Positions 1 to 64,000 of a stretch of 64,000 bases of DNA are shown piece after piece. A program made the position numbers and the translations under genes. Under the pieces are notes generated by a model, which saw nothing but the letters and a program-made list of their open reading frames with translations, was not told where the DNA came from and did no database searches. Position 1 is the first letter of the stretch. Each line of letters begins with the position of its first letter. Source of the DNA: Cafeteria roenbergensis (taxonomy: Eukaryota > Sar > Bigyra > Bicosoecida > Cafeteriaceae); NCBI GenBank assembly GCA_008330645.1, contig VLTN01000014.1, positions 372,001 through 436,000 of the forward strand, read 5' to 3'.

Positions 1-405
1 TACGGCTGGTCCGCCCGCATGGAGCAGATCATGAAGGCGCAGGCCCTCCGGGACGCCTCCATGTCGACCTACATGGCGTCCAAGAAGACCATGGAGGTGA
101 ACCCCAGCCACCCCATCGTGGTGAGCCTCCGCCAGAAGGCGGCGCACGACCGCGCCGACCGCACCGTGAAGGACCTGATCTGGCTCATGTACGACACCGC
201 CCTCCTCACTTCCGGCTTCAGCCTTGAGGAGCCCGTGACCTTCGCCGGCCGCATCCACCGCCTCATCATGCTCGGCCTTGGCGTCGGAGACGACGACGAG
301 GACGCCGACGCCGGCGCCACCGGCTCCGCTGAGGCCCTCTCGGACCTGCCCCCCCTCGACGCTGCCGAGGGCGAGGATGCCTCCGGGATGGAGGAGGTCG
401 ACTAA
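1..405 (+). CDS. HSP90: HSP90 cytosolic chaperone, C-terminal part (5' end outside window)
   Basis: HSP90 is an ATP-driven cytosolic chaperone that acts as a dimer. The frame is open from base 1 to a TAA at 403-405, giving 134 residues; the ATPase and middle domains lie upstream of the window. The piece covers the end of the dimerisation domain: the family motif [12 protein letters not shown] near residue 7, the [13 protein letters not shown] stretch near residue 75, an acidic linker, and the terminal MEEVD that binds TPR co-chaperones and marks a cytosolic HSP90. The extreme 3' position of codons is G/C rich like the other host genes. A nearly identical but 5'-truncated copy lies at 25715-26215, with one residue change (Lys to Arg in ASKKTMEV) inside the shared part apart from the first residues (YGWS here, FGWS there). 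This copy is the better candidate for the intact gene because it has no visible truncation inside the window. Confidence 0.95.
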
Positions 406-668
406 GCGACGCCTTGCGCGCCCCCCAGGTCGCCATCGACCGCGGGGTGGCTGGACAGTGCGACGACTCGGGCTTTCGGGGCCGCGGCTGTGGCGCTCGC
501 GGCGCCTCCCTTTGTGTGTGCCTCGGCCTCCCCCGCCTGCCATGTCCCAAACCCGACCTCCGCACTGGGATTGCCGACTGTGTAGGGCAGGCTAGCTCTT
601 TCGCGCACACTGCAGCGCTGCCGAAGCACACACACGCACACCCGCCGTGCTTCCGATGGCTTGCCAGG
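406..668. other. Short convergent intergenic spacer between HSP90 and the coiled-coil gene
   Basis: This spacer separates the HSP90 stop from the stop of the gene on the opposite strand. No gene is visible. It is duplicated with few changes at 26216-26474, including a short CA-rich tract near 630-645 that differs in length between copies. Confidence 0.6.
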
Positions 669-1277
669 TCATAGAAGCAAGCTGGAAAGGCCGCTGAGCT
701 CGCGCGGTGCGACTGAGAGGGACGCCGGGGCCCGGTCAGACGGAGACGCAAGCTCCAAGTGCAGCCCATGTCGCTCTGCCACGCCCGAGATGCGCTCGCT
801 CGCCGTGCGCGCAAGAGCAGCCGTGTCGGCCAGCGCCCTCGCAGCCGACTCGGGCGCCACGCTGGTGGTGGCGGCTTCCACGGCTGCCCCAACGGCAGCG
901 TCGACCCGGGCCTGGCGCCCGGCGCCTCGCGGGTGGCTGCGCGGCCACGAGTCGGCCAGGCCTTGCGCGACTCGCACGCGCGCGAGCGCGGCTGATGCCC
1001 GAGCAGCGAGAGCGGCCTCGGCGCAAGCGGCGGACTCGTCGCACCCGCGGTCTACATCGTCGGCTGCCGCCTCGCACTCGCGAGCGGCGGCGCGCAGGGC
1101 GTCGGCGGCCTTGCGGGCGTTCCCGCGGAGCACATCGGCGGAGTGCTGCTTGGCAGCTGCCAGCTCCGCCGCCTCGCGCAGCGCGGACGCCTGCACCGCG
1201 CGCGCCAAGCGCTGCAGGGGGCCGTCCACCCCGCTGCCGGCCATTTCGTCCAGGGCTGCGATCGCCGCCGCAGCCAT
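669..1277 (-). CDS. Small alanine-rich helical (coiled-coil) protein, function unknown, copy 1
   Basis: The minus-strand frame from ATG at 1277 gives 202 residues. I do not recognise a family. The protein is Ala/Arg/Glu rich with heptad-like spacing over most of its length (for example REAAELAAAKQHSADVL and RASAALARVRVAQGL), which suggests a long alpha-helical or coiled-coil protein. It is convergent with HSP90. The strongest support for real coding is the second copy at 26475-27083: the frame is kept over its full length and the proteins differ by only about two residues (Ser/Ala in ERI-GVAER, Pro/Ser in SVA-REL), while some base changes are silent. The ATG at 1277 is chosen because upstream in-frame sequence is not shared by the two copies and homology ends about 75 bases upstream. 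A longer plus-strand frame over the same bases is taken as a shadow. Confidence 0.6.
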   Translation of the reverse strand: MAAAAIAALDEMAGSGVDGPLQRLARAVQASALREAAELAAAKQHSADVLRGNARKAADALRAAARECEAAADDVDRGCDESAACAEAALAARASAALARVRVAQGLADSWPRSHPRGAGRQARVDAAVGAAVEAATTSVAPESAARALADTAALARTASERISGVAERHGLHLELASPSDRAPASLSVAPRELSGLSSLLL

Positions 1278-2121
1278 CAGAACCGAAAGCGTGCGAGGCT
1301 GCGCGCCGCAAGGGCAACTGCCCGCCAAGCGCGGCTCTGCAAGCGGGACGCGTGCGCCACAGCAGCACACGGTTTGCGTCACAAACAGAGGCTCCGCCAC
1401 TCCCGGCCCGCTGGCGCCGGACACCTAACAGGTGCCCATTTGGCCACTGCCTGGTGCTAGACTACACTTCCCTTCGATCACACACACCAGGGCGAATCGG
1501 AGGCGTTTTCGGACAGACGAGAGCTCCGATCCTTCGAGGGGCGTTCCCAGCACGCTGTGGGGTAGCCGCGTGGCCCGAGAGAGTGCCGATACGCTGCCAG
1601 GTGGCCCGTCTGTTTTGCCAGTGTAGAACCTACGCGTTGCGTGTGATGAAAGTCTTGTGCTGCTGTCGCCTCGAGTTGAGCGGCCCCCCCCCCAGACAGG
1701 GCAACAACCCCGGGCCCGCTCTGCCCCACGGCAAGCGCGGGCCATCCAACCCGCTCGCAAGTCCGCCATCTGGGCGGGCACACCGGTTCGAACCCGCGTG
1801 GGGCTCACCGGCCGCACCCGTACCCGCCGTACGCGCGCGCCCCGAGTTGTGTGTGTGTGTGGTCGATTCGATCGTTTGACCCCTCCCTCCCGTCCCTCGG
1901 GCGACCCCGTGTGGTCCCCGCCGCGAAAAAGTATAGCCATTTAGCCAACATCGGTCCCTCACTCTCACGCGGCCTCCCGACACCCTTGATGGTCAGCAGT
2001 CGCTCTTTGGGGCTCCTGCTCGCGCGGGATATTTGCCAACCGCGGCAATATCGCGCCTGCAGCCCACCCCAGACCGCGGCGCACGCCAGAGGCGCAAGCG
2101 CGACTCGTTCCCCCAACAACC
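1278..2121. repeat. Left repeat block beside the ankyrin gene, inverted relative to 11.55-12.35 kb
   Basis: No gene is seen here. Bases about 1389-1510 match, in inverted orientation, the Ngaro terminal segment B seen at 12216-12407. Bases about 1540-1640 resemble part of terminal segment A in direct orientation. Bases about 1650-1945 are an inverted, diverged copy of 11740-12215 and end in TATAGCCATTTA, the mirror of the TGGCTATA terminus near 11553. The remaining 1946-2121 is the probable 5' flank of the ankyrin gene. Similarity was judged by eye at roughly 80-90 %. Confidence 0.7.
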
Positions 2122-5100
2122 ATGGCCAGCCCTACCCCAGATGCTCTCGTGGACGCGATCGCAGCCGGTCAGTTCGACCGGGTGCTGGCAGCCGTCGACG
2201 GCGGGCTCAGCAAGGACAGCTGCGTGGTGCGTCTGCCGATGGGCTGCTGTGGGGCAGGCTCGTGGGGAACCCTGCCAGCGGATCGGCCAGGCGTCAAGAA
2301 TGGGCGTTTGCATGTCGGGGCTTGCGGCCCGGGTGCGCGGGGGCACGCCCGGTGCGAACAGGCGGCTGCGCTGGCCGAATGCAGCTCGACTCGTGCTCGA
2401 AGTTTTCACTGCGATTTCTTGCCTGCAGTGCGGGCGCCCGCTGATCCTTGAGGCAGCAGATGCCGGAGGAAAGGCCCTTGTAGAAGGACTGCTGGACCGT
2501 GGCGCGGACGTGGCGAAGAAAACGCCAGTGAGCGGCAGCAAGCAGAAGCTTGGCAACGGCTGCGCCGAACCACACGCTGGTCAACTGCATTGTCCCCTGA
2601 GCTTGGGCGTGGTGCAGAGGCTCACCATGCCGAAGTCGCTTGGCCTGCACAGGGAATGGGGGGCGCTGTAGCGGCCAAGGTGGCGACTGTGGTGTCTGTG
2701 CGTGTTGGATGCTTTGCGGTGAGAGTGCAGGACGGTTGGACGGCGGTCATGGTGGCTGCACGGAACGGCCACGAGTCGACAGTGGGGCTGCTGCTCGACC
2801 GCGGCGCCGATATGGAGGCGCGGGAAGTGGTGAGCACGTTGTGTTGGTCCGTCGCAGCCGCGGCGGAGCGTGTCCCGGTGTCCGCCTCGGGCGGGGTGTG
2901 CGCGCGTTCGGCGTTTGACGGCCGCGGGCAATGAACGGGAGGCAGCCTTTGCTGGGGCCCTGCGGCTTGCGCGCGCTGTCCGATGCGGCGTGGCTGCGGC
3001 GGACGCTGGGTGGCGGTCGCGGTGGGGTGGCGGCACGGCGTGGCGTCGGCCTGGCGGTGGGGCGCTCAGGCGAGGTGGCGGGCGCAGGTGGCGGTGGGGC
3101 GCCGGGCGTGGTGGCGCATGGCGTGGAGCGGACTGTAGCGTGTGGGTGGCTCGCTGGCGGGGCCGGGGGTCGCAGCCATGGGTGGCTACGGGGGCTGGGG
3201 CGGCTGGGGAGGGGCGGCCTGTTCGGCAGCCGTGACGGCGTCCGGCGGAGGCGCGGGTGCGGGTGCGGTTCGGCTGGCTGGAGGGAGTGTGTGTGTGTGT
3301 GCGGTGTGTGCTCGGCATCGTGCTTGATGGCTGGCGTGTGGCTGTGGCGCGGGGCGGTCGGTGGGGCGAGGGCATGATGTGCCGGGGCGGCCAAGGTGGC
3401 GACTGTGGTGTCTGTGCGTGGTGGGTGCCTTGCGGTGTGAGTGCAGAACGGCTGGACGGCGGTCATGGTGGCTGCACGGAACGGCCACGAGTCGACAGTG
3501 GGGCTGCTGCTCGACCGCGGCGCCGACGTGGATGTGCGGGAAGCGGTGAGCACGTTGTGTTGATCCGTCGCAGCCGCGGCGGAGCGTGTCCCGGTGTCCG
3601 CCTCGGGCGGGGTGTGCGCGTGTTTGGCGCTGGCCGGATGCGGGCAGTGAGCCGGAGGCAGCCATTGCTGCGGCCCTGCGGCTTGCGCGCGCTGTCCGAA
3701 GCGGCGTGGCTGCGGCGGACGCGGGGTGGCGGTCGCGGTGGGGAGGCGGCACGGCGTGGCGTCGGCCGGGTGGTGGGGCGCTCAGGCGAGGTGGCGGGCG
3801 CAGGTGGCGGTGGGGCGCCGGGCGTGGTGGCGCATGGCGTGGAGCGGACTGTAGCGTGTGGGTGGCTCGCTGGCGGGGGCGGGGGTCGCAGCCGTGGGTG
3901 GGTGTGGCGGCTGGGGAGGGGCGGGCCTGTTCGGCAGCCGTGACGGCGTCCGGCGGAGGCGCAGGCGCGGGTGCGGTATGGCTGGCTGGAGGGAGTGTGT
4001 TTGTGTGTGTGTGTGCGGTGTGTGCTCGGCATCGTGCTCGATGGCCGGCGTGTGGCTGTGGCGCGGGGCGGTCGGTGGGGGCAGGGCATGATGAGCCGGG
4101 TCGGCCAAGGTGGCGACTGTGGTGTCTGTGCGTGTTCGGCGCTTTGCGGTGTGAGTGCAGGACGGCTGGACGGCGGTCATTGCGGCTGCACAGAACGGCC
4201 ACGAGTCGATAGTGGGGCTGCTGCTCGACCGCGGCGCCGATATGGAGGCGCGCAACAAGGTGAGCACGTTGTGTTGATCCGTCGCAGCCGCGGCGGAGCG
4301 TGTCCCGGTGTCCGCCTCGGGCGGGGTGTGCGCGTGTTCGGCGTTTGACGGCTGCGGGCAGTGAGCGGGAGGCGGCCTTTGCTGGGGCCCTGCGGCTTGC
4401 GCGCGCTGTCCGATGCGGCGTGGCTGCGGCGGACGCGGGGTGGCGGTCGCGGTGGGGAGGCAGCACGGCGTGGCGTCGGCCTGGCGGTGGGGCGCTCAGG
4501 CGAGGTGGCGGGCGCAGGTGGCGGTGGGGCGCCGGGCGTGGTGGCGCATGGCGTGGAGCGGACTGTAGCGTGTGGGTGGCTCGCTGGCGGGGCCGGGGGT
4601 CGCAGCCATGGGTGGGTGGGTGGGGAGGGGCGGCCTGTTCGGCAGCCGTGACGGCGTCCGGCGGAGGCGCGGGTGCGGGTGCGGTTCGGCTGGCTGGAGG
4701 GAGTGTGTTTGTGTGTGTGTGTGCGGTGTGTGCTCGGCATCGTGCTTGATGGCTGGCGTGTGGCTGTGGCGCGGGGCGGTTGGTGGGGGCAGGGCATGAT
4801 GAGCCGGGTCGGCCAAGGTGGCGACTGCGGTGTCTGTGCGTGGTGGGTGCTTTGCGGTGTGAGTGCAGGACGGCTGGACGGCGGTCATGGTGGCTGCACA
4901 GAACGGCCACGAGTCGACAGTGGGGCTGCTGCTCGACCGCGGCGCCGATGTGGAGGCGCGCAACAAGGTGAGCACGTTGTGTTGATCCGTCGCAGCCGCG
5001 GCGGAGCGTGTCCCGGTGTCCGCCTCGGGCGGGGTGTGCGCGTGTTCGGCGTTTGACGGCTGCGGGCAGTGAGCGGGAGGCAGCCTTTGCTGGGGCCCTG

Positions 5101-8100
5101 CGGCTTGCGCGCGCTGTCCGAAGCGGCGTGGCTGCGGCGGACGCGGGGTGGCGGTCGCGGTGGGGAGGCAGCACGGCGTGGCGTCGGCCTGGCGGTGGGG
5201 CGCTCAGGCGAGGTGGCGGGCGCAGGTGGCGGTGGGGCGCCGGGCGTGGTGGCGCATGGCGTGGAGCGGACTGTAGCGTGTGGGTGGCTCGCTGGCGGGG
5301 CCGGGGGTCGCAGCCATGGGTGGCTACGGGGGCTGGGGCGGCTGGGGAGGGGCGGCCTGTTCGGCAGCCGTGACGGCGTCCGGCGGAGGCGCGGGTGCGG
5401 GTGCGGTTCGGCTGGCTGGAGGGAGTGTGTGTGTGTGTGCGGTGTGTGCTCGGCATCGTGCTTGATGGCTGGCGTGTGGCTGTGGCGCGGGGCGGTCGGT
5501 GGGGGCAGGGCATGATGTGCCGGGTCGGCCAAGGTGGCGACTGTGGTGTCTGTGCGTGTTCGGCGCTTTGCGGTGTGAGTGCAGAACGGCTGGACGGCGG
5601 TCATGGTGGCTGCACGGAACGGCCACGAGTCGACAGTGGGGCTGCTGCTCGACCGCGGCGCCGACGTGGATGTGCGCGAAGCGGTGAGCACGTTGTGTTG
5701 GTCCGTCGCAGCCGCGGCGGAGCGTGTCCCGGTGTCTGCCACGGGCGGGGTGTGCGCGTGTTCGGCGTTTGACGGCTGCGGGCAGTGAGCGGGAGGCAGC
5801 CTTTGCTGGGGCCCTGCGGCTTACGCGCGCTGTCCGAAGCGGCGTGGCTGCGGCGGACGCGGGGTGGCGGTCGCGGTGGGGAGGCAGCACGGCGTGGCGT
5901 CGGCCTGGCGGTGGGGCGCTCAGGCGAGGTGGCGGGCGCAGGTGGCGGTGGGGCGCCGGGCGTGGTGGCGCATGGCGTGGAGCGGACTGTAGCGTGTGGG
6001 TGGCTCGCTGGCGGGGCCGGGGGTCGCAGCCATGGGTGGCTACGGGGGCTGGGGCGGCTGGGGAGGGGCGGCCTGTTCGGCAGCCGTGACGGCGTCCGGC
6101 GGAGGCGCGGGTGCGGGTGCGGTTCGGCTGGCTGGAGGGAGTGTGTTTGTGTGTGTGTGTGCGGTGTGTGCTCGGCATCGTGCTTGATGGCTGGCGTGTG
6201 GCTGTGGCGCGGGGCGGTCGGTGGGGGCAGGGCATGATGTGCCGGGGCGGCCAAGGTGGCGACTGTGGTGTCTGTGCGTGGTGGGTGCTTTGCGGTGTGA
6301 GTGCAGAGCGGCTGGACGGCGGTCATTGCGGCTGCACAGAACGGCCACGAGTCGACAGTGGGGCTGCTGCTCGACCGCGGCGCCGACGTGGAGGCGCGCA
6401 ACAAGGTGAGCGCGTTGTGTTGATCCGTCGCAGCCGCGGCGGAGCGTGTCCCGGTGTCTGCCACGGGCGGGGTGTGCGCGTGTTCGGCGCTTTGCGGTGT
6501 GAGTGCAGAACGGCTGGACGGCGGTCATGGTGGCTGCACGGAACGGCCACGAGTCGACAGTGGGGCTGCTGCTCGACCGCGGCGCCGACGTGGAGGCACG
6601 CAACAAGGTGAGGGCGTTGTGTTGACTCGTCGCAGCCGCGGCGGAGCGTGTCCCGGTGTCTGCCACGGGCGGGGTGTGCGCGTGGTCGGGGCTTTGCGGT
6701 GTGAGTGCAGGACGGCTGGACGGCGGTCATGGTGGCTGCACGGAACGCCCACGAGTCGACAGTGGGGCTGCTGCTCGACCGCGGCGCCGACGTGGAGGCG
6801 CGAGAAGTGGTGAGCACGTTGTGTTGGTCCGTCGCAGCCGCGGCGGAGCGTGTCCCGGTGTCTGCCACGGGCGGGGTGTGCGCGTGTTCGGCGTTTGACG
6901 GCTGCGGGCAGTGAGCGGGAGGCAGCCTTTGCTGGGGCCCTGCGGCTTGCGCGCGCTGTCCGATGCGGCGTGGCTGCGGCGGACGCGGGGTGGCGGTCGC
7001 GGTGGGGAGGCAGCACGGCGTGGCGTCGGCCTGGCGGTGGGGCGCTCAGGCGAGGTGGCGGGCGCAGGTGGCGGTGGGGCGCCGGGCGTGGTGGCGCATG
7101 GCGTGGAGCGGACTGTAGCGTGTGGGTGGCTCGCTGGCGGGGGCGGGGGTCGCAGCCGTGGGTGGCTACGGGGGCTGGGGCGGCTGGGGAGGGGCGGCCT
7201 GTTCGGCAGCCGTGACGGCGTCCGGCGGAGGCGCGGGTGCGGGTGCGGTTCGGCTGGCTGGAGGGAGTGTGTTTGTGTGTGTGTGTGCGGTGTGTGCTCG
7301 GCATCGTGCTTGATGGCTGGCGTGTGGCTGTGGCGCGGGGCGGTCGGTGGGGCGAGGGCATGATGTGCCGGGGCGGCTAAGGTGGCGACTGTGGTGTCTG
7401 TGCGTGTTCGGCGCTTTGCGGTGTGAGTGCAGGACGGCTGGACGGCGGTCATGGTGGCTGCACAGAACGGCCACGAGTCGACAGTGGGGCTGCTGCTCGA
7501 CCGCGGCGCCGACGTGGATGTGCGCGAAGTGGTGAGCACGTTGTGTTGATCCGTCGCAGCCGCGGCGGAGCGTGTCCCGGTGTCTGCCACGGGCGGGGTG
7601 TGCGCGTGTTCGGCGTTTGACGGATGCGGGCAGTGAGCGGGAGGCAGCCTTTGCTGGGGCCCTGCGGCTTGCGCGCGCTGTCCGATGCGGCGTGGCTGCG
7701 GCGGACGCGGGGTGGCGGTCGCGGTGGGGAGGCATCACGGCGTGGCGTCGGCCTGGCGGTGGGGCGCTCAGGCGAGGTGGCGGGCGCAGGTGGCGGTGGG
7801 GCGCCGGGCGTGGTGGCGCATGGCGTGGAGCGGACTGTAGCGTGTGGGTGGCTCGCTGGCGGGGCCGGGGGTCGCAGCCGTGGGTGGGTAGGTGGGTGGG
7901 GAGGGGCGGCCTGTTCGGCAGCCGTGACGGCGTCGGGCGGAGGCGCGGGTGCGGGTGCGGTATGGCTGGGGTCCATGTGTGTGTGCGGTGTGTGCTCGGC
8001 ATCGTGCTCGATGGCCGGCGTGTGGCTGTGGCGCGGGGCGGTCGGTGGGGCGAGGGCATGATGTGCCGGGGCGGCCAAGGTGGCGACTGTGGTGTCTGTG

Positions 8101-11100
8101 CGTGGTGGGTGCTTTGCGGTGTGAGTGCAGGACGGCTGGACGGCGGTCATGGTGGCTGCACAGAACGGCCACGAGTCGACAGTGGGGCTGCTGCTCGACC
8201 GCGGCGCCGATATGGAGGCGCGCAACAAGGTGAGCACGTTGTGTTGGTCCGTCGCAGCCGCGGCGGAGCGTGTCCCGGTGTCCGCCTCGGGCGGGGTGTG
8301 CGCGTGTTCGGCGTTTGACGGATGCGGGCAGTGAGCGGGAGGCAGCCTTAGCTGGGGCCCCGCGGCTTGCGCGCGCTGTCCGAGCGGCGTGGCTGCGGCG
8401 GACGCTGGGTGGCGGTCGCGGTGGGGAGGCGGCACGGCGTGGCGTCGGCCTGGCGGTGGGGCGCTCAGGCGAGGTGGCGGGCGCAGGTGGCGGTGGGGCG
8501 CCGGGCGTGGTGGCGCATGGCGTGGAGCGGACTGTAGCGTGTGGGTGGCTCGCTGGCGGGGCCGGGGGTCGCAGCCATGGGTGGCTACGGGGGCTGGGGC
8601 GGCTGGGGAGGGGCGGCCTGTTCGGCAGCCGTGACGGCGTCCGGCGGAGGCGCGGGTGCGGATGCGGGTGCGGTTCGGCTGGCTGGAGGGAGTGTGTTTG
8701 TGTGTGTGTGTGCGGTGTGTGCTCGGCATCGTGCTCGATGGCTGGCGTGTGGCTGTGGCGCGGGGCGGTCGGTGGGGCGAGGGCATGATGTGCCGGGGCG
8801 GCCATGGTGGCGACTGTGGTGTCTGTGCGTGGTGGGTGCTTTGCGGTGTGAGTGCAGGACGGCTGGACGGCGGTCATGGTGGCTGCACAGAACGGCCACG
8901 AGTCGACAGTGGGGCTGCTGCTCGACCGCGGCGCCGATGTGGAGGCGCGAGAAGTGGTGAGCGCGTTGTGTTGATCCGTCGCAGCCGCGGCGGAGCGTGT
9001 CCCGGTGTCCGCCTCGGGCGGGGTGTGCGCGTGTTCGGCGTTTGACGGATGCGGGCAGTGAGCGGGAGGCAGCCTTAGCTGGGGCCCCGCGGCTTGCGCG
9101 CGCTGTCCGAGCGGCGTGGCTGCGGCGGACGCTGGGTGGCGGTCGCGGTGGGGAGGCATCACGGCGTGGCGTCGGCCTGGCGGTGGGGCGCTCAGGCGAG
9201 GTGGCGGGCGCAGGTGGCGGTGGGGCGCCGGGCGTGGTGGCGCATGGCGTGGAGCGGACTGTAGCGTGTGGGTGGCTCGCTGGCAGGGGCGGGGGTCGCC
9301 GCCGTGGGTGGGTGGGTGGCTACGGGGGCTGGGGCGGCTGGGGAGGGGCGGCCTGTTCGGCAGCCGTGACGGCGTCCGGCGGAGGCGCGGGTGCGGGTGC
9401 GGTTCGGCTGGCTGGAGGGAGTGTGTTTGTGTGTGTGTGCGGTGTGTGCTCGGCATCGTGCTTGATGGCTGGCGTGTGGCTGTGGCGCGGGGCGGTCGGT
9501 GGGGGCAGGGCATGATGAGCCGGGGCGGCCAAGGTGGCGACTGTGGTGTCTGTGCGTGGTGGGTGCCTTGCGGTGTGAGTGCAGAACGGCTGGACGGCGG
9601 TCATGGTGGCTGCACAGAACGGCCACGAGTCGACAGTGGGGCTGCTGCTCGACCGCGGCGCCGACGTGGAGGCGCGCAACAAGGTGAGCACGTTGTGTTG
9701 ATTCGTCGCAGCCGCGTCGGAGCGTGTCCCGGTGTCCGCCTCGGGCGGGGTGTGCGCGTGTTCGGCGTTTGACGGATGCGGGCAGTGAGCGGGAGGCAGC
9801 CTTAGCTGGGGCCCTGCGGCTTGCGCGCGCTGTCCGATGCGGCGTGGCTGCGGCGGACGCGGGGTGGCGGTCGCGGTGGGGAGGCATCACGGCGTGGCGT
9901 CGGCCTGGCGGTGGGGCGCTCAGGCGAGGTGGCGGGCGGAGGTGGCGGGCGCAGGTGGCGGTGGGGCGCCGGGCGTGGTGGCGCATGGCGTGGAGCGGAC
10001 TGTAGCGCGCGGGTGGTTCGCTGGCGGGGCCGGGGGTCGCAGCCATGGGTGGCTACGGGGGCTGGGGCGGCTGGGGAGGGGCGGCCTGTTCGGCAGCCGT
10101 GACGGCGTCCGGCGGAGGCGCTGGCGCGGGTGCGGTTCGGCTGGCTGGAGGGAGTGTGTTTGTGTGTGTGTGTGCGGTGTGTGCTCGGCATCGTGCTTGA
10201 TGGCTGGCGTGTGGCTGTGGCGCGGGGCGGTCGGTGGGGCGAGGGCATGATGTGCCGGGGCGGCTAAGGTGGCGACTGTGGTGTCTGTGCGTGGTGGGTG
10301 CTTTGCGGTGTGAGTGCAGGACGGCTGGACGGCGGTCATGGTGGCTGCACAGAACGGCCACGAGTCGACAGTGGGGCTGCTGCTCGACCGCGGCGCCGAT
10401 ATGGAGGCGCGCAACAAGGTGAGCACGTTGTCGTGATCCGTCGCAGCCGCGGCGGAGCGTGTCCCGGTGTCCGCCACGGGCGGGGTGTGCGCGTGGTCGG
10501 CGTTTGACGGATGCGGGCAGTGAGCGGGAGGCAGCCTTTGCTGGGGCCCTGCGGCTTGCGCGCGCTGTCCGATGCGGCGTGGCTGCGGCGGACGCTGGGT
10601 GGCGGTCGCGGTGGGGTGGCGGCACGGCGTGGCGTCGGCCTGGCGGTGGGGCGCTCAGGCGAGGTGGCGGGCGCAGGTGGCGGTGGGGCGCCGGGCGTGG
10701 TGGCGCATGGCGTGGAGCGGACTGTAGCGTGTGGGTGGCTCGCTGGCGGGGCCGGGGGTCGCAGCCATGGGTGGGTGGGTGGGGAGGGGCGGCCTGTTCG
10801 GCAGCCGTGACGGCGTCCGGCGGAGGCGCGGGTGCGGGTGCGGTTCGGCTGGCTGGAGGGAGTGTGTTTGTGTGTGTGTGTGCGGTGTGTGCTCGGCATC
10901 GTGCTTGATGGCTGGCGTGTGGTTGTGGCGCGGGGCGGTCGGTGGGGCGAGGGCATGATGTGCCGGGGCGGCTAAGGTGGCGACTGTGGTGTCTGTGCGT
11001 GGTGGGTGCCTTGCGGTGTGAGTGCAGGACGGCTGGACGGCGGTCATGGTGGCTGCACGGAACGGCCACGAGTCGACAGTGGGGCTGTTGCTCGACCGCG

Positions 11101-11439
11101 GCGCTGACGTCAAAGCCACGAATTCCGTAAGTTGCCCTTGGTTTCGGTTTCGGCTGCCCTCCTCTTGCCGCAGGTGAACAAAGGTTTCTGCCATTGAGCC
11201 GTCCATATTGCACAGTCACCGGCGTTGCTTGCCCGCTGGTTTCGTGAATCCTGGCGCTGAGCAATGCGCCGCATGTTTGCGTGGAATTCTCTTTGTGGTG
11301 TTCGCAGGCCGGAAACTCTGCTCTGTCCGTTGCCGCCAATGCCTCGATAGTTAGGTTGCTCGGGCAGGCAGACTGCTTCCAACGGTGGATTCGGCGCGCG
11401 ACGCTGGCCATGTGGCGCCAAGCCTGTGACTTGAACTGA
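2122..11439 (+). CDS. Ankyrin-repeat protein encoded by 17 exons; 14 tandemly multiplied single-repeat exons
   Basis: Proposed exons: 2122-2226, 2429-2527, 2731-2829, 3447-3545, 4161-4259, 4869-4967, 5585-5683, 6307-6405, 6509-6607, 6711-6809, 7433-7531, 8131-8229, 8858-8956, 9585-9683, 10320-10418, 11028-11126 and 11308-11439. All introns are phase 0 with GTGAGC/GTGCGT/GTAAGT donors and CAG acceptors, and every join stays in frame to a TGA, giving 573 residues. Exon 1 has a good start context (ACCATGG). Exons 2-16 are 99 bp each and encode one 33-residue ankyrin repeat of the type [20 protein letters not shown] followed by LLDRGAD. Exon 2 is a diverged repeat, exons 3-16 are nearly identical, and the last exon has half a repeat plus a short tail ending QACDLN. 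Ankyrin repeats bind protein partners; the target is unknown. No membrane segment or other domain is visible. Inverted repeats flank the gene. The exon structure is read by eye, but 16 consistent phase-0 joins make it convincing. Confidence 0.85.
2731..11027 (+). repeat. Tandem array of exon-plus-intron units (99-bp exon, about 0.6-kb intron)
   Basis: Thirteen units, each a 99-bp ankyrin exon followed by a near-identical intron, fill this span. Intron lengths are 617, 615, 609, 617, 623, 103, 103, 623, 599, 628, 628, 636 and 609 bp. All start GTGAGC and end GTGAGTGCAG. Long introns share blocks in the same order: a GC-rich 5' part, a central G-rich tract, a GT-dinucleotide run, and a 3' block ending in the acceptor. 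The two 103-bp introns (6406-6508 and 6608-6710) keep only the outer parts. Introns look as conserved as exons, so the whole unit, not just the coding repeat, has been copied or homogenised. Confidence 0.9.
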
Positions 11440-11552
11440 GCTGCTGACTTTTTGAACGTTGAGAGTCCACGGGCTGGTGAGTGACCGATCTTGACCGTGC
11501 CGTCTTGCTTCTGGTTGGCTGAGTGGAGGCGAGGATCGCCGATGCTGACCTA
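11440..11552. other. 3' flank of the ankyrin gene
   Basis: This stretch of about 110 bases follows the proposed TGA. It is less GC-rich than the array. No gene or clear terminator signal was recognised. Confidence 0.4.
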
Positions 11553-12215
11553 GTGGCTATAGATACGGCGCGGCGGGGACCACACGGGGTCGCCCGAGGA
11601 ACAGGAGGGTGGGTCAGTTCGGTAGCCGGTTGGGTTCGTATTTGTCCGCAGACATAGATTCCACACCAACAAACAGACGAAAGCTGACCTGAGTGGGCGT
11701 TGAGAGGCCGCTTGTTGGTGGAGGACTGGTGTTGACTCAAATGGCTTAAGTTCGGCGCGGCGGGGACCGCACGGGGTCGCCCGAGGGACGGGAGGGAGGG
11801 GTCAAACGATAGAATCGAGCACACGCACACCACTCGGGGCGCGCGCGTACGGCGGGTACGGGTGCGGTGCGGCCGGAGAGCCCACGCGGGCTCGAACCGG
11901 TGTGCCCGCCCAAAGGGCGAGCTTGCGAGCGGGTCGGATGGCCCGCGGTTGCCGTGAGGCAGAGCCGGGGTCATGTGATCGAGACCGCTCACGCGCTAGT
12001 CGGAACGCATGCGCGCGGCGGGAACGGGATACGGCCGGCGAGCCCCCCCACGGGGGCTCGGGCCGGAGTGCTCGCCCAGAGGGCGGGCTTGCGAGCGGGT
12101 CGGGATGGCCCGCGCCTGCCGTGGGGCAGAGCGGGCCCGGTGTTGTTGCCACATCTGAAGGCGGCCTCACAACTCGAGGGGACACAGCACAAGATTTACA
12201 TCACAAACAGCGCGC
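11553..12215. repeat. Right repeat block (diverged Ngaro-associated sequence), inverted partner of 1.4-1.95 kb
   Basis: Two copies of a terminus motif (TGGCTATA or TGGCTTAA, then CGGCGGGGACC and CACGGGGTCGCCCGAGG) begin near 11553 and 11740. Bases about 11610-11700 are an inverted piece of Ngaro terminal segment A (compare 16480-16545). Bases about 11871-11970 and 12032-12135 are two diverged tandem copies of a hairpin-rich segment containing GCTTGCGAGCGGGTCGG. The block from 11740 is matched in inverted orientation by about 1650-1945. It looks like an old fragmentary element. No intact coding frame belongs to it. Confidence 0.65.
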
Positions 12216-12735
12216 CCTGTCCGGTAACGCCTCCGATTCGCCCTGGTGCGTGTGATCGTAGGGGAGTGGTGATTACGCATCCAGCAGTGGCCAAATGGGC
12301 ACCTGTTAGGTGTCCGGCGCCAGCGGGCTGGGAGTGGCAGTGCCTTGCTCGGAGATAGCACCCACTGGGGCACTGAAACCTCGCAAGCCACCTCCCAGCC
12401 TGCCGCGGGATGCGCGGGCGGGCTACGAATGCGGCTTTGCTCTCACACAACCTCAACGCCGACCGCAACGGGCCTTGGAGTGCTGTGCGAGGCACGGAGG
12501 GCAAAGCGAAGCGCACGCTGCGCGCGCCTTGCCGGAGAGCTGCTTGTCTTGGCCGCCGGGGCAGGCGGGTATACTAGAGCTCGGGACCCTCTGAGTCACG
12601 CCGGGCGCCCCCCCAGCACGCTGTGGGGAAGCCGCGTAGACCAGGAGAGTGTCGGGACGATGCCAGATGGCTCGTCTGTTTGTTGGGGTGGAGTCTACGT
12701 CTGCGGACAAGTATGAGCCCAACCGGCTACCCAGC
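12216..12735 (-). mobile_element. Older Ngaro terminal-repeat fragment (B followed by A on the + strand)
   Basis: Bases 12216-12407 correspond to segment B and 12408-12735 to segment A of the complete element at 16017-22879, in the same orientation but visibly diverged. It is a relic of an older insertion of the same family, without its coding part at this place. It abuts the 3' end of the unknown minus-strand gene. Confidence 0.75.
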
Positions 12736-15596
12736 GCGAGGCTCGGTATTGCCTGTGAAGGGGTCCCACCACTGGCCCGGCTCTGTGGGCCTGCAGGAGG
12801 GTTTTGGAACACATCCAGTCTGGGGCTTCAGCAGCTCGTCGGCAGAAGCACTCAAGGTCTGGCCGGCAGAACCTTTCCTGCCGGTGCACCGGTGCTGGGA
12901 GGGTCTCTCAAGGTCACTCGATATTGGCTCTGGGGCATCGTCATAGCTGGATGTAGCTCCATAAAGGCTAGACTGGGCGGCCTCCTTTGGAATCGCCTCT
13001 GCTTTGCTGTGCGGCACAGGGACATGCAGGGAGCTTCGAAACGACATCTCTTCCGAAGCGGCTGCTCCGTGAGAGTCAGTCACATGAGCTGGCCTTGGGT
13101 CCCGAGGGTAGCACTGACCCATTCGCAGAATCGAAGCCTCTGCCTCGTCAAATGCGTCCAGAGCGCTCAACAGCAATTCAGCGTCTGGCCGACGGTGGGT
13201 ACCGCCGCTGGGGGAGCTGGGTCGCCGTCGCATTGCTGACCAACCCGTCAAACACAGGGCAGACCCCAACCTTGTGGCGGCAGCTTCGAGGCTTGCTGTT
13301 TCAGGCCTCCAACTTCCGCACTTGTAAAGGTGGCACCGGGCATCGTTGGCAGCACTGTTCAGTCGTGACGCGCTGCTGATGGAGAGCATCAACGCCAGCG
13401 CTGAGGGGTCCACCGCCAAATCCGGCAAACTTGCATGGGCTGCGCTTGGGCTCGCTTCCGGTGGGCCGCTTATGGGTTTGTTGACCTCAGCGCGAAGTCC
13501 CTGCAAAATTGTGCTCAAATCAGGAGCTGCAGAACTCTTGGAGCCGCCGAGTTCGCCGCAGAACTCGTGCAGAAGGCCGCTGTCGACGGCCTTTCGAAGG
13601 AGACTTGCGGTTTTGCGTTCAGGACAGTGCTCAGCTTGGGATCCCTCTCCGTGAGAGCCCGCGCAGGCGGCTGTGCATCCCTCATCGCCATCCGTGTCCC
13701 TTACCTCGCCTTCGCCCGCGCCTGGTCCGGTGGCTGGACTGCCGCTTCCGGCAGCACTTGCGGCCGCCGCAGCAGCTGACCTGTCCAACCTGTCTAGCTG
13801 GTCGGTGTCGTGATAATTTCCGGCAAGGCATTGTTTGTCAGGCCTGGCACTCCCCACAACCGACGTAGCCTGCCCCGTGCCTCGCCCGTCTGCCACGCCA
13901 GTCGGTCGCGCCGTCGCCCAAGAAAACTCATTGTCCAGAAATGCCTTGTACTCAGCCTCCAGGTTTCCAATGTCCACGCTCGGCCAAGGTACATGCTCCG
14001 CATCTGAAGGCGGTACGAGCAAATCCTTGGCCTTGGTTGCCACAGCATTGCATGTCTTCGTCTCGCTCTCCAGGAACTCGACCACTTTGGGTGCTGCTCC
14101 GTATTCTCCCCGTGCGATCTTGGCAACCCTCTGGGCAGCCAGCACGATCGGAGACCGCGAAATAGAGAATTCTGTCGGCCCACTCTCGCGCTCCAGCGCC
14201 ATAGCCGCCATCAGAGCCGCCCTGGCAGCGTCGAGAGCCATCGACGCGACGTGAACAGCAGTCGCAGCTGTTTCCGAACTGGGGCGAGTCGCTACGAGGT
14301 TAACTGCGTGGGCGGCCAGAGAAGCTGCGACGACGGACGCGTTTGCTGCCCGCCGGGCCATCGAGAGCCGATTCACAGGCCGCGCTTCGTCTTGGCAGGC
14401 TCTGGGGAATCGCCGCTTGCCGCCCGTGACTGGGACTTCTGTCAGGGTGCACCTCGCATCGTGTCGTCGGCGGTTCAACGGGCAGCAGTTCCAGACCTGC
14501 GCGTGTTCGCCCAGCTCGGGAGCAGCTCCCTCCAGGCCGTCCAGCGATGAGTTGAGCGACGTCCACGCCACCGACTCTGGGCAAAGCAGCGCCATCGAAG
14601 GCAAGATGTACTCGCGCAAGGACACGGGGTAGTTGTACACCTGCACCAGACCGGCCTGGATGCCTTTCTGCCCCGAGGCTGTCTGCCGAATGTATTCGAG
14701 CCCCTCGAATGCAGTTTCTGCCGCTGTGAGGAGAGAGAAGCTCGGGAGCTGTGCTTCTGCTTCCGGGACCCTCACCGACGAAACCAGGTCCAAGAACTTT
14801 TTCTCAAAGTCGCTCTTGGCAATGTCCTGCATCAAGAAAGGTGCAGCTTCTGGTCGGACGAAGCTGCTCGGCCTTCGGCCACCCTCACCAAGTGGCAGGA
14901 GCAGCTCTTTTTGCCCGCTCCGCTTCACGGGCGAATTTCCCCAGGCGACAACGGGTGCCCAGGAGTGGCTTGTTGCTTTGTGCAGACCAAGGGCTTGACG
15001 AGTGAGCCAGTCCTGCAGCTCGGTCTCCAATGCTTTGATCTTGCTGCGTTTCTCTCTCGTGACGTTGATGGGCACGACGCCGTGAACCACGAGGTCTGCC
15101 ATCTCGCAGCCGGTCGAGAGCTCAGTGTCCTTTGCGTGGTCGAGAGCTCTGCCCAGCGCCGCCTCAAAGTACTGCAGCGGGTCGGTCGCCATGTCGAGTC
15201 CGCAAGTCTTTTGTGTGGGCAACTCGACCTTGCCTGCCTTGAGCAGAGGAATTCGCATTGTCGCGTCGGCCATCGGGCAACGAATGAGCCGAGCGGACCA
15301 AACGTACAGGGCGCCGATGGTGCAGTCCACTGCGAAAGCAGGCGCCTGCGAAGACCGAGTTTGGCACGCGGGCAACAAGGACATGGCGAGTGAGAACTCC
15401 ACCTCGGGGCCGCGGGGGAGCAGACGGGTCCCGCTGCCTGGCCCGGGCCGCCGGAGCAGGCGCGCGGCGTCGCTCGTGGGCGCGCGCTCCCCTCTTGGAT
15501 TGGCGCTGCGCCAGCCGGCGAGCTGAAAGGCGGGCGGAGCAAGAGCCGGCTTACCCAGAGCGCCAAAACGACCAACGCCACAGCAATGGTCCGCAT
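12727..15596 (-). CDS. Unknown protein, about 950 residues, lower-GC gene between Ngaro sequences
   Basis: A long minus-strand frame ends in TAG at 12727-12729. I do not recognise a family. A plausible start is ATG at 15596, with a hydrophobic N-terminus (MRTIAVALVVLALW, 15596-15555), then a 32-base GTAAGC...TTTCAG interval (15554-15523), then the long frame from 15522. The very short intron is tentative. Visible stretches that look like real protein include FAVDCTIGALYVWSARLI, TREKRSKIKALETELQDWL, an Ala-rich helical part, and a Ser/Gly/Pro-rich second half. Base composition is nearer 60 % GC than the 70 % of neighbours, which hints at a different origin or weaker constraint. The stop lies inside the end of the older Ngaro fragment, so the natural C-terminus may have been lost to that insertion. 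The young Ngaro element sits about 420 bases upstream. It could also be cargo or an ORF of an undescribed element. Confidence 0.45.
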
Positions 15597-16016
15597 GCTG
15601 CCGGCCAGTCGGGCCTGGCTGGCTGGTACGCTGCGGGCGCAGAGCAAAGCGCTCGGCGGATCGAGCCGTGTTGCACGCCACCCTCTCGTTGCTCACAGGG
15701 GCCGCCCCCTCGGCCCGGCTCTCGGTCACGGGGGCAGGAACAGCGGGAGAGCGACCCCGAGGCCTCGTCCGCGCGCCGCGGGGGGCCGCGCTGCGGGCCG
15801 ACGGGGCCCATGCAAGCGGGCCGCACGAGCGCGCCACGAACCACGCCGCATCTGTGCAGCTCGGGCTCCTCAGCCCTCGCGCCCAGGGACTGCCCCGCAA
15901 CGAGGCACTCGCAGAGGCTTGCACTCACGGTTCGAAGCAGCGAGTGCGCGGCCACGTGGCCCCGGGGCGCGGATGTGCGGCGCTGCGCCGCGGCTCTCGG
16001 CGCGGCAGTTTTCCCC
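15597..16016. other. GC-rich spacer upstream of the unknown gene
   Basis: This is the presumed 5' flank of the minus-strand unknown gene, ending at the Ngaro boundary. The unknown gene's frame stays open across it, but composition looks like random GC-rich sequence. No gene was recognised. Confidence 0.4.
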
Positions 16017-16203
16017 CTGTCCGGCAACGCCTCCGATTCGCCCTGGTGCGTGTGATCGTAGGGAATGGTGATCACGCATCCAGCAGTGGCCAAATGGGCA
16101 CCTGTTAGGTGTCCGGCGCCAGCAGGCTAGGAGTGGCAGTGCCTTGCTCGGAGTCTGCACCCACAGGGGCACTGAAACCTCGCAAGCCACCTCCCAGCCT
16201 GCC
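16017..16203 (-). repeat. Ngaro split repeat, segment B2
   Basis: This 187-bp outer segment at the element's 3' end is repeated, apparently exactly, at 16546-16732. It marks the left boundary of the insertion on the plus strand. Confidence 0.85.
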
Positions 16204-16214
16204 GCGGGATGGGC

Positions 16215-16545
16215 GGGCGGGTCACGAATGCGGCTTTGCTCTCACACAACCTCAAAGCCGACCGCAACGGGCCCTGGAGTGCTGTGCGAGCGTTCGCACG
16301 GCACGGCGGGCAAAGCGAAGCGCACGCTGCGCGCGCCTTGCCGGCGAGCTGCTTGTCTTGGCCGCCGACGCAGGCGGGTAGACCAGAGCTCGGGACCCTC
16401 TGAGTCACGCCGAGGGCAGCCCCCAGCACGCTGTGGGGGAGCCGCGTAGCCCAAGAGAGTGTCGTGACGATGCCAGATGGCTCGTCTGTTTTGTCGGGGT
16501 AGAATCTACGTCTGCGGACAAATATGAACCCAACCGGTTACCGAA
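16215..16545 (-). repeat. Ngaro split repeat, segment A2
   Basis: This internal segment of about 331 bp matches A1 at 22548-22879 with no difference noticed. Together with B1 and B2 it forms the B1-A2-B2 tail typical of Ngaro elements. Confidence 0.85.
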
Positions 16546-16732
16546 CTGTCCGGCAACGCCTCCGATTCGCCCTGGTGCGTGTGATCGTAGGGAATGGTGA
16601 TCACGCATCCAGCAGTGGCCAAATGGGCACCTGTTAGGTGTCCGGCGCCAGCAGGCTAGGAGTGGCAGTGCCTTGCTCGGAGTCTGCACCCACAGGGGCA
16701 CTGAAACCTCGCAAGCCACCTCCCAGCCTGCC
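16546..16732 (-). repeat. Ngaro split repeat, segment B1
   Basis: This 187-bp segment lies next to the 3' end of the recombinase region and is the second copy of B2 (16017-16203). Confidence 0.85.
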
Positions 16733-16874
16733 TCCGCGCCACCCATTGATTGAATGGCCACTGGGCACCCTCCGTAGAACAAGGTTGAGGGTACGGAGAA
16801 GGGTGCCGCGTGCCGCTGCCTGCCGGGACGGGAGGTGCGGCACGCCGGAGCGGCGAGGAGGTTGCGCCTGTGGG

Positions 16875-17992
16875 TCAGAAATGGTGTCGTCCCCCGGTCG
16901 CATCCTCCTCGCGTAAGAGAAACGGTGCGTTCTCTCTGATGTATGAGACTACACTGGCAGGATTGTGCCATCGTCCCAGGCTTGCGATGCGTATGACTGA
17001 CGCCTTCCTTGAGGTGTAAAGCCAAGTGGCGCCCGAGATGCGGAAGGCGTGCCCCGTCGTCGGGTGGCCGTCGCGGCGGTGGCGGGTCACCAGCTCCGCC
17101 ACCATACGCTTCGTCACCGCAAGCCCCGTCTTGTTCAGCCAAGCGGGACCCGGCCCGCGCCTCGCTCGCGTCCTGACGTATTCGCGCACCAGGAACGGGG
17201 AGCCGCAGGACGCCGGGTTGTAGAACGCCGAGGCGGGATCCGCCGAGACGGTCACGCGCTCGCCTTTTGGTGACATTTTGTCTTGGATCGTCACCGAGTA
17301 CGCCGGCCAGCTTGAACCTTCATGCAGCGTGAGCGCCTGGATTTGGAGTGCTCGACGCCCGGCAGGGCACGCCTCCTCTAACAGGCTGCCGAGGCGGCAG
17401 AGGCCGTCCCAGGCTATCGCACACACACCGTCCGAATCGCTAGGTCGGTGTATGGGTCTGACGCCGCAGCCATGATCGTGGAAGGGCCGAAGGGAATGCG
17501 GGCGTCAAACTTGGGCTCGGCCATGCGATTCATGCGTGCCACGATGAGCTTGATGGCCGAGTGCTTGTCCGACATCGGGTCGTCTGCCTCGTCAAAGGCG
17601 AACCGCGCGAACCTTCTCACCGCGAAGAGGTAGCTGACCAGGCTCGACGGGGACAATTCCGTGTCTCCCGCCATTAGCGCCCGGGCGAAGATCGACGCTG
17701 CCGCCAGCGTGATCCGCCCCGAGCGGGGAAACCTCGCGCCCTTTGCTGCGCAGAGCGCTCGCCACGCCCTGACAGCCGCCACCACCGTGGGCCGGCCTGT
17801 TCTAACGTCCGTGAGGGCCAGCATGGCCGCGAACACGTGGGAGTTGCCGTCCCGGTCCAGGACGCTCAGCAGCCGTGTGGCTCGTCCACCGGGACGACCG
17901 TCGGTGGCAGCACGAGCTTGGGCCACGCAGGCGGCGCAGTCGCGCAGAAAGAGCTCGCAGCCGTCGAAAGACACCTCGTACCCAGCTTCCAC
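16875..17992 (-). other. Ngaro part: tyrosine recombinase region
   Basis: This region encodes the phage-integrase-type tyrosine recombinase that replaces a DDE integrase in DIRS/Ngaro elements. Near the end of the protein sequence are the catalytic box II pattern His-x-x-Arg (GHAFRISGATWL) and a downstream LGRW followed by the likely nucleophile Tyr in SYIR. It overlaps the end of the reverse transcriptase region. Treated as part of the element above; more than one frame is used. Confidence 0.75.
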
Positions 17993-20214
17993 AAGGGCCC
18001 CTCGATGGCCACCTGCGGGGAAAGGCGGCTCAGGCGGTCAGCACAGATATTGTCAACGCCAGCGATGTGGCTCGCATCTAGGCGCACCCGGTTGTGCAGC
18101 AGGAACTCGGCAAGCTCCTCGGCCAGGTCATCGGCGTGCCCGGCCGAGAGCGATGCCCGGAACCTTGACGACACAGCCTGAGTGGCCACGTTGTCGGTCA
18201 AGAGGTGCACGGACGTCCCCGCAACTTGGTGCCTGAAGTGCTGGAGCGCACGCGTCGCGGTCAGCAGCTCGGAGCGGGTACTCGATCCAATGTGTTCCGG
18301 CCACTCGAAGCGGGCCACCTGCCATGGAGATCCCGGATCATGCAGGTCTATCAGCACCGCTCCGCCCGCTTGCCCACAGGCGTCTGTGGCAAGCAGATAC
18401 TTCGGCCTAGGGTCGGGCCCGCGGGCTCGGTCCGCCACGTCCCGGACCCGCACTGAGGGAGATCGGTGGAGCAGCCTGGACAAGGCCTTCGCAGCGCTCT
18501 CCGCTCGGCTTGTCCAGCGAAACCGGCGACGAGGCGCACGTGCCGCCGGAACGATCTCTTGGGCCAGCCGTCGAATCCATGCCTTGATGGGCAGGCACAG
18601 GCAGGAGAGCCAATAGGCTCGCCCCAGCATCGGTTCGTGGACCGAGACGGAGATGCGACCTCCGGCTCGGACTGAGTCCAGTGCCCCCAAGAGCTTCTGT
18701 AGGGTGGATGGTTTCACCGACACCAGCGTCAGGTCCGATCGGGAGGAGAAGCGCAGCCCCACGTAGTCCGCCACATGGGCAGGGGGTGGGCATTTCTCCA
18801 CGGCCACTGGTAAGCCAAGCTGCCCGCAGAGTTCCGCCGCACGATCCCGGTCCGCGCGAGCGCCCGCCTCGTCGCAGGCCGACACCAGCAAGATGTCGTC
18901 CGCGTACACGGCCACCCCCGTGTGGTCCGTGCGCAAGGCGTCTCCTAGCGCTGCCGTGGCTGCGCACAGCGCGGACGCGCTGAATCTCGCACCCATCGGC
19001 AGCGCCACGTTCATAAGGGTGACCTTTCCCGAGGCTATGGTCAGCAGGGGCGTGGCTCCCGCCCCCGCCGACAGCTGTCTGTAGGCGGCCTGGATGTCCA
19101 TGGGCGCCAGGAACAAGGGTCCGTTATGCTTGTCCTCCATGTCAGCGATGAGCTGGCACAGCTCCGCGGCCGATGGGACCTTCGGGAACTCGAGGAACGA
19201 TGTGTCTACTCGCGAGTTCACTCCGCGGAGGGCCGCGGGGGCCGCCGATGCTGAGTTGTCCTGGACCATTCGTGCCCGGGGCCGGCCGTCTGCTCCCAGG
19301 CCTGACTTGGGCACCAGCTTACAGGGGGCCGTGCGGCGCAGGAGTTGCTTGGGCCAGTCCGATGGCACTGGCAGCGACCAGCCGCGCGCGACTTCGTCCG
19401 CCAGAGCGCTCTCCAACTGCGCCTCCGTGAACCCGGGCGACCGATAGTTGGGTGGACGGCCACGCGGTCGTACTGGTTCCACCACGGCCGTGTCCGCGCC
19501 GATCAGGGCCGTCGCAAACGGTTCCCGCCAGCGCCGCGATACGGGTCTCAGCAGCTCAAGCACGCTAACTGGGTTAATCCCTCCGGCAGCTCCGTCTGTT
19601 CCCCAGAGGATGGGGTGCGCCGCCAGAGCAGTGTGGAGAAACCCGTCCGACGCTGCCGCCCCGGGGTCCAGTGCTACCGCGTTACGCGCAGCATCGACTG
19701 CTTGCTGCAGCACCCCAGAGGCACGCAGGCGCTCCAAGGCCGCCCGCAGCTGATGCGGCGCTACCCGTTCGGGGTCCATCCCTATCAGTGAAAGAAGCCG
19801 CCGCGCCCGTTGGTATTGACGCAGGCCCGTCTCATCCGAAGCGGCCCATATCCGCCCCGTCGCTGAGCGCACCTGCCGCTTCGGACGCGGGGGGTCGTAC
19901 CGATGGCGAAGGGCGCGTAGGTACCGCCTCGCCAGCTCCAGCGTCGGCAACGGTTGGTCCCGTGCCGGCGCCGGAGCCCAGCGCGCAGCTCTGTAGCCCT
20001 CGGTCCGCGGCGTGAAGGTGGTCGTGAGCCGGTTGCCGCGGCGGCGACGCCTTCCGCCCGCACCTGGGTTCCGCCCCCGCCCCGCCGTTTGTTCTTTCGG
20101 CTGGGCCATCTCCGCCTCCGTCGTTCCTTCTTGCGCTGCCGCGGCTCGGGCCGCCACGCGTCGGGAAAGAACGGGGGGGCTGCAGGGTCTAGCCGCGAGA
20201 GGTCCGGCCTCCAC
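17866..20214 (-). CDS. Ngaro part: reverse transcriptase-RNase H polyprotein
   Basis: One open frame of 782 residues. The reverse transcriptase core shows LVPKSGLGADGRPRARMVQD, DIQAAYRQLSAG and the active-site box VYADDILLVSA. The C-terminal RNase H domain shows LLATDACGQAGG, STRSELLTATRAL and LLTDNVATQAV, which supply the Asp-Glu-Asp metal ligands, and a closing GVDNICADRLSR. The N-terminal 130 residues are Arg/Pro rich. Order and domain content match Ngaro/DIRS elements. Its 3' end overlaps the recombinase region, as is usual in this group. Confidence 0.85.
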   Translation of the reverse strand: MEAGPLAARPCSPPVLSRRVAARAAAAQEGTTEAEMAQPKEQTAGRGRNPGAGGRRRRRGNRLTTTFTPRTEGYRAARWAPAPARDQPLPTLELARRYLRALRHRYDPPRPKRQVRSATGRIWAASDETGLRQYQRARRLLSLIGMDPERVAPHQLRAALERLRASGVLQQAVDAARNAVALDPGAAASDGFLHTALAAHPILWGTDGAAGGINPVSVLELLRPVSRRWREPFATALIGADTAVVEPVRPRGRPPNYRSPGFTEAQLESALADEVARGWSLPVPSDWPKQLLRRTAPCKLVPKSGLGADGRPRARMVQDNSASAAPAALRGVNSRVDTSFLEFPKVPSAAELCQLIADMEDKHNGPLFLAPMDIQAAYRQLSAGAGATPLLTIASGKVTLMNVALPMGARFSASALCAATAALGDALRTDHTGVAVYADDILLVSACDEAGARADRDRAAELCGQLGLPVAVEKCPPPAHVADYVGLRFSSRSDLTLVSVKPSTLQKLLGALDSVRAGGRISVSVHEPMLGRAYWLSCLCLPIKAWIRRLAQEIVPAARAPRRRFRWTSRAESAAKALSRLLHRSPSVRVRDVADRARGPDPRPKYLLATDACGQAGGAVLIDLHDPGSPWQVARFEWPEHIGSSTRSELLTATRALQHFRHQVAGTSVHLLTDNVATQAVSSRFRASLSAGHADDLAEELAEFLLHNRVRLDASHIAGVDNICADRLSRLSPQVAIEGPLWKLGTRCLSTAASSFCATAPPAWPKLVLPPTVVPVDEPHGC

Positions 20215-20359
20215 CGTTCAGGACGCTGTCGGCTTCCCACCTGCGGCGGTTCCGCGTCGGTCACGTCGTCCCCCGACCTCAGACCCCGCCGCGATGGAGG
20301 GCCATGAGGCCTGAGCCAGACGTGACCGTGCAGAGCCCGATCACGCCGTCCCTGTTGGC

Positions 20360-22541
20360 TCAGGCCTCGGGAAAACCCAGTCCGAGCCGCTGGCGGAGCA
20401 ACGCCCACGTGTCTGCGGGCGATCCCGGAGGGTCGTCACCCAGCCCAAGCGCGCCAGCAATTGCTTCCGCCAGCGCGTTCGCCGTCAGGCCTCCTTTGAG
20501 CACATGTGCCATCTTGCCCTCTGCCAGAGCAGGGATCAGCATTGGGGGACGCCCCGACGCCCCCGTGCGCCGCCACAAGGACGACATGAAGTCCGATGGC
20601 GACATTCCGAGCAGCGCTGTGAACTGCCCCGTCAGCGAGGAAGAGGGCTTCTTCTGCCGCCGCGGCTGCGCGGACGTTGCTTTTGTCGCCGGAGCGGACG
20701 GTGCCGCCGCCCCCGCAGCGAGTGCGGCCTGGCGGGGCGCCGCCCGGCCTCGTCGCTCCGCCGTGGGCCGGGCCCGGCGCGCCTCTCGCCGGTCTGCATA
20801 CCGGAGGACTCGGTCGTGAACCCGCGGACCCGAGCCCCGAAGGGCGGGTCGGGGCATGAGCTCTGCGTCTGGAAGAGCTTCGTCCAGCAGGAGCCGCAGC
20901 TCAGCTCCCTCTCCGTCCGCGGGGTCCACCAGCGCCACTGCCGTTGCCGCCAGGACAACGGCAAATGCGGCCGGGCCCACTGGGATGCCTGCCGTTCGCC
21001 AGTCAAACGCCGAGGCGGCCACGGCTGTGACAGCTGCACGCAGCGCCGCCTCGGAATCCGATGCCCAGAGGTACTCCAGGGCTTCGACCGTCACTGACCA
21101 CGGGTGCTCTTGGATCTCCTGCGCCAGCAGGTGCTTAGTCTTTGTCCGCTGCGCCGCCAGCGTTGCCAGCGCCGCGACGAACAAGTCCTGTACCCGCTTG
21201 ATCGGGGGTGGCGCGCCCGCTGCTACCCAGGCAGCTGCCACAGCGTGGAGCTGGTCCTCGACCGCCGTCCGGAAGCCGCCCACCGGGGAAGGGGAGGGCG
21301 GAGTTTCGGCCCTCGCGGCCGCCTCGACCGCCGCGCGAAGGACGCATGTGGAATCAGCAAGGGGCGAGGTCTCGAGAAGCGTCGTGACCACGCTCTCAGG
21401 GACGCTCGTTATGCCAACGCCAGTCGCGACTGCAACGAGCGCCGCCATCTTCGGCGAGGGCACGTGGAGGAGTCCCGTCAGGTAAGCAAGGGTCCCTGCA
21501 TCTGCCAAGCAAGATTTCAGCTCACCTGTTGTTCGGGTGGTCGCGCCGGTGACGCGATTTCTCGCCAGATGCCTCCTTCGGCCCGCGCGGCCGGCCAGGG
21601 GTCCATTTCGCTGCCCAGGCCTCTCTGTGGGGTGAGCGCAAACGGTGAGTGCGCGGCCAGTGCCTCGCGCGCAGGCTCAGGCGGTCTCACCGAGTGAGCA
21701 GGCGAGGCCGGCAGGTCCTGCCCGCGTCGCGTCGTGTCCCAGCAGTCTGCTCCGGGCAAGTTCCGCGACGGTCGCTGTCGTGCGGGCGAGGTCCACGTCG
21801 GCGGGTACCTCATCGATGGTCCCGCCCTCTGTGAGGAGCGCATGCCCGATGGCCGCATGGAGTACGAGCCGCACGCGTTTCGCAACCTCGTCGGACTGTG
21901 CTCGCGACACGGCTTTGCAGGCCACTGTGGCCAGCACGTCGCAACAGTCGGCCGCGTTGTCGAATGACTGCCCCACAGGCGGCTGCGCGAGCGCAGCGAA
22001 GCCCGCCGTCAGGTCCGCTGCGATGGGACCCTGCCCTGTCGAGTGGGTGAGGGAAACCGTGACGGCGCGAACCTGCATCGTGACGACGTCGCCATAGAGC
22101 TCTGCCGACAACGACCGCTCGGGAGCTGCGCGCGCTCGCGACCCTGTTTCGGCCGCTGAGGCCCGCGTTTGCCGCCGCGGACGGCGCCGCTGCGACCCCC
22201 GCCCCCGCCAGCCCACGCTCCCGTGTGCGTGGGGGCGCAGGGGCGCGTGCGGTGCGCGGGGTTTCGCCCCGTGCCGCTTTGGGAAGGTGCAGCTGATCCA
22301 TGACGTGAAGGATCTTGACTAGCCAGCCGACACGCGTAAGCCTGCCCGCCCGCTGAAAATGACGGCCCAGCTCGGGCCATGTGCTAAGTATGGCGTCGGC
22401 ACTGCCCTCGCCCAGGCATTCGTCCGCCGTGAAGAGGGCCGGGCGCGGCGCCGCGGCCGAGGCGGCCGCCGCCGAGTTCTGCGCTAGTGGCAGTTTCGCG
22501 ACCGCCTCGTCCAGGGAAATGTCAAGGGGAGCCTCGTCCAT
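20360..22541 (-). other. Ngaro part: Gag-like region
   Basis: This region follows A1 and precedes the reverse transcriptase, the place of ORF1 in Ngaro elements. A clear start lies just inside A1 (MDEAPLDISLDEAVAKLPL) and a helical, Ala-rich C-terminal part ends near 20360. No zinc knuckle was noticed. Assignment as Gag-like rests on position and on the lack of any other recognisable domain. More than one frame is used across the region. Confidence 0.55.
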
Positions 22542-22547
22542 AGCTCG

Positions 22548-22879
22548 GGGCGGGTCACGAATGCGGCTTTGCTCTCACACAACCTCAAAGCCGACCGCAA
22601 CGGGCCCTGGAGTGCTGTGCGAGCGTTCGCACGGCACGGCGGGCAAAGCGAAGCGCACGCTGCGCGCGCCTTGCCGGCGAGCTGCTTGTCTTGGCCGCCG
22701 ACGCAGGCGGGTAGACCAGAGCTCGGGACCCTCTGAGTCACGCCGAGGGCAGCCCCCAGCACGCTGTGGGGGAGCCGCGTAGCCCAAGAGAGTGTCGTGA
22801 CGATGCCAGATGGCTCGTCTGTTTTGTCGGGGTAGAATCTACGTCTGCGGACAAATATGAACCCAACCGGTTACCGAAC
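22548..22879 (-). repeat. Ngaro split repeat, segment A1
   Basis: This 332-bp segment at the element's 5' end pairs with A2 (16215-16545). The outer end reads GGTTACCGAAC on the plus strand and gives the right boundary of the insertion. Confidence 0.85.
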
Positions 22880-23024
22880 GGACCGATTGATCCGCACCAT
22901 GTGCAGAGGCCCTCGAGCGCGCCTTGCCAACTCTGGCTGGCAGAGCAGAGGGCATCCAGAGGCCACAAGGAGGCGCGCACGCATCAAGACCGCCCAACCT
23001 GGCCGACGAGGCCGAGCATGCACC

Positions 23025-24978
23025 TCACAGACACACGCTGGGCACGCCCTGCTCGCGGCCCGCCGCACCTCTTGCGCCTGCTGCGCCCGAAGCAGCCTGT
23101 TCCCGCAGCCGCATCGCCTCCCCGCGCCAGTAGTTGATCGCGGCAGCCTGCCGCCGCTCTGCCTTGTCGCGGCCAGCGCTCGCGGCGGACTGTCGCTCCA
23201 CTGCACGGGCCGCGTCCCTCGCTGCTGCCACGGCGCCTCTCAGCCCTGCTTTGAGCGCCGCTGCCTCGCTCCCTTCCTGTGTTGGCACGATGCCACCGCG
23301 GCCAGTGTCCCCACCAAAGGCAGCTGCAGCCCTGTCTGGTCCCTCGCCAGGCTCGTTGGAACCGACCGCTGCGGCAGCTCGTCCGGACCGATGCTCTGCC
23401 GCCTCCACAGCCACTCGCAGCGCAGCCACAGTGGCCAGTAGGGACGCTGCAACAGCCGCCAGCCCGTCGTCAGCGGCGGCCGCGATAGAGGCTCCCGCGC
23501 CGCCAGCGCCGCCTGCAGCAGCGCCACTGCCGCAACCGACTCCCGCGCCAGCCTCATCAGGCGGCTGCTGCGACGCCCTTGCACCGGGTGGCGTGCGCTC
23601 GGGATCCGCGCGGCCTTGCCCCCAGCGAGCGAGCTTCCTGAGCCAGCCGACGTGTGCGTTGAGGAGCTTGGCACCCGCCCGCCAGCCCCAGCCGAATGCC
23701 CCGGAGATGTCACCGGGGGCGATCGGCGGGGCGGCAGGGCTGATTTGGCCGGCGAGCAGGCCGCGGCCGGCGTGGCGGATGCCACACCCTGTGACTGGGC
23801 TCGGCGAGGCACCGCCGACGGCTCCGGCTCGGGCCGCTGAGAGACGGCAGGCCGACCCCCACGGCCGGGCACACCCTGGCTGGCCAAGCTTGGGCTGCGC
23901 CCCGAGGCCGGGCTCTGCGGGCGATGGACCGCAGGTGACCGGAGCGCCATCGGCGGAGATGGGGGCGTGATGCGACGGTGATGGGGCCCGTCGGGCGAGG
24001 AGTGAGGCCCGCGCAGTGGGGAGCGCGAAGCGGCAACGGAACCCGGTGAATCAGCGTCCGAGAGAGGCTGTGGCTGGCAGCTGCCCTGGCTGAGTGGGCG
24101 CCGCTGGCCGGTCGCTGAGCAGTTCCCGCGAAGCGGCTGGCAGCCACTGACGAGGTCGACGAGAGGCTGCCCCCACCCCCCCCTCTGCGGACTGCGGCAC
24201 CGACCGCCGCAACCACGTCAGCTGTCCGGCGAGTTGCTGCGCCGACCGACGTCAGCGCTGATGCGCGCGACACTGCCGACGCCTCCAGACGAGCCGCCCA
24301 CGCCGACGATGACGGGCCGGCGACGCCGCCCGGACCACCTGCCGGCTCCCCCGCGGCCGCCAATGCAGCTCCATTGCGAGCCGCGTCCCCGCGGTGAGGC
24401 GAGGGTCGCCTGGAAGGGAGCCGCGCCTGCTGAGGCTGCGGCCGTCGTGGGCGGGGCTGGGACTGGGCGGCGCTCGGCGGGCTGCCGACTGTGCCGCGGC
24501 GCGACTCAGACGTCGCATCGGCGCCCTGGCCACGGCCGGTGGAGCCGGGCGCGTGATTGCCCACCGCGGAAGCCGCGGATGTGCATCCTGCCGCGCGCCT
24601 GCCGCGGGAGGACTGGACGGCTCGGGCGGCGGCCTCTGCGCGCCTCACAGCCTCATCCACAGACGCTGTGCTCAGGGCGAAGCGGCTGTTGCAGGGGCGC
24701 AGCGCGAGCCGCGGGGATAGGCCGAGCGCGGAATGCGTCGGCGCTGGGCCAGCCAAGCCGCAAGGGCTGCGCGTTCCAGCGAGCGAGTCGCAAGGCAAGG
24801 CAGCCATCGGAGGGTGGCGGCGCGCACTTGCATCTGCTCCCGACGCGGCGGGTCCGCAGGCGCGCTGGGGGACGCCTCGAGAGGCGGGGGCATGCCCGCG
24901 ACGCCAGCGACCAGCGGGCGAGGCGGTCAGCGATTCCAGATCAGCCGCTGACAGCCCGGGGGGGTCATACGCGCTCAT
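23025..24978 (-). CDS. Probable coiled-coil protein, exon structure unresolved
   Basis: Minus-strand sequence here contains several protein-like stretches in different frames, as expected for a spliced gene. A likely start is ATG at 24978 (MSAYDPPGLSAADLESLTA). Other convincing pieces are REQMQVRAATLRWLPCLA and RSLERAALAAWLAQRRR near 24.7-24.8 kb, DEAVRRAEAAARAVQSS near 24.6 kb, and a C-terminal helical piece ending near 23025 (AERRQAAAINYWRGEAMRL). I could not place the splice sites. The product would be Ala/Arg/Ser rich with coiled-coil segments; no family is recognised. It is head to head with the LEKR1-like gene (start at 25110), which suggests a shared promoter. The Ngaro element lies 145 bases beyond its apparent 3' end, so the gene may be interrupted. 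Confidence 0.35.
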
Positions 24979-25109
24979 TGCTGGGTAGGCAGAGTGGCAG
25001 GGAACGGGGTGGGGATGTGCTTGGGGTTGGCGGACGGGGGGGGTCGGGGAAGCGCCACTCGCTGGCGTCAGGTCTACGTCAACCTAGCATCGTGGCGTCG
25101 CAGCCGTCG
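24979..25109. promoter_or_regulatory. Divergent spacer, possible bidirectional promoter
   Basis: This 131-base spacer lies between the proposed ATG of the minus-strand coiled-coil gene and the ATG of the LEKR1-like gene. It holds G-rich runs (near 25005-25045). No TATA box was noticed. The function is inferred from gene orientation only. Confidence 0.3.
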
Positions 25110-25736
25110 ATGGCAACGGCAGCCGGGCCCGACGCCGGCGCGACCCCCGCTGCCCGTCAGTCGTCAGCTGCTCCCACTACAGGGCTGCCACCCGCTGCAG
25201 GGTCGCCGCCCGCTGAACAAGGCGGCCCGAGCATATCAACCCACGTCACGAAGGCCGCGATCGACGAAGCGCTAGCGGACCCCCTCGGAATGAGACGTGC
25301 AGAGCTGCCAGCAGGAATGCAGACGGAGGACTTCGAAGACACTGCGTGCCGATACTGCGGCGTGAGCTATGTTGTCATGTCAGAGTCGAGGGAAATGCAA
25401 GAGAGCGTCATTCGGGCCGAGGCCGTGGTCGAAGGCTGGCGGGACAGAATCAGCAGGACCGTCGCTGCCGAGGCGGCCAAGGAGCAGGCCGAGGCATCCG
25501 CGGAACGTCACAGGCGCCAAGCGAGCGCGTTGCGGCGAAGACTGGCGTCGCTTCGCAGGGCAGCAGCGGCGGTCAAGCGGTCGTCTGAATCAGCTGCCCG
25601 GTCCATCCGGGCGACATCAGCGGAAGTCAAGTGTGCCCTGCAGGCCACGGGGTTTCTGAGGACGCAGGCTGCCGCGCGTGTCCAGCTCGTCTCGGCAAGC
25701 TCCGCTGTGGGGTTTACAATCTCTGCACCCTCATGA
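25110..25736 (+). pseudogene. LEKR1-like CxxC/coiled-coil gene, truncated by a duplicated HSP90 segment
   Basis: ATG at 25110 opens a 208-residue frame. After a low-complexity N-terminus comes DFEDTACRYCGVSYVVMSES, whose CRYCGVSY motif resembles the conserved N-terminal Cys-x-x-Cys motif I recall from LEKR1-type coiled-coil proteins. A long Arg/Ala/Glu helix follows (EAAKEQAEASAERHRRQASA). LEKR1 proteins are much longer coiled coils, so this looks like only the N-terminal part. At about 25713 the frame enters the duplicated HSP90 segment and stops seven codons later in a non-HSP90 frame. The reading is therefore a truncated gene, or a short novel fusion ending in GFTISAPS. The family assignment rests on one short motif and the coiled coil. 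Confidence 0.45.
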
Positions 25737-26215
25737 AGGAGGTGCTCGGCGAGAAGGTCGTCGTGTCGACCCGCCTTGCCGAGTCCCCGTGCTGCCTCGT
25801 GACCGGCGAGTTCGGCTGGTCCGCCCGCATGGAGCAGATCATGAAGGCGCAGGCCCTCCGGGACGCCTCCATGTCGACCTACATGGCGTCCAAGAGGACC
25901 ATGGAGGTGAACCCCAGCCACCCCATCGTGGTGAGCCTCCGCCAGAAGGCGGCGCACGACCGCGCCGACCGCACCGTGAAGGACCTGATCTGGCTCATGT
26001 ACGACACCGCCCTCCTCACTTCCGGCTTCAGCCTTGAGGAGCCCGTGACCTTCGCCGGCCGCATCCACCGCCTCATCATGCTCGGCCTTGGCGTCGGAGA
26101 CGACGACGAGGACGCCGACGCCGGCGCCACCGGCTCCGCGGAGGCCCTCTCGGACCTGCCCCCCCTCGACGCTGCCGAGGGCGAGGATGCCTCCGGGATG
26201 GAGGAGGTCGACTAA
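25715..26215 (+). pseudogene. 5'-truncated duplicate of the HSP90 3' end
   Basis: From [20 protein letters not shown] to the terminal MEEVD, 166 codons match the C-terminal part of HSP90, in frame and without a stop. The ATP-binding and middle domains are absent, so it cannot work as a chaperone on its own. Compared with familiar HSP90 sequences, about three residues seem to be missing between EVLGEKV and VVS; whether the intact gene shares this cannot be seen because the window starts downstream of it. Against the copy at 1-405 only a few bases differ. The left breakpoint lies near 25713 inside the LEKR1-like frame. Duplication continues through the downstream coiled-coil gene to about 27163. 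Confidence 0.85.
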
Positions 26216-26474
26216 GCGACGCCTTGCGCGCCCCCCAGGTCGCCATCGACCGCGGGGTGGCTGGACAGTGCGACGACTCGGGCTTTGAGGGCCGCGGCTG
26301 TGGCGCTCGCGGCGCCTCCCTTTGTGTGTGCCTCGGCCTCCCCCGCCTGCCATGTCCCAAACCCGACCTCCGCACTGTGATTGCCGACCGTGTAGGGCGG
26401 GCTAGCTCTTTCGCGCACACTGCGGCGCTGCCGAAGCACACGCACAAACACCATGCTTCCGATGGCTTGCCAGG

Positions 26475-27083
26475 TCATAGAAGCAAGCTGGAAAGGCCGC
26501 TGAGCTCGCGCGATGCGACTGAGAGGGATGCCGGGGCCCGGTCAGACGGAGACGCAAGCTCCAAGTGCAGCCCATGTCGCTCTGCCACGCCCGCGATGCG
26601 CTCGCTCGCCGTGCGCGCAAGAGCAGCCGTGTCGGCCAGCGCCCTCGCAGCCGACTCGGGCGCCACGCTGGTGGTGGCGGCTTCCACGGCTGCCCCAACG
26701 GCAGCGTCGACCCGGGCCTGGCGCCCGGCGCCTCGCGGGTGGCTGCGCGGCCACGAGTCGGCCAGGCCTTGCGCGACTCGCACGCGCGCGAGCGCGGCTG
26801 ATGCCCGAGCAGCGAGAGCGGCCTCGGCGCAAGCGGCGGACTCGTCGCACCCGCGGTCTACATCGTCGGCTGCCGCCTCGCACTCGCGCGCGGCGGCGCG
26901 CAGGGCGTCGGCGGCCTTGCGGGCGTTCCCGCGGAGCACATCGGCGGAGTGCTGCTTGGCAGCAGCCAGCTCCGCCGCCTCGCGCAGCGCGGACGCCTGC
27001 ACCGCGCGCGCCAAGCGCTGCAGGGGGCCGTCCACCCCGCTGCCGGCCATTTCGTCCAGGGCTGCGATCGCCGCCGCAGCCAT
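26475..27083 (-). CDS. Small alanine-rich helical (coiled-coil) protein, function unknown, copy 2
   Basis: This is the second copy of the 202-residue gene at 669-1277, with the same start, stop and length and about two residue differences. The whole frame is intact, so it may be functional. Its upstream 80 bases are shared with copy 1, but the sequence beyond about 27163 is different, so the two copies have different promoters. The neighbouring gene on the other side begins at about 27261 on the opposite strand, only 178 bases away, giving a divergent pair that copy 1 does not have. No family is recognised. Confidence 0.55.
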   Translation of the reverse strand: MAAAAIAALDEMAGSGVDGPLQRLARAVQASALREAAELAAAKQHSADVLRGNARKAADALRAAARECEAAADDVDRGCDESAACAEAALAARASAALARVRVAQGLADSWPRSHPRGAGRQARVDAAVGAAVEAATTSVAPESAARALADTAALARTASERIAGVAERHGLHLELASPSDRAPASLSVASRELSGLSSLLL

Positions 27084-27260
27084 CAGAACCGAAAGCGTGC
27101 GAGGCTGCGCGCCGCAAGGGCAACTGCCCGCCAAAAGCGCGGCTCTGCAAGCGGGACGCGTGCACCAGGCGTTGCTACCGCCGGTGCTTGCCCGCCTACC
27201 GAAGGCAGCGTCGCCACCTGGTGCTCCCCCGGCAGCAGCCGTCAGCCACGCAGTTTGCCT

Positions 27261-30200
27261 ATGACCCCAGGCAGCGACTCGGGGGCGCCAGGCCCGCGGC
27301 GGCGGCATGGGTCGCAAATTCGGCGGCTCCCGTCACTGCAAGAGGACGCCGATGGCGCAGACGTTGAAGCTCACGCACCCGGTGGCGGCGAGCGCCTGGA
27401 CGACTGGCGAGGCCTCGAGCTCCTGATTCGGCAAATCGACGCAGAGGTGGGCCGCAAAGCCGGCTGGAGCGCGAAGGCAGGCAGGCCGCAGGGGCGCGTG
27501 GCAGCCTTGGCTGGAGCGACTTTGGGTGCGTTGTTCGTCCACCCGTCGCCCCGAAGCCCGCAGGTCTCCTTCAAGCCGCAAGTGTTTGTCCAGGAGCTAG
27601 TCTTTAATGTGTTTGGACTGCTGTCGCTGCCACTCATGGTGGCCTTGGTCTCATGGCGCGGCGTCTTTCACAGGTGCGTCGCCGCTGCGTCTGTCCCCGC
27701 GTCCCGACCGGGCAGCTCGCCGCCCCCGGTGGAGCTGGAAGGCGTCGTGCTGCCGAGCCTGCCCCATGCCCGGTGGTGCTTCAGCTGATTGCCAGAGCCT
27801 CGGGCGCAGCGCTCCTGGCGCCGCGCTGGGGAAGGGATGCCTTTCGCGTGGGCGGCTGTGATGGCTGGCAATCTTGCCGAAACGCTCGCCCGGCCAACCG
27901 GCCGCTGCCCCGAACTGCGCCGCTGACTCACTGCCATGACGCAGGTGGTTCTTGTGCACCTGCCAGCGACCCGAGGGAGTGGCTGAGGACGAAGTGTTCA
28001 CTGCCGCTCCGCTGTTTCCGTGGTGGCCTTGTTGCTGTCGCACTCGCGCGGGCAACGCGGCAGCTTTCCAGCAGGGAGGGCATTTAGTGCTCGTTCTGGC
28101 AATGAACAGCCTGTTTGCGTACTTCGTCTGCACGGGGCTAGCGGTGGGGATAACAAACGTTGAGGTAGTTCTTGCAAACGTGCTGGTGCTGCTTCGCGCG
28201 GCTACGGTCGCCTCCAAGTACAGCTTCTTTTCCGTCGCCGAGTACACGCAGACGATCAAGGCCCCTGTAGAGGCCTGGTCAGATCAGCGCAAACTGGAAA
28301 AGTTGGTGCTTGGAGGCTGGCTCTCGCCTTCCTCGCAGCTCCTGTACACGGAGTTGGAGAGGGCCGCAGTGCGCAACTCCCCAGAGCTCGATACGCTGAC
28401 GGTGATGTTTCCCTCGGATGGCGCCCGGCTTGCGGCGCTTGAGCGGCTCAAGGAGTCTATTCCCGCCTTCCTGCGGAACGAGTCAGCTGTGTTGCACCCG
28501 CGCTGCGTGGCGTTTCTTCGGGCTGTCGTGGCGGGCGAGTGCGTCGAAGAGATCCTCCACGAGGATGCCCGGCGGGCGACACGCCTTTGCAGCCAGCGGG
28601 AGCAGGCTGAGAAGGCAGCACCGTCTCCGGGTCCCGCCGTTCCCGCGGCCGGGGGGCGCGAACCCACATCACACGGAGCCGGAGGCGTCGGAGCAGCGCC
28701 GCGAGCAGACTCGGCCAGCCCGCAGCCGCCCGAGACAAGCAAGCAGTCAGATCACGAGACGTCAACGCTTGGCGGACCATCGCTCCCCAGCACCGAGATC
28801 GCGTTCGCAGCCCAAATGAGCTCCGCGTTTCTCGCCGGCACTGGAAGCGCTGCCCGGGGGTGGACAACTGCACCCGGCAGCCACCGGCTGCCGCCCCAAG
28901 GCGGATGGGCTGCCTCTGCTGCAGCCCCCCCATGGGGCGGCGGTGCTCGGCCCACCCATCGGCCAGCAGCGTCGTCTGGCTGGGCTCCATCGGCGCGAAC
29001 TCCCGCCGAGCTGTTCCTCGTGGACATAGCTCGTGCTGCGCCTCCTGGTTTGCCGTTTGACCAGGTTGAACAGGCCATGCGCGAGGACGACGGCTCTGGG
29101 CGGCGCCCCCCGATGCCACCAGGGCGTGACTCTGCCGGCCGTTGGAGTCGATCGCCAGCTGCCGTCGCCGAGCGACGAGCGAGGGCGCCTCCGCCCAGCG
29201 ACGCCCACCAAGCCTTGCTCTCAGGCACGCGCCACGATGTGGATCGCGCGGATGCTCCACAGGGTGGCCTCCTCTCTGCACCACCCAGCCCGAGGCGGCA
29301 CCGTGGCCCTGTGCTGCCTGACGCAGGCGACCCCCACTCCGGGGGCCAGTCACAGGCAACTGCAGAGGCGGAGGGCGGAGTCCTCGCCATGTCTCGTGGC
29401 GACAACGACACGCTCATGAGCGCGGCGTCGGCCGACTCCGCATGGGAGGACTCCTCCGACGAAACGCCCATCTTGTACGACACGATGGGCATGGCCACGC
29501 TTCCAGCCAAGCTGTTTGCGTGGCACGTTGCGCGCAAGTCCCACAGGGAGGCGTCAACGCTTGGCGCGCTTGCGCCCGCTGCCACTTGCATCATCGGACT
29601 CGTCTTTGCGTTGAGCCCGTTCGTGACTAGAGCAGTGCTTTCCGGCAGCTTTGCAAAGTCTGTGCTGGGAATGTCCGTCCTGGAGACGTCGCTGACGCTC
29701 CTCGTAATGTTCATCAGCTTCACGAACCTCCGCATCACTGTGTCGTTTTGCGCGTTGGGGATTCTGGACCTGGTGCGCAGGTTTGACGCCCAGGTCATGC
29801 TCCACCGCTTGCTCGACGTGCGGTCGCCGCTCACGCTCCAAATGCACGATGCCACCGTCCGGTCTGCCGGTGGGACCTTCCTCCACGCCATGGGGCTCGT
29901 GGCGTCGCAGGACGGAGGCGCGCTAGAGAGCTCCATTTCCCCGGCAGCGGTGCGAAAGGCCTTGCCGCCGGCCCAACAAAGGAGCGAGCAGTCGCTCGCA
30001 GGTGTGTCGTCGAGCTCACCGAGCACCCGGAGAGGCGGGCATGTTCCTGGAGTCGCAGTTGCAATGCACAGCAGGCTTGCGCCGGCCGACTCTCGAAGCG
30101 GCCACTCTGCCCCTCGCAGTGCCGCAGGAGCCACGTTGGAGCGGGCGAAAAAGCGGCGAGTGCCGTCATCAGCGCGCGGCATCCCACCCACACGGAAGGG

Positions 30201-31257
30201 GCGGCCGAACCGGGCCCCATTGGCGGTCTGGCAAGCTGCGTGGGACACGGCGTCTGCGGTCACGTCAGGCGCCTTGCCGCGCTCAGAGCTGCCCGTGGAT
30301 GGCAGCAGGCCCGGCCTGACGCTCAGTGCAGCGGCCAGCGCGGCGCTTGCTGTGAGCCACAAGGACCGCAAGCAGCGCATTCGCCAAGCCGAACCCGCTG
30401 GCGGCCACAGCGTCCCGCCGGACTCTGCCTCGCCGGCTGCGTCGCACTCAGCCAAGGCTGGGACGCACGCCCGTGCCGTCAGCTGGAGCATTCCGAGCGG
30501 CGGTGCAGGGCAGAGCCTTGGAGACAAAGCCTCCAAAGTGTACCCCACTCGGACGGAGAGCCAGCGGTCCGCCACGAGGCTTGCCCTTGACGACTCCGTT
30601 CGCCTGCTCATCGTCGAACAGGCAACCTGGCTGTCGCCAGCCGAGGCTCACACACAGGTCGAGCGGCGCGTTGACCATCTGCGACTCCCTGCGTTCTACC
30701 CGTCCAACCTCATCGCTTGGATGCACCTTCGCAACACCATTGCCGACCTCGGCCGGTCGTATGGGATGCGGATCCAGCTGTACACAGCATTCTTTGCCAT
30801 CCTCGTCGCGGCCATAGTGGTGGCGCAAGTGATAATTTTCTTTGACATGACAGCCAGCCGGCGAGACTCCTTGGTGATCCTCACAATCGGCACGTTTGCC
30901 GAAGTCGTGTTTGGCGCGGTGCTGACCAGCCAGATCGTGGTCGCAGCGCGCACCAACCGTTCCATTGTGTTCCAGCAGCGCAGGTTCAACAGGTTGGAAG
31001 CGCTGACCCAGGACATGCTCTGCGACTTCCCGGAGCCGCTCAGCGACGCCACGGTGGCGAGGCTCAAGAAGTGCCGCAAAGTCCTCAGCCTGCTGTCCAA
31101 GAGTGTCGAGTCAGAGTTCAGCCTCAACCCCGTGCGGGTACTCTTTGTCCGTGCAGACTTCGCGCTTGTGGCCTCTGTGGCCTCCGTGGCGGCATCGGGG
31201 CTCCTTGCGGCGATGTCAGCCCTCCGCGGATTCAATGTCGGCGAGGGGCAGCACTAG
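27261..31257 (+). CDS. Multi-pass membrane protein with long disordered loops, family unknown
   Basis: Proposed exon 1 runs 27261-27673 (ATG, then donor GTGCGT) and the main exon from about 27945 (after GCAG) to TAG at 31255-31257; another short intron before about 28072 is possible. The protein is roughly 1240 residues. Hydrophobic segments: VFNVFGLLSLPLMVALVSW (exon 1), LVLVLAMNSLFAYFVCTGLA and VVLANVLVLL after 28080, two near 29570-29760, and three in the C-terminal part (for example YTAFFAILVAAIVVAQVIIF near 30780 and VILTIGTFAEVVFGAVL). Ser/Pro/Arg-rich stretches of 200-300 residues separate the membrane blocks. The C-terminal block starts with FYPSNLIAWMHLRN. The layout of seven to eight segments recalls gustatory-receptor-like or channel proteins, but I found no diagnostic motif. 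Confidence 0.6.
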
Positions 31258-31591
31258 CGCGCCGCGCGCCTCGACGCGAAGACTCGGACCAGCATGCCCG
31301 AGCCACGCAGCAGCTCGGAGGGCTTGTGCTCAAGGGGCCTGCGCTAGGTTGGTGCTCTGCCAGTCCACGAAACCGCCGTCCCGCAAGTCAGTTGGAGGCC
31401 GAGGCGAGCTCTGCTCGGCGTTGGCCCAGCGCGCGTGCACACGCCCACCCCGCTGCGCGTTTTGCGCCAGCCCGGCTCGAAAAGGCAGACCCGCGCACAC
31501 CGATTAAAGTCGCGCCCGAGCCCCGTCGCTGCTTGCGAGGCCCCAGCCGTCTTTGGAGGCGCGCGCCTGATCTCATTTTGAGGGACACACC
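31258..31591. other. Spacer between the membrane-protein and HSF genes
   Basis: This GC-rich spacer separates two plus-strand genes and probably holds the 3' end of the first and the promoter of the second. No additional gene or RNA was recognised. Confidence 0.4.
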
Positions 31592-34144
31592 ATGGCTTCG
31601 GCAAGCACCGCTCCGGGAGCGACCGCCGCCCCAGCTGCCGCTGAGCCCGCCGTCGGCGACCCTAGGCCGGATCACCGATCCCAAGCAGCCGGGGGAGCCA
31701 GCATACGTGGCGAGGAGGCAGGCGGCCGGGCGAGTCCAGGCTGCGAGCGGGAAAACGAGGCCGAGTCGCTCTCCCGGCGCTCCAGAGGGTGGGGCGATGA
31801 ACACTTGGCCCGCCTTAGGCAAGGCCACCATCCCAGCGCTGGGAGCATGCGCGCGGCCGTGGCTGAGAGGGGGGCTCGGGAGTCCGCGGGCGAGAGCCAG
31901 GCAACGCGCGACTTGCTTGCCTTCCGTCGCCTCCTCGCTGCGCACATGGAGGACCAGATGGTGCTCGCCCGAACCTCGGCGTGGATGCAGGTGCAAGCCT
32001 ACCTGGTCCAGTGGACGCGGGCAGCGGCCGCGGCCGCGGACGCGGCGGAGGCTGCTGCTGCCTCGTTTGGCGGGTCGCTCAGGCAGCGGACCGGTCTCCC
32101 TCCCCCCGTTGCTATGCCAGCGCCTTGGAGCATGCCTGCGCACCTGCAACGCGACACCGGACACCGTTCCCCACTTAAGGATGCGGGGCTCGTTGCCCCC
32201 CCGCCTCTCTCGGCAGCAGGGACCCAGCCCGGCGCGGCGACAACCAAGGACGGCGCCACCTGGTGGACAGAGGCGGGGGGATTCTCGGTCAAGCTGCTCC
32301 AGGCCAAGACAAGAGAGCTCCCGGAGGTCCTTCCGTGCGCAGGTGGCCCTGCTGTCCGGGCAGCGTCGTGGCCTCCCTCGGCGCTTGCCAAGGCCAAAGG
32401 CGAGATCGGAGACGCCTTCCCAGCCGCCTCCAGGTTCCTTCGCAAGCTTTGGGAGCTGGTGGCAGTCGGGCCTCGCACGGTTGTGGAGTTCCTCCCCGAC
32501 GGTGGCTTCGTGGTGAGGGACATGGGGGCGTTTGCCGCCAGCGTCAAAGACGCGTTCAACTCGGAACCAACCTCGTTTTCAAGGCAGATCCACAAGTACG
32601 GCTTACGGCTGAGACGTGTTGCCGTGCAACACGGAGGGCGCGCGAGCCTGAGCAACGCCTGGCGAGCTGGGCGCTCCGGCAGCGCGGCGTGGTGGCACCC
32701 GATGTTCCTGAACCGGCGGCCAGACCTGCTGCCCTTTGTCACGCCGCGCAACCCCAACGGGTACGGGCCAGCGCGGTACATTGGGCCGCCGAGCGGGGGC
32801 GCGGCCAGCATCGGTGGAGCTGGCTACACCAGCGACGGCGGGCGTCTTGCTGCCAGCGAGGGCGCCGCGGGCCTGGAAAGCACCCCGCGGACGCTTGCGG
32901 AGTCCAACCGCCGCGCCGAGTGGGCAGCTCAGACCAAGGCTGCGGCTGCAGGCGTGTGGTCTGGCCAGAGCGGCCGGTTTTATTTTGACGACGACAACGC
33001 GGACGACGCTGACGACCTGGATGACGTGGATGAGGTCGGGGACGACGACGAGCAGTCCAGGCCGCCGCAGGCAAACGACGACGACGATGACGACGATGGC
33101 GGAAGTGCCTCGAGTCGCTTGGGAAGCGGGACGGGTGGAAGCCCGTCAGCCTGCAGGGAAGACTACACCGACGACGGTGACGACGACGTCGCAATTGACG
33201 GCGACGGCGACGACGGGCGACGCTCTGCTCCGTCCCGCCACGTGGAGTCCGCGTGGCAGGGCACCCCAAGAAGTGCGAGCGGCCGCGGCAGCGCGGCTGG
33301 AAGCCAGCGACGAGCATCGAAACGGGGCCGACGCAGCGCCGGATCCGGAGCCGGGCCGGAGAGCCCCACCGCGCGGCCGACGCACGGCGTGACGATGCCA
33401 TGGGACTCCGAGGCGGCCTCCTTTCGGCCGGTGGCAAGGAGCAGCGGCCCGCCGGCAAAGCGCCAGGCGCGGCCGGAAGTGCTGTCGCGCGTGGCGGGCG
33501 GCGGGGCAGCATACGGGCCCTCCGTGCCTGACGCGCGGCGCGGGAAGCAGCACTCGCACGCTAAAGGCGCAGCCTCGCCGGCGCACCCTCCCGAGCTGAC
33601 GGGCCCGCCGTCCCTTCGGCCTGCCACAGCCCCTGTCCCTACGCCCCTGCCCTCCGGCTCTGCTCCCGGCGTGCTGCTTCCGGGTCCGTTCGACGCCGAC
33701 TCCACGGTCCGGCCGGCAGAGCTGCGGAGGCTGCGCAAGGCGACCGAGAAGAGCGCGGACGAGCTCGCAGCGCTCTCCCTGTCCAGCACCCAGCCCCAAT
33801 GGCCGGGTCAGGGCCCGCACACGCCGCAGCAAGGACACTCGCAGCGCGGCGGGGCCACGTCCGGGCTCGTGCCATCGTCGCTGGTGCCTGCCAGCCTCAG
33901 CGCATCCTCGCTCCCCATTGCTACTAGCGACACGCTGTCCCTTCAGTCGGGTCTCGCACCGCCGTCGCTCTTCGGTGGGCTTCCGGCGACCTCCGGGTCT
34001 CTGGGCGCAGCCGCCATGCGTGGCCTGCGATTGCCCTCGGTCGAGCCGCCGACAATCGCTGCCGCAAGCAACGCCGCCGAAGCGCCAGTGGACTGGGCCG
34101 CCCTCCTCCCGCCTGCAGCACCCGCTGCAAGTAAGGGCGACTGA
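31592..34144 (+). CDS. HSF-type DNA-binding domain protein
   Basis: 850 residues from ATG at 31592 (good context, ACCATGG). A heat-shock-factor winged-helix domain spans about residues 278-385: FLRKLWELV, then VVEFLPDGGFVVRDMGAF, the recognition helix SFSRQIHKYGLRLRRV (the place of SSFVRQLNxYGF in classical HSF), and WWHPMFLNRRPDLLPFVTPR. HSFs bind nGAAn elements in the nucleus. The usual hydrophobic coiled-coil trimerisation region right after the domain is not obvious. The rest is low complexity: an acidic run of mostly Asp (about residues 467-502) and a long Ser/Pro/Gly-rich tail, probably activation or disordered regions. The helix has Ser-Arg-Gln-Ile-His instead of Val-Arg-Gln-Leu-Asn, so target specificity may differ. 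Single exon. Confidence 0.85.
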   Translation: MASASTAPGATAAPAAAEPAVGDPRPDHRSQAAGGASIRGEEAGGRASPGCERENEAESLSRRSRGWGDEHLARLRQGHHPSAGSMRAAVAERGARESAGESQATRDLLAFRRLLAAHMEDQMVLARTSAWMQVQAYLVQWTRAAAAAADAAEAAAASFGGSLRQRTGLPPPVAMPAPWSMPAHLQRDTGHRSPLKDAGLVAPPPLSAAGTQPGAATTKDGATWWTEAGGFSVKLLQAKTRELPEVLPCAGGPAVRAASWPPSALAKAKGEIGDAFPAASRFLRKLWELVAVGPRTVVEFLPDGGFVVRDMGAFAASVKDAFNSEPTSFSRQIHKYGLRLRRVAVQHGGRASLSNAWRAGRSGSAAWWHPMFLNRRPDLLPFVTPRNPNGYGPARYIGPPSGGAASIGGAGYTSDGGRLAASEGAAGLESTPRTLAESNRRAEWAAQTKAAAAGVWSGQSGRFYFDDDNADDADDLDDVDEVGDDDEQSRPPQANDDDDDDDGGSASSRLGSGTGGSPSACREDYTDDGDDDVAIDGDGDDGRRSAPSRHVESAWQGTPRSASGRGSAAGSQRRASKRGRRSAGSGAGPESPTARPTHGVTMPWDSEAASFRPVARSSGPPAKRQARPEVLSRVAGGGAAYGPSVPDARRGKQHSHAKGAASPAHPPELTGPPSLRPATAPVPTPLPSGSAPGVLLPGPFDADSTVRPAELRRLRKATEKSADELAALSLSSTQPQWPGQGPHTPQQGHSQRGGATSGLVPSSLVPASLSASSLPIATSDTLSLQSGLAPPSLFGGLPATSGSLGAAAMRGLRLPSVEPPTIAAASNAAEAPVDWAALLPPAAPAASKGD

Positions 34145-34343
34145 AAGTGGTCCGCGTGTGGAGTGGGCGCGAGGCGCGGCTGCGTGACAGCAAGGCCAGG
34201 TGAACGAACCGCTGGAATGCACGCTGCGCGGCCCGCCCGCACTGGCCACATGCACGCAAACACTCTCGCGCAGCTCCCTGGCCCGCTGCAGTCGCAGCAG
34301 CACGCGCGGGCCGCGGCCTACTTGCCGAGGGAGCCACAGCAGC

Positions 34344-35270
34344 TCACTCCTCCGCTGCCTTGGTCAGCTTCGAGTAAGCGCCGATGCCTGCGAAGCCAAC
34401 CACGGTCGATGAAATCCAAAACCAAAAGCCCGCCTCCTTGATCGAGCTGGTGTGCAGCAGCACAAGGGGAAGCCCGAGGAAGCAGGAGAGGATCACGCCG
34501 AGAACACATCCGCCCATGTTCATCCAGGCCCTGCGGGGCGCAGCTCAGCGGGGTTGGGAGCAGATGGGGGCAGGGTCAGCCGCGGAGGTCGCTACAGCGC
34601 GCCCCGGTGCGCTGGGGGCCATTGCGTCGAGCGCGGCGGGCAAGCGTGGCTCACAGCTGTCGTTCGTCCTCAGTGGTCATGTCGGGGGACGCCCTGCGAG
34701 CCGAAGCCCAGCCCAGCCGACTCGAGCAAAGGAGGACGCACAGCAAAAGCTGGTCAAAAGTGCACCACACGCACAGGCGCGCCCAGGTCCGCCGCGCTGC
34801 CGCGGGGCGCTTGCCGCCGCTCTCCAGCAAACGCCGGTTTGCCGGCCCCCAGCCTCGAGCGAAATCGTCGGGCCTCTGCATCGCTGCGACGGGGGCAGCG
34901 GGCCGGGCTCACCAGTTCATCACAACAACCGCAATGGGCGCTCCAAAGAGGGGCACAACTGCGCGGGGAAGGCAGCGGGGAGGGCGGCGGGCAGCCAGGT
35001 TTGCGCGGGTGCAGCACGTCGCCGTTTCTGGGAAAGCCGCCGGGCGCTGGGCCAGGCGCGCTTGGACCAAGGCCAGCGCGGCCAGGTTGCGCCGCGGGAA
35101 CCACCGGAATCGCAGGGTCGGGCCACGGCGCAGCCGCGAGCGCGCTCACGCTGAATCATGGTGATCCAGTTGTTGTCAATGATGGAGCCCGCAAAGAGCA
35201 GAATGAGGGCAATGCCGATGGACAGCGCAAGGACGACGGTGCCGAGCACCTGCCGGTTCAGTCCACACAT
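34344..35270 (-). CDS. VPS55/LEPROT-like four-span membrane protein, three exons
   Basis: Exons (minus): 35270-35150, 34958-34913 and 34530-34344, with GTGAGC donors and GCAG acceptors; phases 1 and 2 join cleanly. The 117-residue product begins MCGLNRQVLGTVVLALS and has about four hydrophobic segments: VLGTVVLALSIGIALILLFA, VPLFGAPIAVVVMNW, GCVLGVILSCFLGLPLVLLH and FWFWISSTVVGFAGIGAY. Size, segment spacing, the L-x-P-L-F-x-x-P-I pattern and the GLPLVLLH element resemble VPS55/leptin-receptor-overlapping-transcript proteins, which act in endosome-to-vacuole trafficking. The middle exon is only 46 bp, too short to be found as an open frame. The gene lies head-to-tail behind POLR3B. Family call is moderate; the gene structure is more secure. 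Confidence 0.6.
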
Positions 35271-35654
35271 GGCAAAGCTAGCAAGACGCTGGTCCGGAGC
35301 AGACGACGCTCCCGGGGTGGAACTGTGCCGGAGGCAGCATTGGCGAGTTTGGCAAGGCGAGCTGGCAGAGCCTGCGGCCGCGACTGCCCCGCGTGAGTGG
35401 TGCGCGAGGCCAGCCCCAACGATGTCGGTGCAGGTGGGGTCGAGCAACCCCAACCGCAATGCTGAGGGCGATGCGCACTCTGCATAGCCGGCGAGGGCGC
35501 ACGCAAGCAACCGTCTCGACAATCACTCTGCCAGACCCGGCAATCACGCGCGCTGCCACGGCGAGAATCGGCCTCGCGCTCCTCACATCCGGCCAGCCCA
35601 GCCGGCCGGGCAAGGCAGCCGACTGCGGGCCGCCCTGAGCTGCCACGGCTCCTC
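35271..35654. other. Spacer between POLR3B stop and VPS55-like start
   Basis: 384 bases holding the probable 3' flank of POLR3B and promoter of the VPS55-like gene. A minus-strand frame is open across part of it but looks non-coding. No RNA gene was seen. Confidence 0.4.
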
Positions 35655-38600
35655 TCAGAGCGGCTCCAGGGTCAACCTGGGGCAGATATTCATGGCCTGC
35701 AGCTCTTGGAAGAGGAGCTTGCAGGCGTAGGGCATCCGAACCTTGCGCACGTGCCGCCCGCTGCGGCAGAACTGGCACCACCCTCCGTAGGACAGCAAGC
35801 CGCCACACTCCGTGGAGGTGCAAACCTCGGCCTGGAACTCGTCGGATGAGATCATGAGGCGCTCGAGCAACAGCATGCTGGCACCGTAGCCGATGAGGCA
35901 GTCGCGCTCCATCTCGCCGAGGCGCAGGCCGCCGTCTCGCGAGCGGCCTTCCGTTGGCTGGCGCGTGAGGACGGCCCGCGGGCCCCGCGCTCGGGCGTGC
36001 ATCTTGTCCATGACCATGTGCTTGAGCTTCTGGTAGTAGATGGGGCCGAAGAAGACGTATCCCTTGAGGGGCTCGCCGGTGATGCCGCTCGTGAGCACCT
36101 CCTTGCCGGCGTAGTGGTAGCCAGCGCGCACCAGGGCAGCCGAGATGTCCACGACGCGGTCTCCGCCAAAGGCCGTGCCGTACCGGCGCTTGCCGTCCTG
36201 CAGGCCAGCCTTGCCCGCGATGAGCTCGATCATCTTTCCCACCGTCATGCGCGAGGGGAACCCGTGCGGGTTCATGATCATGTCCGGGCACACGCCCTCG
36301 TCGGTGAAGGGCAGGTCTGTCTGGGGCACGATGAGGCCGCAGACGCCCTTCTGGCCGTGCCGGGAGCTGAACTTGTCTCCCAGCTCCGGGCGGCGCACTT
36401 GCCGCATCAGCACCTTGATAAGCGTCGTGTCGGCGGTGGTCGAGGAAAGCATTACGCGGTCGACGAACCCCTTCTCCGCGCCCTTGTAAGACAGCGGGGC
36501 GGGCTTGTAGCCGTCGGGAGGCAGGTCCGGGTTGTCGAAGTGATCTGTGGTGTTGGCAGGCATCTGCTTGTTGACCAGCACCCCGCCCGGCTTGACGTCC
36601 TCGCCCACCATGGGCAGGCCGTCCTCGTCGATGGCGGAGAGGCGCTCCACCTGGCGGCGCGTGGAGGCGGGCATGTCCGCGGGGAGGTCGTCCTCGAGGG
36701 GCTTGCCGACGATGCGGTCGTAGGTCTGGTTGGGGTACTTGCGAATGGTGGTCATGAACTTCTTCATCACCAGGCAGCGCCCGTAGCCGCGGTCCAGGGA
36801 GGCCTTGTTGAGCACGATGGCGTCCTCGATGTCGTAGCCGCTGTAGCTCATGACCGAAATGATGGCGTTCTGGCCGGCTGGGATCTCGTCGAAGCCGATC
36901 ATGTCGATGACGCGCGTCCGCACCATTGGCTTCTGCGGGTACACCATGAGGTAGAGCACGGTGTCGATGCGCTCGAACTGGTTGCGGGCGATGGTGCCCA
37001 TGGCCTGCTTGCCCATGGCACACTGGTAGGTGTTGCGCGGGGACTGGTTGTGGTGCGGGTACGGGATGAGGCCGGCAACGACGCCGAGGATGGTCACCGG
37101 GTCGATCTCAAGGTGGGTTGTGGCGCGCGTGATGTCCGCCTCGCGCAGCGCAATGAGGCAGTTGTTCTCCTCGTTGACATCGAGGTACTCGAGCACGCCC
37201 GTGGACAACAGGGAGTTGAAGTCCACGAGGCCGGCCGCCAGGTCGCGCATGTGCCTGGCGGTGAGACGCGGCTGGCCCTGCTCCACCACCACGACGGGCC
37301 GGCAGATGCGACCGCCATCCGAGGCAATGTTGACGGCGCGAAGGCCGTCGTGCACGTACACGGACACGAATTCGCCCAGAATTCCCGCGCGGCGGAAAAT
37401 TCGGAATGCCTTGGCAAAGTCGTAGGGCCGCCTGTGCGCGCCCAGGAGGAGGCCATTGAGGAACACCAAGTAGGCTCCGCCGTGCAGCTCCTCGCCGCAC
37501 AGGCACTCGGCGTCCTCAACGCCCATGTCGAAGCAGAGGCGGCGCACGGGCTCGGGGTCGCGGTCCGACGTGACGTGCGCGAGCAGGGCGAGGTTCTTGA
37601 CCAGACCGCAGGCCTCGCCTTCGGGGGTGTCTGAGGGGCAGAGCATGCCCCACTGGCTGGGCTGCAGGGCGCGGGGGCCGGACACCTTGCGCGTTTTCTC
37701 GAACTGGGAGGTGACTCGCGTCATCATGCCGAGGGCGGAGATGTAGGAGAGGCGCGAGAGCTGCTGGGTGACGCCGGCGCGCTCCATGCGGAAGCGCTTG
37801 AGAGTCCAGTTGCCGGTGGAGAGGGCCTGGGTCATCCCCATGGTGATTGTGTCGGTGCGAACGCTGTTGATCACGTCAAAGGCGGCGGCCCGGTTGGGCT
37901 TCGAGAGCACGGCGTCGGCGGCGCGGCGAAGGTCCGAGTTGAACCGCTTGAAGAGGTCTTCGAAGAGCAGGCTGAGCAGCTGGCCGGCGAGCTCGAGGCG
38001 CTTGTTGCCGTAGTAGTCCTTGTCGTCCAGGTCCGAGCGGCCCAGCTGGGTGAGCAGGACGCGGCGCACCATCAGGGCGAGGTAGATGCGCTTGGAGCGG
38101 AATGCGTCGCCCTCGGTGGGAACGTGGGAGAGGACCACCGTTGACAGCACGTTGAGTGCCTCGTCGCGCCGCGAGTAGGACGAGGCAGAGGGGCCGCCCT
38201 GCATTCCCACCAGCGCCGAGGAGGCGCGGCGCGCGCGGATGCGCGCGCCAATGTACTCAAGGGCCTGCGCCTGCGTGAGGATGCCGAGCTCCAGCGTCTC
38301 CTCGAGGGACGGCGCGAGCGCGTCCTGAAGCTCGGGCTCCGAGCCCACGAGCTGCACGATCTCCTGGTCTGAGGTGACGCCCATGGCGCGCAGAACGGCC
38401 ACAACAGGGACGTCGTCGCCAATGGTGTTGTGCTTGAGGTGGATGCGGCCGTGCTTGGTGGTGATCACGGTGCGAGACTTGCGCTCGTGGGTGGAGGAGG
38501 TGACCGACGCTGACACCGCGCCCTTGGGGTCGAGCTCCACGATGATGCGGTTCTTGGAAAGCTGCTCCTGCGTGAGGATGACCTTCTCGCAGCCCTTGAC

Positions 38601-39540
38601 CACAAAGTACCCTCCCGGGTCGTACGGGCACTCCTGCAGCGGGGCCAGCTCCGCGTCGCTCTTGCCGCGCAGGACGCACCGACAGGAGCGCAGCATCACG
38701 GGCACGCGGCCAATGAGCACGCCGTTGTGGCGCACGATCTGCCTGCCACGGGTGTAGCGCACGTTGACGCGGATCGGCGCAGAGTAGGTCAGGTCGCGCA
38801 AGCGGCACTCGTGCGGGGTCACGTCCGACTCCATCAGGTCCTGCTCGATGGACGGCCGGCCCACGCTCACGCCCGTGTACTCAAGGAAGAACCTCGGGTC
38901 CGCCTGCGGGCGGGGGACGAAATTTCGGGCCAGGGGCAGGGTTGAGCAGGCAGCGGCGCCTTGGCTTTCCGTGCCGCTCGCACGGTGCTGGCGACGTGCG
39001 ACCCCACAGGCGGCGCCAGCCAAAGCAGGCGGGCCACACGGATGCAAATCACCAAGCGACCACAGGCATGCGACGCGGGCGCCCAGGCGCGGTGGCGCGA
39101 ATGTTGCCGCCAAATGGGCCGCCTCACCTCGGACCGAATCATGCTGTTCGCCTTGATAATCTGCTCCAGCTCCTCCTCAATGAAGTGGTCGTACGACTCG
39201 ACGTGCTGGCGAACCAGCCCGCGCACCTGCGGGGGCGGGGGCGGGGGCGGGAGCGCGGCAGGGCAGGGCGAGGGGTCGGCGCTCGAGCGCTCCCGGGCGA
39301 AGGGCAGCCACTGCAATCGCTCCCGGCGAGCCGTGCGGCGCTGCGAGGACGCCCGCTGGGCCCAGCTCTCACCGCGAGGAATGCGGGGAGCAGCTTCCAC
39401 TTGTCCTCCAGGGTCGCAACCGGCCTGGCGAGCACCGAGGCGTCCTCGTCGGCAAACGCCCGCGCGGCCTCGGCAGCCCGCTTTGGGTCGACGCCTTCCC
39501 CCGCCGGGTCTGCCACGGCCGCCGCGGCCGCCGCTGCCAT
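35655..39540 (-). CDS. POLR3B: RNA polymerase III second-largest subunit (RPC2/POLR3B)
   Basis: This catalytic-core subunit of nuclear RNA polymerase III transcribes tRNA, 5S and other small RNAs. Exons (minus): 39540-39373, 39226-39128 and 38903-35655, both introns phase 0 (146 and 224 bp), product 1171 residues (human about 1133). It is RPC2 rather than RPB2 or RPA2 by the N-terminus ([11 protein letters not shown], then [16 protein letters not shown]), by SPHECRLRD-like [16 protein letters not shown], and by near-identity through the core. Seen motifs: [75 protein letters not shown] with the metal-near Glu-Asp, [15 protein letters not shown], and the C-terminal zinc-finger/clamp region ending near [20 protein letters not shown]. 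In that finger only the later CxxC-type pair (WCQFCRSG) and CTSTECGG are visible. The Ala-rich start is poorly conserved, but the ATG precedes the conserved part directly. Confidence 0.97.
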
Positions 39541-39885
39541 GGGACCCCTCCCGCCTGAGTTGTGCTCCTGGAGCACAGGCAGGCGCTGCGAGTTCCGGGG
39601 CGCAGCGGTGACTGTCCCCCGCCCCGCCGTGCCAAGGCCGCCCGTGGCCTGCAAAACGCGGCTCTGCCGCTCCGCTGGCCGGCAACTCGGGGCCGCTCCG
39701 CTGTGGCGGCCCGGCCAGCTGTGGCGAGAGCGGCCGCTCCCGTACACGCGCAGCGTGTGGTACGCGTGTGGTGATGGCCCGCTCGCGGGACGCAGAGCCG
39801 AGCACCGCAGCCGCATCGGAGAGTGCGCCGGACGCTTGCCATTTCGCCCACCGCACACAAAAGTTGAAATCACAAAAGGACGCAG
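39541..39885. other. Spacer between kinase stop and POLR3B start
   Basis: 345 bases between two minus-strand genes, likely the POLR3B promoter plus the kinase 3' flank. Nothing else recognised. Confidence 0.4.
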
Positions 39886-41789
39886 TCACCCAAAGGAGGG
39901 AACGTAGTCAAAGTCGTCGTCGTCGTCGCCGCCGCCGCCGTCGCCGCCGGCGCCGGCGTTTTCGCCGCCGCTGCCGCTGTCCGCGGGCCGACGAGGGGCC
40001 TGGCTGTCGGCGCCGCTGGTGCGGGCCTTCCTGGCAGACGGTTTGCGCGGACCGCCGAGGATAGACCCAAGGGTGCTCCCCAGCGGCACGGCACTGGCCC
40101 GTCTGGCCTCGGATGCCGGCTTGGGGCCCGTCTGCACCGCGGCGGCGGCGAGGCCCAGCCCCTTCCTCCGGCTGCCGCGCGTCGAGTCGTCGCCGGGAGC
40201 TGACGCGCCCCGCGCAGCCATTGCGGGGGCGGCGCCCGGCGACGGAAGGCCATTGCGCGGCGATGCCGCGGCCGCCCCAGCCCCAGTGGCGACACCAGGC
40301 CCGGCCGAAGCGGCGCCCGCCGAGGAGGGCCCGTCAGCGAAGTCCTCGTCGGTGTCGCTGCCGCTGCCGGGGCCAGCCCCCGCACCGCCGCTGAGGCTTC
40401 CCGCGGCTCCTCCGGCCGGGCCCCGCTTGCCGCCACCGCCGCCCTCGCGAGAGGCAGTCGAAGCAGCAGCAGCAGCAGTTGCGGCGGCGGCGGCGGCCAG
40501 GCCCTCCAGCCGCGTCTGTTCGTCCTCAGCCGCGCGGCGCCTGAGCGCGTCTCCGGCCTGGTCGTCGGTCCGTGACGGCGGGCGGCCCGGCAGGATTGGC
40601 TCTGCCGAACCGGAGGCGAAGAACGGAAGGGCAAGGCACTGGCGGGCCGTGGGCCGCGCGGCGGGGTCCCACTGCACCATGGCCGCCACTGCGGCGACGA
40701 GGTCGGCCGGCGTGCCCGCCGGAAGGAGGCGAGCGACGCCGGCGCCGCTGCCGGCCGAGGAGGGGAGCGGGACCCCCGCCGCGGCCGCGATGCGCGGCGC
40801 GTCTGGCCAGGACGTCTGCGGCGCGCCCAGCGTGGCAGCGATCTTGAAGAGCTGGTTGCTCGGCGAGTCGCCGGGGAAGACGGGGCGGCCGGTGAGCGCC
40901 TCCGCGAGGAGCACGCCGCACGCCCAGACGTCGACCGCGCCGGTGTACCGCGCCGCGCCGAGCAGGAGCTCAGGGGCGCGGTACCAGCGGGTGGCCACGT
41001 ATGCAGTCCAGTCCGCTCGCCGCGCCTTGGCCGAGCGCACGTCCTTCGCCTGGCCAAAGTCCACGAGCTTGGCCGCGCAGCCGCTGGGGGACCCAGGGCC
41101 AGCGAGCATCACGTTCTCGGGCTTGAGGTCCCGGTGCAGCACGCCGGCCTCGTGGATCGCGCTCAGGCCGCTGAGAAGCTCGCGGCCGAGCCAGCGAATG
41201 TGCTCGGGGCGGGGCCGCTGCGCTCGCAAGTGCATCGCCTCGAGCGACTCGAACAGGTCGGCCTCGAGCAGCTCTGATACAAGCAGCACAGACGACTTGC
41301 CAGCGCTGGCCGAGTCGCCGACCACGACAAGGCGGTGCAGCCGCAGCACGTTTCGGTGCTGCACCTTGCGCAGCGCCGCAATTTCCGGCTGCCGCACGCA
41401 CTCCGCCCAGCTGCGGCGCGACGCAAGGAAGGAGACAACACGGCGGAACATCGGCAACGGATGGCTCGGCTGCTGGCGCGCCCGGTCCCGTCCAGCGCGG
41501 GGCACGCACACGACAAGACGGTCGAGGCAAAGCAAACAGCCACCAAAGACATGCGCCTTCGCCTGGCCGGAAACGCGCTGCTGTTGGGGCGCCACCCCAT
41601 CCGTTCCTCGAAACCTCGCCCACACTCATGTGCATGGCGCTCTGGGCCGCCGGCTGCCCAGTTGCCTAACCTTGCCGGCGCGTCCTTGAGTTGCTTGACC
41701 GCAAACCTGGTCCCGGCGCGGTCCTGCGCCTCAAACACAACCGCGTACGACCCTTCCCCCAGCTTCTTTAGCAGCCTGAGGTCGTCCAT
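39886..41789 (-). CDS. RCK-family (MAK/ICK/MOK-like) Ser/Thr protein kinase
   Basis: Exons (minus): 41789-41671 and 41410-39886, phase-2 intron of 260 bp with GTTAGG donor; 547 residues. The kinase domain is N-terminal: LGEGSYAVVFEA glycine loop, FAVKQLK with the ATP lysine (Lys32), SWAECVRQPEIAALRKVQH (the SWxEC...E...L helix typical of MAK/ICK/MOK), HRDLKPENVML catalytic loop, DFGQAK, then TAYVATRWYRAPELLLG and GRPVFPGDSPSNQLFKIAATLG. Members of this family control cilium length and intraflagellar transport. The activation motif reads Thr-Ala-Tyr; MAK and ICK have Thr-Asp-Tyr and MOK Thr-Glu-Tyr. The C-terminal 230 residues are Ala/Gly/Ser rich and disordered, ending in an acidic DDDDDFDYVPSFG. 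The start codon lies three codons before the first kinase strand. The gene is head to head with the SLC19-like gene. Confidence 0.85.
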
Positions 41790-42010
41790 GGGGGTTTCCT
41801 CCCCCGCCGGCCCTCGGCGCGAAAGCCGCGCCTGCCGGCAGGGCACCAACGTGCGTGGCACGCCGCGAGCGTCGGAGGCTGCTCTGCCAGTCCCGCCCGG
41901 CGACAGCCTGGCCGGCCTCAGCACCCCCGGCGAAGTGTTGCGGGCAGCCAGTGCCGCTGGCCGAGCGGGGCACACACCCTGTGCCAGCCTCCGGGGCTGC
42001 GCGGCCTGCC
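41790..42010. promoter_or_regulatory. Bidirectional promoter region, kinase / SLC19-like carrier
   Basis: 221 bases between two divergent start codons must hold both promoters unless the SLC19-like gene starts at an earlier in-frame codon. No TATA box is visible. Inference from layout. Confidence 0.45.
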
Positions 42011-43969
42011 ATGGCCGCTGCTGACCGCGAAAAGGACGCAGCGGTGCCGACACGCGAAGCGTCGCGGCCTCGGCGCTGCTTCGGGACCTGCTCGGGAGCG
42101 ACAGCGCTGGTCCTCGTCATGGCGGCGTTTCAGTTCTGGCACTGGTTCCGCCCCAGCGAGCCGTACCTGGTCGATATTCTGTCCGAAGACATGGGAGTGC
42201 CGTCTCACGTAGTCTACAACGAGATATTTCCCTGGTCCACCTACGCCCTGCTGCCGGCCACGCTCTTGTCCGCCATCATCTTCGAAGTGTTCGGCTTCGG
42301 CTCCGCACTGCTTCTGGCTGCCGTGGGGGACGTTGTGACGGTGTTGCTCGTCGTGGGCAGCGGCGGGGCGATGGCAATGCTCCTGGCCAGCCAGTTGACG
42401 TTCGCGCTGTCATTCGCAGCGGTCTTCACGTCCGTCGCCACGCTGTTCGCGCTGCTGCCGCCGGAGCTCTACCAGCGCGCGTCGTCGTACAACAGGGCGG
42501 CGTCGCTGCTGGGCACGATTCTGTCCTCGCTGGTGGGGCAGGCGCTCCAGTCTGCCGGCCTGCGCTGGGACACGCTGTGGGGCACCGTGACGGGCACCAG
42601 CGTCTCCCTCGTCATCATCATCGCCGCCCTCGGTGCCAGGGTCCTCCGCCCCCACGCCCTGGCCGACGCGCCAGCGGCCCAGCCGGCCGCCCTGGATCGG
42701 GTCGCTGCCAAGGCCGGCCGCCCGGGCTCTGCCCCCGCGGTTGCGGCGGCGGCAGACGACACCGCCGCCGCGCCTGCCAGCGAAACGGAGGCGCTCGCAG
42801 AGTACCCGTTGGGGTCCCGGCGCGGCCTGGCGGCGCTCGACGACGCCGCGTCGGTGGCCTCGTCGGACGGCTCCTCTCTGTGGGGCATCGCGGCCGCGGA
42901 CGTCACCCCCACGCGCATCGCGGACAGGATGCGCAAGGTAGCGCGGTCCGCCGCGCGGTCCTACTCCTCCCCCGCCGTCTTCGCGCTCTCGCTGTGGTCG
43001 GCCGGCCTGCGGGCGTCGCACACGCTGGCCCTCACCTACTGGCAGTCCCTCCTCGACATGCTGCGGCCAGAGCACAACGGGTCGGGGAACGGCGCCATTT
43101 ACGCCGTGGCGTACCTCTGCGCAGCCGCGGCGGCCTGCCTGCCCGTGGTGGCGGAGTGGGTCTCCAAGAGCGAGCACCCGGCCTGCGCCTGGCTCCGAGC
43201 GAGGCTCTCTTGCTGCTGCTGGCGGAGCGACGGGGGCGTCAGCGCGCCTGGCGTTGCAGGCTTCGCTGTGGCCTGCATGCTCCCCGCGACGGCGCTGGGG
43301 GCCATGGCCGCCGCGACCTCCGTCGAGCTTGCGGCAGGAGCCTTTGTGGTGTTCCACGCGAGCTCGGAGGCCCTGATGGTGGTTGCGTCTGCGTGGATCG
43401 GCAAGACGATGGTGGCGGAGCAGGGTCTGCTGCCAGCCGCCGCCGTCCAAGGGGGCGCTAGCCATCGCCCTGCCCACGCGGCAGGCCCGAGCGACGCGGA
43501 CTCCGATTCGGATGAGTCAGACGGGCCCAGCACCCCCGGGGCACGGCAGGCCGACGAGGCCGCGCTCGGCGAGGAGGAGGCCCTCCGCCCGGACGAAGTG
43601 GGCTCCTTGCGCTGGCCAGGCCAAGGCGCAGGCGCAGCGGGCAGCGGGGGGCGCGCGAGGCCGCTTCTCTCCGACAGCGGGCGCGCCGGCGCGCCAGCCC
43701 GCGATCGCCCTCGGCGGGCAGGAAAGGGCGTGTACTTTGCGGCGGTGCTGGGCTGCAACGCGCTCGTGGGAATGCTGGTCCAGGTGGCGGTGCAGGCGGG
43801 CGTGCAGTCAGGCGGCAACCCGCTGAGGCTTCAGACGCAGTTTGCGGTGTTTGCGGGCGTCATTGCGGCCACCGTGGTGCTTGGACTGGCCGTGGTCAGC
43901 GGCGCGGCGTGCTGCTGCGGGGCGGGCTCCAAGCCGTCGGGCGAGTCGTTGCGGCTCGTGAGCCGATGA
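42011..43969 (+). CDS. SLC19-family (reduced folate/thiamine carrier-like) membrane transporter
   Basis: 652 residues from ATG at 42011. SLC19 proteins carry folates or thiamine across the plasma membrane through 12 spans. The N-half matches the family pattern: FRPSEPYLVDIL (family: FxPxExF-xxYL), VYNEIFPWSTYALLPATLL, and ELYQRASSYNRAASLLGTIL followed by SSLVGQ (family: RYQRVAGYSRAAVLLG...SxxGQ). The C-half has NGAIYAVAYLCAAAAACLP and a last pair of spans around VYFAAVLGCNALVGMLVQVA and LQTQFAVFAGVIAA, matching the family's ...FQLYSVYF end. Two low-complexity loops (about residues 220-290 and 480-565) are expanded compared with animal members of about 500-590 residues. Which substrate is carried cannot be told. 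An earlier in-frame start would add up to 52 basic residues that do not look like the family. Confidence 0.75.
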   Translation: MAAADREKDAAVPTREASRPRRCFGTCSGATALVLVMAAFQFWHWFRPSEPYLVDILSEDMGVPSHVVYNEIFPWSTYALLPATLLSAIIFEVFGFGSALLLAAVGDVVTVLLVVGSGGAMAMLLASQLTFALSFAAVFTSVATLFALLPPELYQRASSYNRAASLLGTILSSLVGQALQSAGLRWDTLWGTVTGTSVSLVIIIAALGARVLRPHALADAPAAQPAALDRVAAKAGRPGSAPAVAAAADDTAAAPASETEALAEYPLGSRRGLAALDDAASVASSDGSSLWGIAAADVTPTRIADRMRKVARSAARSYSSPAVFALSLWSAGLRASHTLALTYWQSLLDMLRPEHNGSGNGAIYAVAYLCAAAAACLPVVAEWVSKSEHPACAWLRARLSCCCWRSDGGVSAPGVAGFAVACMLPATALGAMAAATSVELAAGAFVVFHASSEALMVVASAWIGKTMVAEQGLLPAAAVQGGASHRPAHAAGPSDADSDSDESDGPSTPGARQADEAALGEEEALRPDEVGSLRWPGQGAGAAGSGGRARPLLSDSGRAGAPARDRPRRAGKGVYFAAVLGCNALVGMLVQVAVQAGVQSGGNPLRLQTQFAVFAGVIAATVVLGLAVVSGAACCCGAGSKPSGESLRLVSR

Positions 43970-44437
43970 CCGGAGGGTCAGGGCGGGGGAAATCTATGAA
44001 ATGCCGGTGTGCGGCCCTTGTGCGTGGCTGCGTGGTTGCGTGTTCGCGGGATAGCGTATGGAGGGGTGGGAGACTGCCCCCAGCAACGGGCAGGTGCTGG
44101 TGCATGTGGTCGGCGCGCGGCGGCAAGCGCCGGCTCATTCGCTCAGCTTGCAAGGCGCCGCGCTCACCCCCACGCGAGCGAGCAGAGCTGTGCACCCGCA
44201 GGGAGAGCCCCTTCACCGCATTGGCGAGCGGAGGAGAGCAGGGCCAAATAGTGATGTCAGCACCGTGAGCCTGCGCGGCGATGATATGGCGCGCTGAAAC
44301 GCGGAGCGGCAGGCATGGCTCATTGCACAGCCTGACTTCAACTGCCGCGGCCGCGCTGCCAGCGGGCGCCTGGAGAGGGCTGCCTGCCGGGCCAGCCGAC
44401 GAGGCGCTTGCGGCCCGGGCGGGCACTCAGGGGGCGC
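43970..44437. other. Convergent intergenic spacer
   Basis: 468 bases between the stops of the SLC19-like and G6PD-like genes. It is somewhat less GC-rich; no gene recognised. Confidence 0.4.
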
Positions 44438-46903
44438 TCAGTCTTGCTGCTCCATCGCCAGCTCCGCAGGCTGCTTGGGCCGGGGGGCGGCGAAGGCTTC
44501 AAGGCAAGTCGTGGTTCTGCCGCCTGCAACCACGCATAGTGGCTCGTCGTCGTCGGCTGAGCCGGTGGCAGCAGCGGCGCCGGCGCCGGCATCGGCGTCG
44601 GCGGGCGCGTCAGCACTGGCCAGGCGGTTGCTGCGGCGCTGCTTCCGGATCTCTGCCGCGCGCTGCTTGCGGCGCCGCTCCTGCTTCTCTGACTCAAGCA
44701 TGTCGGTGGCCAGGTCGCGAAGCATGGGCGGCAGCGAGCCTCGGGACATGGCGCGCCACTTGCTGCCCTCTGACCCGGGGGCGAGTGAGCAGGACTTGTC
44801 GTGGCACGCCACAGTTCCCGCGGCGCCAATGCCTGCCCACATGGTGTCCCCGTCGGCGTATACTCGGACCGGAGTGCTTTCGCTGTCGGCAGCCTCGAAC
44901 ACGGGGTCCCACACTCGGAACAGCGCGAGCGCCTCCTCAGGGCTGACCACGCGAGTCAGGGACCCAGACGCAGGGCCGTCGGCGGAGCGTGACGCGCGGG
45001 TTGACGCAGCCTCGGCGAAGATGGAGGCGTAGGCGTCGGCGTGCCCGGGGGTGCTGGCAAGAAGGTCGGCGGCCACGTCCATGGGAAGGGAGGCCCCGTC
45101 GGCTGCCACGCCAGCCTCTGCGAGGAGCTCCTCGCGGGGCTTGAGAACGGCGACGAAGGCCGTGGCAGCGCCGCCAGCGCCGCCAACGAGCACGCGCATG
45201 GACGCCGGCACAGCCACGGGCAGAGCCAGCTGTGTGCGGTAGGCGGCCGGCCGCTCGAGGATGGCTGCAGGGCCAGTGACGTTGACGATCACCGCGCCAG
45301 TCCCGTTGAGCTTGGCCACAATGGGGCGCTGCCACGCCAGCAGGTGTGCCGAGTCGGGGTCGGTGGGCCAGACGGGCAGGCCCGAGGCCTCGGCCTCTGC
45401 CGCGGAGAGGGCCAGCGGGACGACTCCGTGAACGAGCATGGTGAGGCGGCCGCGGGGCCCGAGCTCGAGGCGGACCAGGGCGCGGCGTTTGCCGAGGCGC
45501 TTGCCGCCGGCGATCACGAGGGGCACCCCCATGAGGTCCGGCGGCGAAACCTCGACGGTCCCGGGCGGGCCCTCGGCCTGCGGGGCGGTGCCGCTGAAAG
45601 CGAGCGACACGCGGCCCGCCGTGGCAACACGCGAGGCTGCCGCTGCGCCGGGGCCGTCCGCAGCAGAGCCTGCAGCGGCAGCGGCGGCAGCAGCGGCGTA
45701 CCCCTCGTGCTGGCCGAGGAGCAGCGCGGCGTTCTCGCGGTTCATCGGCATGGCGGGCCGGAGCGAACGAATGACGCGGGTGCGGGCCGCTGCGTCGACA
45801 CGGGGCGCGGGCACGGTGGCCGCTGCAGCGACAGTTGCCCAGTCAGGGGTGCCGGCGGCGCCCGAGGCAGCGGCAGTGAGCACCGGGCTGGTGTCAGAAG
45901 CACCCACCACAGCAAGCTCAGGGTCGGGGCCGGCGGCCGACCAGGCGGGCAGCACGGCCGCCGCCACGGGAGCAGAATCGGCGGTCGACGGGTTAACCTC
46001 AGCAGCTGAGATGGACGCGCCCGAGGCCAGCTGGGACATCTGCACAGCCGATTCCGGGAGGCGCAGCGGCGCCACTGCGAGTGCCACGAGCTCGGTGAGG
46101 TGGTTTTGAGCGACGTCGCGCAAGAAGCCGCCGGATTCCTCGTACACGGCAGCTCGGTGGTCGGCGCCAGCATCCTCCTCGGCCACAACAGAAATGTGGT
46201 TCAGCCGGCGCCAGTGCCAGAGGGACGCGAACCGAGGGCCCGCGGCGGCCCGGAAGGCCGTGATGGCGGTGGCGCCAGCCTTGGCAAGGTAGTGGTCCAC
46301 AATGCCCACGGTGCCACCCGCGCTCTCCCACGCTCCGAGGGCTTCCAGCTGGGTTTGGGCCGCGGCGCCATCGCGGCCCAACGGTTTCTCTACGAGAATG
46401 ACTGCGCTGCGCAGCGGATCGCCTCCCCCGCCGGCTGGCGCGCAAGCCCGGGCAAGCCCGCGAACGAGCTCGGGAACCGCCGAGGGAGGGACTCCAAGGT
46501 GGAACACACGCCGAAGCTCCTCTGCGCCCCCGGCAGCCGCGTCGAGCCCGGTGCAAAGGTCCTGCAGCTCCGAAGGGGTGCCGACGGTGCGAACCGAAAG
46601 GCTGGTTCGGACAAAGGAGTCCAGCGCGCTCTCGCAACTTCCGGCTGACTTGAACACGGAGCCTTTGCAAGCCGCCTCAGGGGCGAGCGCACTCCGAACG
46701 GCCGCGCTGGTGTTTGATGACCGGCCAACAGCCGTGACTTCCAGCCCGCGGCCAGTCAGTGCCCAAAGCTCGAACGAGGCTTGCAGGGTGAACCTGCTTG
46801 CCAGATCGCCGGTCGCTCCAAACAGCACCAGCTGCTGGGCTGGCGAGCGCGCAGTGGCAAGAGCAGCGACCAGAGCAAGCAACAACGCCGCTGAAGTCCG
46901 CAT
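44438..46903 (-). CDS. Secretory-pathway glucose-6-phosphate dehydrogenase-like protein
   Basis: 821 residues from ATG at 46903, which opens a typical signal peptide (MRTSAALLLALVAALATARS). G6PD oxidises glucose 6-phosphate with NADP+; animal H6PD does so in the ER lumen. Family motifs present: nucleotide-binding LVLFGATGDLASR, VEKPLGRD, the catalytic stretch VDHYLAKAG (family RIDHYLGKE), FLRDVAQNHLTEL with the general-base His, RSLRPAM, GQHEGY, and a C-terminal PGHADAYASIFAEA plus VRVYADGDT. Cytosolic G6PD is about 500 residues; the excess is an Ala/Ser-rich insert (about residues 275-345 and around the GQHEGY motif) and a basic tail. No 6-phosphogluconolactonase domain as in H6PD was recognised, and the end (MEQQD) is not a KDEL-type signal. 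GYAAAAAAAAAG is a low-complexity run. The substrate and compartment are therefore open. Confidence 0.8.
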   Translation of the reverse strand: MRTSAALLLALVAALATARSPAQQLVLFGATGDLASRFTLQASFELWALTGRGLEVTAVGRSSNTSAAVRSALAPEAACKGSVFKSAGSCESALDSFVRTSLSVRTVGTPSELQDLCTGLDAAAGGAEELRRVFHLGVPPSAVPELVRGLARACAPAGGGGDPLRSAVILVEKPLGRDGAAAQTQLEALGAWESAGGTVGIVDHYLAKAGATAITAFRAAAGPRFASLWHWRRLNHISVVAEEDAGADHRAAVYEESGGFLRDVAQNHLTELVALAVAPLRLPESAVQMSQLASGASISAAEVNPSTADSAPVAAAVLPAWSAAGPDPELAVVGASDTSPVLTAAASGAAGTPDWATVAAAATVPAPRVDAAARTRVIRSLRPAMPMNRENAALLLGQHEGYAAAAAAAAAGSAADGPGAAAASRVATAGRVSLAFSGTAPQAEGPPGTVEVSPPDLMGVPLVIAGGKRLGKRRALVRLELGPRGRLTMLVHGVVPLALSAAEAEASGLPVWPTDPDSAHLLAWQRPIVAKLNGTGAVIVNVTGPAAILERPAAYRTQLALPVAVPASMRVLVGGAGGAATAFVAVLKPREELLAEAGVAADGASLPMDVAADLLASTPGHADAYASIFAEAASTRASRSADGPASGSLTRVVSPEEALALFRVWDPVFEAADSESTPVRVYADGDTMWAGIGAAGTVACHDKSCSLAPGSEGSKWRAMSRGSLPPMLRDLATDMLESEKQERRRKQRAAEIRKQRRSNRLASADAPADADAGAGAAAATGSADDDEPLCVVAGGRTTTCLEAFAAPRPKQPAELAMEQQD

Positions 46904-47700
46904 CGCGACCCTGCCCCCTCGAAGCAGCGCAGCCCCAGTGGTCGGTGGCGCACCCATTCGCGCCTCAACTTGTGCCACGTAAAGGCGCGGCTCTGCCAGC
47001 GTGATCCCATCACCGCAGGAGTCACTGGCGGGCCAAGGCGACCACGGCGAGGGCTGATGCCGCCATTGCTGCAAGTCATAGAGCGCTTGGCGGTTTGCGA
47101 GGCCGGCGAGCCCCCGTCGCCGGTGCCGCTGCGCGGGGTGCCCTTGTCGCGCGGACTTGGCGAATGCAGCGGTGCTCGGAGGGGGGAAGCGGTTTCTCGC
47201 GTGTCGCGAGGCAGCAAATAGTTGCGGATGCGACCAGGGAAGTGGCCCTAGACGAACGCGACCCATGTATGGTTGGGTGGGGCAAGGGTAGGTTGGACGC
47301 GGACATCCTCCGTTGCCGTGAAGCACGTCGGAGCCGAACTGGCTGCTACTGTCCAGTCTGCTGGGGCGCGCCGCTGGGATGTGTGCCCTTCTTGTGCTGG
47401 CACGATCCAAGTCTAAGGGCGCGCACAAGCTGCGCGTGTGCTCCCGCCCGTGCAGCCCGGAGCGACGGCTGGTTGCATACGCTGCAGATGCCCAGGCGCG
47501 ATCCAGCGGATCGGCCCGAGATGCTCGGGCGTGTGAAATTGGGGAATGCAGGCCACCGGCGCCCTTCGGGTTGTCGCATGGGTCCAGCATTGGAGACTGG
47601 CAAGCTTGGGTTGGACGCTCGACGAGAAACCGTGCGTAGCAGCGTCCAGGGGCCGCAGCTGGCTTCAGCGAGCTAGGGCTCAGCCGGAAAGGGGGTGGTG
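46904..47700. other. 5' flank of the G6PD-like gene
   Basis: GC-rich sequence in which the minus-strand frame of the G6PD-like gene stays open upstream without resembling the family. It presumably contains the promoter. No other gene was recognised. Confidence 0.35.
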
Positions 47701-50239
47701 GTGGCAGCCGTCGGCACGGAGCTAACAGCTGGTGGCGCCTCGCATGCCCGAATGCCAGTGCTGCGCTGAGGGGTGGCACTCTACCTCACAGTTCCCGGTG
47801 CAAGTGGCGACGCATCACTTGCTAGATCCGTCATCCATCCCCGTCCCGCAAGAAGCCACTGACTCCCCTTCGGCTGGCCCTGCTGGCCCGCTGGGCGTCT
47901 GCGCGACATTGAACCCAGCTTACCAGGTCGGGGACACCCTCGGCACCTCCTTGACTGAATGAACATCGTTGGGTGACTCGGCCACATGAACACCGGCGAG
48001 GACGTGGAATTTGACCGAGTGGCCGAGCATGCCGAGATCCCGCGCTCAGACCCTGCATGCAGCACCAGCTGCGGAATCCATGCGATAGGCGTGGCCCGCA
48101 ATCGACCCGGACAACAATCTTGAGGGGGTCTTGAAAATGAATCAGAAGACGGTGGCTTGCAGGCAATTTCAAACCAGGTGCTCATCCGGCGCCATGATCG
48201 CGGTGGGCTTCAGTGGCGCACCAATGCTTCGAAGAGCTGTGGTTCAAAGAAGTGCAGTGGTGGACCATGCGGCTACACTGCCAGTGCTGGGCGCAACCGC
48301 CAGGCGCTTGCCCGGAGCACATATGTTGCACCAGTCGCAACTGAGGCATTGCAAACGAAGACGTAGCTGGGAAGAAGCGACCAAGTCCGATGCAAGGAAA
48401 CAGACTCAGACTGAAAGCTGGAAGACGTGAATCTCACGAACAATGTGAGGTCAGGCACGACGGATTGCGAAGGAGTATCTCGACGCCCAACTGCCGCAAA
48501 ACGGCTTGCCCGTTCGCTTGTCGCGCCAATCTGTCGATGGCTGAGAAGGCGGACAGCCGTGAAATGATTGCTTGTGCTCAAGTCTCTTAGCATTGTCGGG
48601 CAGTGGCAAAGTCTCATGTTCAATCTTGGACACAGCTCCAAGTGCTCGGCAGAGAGGAAGCATAACCTAACGCAAACATAGCAATTGAATTGGTGGTCGT
48701 CATCAACTGGCATGATCTGCTTCGTCAACGCGCTTGAGTCCTGCTGCCAGGGACCTCTTGCTGTATTCTGTTCGGATTGGGTGAGAGTTCTCCCCAAGGC
48801 AACCAAGAGCTTGAAGTCTCAAGAGTGCAAACAGCCGCAGGCGGCGTGCAATGCCAACGTCTTTGCGTGCAGCGCCTGCAGCAGACACTCAATTGTTTTG
48901 GTGGTTCATTGCATTCACGACGCGTGTTGAATGAACTCGGCCGTGATCACTGCAAGCTTTGCCGGCCCACGTGGTTGCTTGCACGATCATCGATGTCTCT
49001 CAACCCATATGTGGCGGAGGCGACTTCTCAGGAAGGCAAGGGATCACTGCAAAGGGAAAGGTTTACGCACTCCAGCTAGGTGCAAGGTTGTCCTCGATGG
49101 CATGCCCCCAGTTTGCATACGTGCAGGTCTGACACAGCTGGATTCGGTCTTGATCCCGAACTTGCCTTTGAGTTGCGCGAAGGCAAACCATTCGCCACGA
49201 ATGCCCTCTCATTCATGCCGCAGGAAGATCACTGCTTGGATGGACTGATAAGCGGGGCGTGCACTTTTGTCCCGGGGTTGACATCGTTTGGAGTGCCTTT
49301 GGGTGCTTAAGTGCGTGTTGCGTTCCAGCTCCGCGCGCTGCATCATCTCTCCAAGCACAGGACATCGGAAAAGTCAGCCCGCAGCCGCTGGTGGTCGTCG
49401 ACGCTCTTCAGCGGGTGCTGCGTGGGACAGCCGCACTTCTTGCGGTGACAATTCACAGCGTGTCTTCGAATGAGTTTGCTTGATGCCCTTATAGTGCTTG
49501 GTCGAACGACGCTCTCGTGCCTGTGTCAGGCGTGCAAGCCTCAAGCTCCTCCGCCACCTTCGCCTCCAGGTGGCCAGTTTCCGGCGTAGTTGAACCGCTC
49601 CGCTTCGCCGCCCCAAAAGAGTCTGTCTGATGCGCCTCACAGGCGTCAAGGCTGGCTGATGAGCAGAACGTGCACGTCCAGCTGGTTCCCTATCGTCACG
49701 GCAGACACAGACCGAAGTCGAAACCAAAGAGTTTGCGGAGGACGTGTACGACGCGCCTCCAACGTGGCCGAAGAGGTGTCGATGCTCAACATGGAGGCGG
49801 ACGGGCTGCAGCTCGGTGCCTGGTTGCAAGGACGACGGAGGGGGCGGCGACAAGTCCTCCCGGCGCTCGGCGGTTGGCAAGGAGCTTGGAGGACCTGACC
49901 GGCGCTCGCTGCGCCGCGGCCTCGCCCACTGCCAAACCTGTGGGACGGGACGTCGACGTGGACCCGATTGCGTACCAAAGCGCCAGCCCGGCGGGTGCGC
50001 GGGCGGGCAGGGCACCCAGGGAGCAAGCAGGCACCACCGTCACTTTTCGGGCCGTTGGTTTCGACGGACAGCATTGTGCTGTTTGCACGAGCGAGACAGC
50101 TGCTGCGCGATGGCACCCGATTCGCGAAATTCGTGCCAGGTGATCAGCGCCAGTGTCTGGCAGGTTCAATGCTGAATCGAACCCCTTGCCTGTGGCCGTG
50201 CTGGCTGGTGTGTGAGGGGCTGTCGAGGGTGCGGCATCG
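47701..50239. other. Lower-GC region without a recognised gene
   Basis: Composition falls to about 50-55 % GC (for example 48421-48480 is 50 %) against about 70 % in the flanking genes. Only short frames occur. The most protein-like are 49080-49310 on the plus strand (DPELAFELREGKPFATNALS, ending in a stop) and a piece near 48220-48340. No splice chain could be built and no family recognised. It may be an intron-rich gene, a decayed sequence or plain intergenic DNA. Confidence 0.45.
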
Positions 50240-50967
50240 TTGGGAGTCGCTGTCGGCTCAGACAATTGCTTTAACTCGCAGGCAAAATGTCGTGGATTGC
50301 TCAGCTGTGTGGATTCTGGCTGTGTTGATGTCCGAGGCAGGCAGCTGCAACAAAGGTACAGCCGTGCGGCCGCTGAACACAGGCCGGTGGTCAACATCAC
50401 TCACGAGCCGATGCTATTTGTCGCAAGCGCTGCTTCAGGCAGAAATTCTGCGCGATGGAATTTGACGTTTGCACCCTTCGGACGAGCGATGCAAGCAAAC
50501 TTGGACGGGTTCCGCCCTCGCGGTGACTTGAACGGGTGCATGCAACTTGCGAAGCCCGCGTGGCCACTTCTCAAGGAAGCCTGCCGCGACGCTGAGTGCT
50601 CGCTCGCTGACGGCCTGTTGTGCGTGCAGCGTCGGACCCACTGTCGGGCAAGGCAGAGTGTCGGGCCCGAGAGCCTCGTTGCTTCCAGTCCCCAGGCGGA
50701 CGGGCGGGCTTCTTTTTGCCGCAGCCGCGCTTGTTTCCTGTTGTGTTGGAGGAGGCTCGTGTCGTGTGAGGCGCTCAGCTCGGTGTCCCGGTCCAGTTCG
50801 CCCGCGGGCTTCGACAGGGTGGCCCGGACGCAGCCTTTTGAACATCGTAGAGGAACGGGCTCGTACATCACACACGTAAAGGCCCATAAAGCAGTGGGAG
50901 CGAGCTGCGTTGGGCGCTTCGTCTGCTGCAGCCGACTCCGTGCAGGTTGCATCGACGCAGCTGGCTT
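50240..50967 (+). other. Uncertain open frame beside the PPR gene
   Basis: A plus-strand frame starts at 50240 (MGVAVGSDNCFNSQAKCRGL) and stays open into the antisense of the PPR gene. Its first 140 residues have a mixed, not strongly GC-biased composition with a Cys-containing start and VVNITHEPMLFVASAAS, so coding is possible. No family, splice site or homologue is recognised. Confidence 0.2.
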
Positions 50968-51708
50968 CTACCGGGGGCGCCTCCTTCCCGCACTACCCGA
51001 CCCCCGGGCCGCCGCCGCTGCGGGGGGCGCATCTTCGTCTGCCTCCTCCGGGGCATCGCGTCTGGTGCCGGAGCGATGCGAAGCCGTGAGTGGCTCCGCC
51101 GCGTCGGCCAGGGCCCGGTGCAGTCGCTTACTGGACGGCTTGAGAGGGTTGCTGTCGTTGCGCGGCACGTATGCCATCATCTTTGCAATCGTGGTGCGCC
51201 TGGGGACGATGCCGGCATCGCGCATTTTCTCCATAGCGACCAAGGCGCCCTCGGTGTCCTTCTGCATCACGTAGAGCCCGACCAGCGAGCGGGAGAAGAG
51301 GATGTCGACCTTGAACCCCTGGGACGGCATGCGCAAAATCACGTCCAGCGCACGGGCCGCGTTGCGCTGCTGCATGTAGGCCGAGAACAGCGCGGTGATG
51401 ACGGAGTGGCTTGGGCCAACGCCCCGCTTGCGCGCCTCGACGATGAGCGCCTCGATGCCGGACGCGTGGCCTTCTGCCGCAAGGGACACCGCCCGCATCT
51501 CGAGCTCAGTCAAGACAAGCTGGTCCTTGGCCTGCTGCTTGGAGTCGTGCACAGCTTGGACGTGCGCGGGGCGTGGCCGGCGGCGTCGCGAGCCTTGTGC
51601 GGAGGGGTCCGCCGTCTCCCGTGCCCAGGCGGCCAGGCTCACGCCGAAGCAGCGAACCTGCGGCCTCAGGGCCACGCGAGCTGCGGCCGACGCGCGTACA
51701 AGGGCCAT
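50968..51708 (-). CDS. PPR-like (pentatricopeptide) protein, probably mitochondrial
   Basis: 246 residues from ATG at 51708. The N-terminus (MALVRASAAARVALRPQVRC) is basic, hydroxylated and lacks acidic residues, like a mitochondrial targeting peptide. The middle has helix-pair repeats of about 35 residues typical of PPR proteins: GIEALIVEARKRGVGPSHSV, TALFSAYMQQRNAARALDVI, RSLVGLYVMQKDTEGALVAM and EKMRDAGIVPRRTTIAKMMA. PPR proteins bind organelle RNA; with only two to three repeats the binding role is uncertain. The C-terminus is acidic, then Arg rich. An in-frame upstream extension to 51933 is possible but would overlap the start of the divergent HGSNAT gene, so the inner ATG before the targeting peptide is preferred. 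Confidence 0.7.
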   Translation of the reverse strand: MALVRASAAARVALRPQVRCFGVSLAAWARETADPSAQGSRRRRPRPAHVQAVHDSKQQAKDQLVLTELEMRAVSLAAEGHASGIEALIVEARKRGVGPSHSVITALFSAYMQQRNAARALDVILRMPSQGFKVDILFSRSLVGLYVMQKDTEGALVAMEKMRDAGIVPRRTTIAKMMAYVPRNDSNPLKPSSKRLHRALADAAEPLTASHRSGTRRDAPEEADEDAPPAAAAARGSGSAGRRRPR

Positions 51709-51932
51709 TGCGGCCGGGGCAAAAGTGCAGTTGTCCGAGAGGCTCTGCCGGGGCTGCCCGAGCAGGGGGATGTATCGCCGCCGCGCCGTCTGCTCCAGCA
51801 CTTGGCTGGCCTGCGCGGCTACCCGAGAGCGCACCGCCCCTCGGCACCCCCTGGCGTGCAAACGCCCTCGCATCCCTGGCGCGCACTGCCTGGCGAGCGC
51901 GAGCGAGCAGTCTTCGCCAAAGTTCAACACCA
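51709..51932. promoter_or_regulatory. Bidirectional promoter region, PPR-like / HGSNAT
   Basis: 224 bases between two divergent starts. No clear core promoter motif is visible; the assignment rests on gene orientation. Confidence 0.45.
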
Positions 51933-54428
51933 ATGTCCAGAGCCGCTCTCTGGGTGCTCGCCGCAGCTGCGCTGGCGCTCTCCTCGTCGGCCTTCAAGCT
52001 GCGGATGGTCAATGGGCTGGAGACCAAGGTGTCCATCGTGCTGATGCCGTCCAAGCAGTCCATCGCCTCGGCCGCCCCCCTGTCCGTGGGCCCGACCACG
52101 CCGATGTCGCAACTGCCCGGGAACTCGTCGGGCTGGGACTTTCAAGTCCAGGCGCAGGGCTACTCCGCCGTGGGCATTCCGGAGCTGGCCTCATTCGGCG
52201 AGCAGAACACAACCATGGGCACGGTGGTGGTCTACTTGGACGAGCTGACGGCCTCCATGACCGCGTCCGTGATTTGGGATCTGAACCAGTCTTGGCCGTC
52301 CGATGGCATTGACCGAGCCCGCGTGCGATTCATCTCGGCTGTGCCCGCCGTAGTGCAGACCCGAACCGTCACTGCGGACTGCGTGGACTGCCTCAAGCCC
52401 GTGCAGACTCCCTACTTGGCGCCTGCCGCGCCCTCGGCCGAGTGGCCGCTGCCCTCGGGCTCTGCCCTGCCGGGCGCCAAGCTGCCTCCCTTCCCAGGCT
52501 ACGCCGTGTTCCGCACGGCCTTTGCGTTGGAGCTCGATGTTGTCTGGCCCAACATCTCAGCCGGGTTCCTGATGCCCGGGGCGGTGTCCATGCCCTCGCC
52601 GCCCGTGCTCTGCAACAGCACGCTGGACGTGGCGGAGCATTCGGTGGTGACGGCCTTCATCCTGCCGCTGCCGAGGAACGCCAGCACAAACGGCACAAAC
52701 GCCTCCACGGTGTGCAACATCGTGTGGGCGGTGGACGTCGAGGGAGACTCCACGTGGATTCCGCTCGTCGTCGGAATGGCTTCCACCTTCGGGGCAGGCG
52801 TGGGCATCTGGGTTGCCATTTGGGTGGCCGACCACTACTGCATCAAGCGCGAGGACGAGGACGACGGCATGCGCGGCGGCCGGGAGTACATCACCCCTGC
52901 GGGCCGCGACCTCCGCACTGCGGCCAGGGCCAGCGCCGCGCCCTCTCAGCGGGTCCACGCCATCGACATCTGGCGCGGCACGTGCCTCCTGATCATGGTG
53001 TTCGTGAACTACGGCGGCGGCGGCTACTGGTGGCTGGACCACTCGGCGTGGAACGGCCTCACCGTGGCGGACATCGTCTTCGCTTGCTTCGTCTTCACCA
53101 TGGGCGCCTCCATGGCGCTCTCCCTGCGCTCGCAGCGAAAGAAGGGCGCCACGCGCTGCGCAATGAGCGGCAGGATGGCCTGGCGCGCCGCCAAGCTGCT
53201 CGCCGTCGGCCTGTTCCTCAACACCAACGGCGGCTCCACCCTCAACCAGTGGCGCCTCCCCGGCGTGCTCCAGTACTTCGCCGTCGCGGCCCTCGTCGTG
53301 TCCCTCATTGACATCTGGATGCCCAAGGTTGCGATGACCACGTTCAGCAGCGGCGGCGACGGCGGCGGCGCGGCCGCTGGCGGCAGCGTCAACGCCGGCG
53401 GCAGCGCCTACGGTGGCAGCGACTACGCCGCACTCTCCCCGCACGGCGACTCCATGGGCATGCACAGCGACGCGGCGGCTGCGCGCGCGGCCTTTGGGGG
53501 CGGCAGCGGGTCCGGCGGCTCGTGCTGCGGCGCGTGCCTCTCCTTCTCCTGCGGCGACGTCACGCCCTACCTCCTCGAGTGGCTCCTCATCCTGGGCTTG
53601 GAGGCGGTCTACCTCTGCATCCAGTTCCTCATGCCAGTGCCTGGCTGCCCCACCGGCTACCTCGGCCCCGGCGGCCTGGCCGACCAGGGCAAGTACTGGA
53701 ACTGCCCTGGCGGGGCCCACGGCTACATCGACCGCCTCATCTTCGGGGTGAACCACATGTACCACAACGTGGCCCCCACCGGCGAGATCGTGTCGGCGGC
53801 CACCTGCGCTGACACCTTCCGCTGCAACACCTACGACCCCGAGGGCACGCTCGGCGCCATCAACGCCGTGGTCATTGCCTACCTCGGCCTGCAGGCCGGC
53901 CGCATCCTCCTCGCCCACAAGACCGCCCCGGCAAAGGGCCACTCCGACCCCACCGAGGGCTGCTGCTGCTCTGCCGCCAGAGGCGGCCTCTCTGGCGTGG
54001 CCCTCCGCTGGCTCATGTGGGCAGTGGTCTGCGGCCTCATCGCCGGCGGGCTCTGCGCGTTCAGCAAGGACGGCGGCCCCATCCCCGTGACCAAGAACCT
54101 CTGGTCCACGTCCTACATCCTCGGCATGGCAGGCGCCTCCTTCTTCGCGCTGGCGCTGCTGCTCTCCATCATCGACACGGGGCTCGTCCCCTGGGACGGC
54201 GCCCCCGCTGTCGGCCTGGGCACGAACTCCATCGCCGTGTACTGCATATCCGAGGTGTTCCAGATGTACATTCCATTCACCATCGTCTGGCGCGAAAATA
54301 CCACCTTCGAGCTCTCCCAGGACTTCCGTTCCCACACCGAGGCGGTAATCGCCAACTTTGTCGGCGTGACCATGATCTCACTCATAGCCATTTGGATGCG
54401 CCGGAACAAGATCTTTATCAAGCTCTGA
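51933..54428 (+). CDS. HGSNAT: Heparan-alpha-glucosaminide N-acetyltransferase-like membrane enzyme
   Basis: 831 residues from ATG at 51933 with a signal peptide (MSRAALWVLAAAALALSSSA). Human HGSNAT passes acetyl from cytosolic acetyl-CoA across the lysosomal membrane to terminal glucosamine of heparan sulfate. After a luminal N-domain of about 280 residues and a first span, the conserved core follows: RVHAIDIWRGTCLLIMVFVN, GGGGYWWLDHSAWNGLTVAD (with the conserved His before xxWNGLT), LPVPGCPTGYLGPG-type text (MPVPGCPTGYLGPGGLAD), GGAHGYIDRLIFGVNHMY, DPEGTLGAINAVVIAYLGLQ, IPVTKNLWSTSYILG and a final short basic tail (RRNKIFIKL). These match human HGSNAT almost block by block. A Gly/Ala/Ser-rich loop (about residues 470-525) is extra. 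As flagellates are not known for heparan sulfate, the real substrate may be another amino sugar. Confidence 0.93.
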   Translation: MSRAALWVLAAAALALSSSAFKLRMVNGLETKVSIVLMPSKQSIASAAPLSVGPTTPMSQLPGNSSGWDFQVQAQGYSAVGIPELASFGEQNTTMGTVVVYLDELTASMTASVIWDLNQSWPSDGIDRARVRFISAVPAVVQTRTVTADCVDCLKPVQTPYLAPAAPSAEWPLPSGSALPGAKLPPFPGYAVFRTAFALELDVVWPNISAGFLMPGAVSMPSPPVLCNSTLDVAEHSVVTAFILPLPRNASTNGTNASTVCNIVWAVDVEGDSTWIPLVVGMASTFGAGVGIWVAIWVADHYCIKREDEDDGMRGGREYITPAGRDLRTAARASAAPSQRVHAIDIWRGTCLLIMVFVNYGGGGYWWLDHSAWNGLTVADIVFACFVFTMGASMALSLRSQRKKGATRCAMSGRMAWRAAKLLAVGLFLNTNGGSTLNQWRLPGVLQYFAVAALVVSLIDIWMPKVAMTTFSSGGDGGGAAAGGSVNAGGSAYGGSDYAALSPHGDSMGMHSDAAAARAAFGGGSGSGGSCCGACLSFSCGDVTPYLLEWLLILGLEAVYLCIQFLMPVPGCPTGYLGPGGLADQGKYWNCPGGAHGYIDRLIFGVNHMYHNVAPTGEIVSAATCADTFRCNTYDPEGTLGAINAVVIAYLGLQAGRILLAHKTAPAKGHSDPTEGCCCSAARGGLSGVALRWLMWAVVCGLIAGGLCAFSKDGGPIPVTKNLWSTSYILGMAGASFFALALLLSIIDTGLVPWDGAPAVGLGTNSIAVYCISEVFQMYIPFTIVWRENTTFELSQDFRSHTEAVIANFVGVTMISLIAIWMRRNKIFIKL

Positions 54429-54694
54429 GTGCCGCCCGCGCGACCCCGGCCCGAAAGCCGCTGGCAACCCTCGCCCGCCTCCGCATCCGAGCGCTCGCGA
54501 CGGCCTCGCGCTGTGTCCCTCACTACCCGTCCGCACCCCAAAGCATGCCCGTGCACGCCCATGCCTCGCTCCGGAAGGCGAGCGCCGGCTTGAGGCCTCT
54601 GGCGCGGCGCGAAACATTGCTTGTCGCAGCCGCAATATGCCTCGACGGCTGGCGGCCGTCGCACTCGCAGCCTGCAGTTGTTCGCCGCTGAGCG
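54429..54694. other. Spacer between HGSNAT and the DUF268 gene
   Basis: 266 bases between two plus-strand genes; probable 3' flank plus promoter. Nothing else recognised. Confidence 0.4.
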
Positions 54695-55723
54695 ATGCGC
54701 GGCCGCTTGGCAGTCCTCGCGGCATGCGTGGCTGTGGCCAGAGCGTCGGCGGCGTGTAGCATTGATGTCGGGGCCCGCATCGTGGACGACTCCAGGCGCC
54801 CCGTGGAAAAGGGCGCGCCCCCTCCCCGGTCCATGCCGGCAGACCTTGTCGACGCGTTCACGCGCTGCGGGTCTGTTCCTGTGCACGATTTTTATGTGGA
54901 CGACACCCTTGGAGGCAAGGGGCTGTTCGTGGAGTTTGGGAAGGAATCCTTCGACAAGCAGCTCAAGTCGGCGCAGGCACTCATCGCAAAGGCCGACGCG
55001 CAGAAAGGCCGCAAGCCGTTCCTCCTGAGCATTCCCGGCGCGCTTGGCCGCGCTGCTGAGGCGATGCGGCGGCACCGCGGCGTGTTCGCGGGAGCGCGCG
55101 TGGCAGTGTTCGGCTCGCAGCAGCCCACCTACGAGACGCTGGCCCTGGCGCTGGGAGCCGAGAGCGTGACTGTGTTCGAGTACCAGGTCCCGAAGTTCCA
55201 GCACCCGCGCGTCGTCACGGCGGATGCCCGCGCGCTGGGCGCCGCGGCCGCAGCGCAGGGCGGGTGGCCGGCGCCGACAGACGAGCTCGCGCCCGGCGGG
55301 GAGCGCTGGCTGCGCGAGGGCGGCCAGTTCGACGTCGCGCTCTCTGTGTCCTCGTTCGACCACGACGGTCTCGGCCGCTACGGAGACCCGCTTTGCCCCG
55401 ACGGCGACCTGCGGGCGATGGACACGGCGATGCTGGCGGTCAGGCCCGGCGGCCTCCTCTTCGTCAGCGTGCCTGTGGGGCCCGACGCCGTGGCGTTCAA
55501 CCTCATGCGCCGCTACGGCCGCCAGCGGCTGCCTCTGCTGCTGGAGGGCTGGACCGACGTCGACCGCGTCACATGGGAGGACGACCGCCTCGACGCCGAG
55601 GTCGACATCCGCCGCACCTACGAGCCGGTGTTTGTCCTCCGCAAGCCGGCGGCGGGAGAGCAGCCGACCGATTGGCTCAGGGAAATGCGCCGCGCCGCAC
55701 CGGGTACCCAGGACGAGCTTTGA
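54695..55723 (+). CDS. DUF268-family protein (methyltransferase-like fold), secreted or luminal
   Basis: 342 residues from ATG at 54695. A signal peptide is likely (MRGRLAVLAACVAVARASAA). The DUF268 core is clear: VFGSQQPTYETLALALGAES with VTVFEY, then FDVALSVSSFDHDGLGRYGD, PLCPDGDLRAMDTAMLAVRP, GGLLFVSVPVGPDAVAFNLM and RLPLLLEGWTDVD. The G-S-Q-Q-P-x-Y-E and D-H-D-G-L-G-R-Y-G-D-P motifs define the family, known from nematodes, plants and protists and related in layout to SAM-dependent methyltransferases; the biochemical role is not established. The protein ends ...APGTQDEL, resembling a KDEL-type retention signal (QDEL), which together with the signal peptide would place it in the ER lumen. 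Confidence 0.85.
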   Translation: MRGRLAVLAACVAVARASAACSIDVGARIVDDSRRPVEKGAPPPRSMPADLVDAFTRCGSVPVHDFYVDDTLGGKGLFVEFGKESFDKQLKSAQALIAKADAQKGRKPFLLSIPGALGRAAEAMRRHRGVFAGARVAVFGSQQPTYETLALALGAESVTVFEYQVPKFQHPRVVTADARALGAAAAAQGGWPAPTDELAPGGERWLREGGQFDVALSVSSFDHDGLGRYGDPLCPDGDLRAMDTAMLAVRPGGLLFVSVPVGPDAVAFNLMRRYGRQRLPLLLEGWTDVDRVTWEDDRLDAEVDIRRTYEPVFVLRKPAAGEQPTDWLREMRRAAPGTQDEL

Positions 55724-56064
55724 GCCTCGGAGCTCGAAGCTTGCAGCCGGGGTGGTTGTGCGTGGGCCTCTCGGACGGAGCCAGCCACAGAGCAAAAGAG
55801 AGGGCGCGAGAGAGTCCGTGCGAGAGACGGCGTGCCAGAGAGCGTGTGAGGGAGGGAGAGAGAGCGAGTGAGAGAGCGAGACGGGGCAAGCCAGGTGCCG
55901 ACATCTGCGAGGCACCTGGCCGCCGCCGAGGAACGCTGCAAGCTGCCCTGCGGCCGCGCGTGTGGAGCGACGCGCTGCAACCGCCACGCCTCTGACGCCA
56001 GCTTGCACAAGCGCCAACACGCATGAAGCCGCAGCCACGCAAGCCCACAACCGGGCCAGGCCAG
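55724..56064. other. Convergent spacer with a GA-rich tract
   Basis: 341 bases between the stops of the DUF268 gene and nicastrin. A purine-rich, imperfect GAGA tract occupies about 55795-55890. No gene recognised. Confidence 0.5.
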
Positions 56065-58530
56065 TCACAGGATCACAAGGTCAGCCTTACCGCAGCGCAG
56101 CCACCACAGGGTGACGCCGGCCGCGGCCACAGTTCCCAGCGCGCCGGCCAGCACCGCGGCCCACTGGCTGTCGGGGGCTGGCACGGCGAGCAGCTCGGCG
56201 CGGATTCGGGCACTCCAGTACGGCTCTGCCCAGGCGGGGTCCTCAGCCGTCAGGAGCGCGGTGTCGACGTCGTTCGGGTCGGATCCTTGCACGACCACTG
56301 CTGGGGAGAGCGCGTCGATGTAGTGCGCGGAGGAGCGGCCGCAGAGGCCGGAGTGCTGCAGGCACTCGGCGCGCGGGGACGCGCCGTCCTTTCGGCAGTC
56401 GGCGTCGGTCGCGCATGGGGTGGACGTGGTGACGTTGGCGGTGATGTTGGCCAGCGTGTCCCGGATGAGCTTCTCGGTCCACGTCGGCAGCACGGTGGCG
56501 CCCCCGCCCCGCGTCGCAAGCGGCGCAGAGTAGATGCCCGGGAAGAGGGGCGGCGGCTGCGAGGCTGACCCACCCCCCCAGTCGCCGGCGCCGCCGCCGC
56601 TCCCCAGCGCGAAGGCCTGCAGCGTGTTCTCGTCCAGGCCCGTGACCTCCCTCGCGAGCGGGCAGGCAGCGTCCTGCTGGAAGCACACGAGAAGCGATTC
56701 GACCAGCGACCGGCTCGCCACCAGCCCGGCGGGGCTGGCGCCCAGGCTGGGCGCAGTGGAGGCGCCGCTGGCCTGGATCCCCTGCCTGCCCATCGTGAAG
56801 ACGAGGCCCGCAACGAAGCTGGCGGCGTCCGTGAGCGCGTCCACGCTCAGCGCCTGCAGCCCAGAGGTGGCGCTGTCGGCCGCCGAGTGGAGCGACGCGG
56901 TGACGTTGCCCGCGCCGGCGTAGCCTCCGCTGACGACGGCCGAGCCCGCGCGCAGCAGCTGGCCCGCCTTGGCCGACCCCGCGTCGACGGGGTCGAGCAG
57001 TGAGTCGAGCGGGGACGGGGGCAGGACCTCCGAGGGCGACTCTGACAGCGGGCGGCTGGCCGAGGCCCCCCCCTGCTCGACCACCATGCCGCCCGGGAGC
57101 AGCAGCCGGCCGTGCGTCCGCAGGTCATCCGCCACCCCCTTGGCCATGGCCAGCACGGCCTGCTGGCCGGGGGCGCTGGACACGGTCTGGTGAAGGAACA
57201 GCCGCTGGGGGACCGCGCCCGGGCCCCTCAGCGAGAGCAGGCTGGGCGGAAGCTCCACGGCCAGCGCCCCTGCCAGCCCCGCCGAAGCGTTGCCCAGGCG
57301 CATGCCGGGCAGCGATGCGTAGTCGGGCCGCACCGCCGGCTCCAGGCAGCCAAGCCGCCCGTAGGGGGTCAGCGACCGCGGCACCTCCTTGGTGCACGCA
57401 GGGGCTGTCATGGCCTCCCGCACGAAGCGACGCGACCCGGCTCTGCCGGCGGTTTCGGCTTGCATGAGTGCGACGATGGGACGGTACTCGAGGTCCGTGG
57501 TCTGCTGCTCGGCTGCCAGGGCGGCTGCGGCGGCCAGCGTGACGATGATGTTGCCGACCGCAGACACGTGCCCGGCAGCCCTGCCGTGGAAGAGCGCGGA
57601 GGCGTCTGCGCGAGCCGCCAGCAAAATCCACCCCTTCTGGCCGGGGCGCACGCCTGTGCCCGCGCCGGCACCGGGGGCTGCCAGGTCGTCAACGTCGCCT
57701 CCGATGGTGGCCCACACGCTCTGTCCCCCGATGGGCAGGCACTGGTGCTGCTGCAGGCAAGACTTGGACGTGAGCCCTGCCGGCCCCATGAAGTATCGGA
57801 ACCGGGCGCCCCAGCGGGGCGCGTGCCCGTGGCCGGAGAGGTTTTCCGCCGTCAGCCGGAGCACCCTCGCGGCGTCGTCCCCGGACACGGCCACCACGGG
57901 CAAGTTGAGCCGCTCTCCCAGGAGCCCGACGCCGCCCGCGTTCCACTCAGTCCCGCCAGCCGCCCGCCGGCCCATGGCCGTGCCGTCGGCCGACGCAAGG
58001 CTGTACGCGCTCGTGAGGGGCGGGTCGCTGGAGCGATTGCTCAGAAGCACGACGGCCCCCGCGATGCCTGCCAGCGATGTCCCGGGAGCCCCCTCGGACC
58101 CGCCCTCGGTCGCAGCCTCGCCCGCGATTGCAGCCTTCATCGCGTCCCACACGCTGCGGGTCAACGCCGTGGCGTCGATGACCACCACGCGGTTGAAGCC
58201 GTCCGCGCGGGCGCTGCGGCCGAGCGCAAGAACATCCTCTGCGCTTGCAGCCGGAAACAGAAGCCCGGTGATGCCCCTCCTGGGGCTTGAGCACCCAGCG
58301 TCCACCTGCTCCCCCGCGCCGCCCGTTCCGACAAGCCTGGTGCAGGGGGACGCCCCGAGGTCGATGATTCCCGACAGGGCGGCGGCCACAATGGAGCCGG
58401 ACGAGCTGTCCAGGCTCTGGGCCGCGCGCGCAAGCTCCACTGGCGTTTGCGCGACTGCAACGCTTGCGCACAGCAGCGAGACGCACCCAACAGCAACGGC
58501 GAGGCGCCGCGCCATCAGCGCCTTGCGCAT
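56065..58530 (-). CDS. NCSTN: Nicastrin-like gamma-secretase subunit
   Basis: 821 residues from ATG at 58530 with a signal peptide (MRKALMARRLAVAVGCVSLL). Nicastrin is the large glycosylated substrate-gating subunit of gamma-secretase, which with presenilin, APH-1 and PEN-2 cleaves membrane proteins. Seen: an N-terminal Cys-rich opening (SPCTRLVGTGG, GCSSPRRGITGLL; human CVRLLNATHQIGCQSS), CLPIGGQSVWATI, GWILLAARADASALFHGRAA with HVSAVGNIIVTLAAAAALAA (human VVVAATRLDSRSFF...AVASFVTQLAAAEAL), and the C-terminal block HYIDALSPAVVVQG, WAEPYWSARIRAELLAV, one membrane span, and CGKADLVIL at the very end (human NAKADVLF). Human nicastrin is 709 residues; the excess is Gly/Ser-rich loops. The aminopeptidase-like domain lacks obvious zinc ligands, as expected. 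A start five codons later is also possible. Confidence 0.85.
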   Translation of the reverse strand: MRKALMARRLAVAVGCVSLLCASVAVAQTPVELARAAQSLDSSSGSIVAAALSGIIDLGASPCTRLVGTGGAGEQVDAGCSSPRRGITGLLFPAASAEDVLALGRSARADGFNRVVVIDATALTRSVWDAMKAAIAGEAATEGGSEGAPGTSLAGIAGAVVLLSNRSSDPPLTSAYSLASADGTAMGRRAAGGTEWNAGGVGLLGERLNLPVVAVSGDDAARVLRLTAENLSGHGHAPRWGARFRYFMGPAGLTSKSCLQQHQCLPIGGQSVWATIGGDVDDLAAPGAGAGTGVRPGQKGWILLAARADASALFHGRAAGHVSAVGNIIVTLAAAAALAAEQQTTDLEYRPIVALMQAETAGRAGSRRFVREAMTAPACTKEVPRSLTPYGRLGCLEPAVRPDYASLPGMRLGNASAGLAGALAVELPPSLLSLRGPGAVPQRLFLHQTVSSAPGQQAVLAMAKGVADDLRTHGRLLLPGGMVVEQGGASASRPLSESPSEVLPPSPLDSLLDPVDAGSAKAGQLLRAGSAVVSGGYAGAGNVTASLHSAADSATSGLQALSVDALTDAASFVAGLVFTMGRQGIQASGASTAPSLGASPAGLVASRSLVESLLVCFQQDAACPLAREVTGLDENTLQAFALGSGGGAGDWGGGSASQPPPLFPGIYSAPLATRGGGATVLPTWTEKLIRDTLANITANVTTSTPCATDADCRKDGASPRAECLQHSGLCGRSSAHYIDALSPAVVVQGSDPNDVDTALLTAEDPAWAEPYWSARIRAELLAVPAPDSQWAAVLAGALGTVAAAGVTLWWLRCGKADLVIL

Positions 58531-59058
58531 GCACGAAACGTGCCGCGTGCCGCCTGCCGGCCACGGAAACTCTCTGCCAGCTCGGTTGGTTTTCTGGCCG
58601 GGCTCTGCACGAGTGTGTGACCGACGACGCGGCCCCGACGCGGAGAGTGTGGGAGCGTGTGTTCGCGTGCCCCGGCGCAGTGCTGCGCTCATGGCTGGCT
58701 TGTTGGGTCGAAATAGCGACAGCAACGCGGGCATGACCGCAGCCTGTGAGATCACGGCGCGGCCAGCAAACGAGTGCAATCAGGACGAAAGTCGTGCCCG
58801 GACCGTGCGTGCGACTCCCAACCTTGCCGCTGACGGGCTGGGCGGGGCTGGGCGGGGCGGATGGGGGTGGGATGGAGGATAGTGGGCCGTGTGGGCGGGA
58901 GGGAGCCGCAAGGCGCGGGAGCACCGCGCTGGGCGTCGGCGCGTTTGGCCGGGCAGGAGGTGCCGGAAGGCTGGACGAGAAGGAAGGGGTGGCGGGGTGG
59001 GCGCGAGTGGTCCTAGGAGCGACAGACAAACGGGCAGGGAGGGTGGGCTGGGGAGGCC
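58531..59058. other. Spacer between ABCA stop and nicastrin start
   Basis: 528 bases holding the probable nicastrin promoter and the ABCA 3' flank. Frames open across it look like GC-rich noise. No gene recognised. Confidence 0.4.
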
Positions 59059-62000
59059 TCACTGGATGGACACGGCATCGTCCACAGTGCTCCCGGCGTC
59101 GTCAGTGAGGAAGTCTGTTCCGATGCCCGGCACGCCGGCGGCAGTGCCCAGCAAGCTGTCGCCGATCTCGCCCTCCACCTCGTCGAGCTGCGCGTCCAGG
59201 TCAGCAGCGTCGGCGCTGTGCGTGCGGCCCACCTCGGGCCGCGTCGGGGCCTTGAACCCGCGGATGGAGCCCTGCTCCTCGTCCTGCTGGGCCGCAAAGG
59301 AGTTGAACACGGCCTCGAGCGTGGTCTGCGAGAGGCTGTACGTGGAGATGCGGAGGCGGTCGCGGCCGGCCTCCAGCGCCCTGAAGATGCGGGAGAGGGG
59401 CAGGCGGCGCGCCGTCTCGCTTGAGTGGCCGCCGATGGAGTAGCGGAAGAACTCGCCGTGGCGCTCCACCAGGTCGGTATCGGGGAAGGTGTGGGTCATG
59501 AAGTGCTGCAGGTGGGCGCCAAGGGACTCGAAGGCCCACCAGTCCGCGAAGGCGTTGGCCGACATGTGGCCCTGCTCGGCCATCTCCATGGCGAGGGCCC
59601 AGCCGGATCCCTTGGGGTGCAGCATCTTCGCGCGCACCGAGTCCCCGAGGGCATCGCAGGCCGCGCTGGCCGCGGAGGAGTTGATCACGCCAGCGCCCAG
59701 GCGGGCGATGCGCTGGTCCTCGGACTCTCCCGGGGCGACTCGCGGCTCGGCCTGGCCGTCGCGGTCCACGATGAAGCCGCCCTCCGCAAGGAGGTCCAGC
59801 ACCCGGCCGGAGTGGCCCTCGTCGGGGTCGTCGAGCTTGATCTCCACCATGTACCCGCGGCCGAAGCGGTGCTTGAGGTGCGGGATGGAGCCGAGGCAGC
59901 GCAGCCGGCCGCCCACCATGATGGCCACCTTGTTGCACAGGGCCTCCACCTCCTCCATGGAGTGAGTCACGAGGATGACGGTCTTGTTGGAGCCCAGGTA
60001 GCGCGCGATGACGTCCCACATGAAGCGGCGCGCCACCGGGTCCACGCCCGTGGAGGGCTCGTCCAGCACCACGAGCGGCGGCTCCGAAATGAGGGCGATG
60101 GCCACGGAGAGCTTCCGCTTGTTGCCTCCCGAGAGGGAGCCGGCCAGCTTGTTCTCGAAGTCGGTGAGGTCAAACTCTTCGATCTTGGCCCGCACAACCT
60201 CTGGGATGTCCTTCTCCGCCACCGACTTGATGCGGGCGTAGAGCTCCAGGTGCTCGCGCACGGTGAGGAGGTCGAGGAGGGCGTCGAACTGCGGGCAGTA
60301 GCCGAGCATGCGGCGGCACTCGATCTGGTTCGAGAGCACGTCCAGGCCGGCAAGGCGCGCCGTTCCCTCCGTCGGGATGATGTCGCCGGTGAGAATCTTC
60401 ATAGTGGTGGTCTTTCCCGCGCCGTTGCAGCCGAGGAAGCCGAAGATCTGGCCGCCGCCGATGCCGAAGCTCAGCTGCTTGACGGCCACCTTCTCGCCGC
60501 CGTACACCTTGCGCAGGCCGTCCAGCACGATCACGTCCGAGTCGGCGCGCGAGCTCTCCACGCGGGAGCGCTCGGAGCGCACGTCCTCGTCCTCGTCAAA
60601 GGTCTCCAGGGGCTTGGTCTTGTCCGGCCAGAGGCGGGCGCGGATCGCCGGGAAGCTGAGGAGGATGTCGATGACGATGGCCAGCGCGAAGTAGGCCACG
60701 CTCTCCACGGCCATGAACGCCACGGGGGCGCCGGCCACGTCGGGGCTGAAGGGCTCGAACGTGGGGGCGTCGAGCGGGTTGTACGTGGAGGAGCCCTTGG
60801 AGCAGTCGGTGTTGAGGAAGCCCAGCTGCTTGAGCAGCGAGAGCTGGAGGAGGCCGTTGCCCAGGGAGTAGCCGGGCAGCAGGCGGTAGACGTAGCGGAG
60901 GGCGCGGTCAGCGGCGCAGGTTGCCTCGAGCTGCTGCATGATGAAGGACGCGATGAGGAGGACCATGCAGAGGAGGTTGAGGACCAGCACCACAATCTGC
61001 GCCGTGGCGTGAGAGCGGAAGCAGTAGCTGATGCAGTAGGTGAAGGCCGCCACCGACACGCCGTAGAGCACGAAGAGCAGGACCATGGCGGGCGCGGCGC
61101 CCCCGTCCATGAGCTCGCGGACGTCAAAGGCGACGACCAGGACGATGCTGAGGATGCAGGGCACGGCGTAGTTGGCAATGTCCCAGCAGTACGTGGCCAC
61201 CCAGTAGGCCGGGATGGACACGCCCGAGATGAGCTGCTGGTGCTTGGCGCTCACCTCGCGCTCGCGCACGACGAACACGGCGAAGGAGGCGGGGATGAAC
61301 GCGAAGGCCAGCGTGATGAAGAGCACGGCCACGAAGGCGGAGGCGGAGCTCTGGATGGAGAGCTCCTCCTGCGTGAAGGGCACCGGCTTGCTGCCAGCCT
61401 GGATGGAGCCGAGCGACGCGTCGTTGCCGACGCCGGAGCGGGTGCGCCACAGGGCGGACGAGAAGATGTTGAGCATGGTGGGGATGATGTGGTTGGCCGT
61501 GGTGTTGTGGTAGAGGACGACGCCGGCAGTGCCGTTGACCGGGGCGCGGTCGCTCGTCTGGCGCTCCACGTCTACGTGGGTCACGTTGAAGGCCGCGAAG
61601 CGCGAGGAGCCCCCCGGGCTGTCCTTGCGGTGCGCGAGGAGCCACGCGCTGAACTGCTTGGCGTGGTCGAGCGGGTGCGGGAGCTCGCCCTTGGCGCAGC
61701 CGCCAGAGGTGACGCCGCCCACAGGAGAGCCGCGGGCCTCCGCCGCGTCCGGTGCCATGAGCGCTCCCCACGCGGCGGAGGGGCCGGAGTGAACCAGCGT
61801 GGACGCGGCGCGGGCGGCGCGCAGGGCGCCCTTGAGGCCAGCCGTGTGCGCGATGGCATCCATCACCTTGCCCGCCTTGCCGGAGACGCCGAGCCAGACC
61901 GAGGGCGAGGCTGCGCGGTCGAGCGACGCGTGGTCCGTGAGCGGGTGCGGCTCGCGGCGAGGGGCGTTGCCGTCCGCGGAGGCGGCGGAGTCGAACCGGC

Positions 62001-64000
62001 TGCGCATCTCGTCCCGCGCCTTGGCAGCGGTGGCCAGGAACCCAAAATCGTCAGAAACGCTGGCAGCCAGGGTGGAAATGGCAGTGGGGGCAGCGACGTC
62101 GTCCGCCATGGACAGGAACGGGAGGCCGGACGAGTTGAGCTTGTCGGGGCGGCAGTCGGTGGGGTCCCAGAGCCAGATGTTCGCCTGCAGCAGGGCCGAG
62201 CAAGCCGGCACGCGGTCGACGGTGTAGTTCCCCACGACGGGGTTGGCGGCGTCGAGGGCGGCCTGGGTGACGGGCACGAGCGTGGCGTTGTTGATGGGGG
62301 TGGCGGCCTGCAGCGCGTCGGGCCCGGAGTTGGACTTGCCGCGGTAGAGGGGGACGTTCATCTCGGTGGCCCACGGGGCGGCGCCTGCGGCCGTCGAGGG
62401 GACGTTGGTGTTGAGGCTGGACGTGTTGAAGGTGATGGGGGGCGGCATGCGGGTCGGGTTGAGCTTGAGGATGAGGAGGCCGGCGAGCAGGGCCAGCACA
62501 GGGATGAGCAGCTGGAACACGGCGGCGCGAAAGTCGCGCAGCGCGTAACGGAGGCGCTTGAGGAAGAGAGCGTAGAAGTGCTGGCAGAAGACGCTGCCGG
62601 TCGCGGAGCGGGCCTCGGCGCGAATGGCTGCGTGCGTCACGGCGGCGTCCTGCACCGGCTTGGAGGCGGCAACGGCGGGCGACGCCGCTTCCACGGCGGC
62701 AGGCGCGGGTGCGGGCGCGACGCTGGAGCTGGCAGCCGGGCCGGGGGCGGCAAAGTCCCAGGCAGAAGCCGGCGCGTCGAGGTAGCCGTCGCTGGGGGCG
62801 GCGCCCGAGGCGGCCTTGGCGGCGTCCGAGGCGGGCGGCATGTAGCCTCCGTCCTCGTGGTCGTCGTGGGCAGGGGCGTCCTTGGAGTCCGTGGCCGCGC
62901 CAGCGGCGGCAGCGCTGCTGCCGCCGGCGTGGGCCTTGTCGTCGCGGGCACGCTGCGTCGCTCCGGAGGCGCCGTGGTGCTCCTCCTCGGCCACTCGCAG
63001 GAACACCTCCTCGAGGGTGGTCGCGCCGATGCTGTACGAGCGGATGCCCAGCCTGGAGAGGTTGGCCTCGAGGTCCTCGAAGAGGGCGGGGAAGCTGGAG
63101 GATGCCTCGGTGGGCACCTGGAACGCCACCTCGGCGCCGACGTCGCTGAGCGTCTTGACGGAGGGCACGTGGCGGCGGATGATGGCGGCGATCGGGGCCG
63201 AGCTGCAGTGCTCGTCGGCCTTGTTCAGCGTGAGGTTGTACCCGACTCCGTAGCGCTTCTTGAGGAACATGGAGGAGCCGCAGCAGCGCACGCGGCCGGC
63301 CGCCATGATGGCGATGCGGTCGCCGAGCAGGTCGGCCTCGTCGAGGAAGTGGGTGGAGAGGATGATGGCGCGGTCGGACTTGGAGGAGAGGAGGATGTTC
63401 CAGGTGGAGCGGCGGGAGTAAGGGTCCATGCCCGACGTGGGCTCGTCGAGCACGACCACCTTGCTTCCGCCGATGAGGGCGATGCCCACGGAGAGCTTGC
63501 GCTTCATGCCGCCGGAGAGGGCCTTGGACTGCACCTTCCGCTTCTCGGTGAGGCCCACCTCCTTGATGGTGTCGTCGACGGCGGCGGCGACTTCCTTGGG
63601 AGGCACGCCCTTGGCCGCGGCAAAGAAGGTGAGGTGCTCCGCCACCGTGAGCTCCGGCCAGAGCACGTCGTGCTGGGGGCACACGCCGAGGATGCGGCGC
63701 ATGTCGTCCATGTCGCGGGAGACGTCGAGGCCGAAGGCGCTGGCCACGCCGCTGGTCATGGGGATGAGGCCGGTGAGCATCGTCATTGTGGTGCTCTTGC
63801 CCGCGCCGTTGTGGCCGAGCAGCGCGAAGATCTCTCCCTGGAACACGTCGAGGTCGACGCCATCCACAGCCTTCTTCACGCCGTCGGGCGTGTCGAAGTG
63901 CTTCTTGAGGCCGCGGGCGGTCAGGCAGCGGTCGGCCGCCTTGAGGGCGCGCCGCTCCGCGCCGAGCGGCTCGAAGTTGCGCTTGTTGGCGTAGGCGGGG
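59059..64000 (-). CDS. ABC transporter, subfamily A, N-terminal membrane domain outside window
   Basis: The minus-strand frame is open from the window end (64000) to TGA at 59059, about 1645 residues; the first membrane half lies beyond the window. ABCA proteins are full transporters that mainly move lipids or sterols. In order: NBD1 with Walker A LLGHNGAGKSTTM (63.8 kb), signature LSGGMKRKLSVGIALI, Walker B VVLDEPTSGMDP and H-loop STHFLDEADLL; an Ala/Pro-rich regulatory stretch with EDGGYMPPAS; the second membrane domain, starting with FQLLIPVLALLAGLLIL (62.5 kb), a large lumenal loop, and a group of five to six spans (61.35-60.65 kb, including FVAVLFITLAFAFIPASFAV); NBD2 with GCNGAGKTTTMKIL (60.4 kb), LSGGNKRKLSVAIALI, LVVLDEPSTGVDP and VTHSMEEVEAL; and a C-terminal tail with GRGYMVEIK and YSLSQTTLEAVF, typical of ABCA. 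Both nucleotide-binding sites look catalytically complete. Confidence 0.95.
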   Translation of the reverse strand, partial: PAYANKRNFEPLGAERRALKAADRCLTARGLKKHFDTPDGVKKAVDGVDLDVFQGEIFALLGHNGAGKSTTMTMLTGLIPMTSGVASAFGLDVSRDMDDMRRILGVCPQHDVLWPELTVAEHLTFFAAAKGVPPKEVAAAVDDTIKEVGLTEKRKVQSKALSGGMKRKLSVGIALIGGSKVVVLDEPTSGMDPYSRRSTWNILLSSKSDRAIILSTHFLDEADLLGDRIAIMAAGRVRCCGSSMFLKKRYGVGYNLTLNKADEHCSSAPIAAIIRRHVPSVKTLSDVGAEVAFQVPTEASSSFPALFEDLEANLSRLGIRSYSIGATTLEEVFLRVAEEEHHGASGATQRARDDKAHAGGSSAAAAGAATDSKDAPAHDDHEDGGYMPPASDAAKAASGAAPSDGYLDAPASAWDFAAPGPAASSSVAPAPAPAAVEAASPAVAASKPVQDAAVTHAAIRAEARSATGSVFCQHFYALFLKRLRYALRDFRAAVFQLLIPVLALLAGLLILKLNPTRMPPPITFNTSSLNTNVPSTAAGAAPWATEMNVPLYRGKSNSGPDALQAATPINNATLVPVTQAALDAANPVVGNYTVDRVPACSALLQANIWLWDPTDCRPDKLNSSGLPFLSMADDVAAPTAISTLAASVSDDFGFLATAAKARDEMRSRFDSAASADGNAPRREPHPLTDHASLDRAASPSVWLGVSGKAGKVMDAIAHTAGLKGALRAARAASTLVHSGPSAAWGALMAPDAAEARGSPVGGVTSGGCAKGELPHPLDHAKQFSAWLLAHRKDSPGGSSRFAAFNVTHVDVERQTSDRAPVNGTAGVVLYHNTTANHIIPTMLNIFSSALWRTRSGVGNDASLGSIQAGSKPVPFTQEELSIQSSASAFVAVLFITLAFAFIPASFAVFVVREREVSAKHQQLISGVSIPAYWVATYCWDIANYAVPCILSIVLVVAFDVRELMDGGAAPAMVLLFVLYGVSVAAFTYCISYCFRSHATAQIVVLVLNLLCMVLLIASFIMQQLEATCAADRALRYVYRLLPGYSLGNGLLQLSLLKQLGFLNTDCSKGSSTYNPLDAPTFEPFSPDVAGAPVAFMAVESVAYFALAIVIDILLSFPAIRARLWPDKTKPLETFDEDEDVRSERSRVESSRADSDVIVLDGLRKVYGGEKVAVKQLSFGIGGGQIFGFLGCNGAGKTTTMKILTGDIIPTEGTARLAGLDVLSNQIECRRMLGYCPQFDALLDLLTVREHLELYARIKSVAEKDIPEVVRAKIEEFDLTDFENKLAGSLSGGNKRKLSVAIALISEPPLVVLDEPSTGVDPVARRFMWDVIARYLGSNKTVILVTHSMEEVEALCNKVAIMVGGRLRCLGSIPHLKHRFGRGYMVEIKLDDPDEGHSGRVLDLLAEGGFIVDRDGQAEPRVAPGESEDQRIARLGAGVINSSAASAACDALGDSVRAKMLHPKGSGWALAMEMAEQGHMSANAFADWWAFESLGAHLQHFMTHTFPDTDLVERHGEFFRYSIGGHSSETARRLPLSRIFRALEAGRDRLRISTYSLSQTTLEAVFNSFAAQQDEEQGSIRGFKAPTRPEVGRTHSADAADLDAQLDEVEGEIGDSLLGTAAGVPGIGTDFLTDDAGSTVDDAVSIQ

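Follow-up and report, generated by a model that had tools for sequence, protein, structure and literature searches.

A predicted all-ankyrin gene of Cafeteria roenbergensis made of near-identical exon-intron units

How does a gene come to consist of near-identical exons separated by near-identical introns, and does such a gene still change its repeat number rapidly? We asked this of a locus in a 64,000-nt stretch of Cafeteria roenbergensis contig VLTN01000014.1 (hereafter, the window; 69% GC, no Ns). The first-pass annotation had described fourteen 99-bp phase-0 exons, each encoding one 33-residue ankyrin repeat; all fourteen translate in this way. It ended the array at 11027, which misses array exon 14, and the gene has three further exons. 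As predicted from the sequence, the gene comprises 17 exons and would encode 573 amino acids (Table 1). The 16 introns of this model are GT-AG and lie in phase 0 without exception.

Table 1. Positions of features in the window.
Feature	Position	Strand	Description
Ankyrin gene	2122-11439	+	predicted; ATG 2122 to TGA 11439
Exon 1	2122-2226	+	N-terminal segment of 35 codons beginning with ATG; frame open, donor GTGCGT, phase 0
Exon 2	2429-2527	+	99 bp, degenerate ankyrin-like repeat
Intron 2	2528-2730	+	3'-terminal ~60 bp homologous to 3' end of long array introns (pairwise alignment)
Array	2731-11126	+	fourteen 99-bp exons, each coding for a single ankyrin repeat, and 13 introns
Array exons 1-7, starts	2731, 3447, 4161, 4869, 5585, 6307, 6509	+	
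Array exons 8-14, starts	6711, 7433, 8131, 8858, 9585, 10320, 11028	+	
Short intron	6406-6508	+	103 bp, lacks 514 bp of long form
Second short intron	6608-6710	+	103 bp, lacks 514 bp of long form
Array exon 14	11028-11126	+	homology to other units stops at ~nt 83, the right edge of the array
Exon 17 (last)	11308-11439	+	43 codons and TGA; C-terminal half-repeat and tail
Inverted repeat	1715-2009 and 11670-11968		
Weaker extension of inverted repeat	1389-1883 and 11967-12345		
Duplicate with HSP90 gene 3' end	3-1359 and 25813-27167		
Likely LTR retrotransposon	16216-22885		
Reverse transcriptase/RNase H ORF	17869-20217	-	
Pieces related to likely LTR retrotransposon	12215-12731 and 16015-16732		
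Long open frame	12730-15924	-	1065 codons
Long open frame	27940-31254	+	1105 codons
RNA polymerase III subunit RPC2	35658-39176	-	
Direct repeat in ABCA-type transporter ORF	59850-60449 and 63237-63833		

Every array exon has GTGCAG on its 5' side; on its 3' side it has GTGAGC, except for one exon with GTGAGG and exon 14 with GTAAGT. All 14 are in frame and free of stops. The 13 array introns have intact splice-site pairs, and each contains in-frame stops, so that read-through of any one of them would end translation; the gene would presumably be spliced as modelled and expressed. Intron 2 forms the left edge of the array, and the last ~16 nt of array exon 14 lie outside the repeat homology. 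From the limits of homology at these edges, the duplicated unit would consist of the 3' end of an intron, an exon and the following intron, reaching into the next exon. Chance is no concern, because ~8.4 kb consists of ~96% identical units. The array sequence has no match elsewhere in the window.

The spliced product matched Pfam Ank_2 (E = 4.3e-175) and contains 14 separate PF00023 (Ank) stretches (E = 2.2e-125). Since a single repeat, the 33-residue translation of one exon, aligns with the PF00023 model from position 1 to 33, exon borders and Pfam repeat borders coincide. Exon 2 by itself gave no match in a Pfam search. In the whole gene model, Pfam returned no credible domain besides ankyrin, and no signalling or membrane domain; ROC-COR is absent from the model, which contains ankyrin sequence only. 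The nearest solved structures by sequence are ankyrin-1/2 and designed ankyrin proteins (DARPins), and these matches point to a helix-turn-helix solenoid with beta-hairpins. The product would thus be a 573-residue ankyrin solenoid in which 14 near-identical repeats are flanked by diverged end repeats. Viral contigs contained no exact DNA match to the gene and no confirmed protein relative, and an Rfam scan and a tRNA scan gave no matches.

Other eukaryotic genes in the window, in addition to RPC2, encode a reduced folate carrier, G6PD, nicastrin, a DUF268 protein, a protein with an HGSNAT-like domain and an ABCA-type transporter. The ORF of the last contains a direct repeat (66% identical) that presumably represents two ATP-binding halves. 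A diverged inverted repeat (83%) closely brackets the ankyrin gene, and both of its arms contain GGTTCGA(A/G)CCC, which resembles a tRNA B box; the arms are possibly oppositely oriented copies of a tRNA-derived SINE, or parts of a long-TIR element. The 3' end of an HSP90 gene, with ~950 bp beyond it, is present twice at 98.2% identity. The likely LTR retrotransposon has 338-bp ends that are 99.4% identical and encloses the reverse transcriptase/RNase H ORF. Two long open frames have no Pfam match.

Near-identity had been claimed for all 13 array introns, and it holds for 11 of them (599-636 bp; pairwise identity 93.9-98.7%, mean 96.7%) but not in length for the other two. The long introns, for example 4968-5584, contain the 12-mer GCGTGTTCGGCG twice, 514 bp apart, and because 617 minus 514 is 103, the 103-bp form would result from a deletion between these 12-bp direct repeats. 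The two short introns would go back to a single deletion, after which the shortened unit was copied, or to two separate deletions of this kind. The long form is the likely ancestor, since intron 2 shares its last ~60 bp, including sequence missing from the short form. Across the aligned units, 12 gap blocks fall in introns and no indels fall in exons. On the coding strand, the G-over-C skew of the array is 0.353 overall and up to 0.40 in 600-bp windows, against values of no more than 0.28 in the rest of the window. The array has 10 G-quadruplex motifs on this strand and none on the opposite one. Such G-rich skew could favour R-loops and recombination, although amplification of one skewed intron explains it equally well.

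Have the units exchanged sequence with one another? The eleven full-length units have 37 informative sites; 66% of the pairs formed by these sites conflict with a single tree, and the incompatibility between neighbouring sites (0.438) is lower than after shuffling (0.664; P < 0.0002). With intron sites only, this reduction was still significant at short range; when closely spaced sites were thinned, adjacent pairs alone were significant (P = 0.015-0.028) and wider windows lost significance. A GENECONV-like test was marginal (global P = 0.069). Within one unit, the closest relatives often differ among the exon, the 5' part of the intron and its 3' part. This mosaicism favours unit-to-unit exchange, and would fit short-tract conversion as well as repeated crossing-over. 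Together with the intron identity and the uniform phase 0, it bears out the proposal that the gene grew by copying of exon-intron units, whose gain or loss is neutral to the frame.

The further proposal of rapid change in repeat number fared less well. Identity between full-length units peaks at 98.0%, and a lag analysis for recent neighbour duplication showed no effect, with adjacent units no closer to each other than distant ones. Thus, the array bears no sign of a very recent unit duplication and is not freshly expanding in this genome copy.

Exon and intron divergence were compared, as the first-pass annotation had suggested. Mean pairwise diversity (pi) is 0.032 in introns and 0.034 in exon nt 1-81, but 0.231 in exon nt 82-99. 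The last six codons of the exon are therefore ~7 times more variable (P = 0.00015 with sites shuffled over the unit; 0.015% of trials reach the observed value), and pi is 0.097 at most in any 18-site intron window. Codons 28-33, together with the first residue of the repeat that follows, make up what we take from established fold knowledge to be the ankyrin beta-hairpin, the loop of which is the usual contact with binding partners. In the protein, 6 of 7 hairpin positions are variable compared with 5 of 26 other positions (Fisher P = 0.0025, a descriptive value because the variation was already known when the hairpin set was chosen), and there are 10 distinct hairpin strings among the 14 repeats. 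By hand count, the overlap of variable residues with the DARPin library positions is three of six, which is no clear excess.

For codons 1-27, pN/pS is 1.07, and hence neither purifying nor positive selection is clear; since divergence in exon bodies equals that in introns, purifying selection is invisible within the array. For codons 28-33, pN is 0.25 and pS is 0.16, so that synonymous diversity is raised too. The idea of diversifying pressure is upheld in part, in that variation concentrates in the hairpin codons, and is qualified by the synonymous variation in those same codons, which makes diversifying selection only suggestive. The raised pS would agree equally with selection and with the retention of old variants, and the hairpin signal may consist partly of older segments.

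Several alternatives can be weighed against these results. The one that survives best, which we hold to be unlikely without being far-fetched, is a receptor-like gene for recognition that is under active diversifying selection and whose unit number and hairpin order shift fast between strains. It would account for the hairpin focus, the variety of hairpin strings and the unit mosaicism, and brown-algal ROCO genes offer a precedent; however, no unit pair exceeds 98.0% identity, neighbours show no effect, pS is up along with pN, and the model has no signalling or membrane domain. The gene may nonetheless have a role in recognition. Distinctly less probable is a neutral or decaying tandem repeat, in which an old ankyrin exon was amplified with its intron and left unconstrained, and exons and introns drift and convert jointly. 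Equal diversity of exon bodies and introns and a pN/pS of ~1 in codons 1-27 agree with this, but an intact start, end exons and stop, 14 of 14 exons in frame without a stop and 13 of 13 preserved splice-site pairs do not, and the hairpin codons depart sharply from neutral expectation.

Improbable, too, is a one-gene diversity generator, in which the G-rich, strand-skewed, near-identical introns favour exchange among units and exons, given 14 interchangeable donors and acceptors, can be skipped in frame; if true, cells or strains would have many ankyrin binders of varied length and hairpin order. Arrays of ~715-bp units are difficult to assemble, and a false expansion or mixing of alleles might be suspected, but units differ by at least 2% and have many private substitutions, and both array edges resolve into diverged exons, making an artefact very improbable. 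Least credible of all are introner-type mobile introns inserted at equivalent sites of repeats that already existed, instead of being duplicated along with the exons, as near-identical introns in a single phase and position might suggest, given that exon bodies match each other as well as the introns do and no intron copy lies elsewhere in the 64 kb.

The reading we prefer, with a probability of roughly three in four, is a protein-coding, all-ankyrin gene that grew by exon-intron unit exchange, was later homogenised, and likely serves as a protein-binding scaffold. It draws on what the DNA itself displays, namely structure, frame, homogenisation, mosaicism and hairpin-focused variation. The mechanism is most likely an ordinary one, with unequal exchange of like units in symmetric phase followed by homogenisation. 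The array would have grown by unequal exchange among units with a common symmetric phase-0 exon and, given such an exon, one unit more or fewer would make the protein exactly 33 residues longer or shorter. Later exchanges, by unequal crossing-over and short-tract gene conversion, would have homogenised introns and exon bodies and brought a few hairpin variants into new combinations. For the product, the most likely role is that of a binding scaffold, with a binding surface that would be shaped by beta-hairpin residues, and the hairpin-focused variation suggests that partner choice may have been under diversifying pressure.

The elements of this gene have counterparts elsewhere. It has the 33-residue ankyrin repeat in common with the repeat domains of ankyrin-1/2 and with DARPins; natural ankyrins have strongly diverged repeats and DARPins are engineered, whereas the 14 repeats here are near-identical. 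Vertebrate ankyrin genes, too, have many 99-bp exons. Exons of human tandem-repeat proteins frequently cover whole repeat units (PMC3995336), and the contrast first drawn with most ankyrin genes was overstated to the extent that repeat proteins frequently have whole-repeat exons (PMC3995336, citing Street 2006). In brown-algal LRR-ROCO genes, as described in an excerpt of Teng 2024 (PMC11378527, citing Zambounis 2012), each LRR occupies one 72-bp phase-2 exon, exons are shuffled, and concave-face sites are positively selected. Like the ankyrin gene, these have one structural repeat per symmetric exon, a tandem array and variation at binding positions. In contrast to their LRRs, 72-bp phase-2 exons and ROC-COR GTPase part, the ankyrin gene has 99-bp phase-0 exons and no ROC-COR; it also has near-identical introns, which the excerpt (PMC11378527) does not state for LRR-ROCO.

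In spider silk genes, repetitive homogenised introns delimit the coding units and have been proposed to channel unequal crossing-over (PMC9779670). As in the flagelliform and Argiope MaSp2 genes, for which unequal crossing-over and conversion have been invoked (PMC9779670), introns of the ankyrin gene bound repeat units and are strongly homogenised within the gene. The silks are low-complexity structural proteins whose exons are larger ensemble units, whereas each exon here encodes one folded 33-residue repeat. This gene has the symmetric exon as its repeat unit, and 11 homogenised long introns with two shortened derivatives; it thus appears to unite a repeat-per-exon layout with homogenised introns, both known separately from other genes. 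In the open-licence literature, which is incomplete, no ankyrin gene turned up that had been described as having both near-identical introns and a single repeat in each exon.

With exon borders that coincide with the ankyrin unit and both array edges visible, the locus gives an unusually clean view of how a repeat protein lengthens. Its introns provide an internal yardstick of neutral change, by which diversity is seen to focus on the beta-hairpin codons. If strains differed in unit number, designed ankyrin libraries would have a natural counterpart in this gene.
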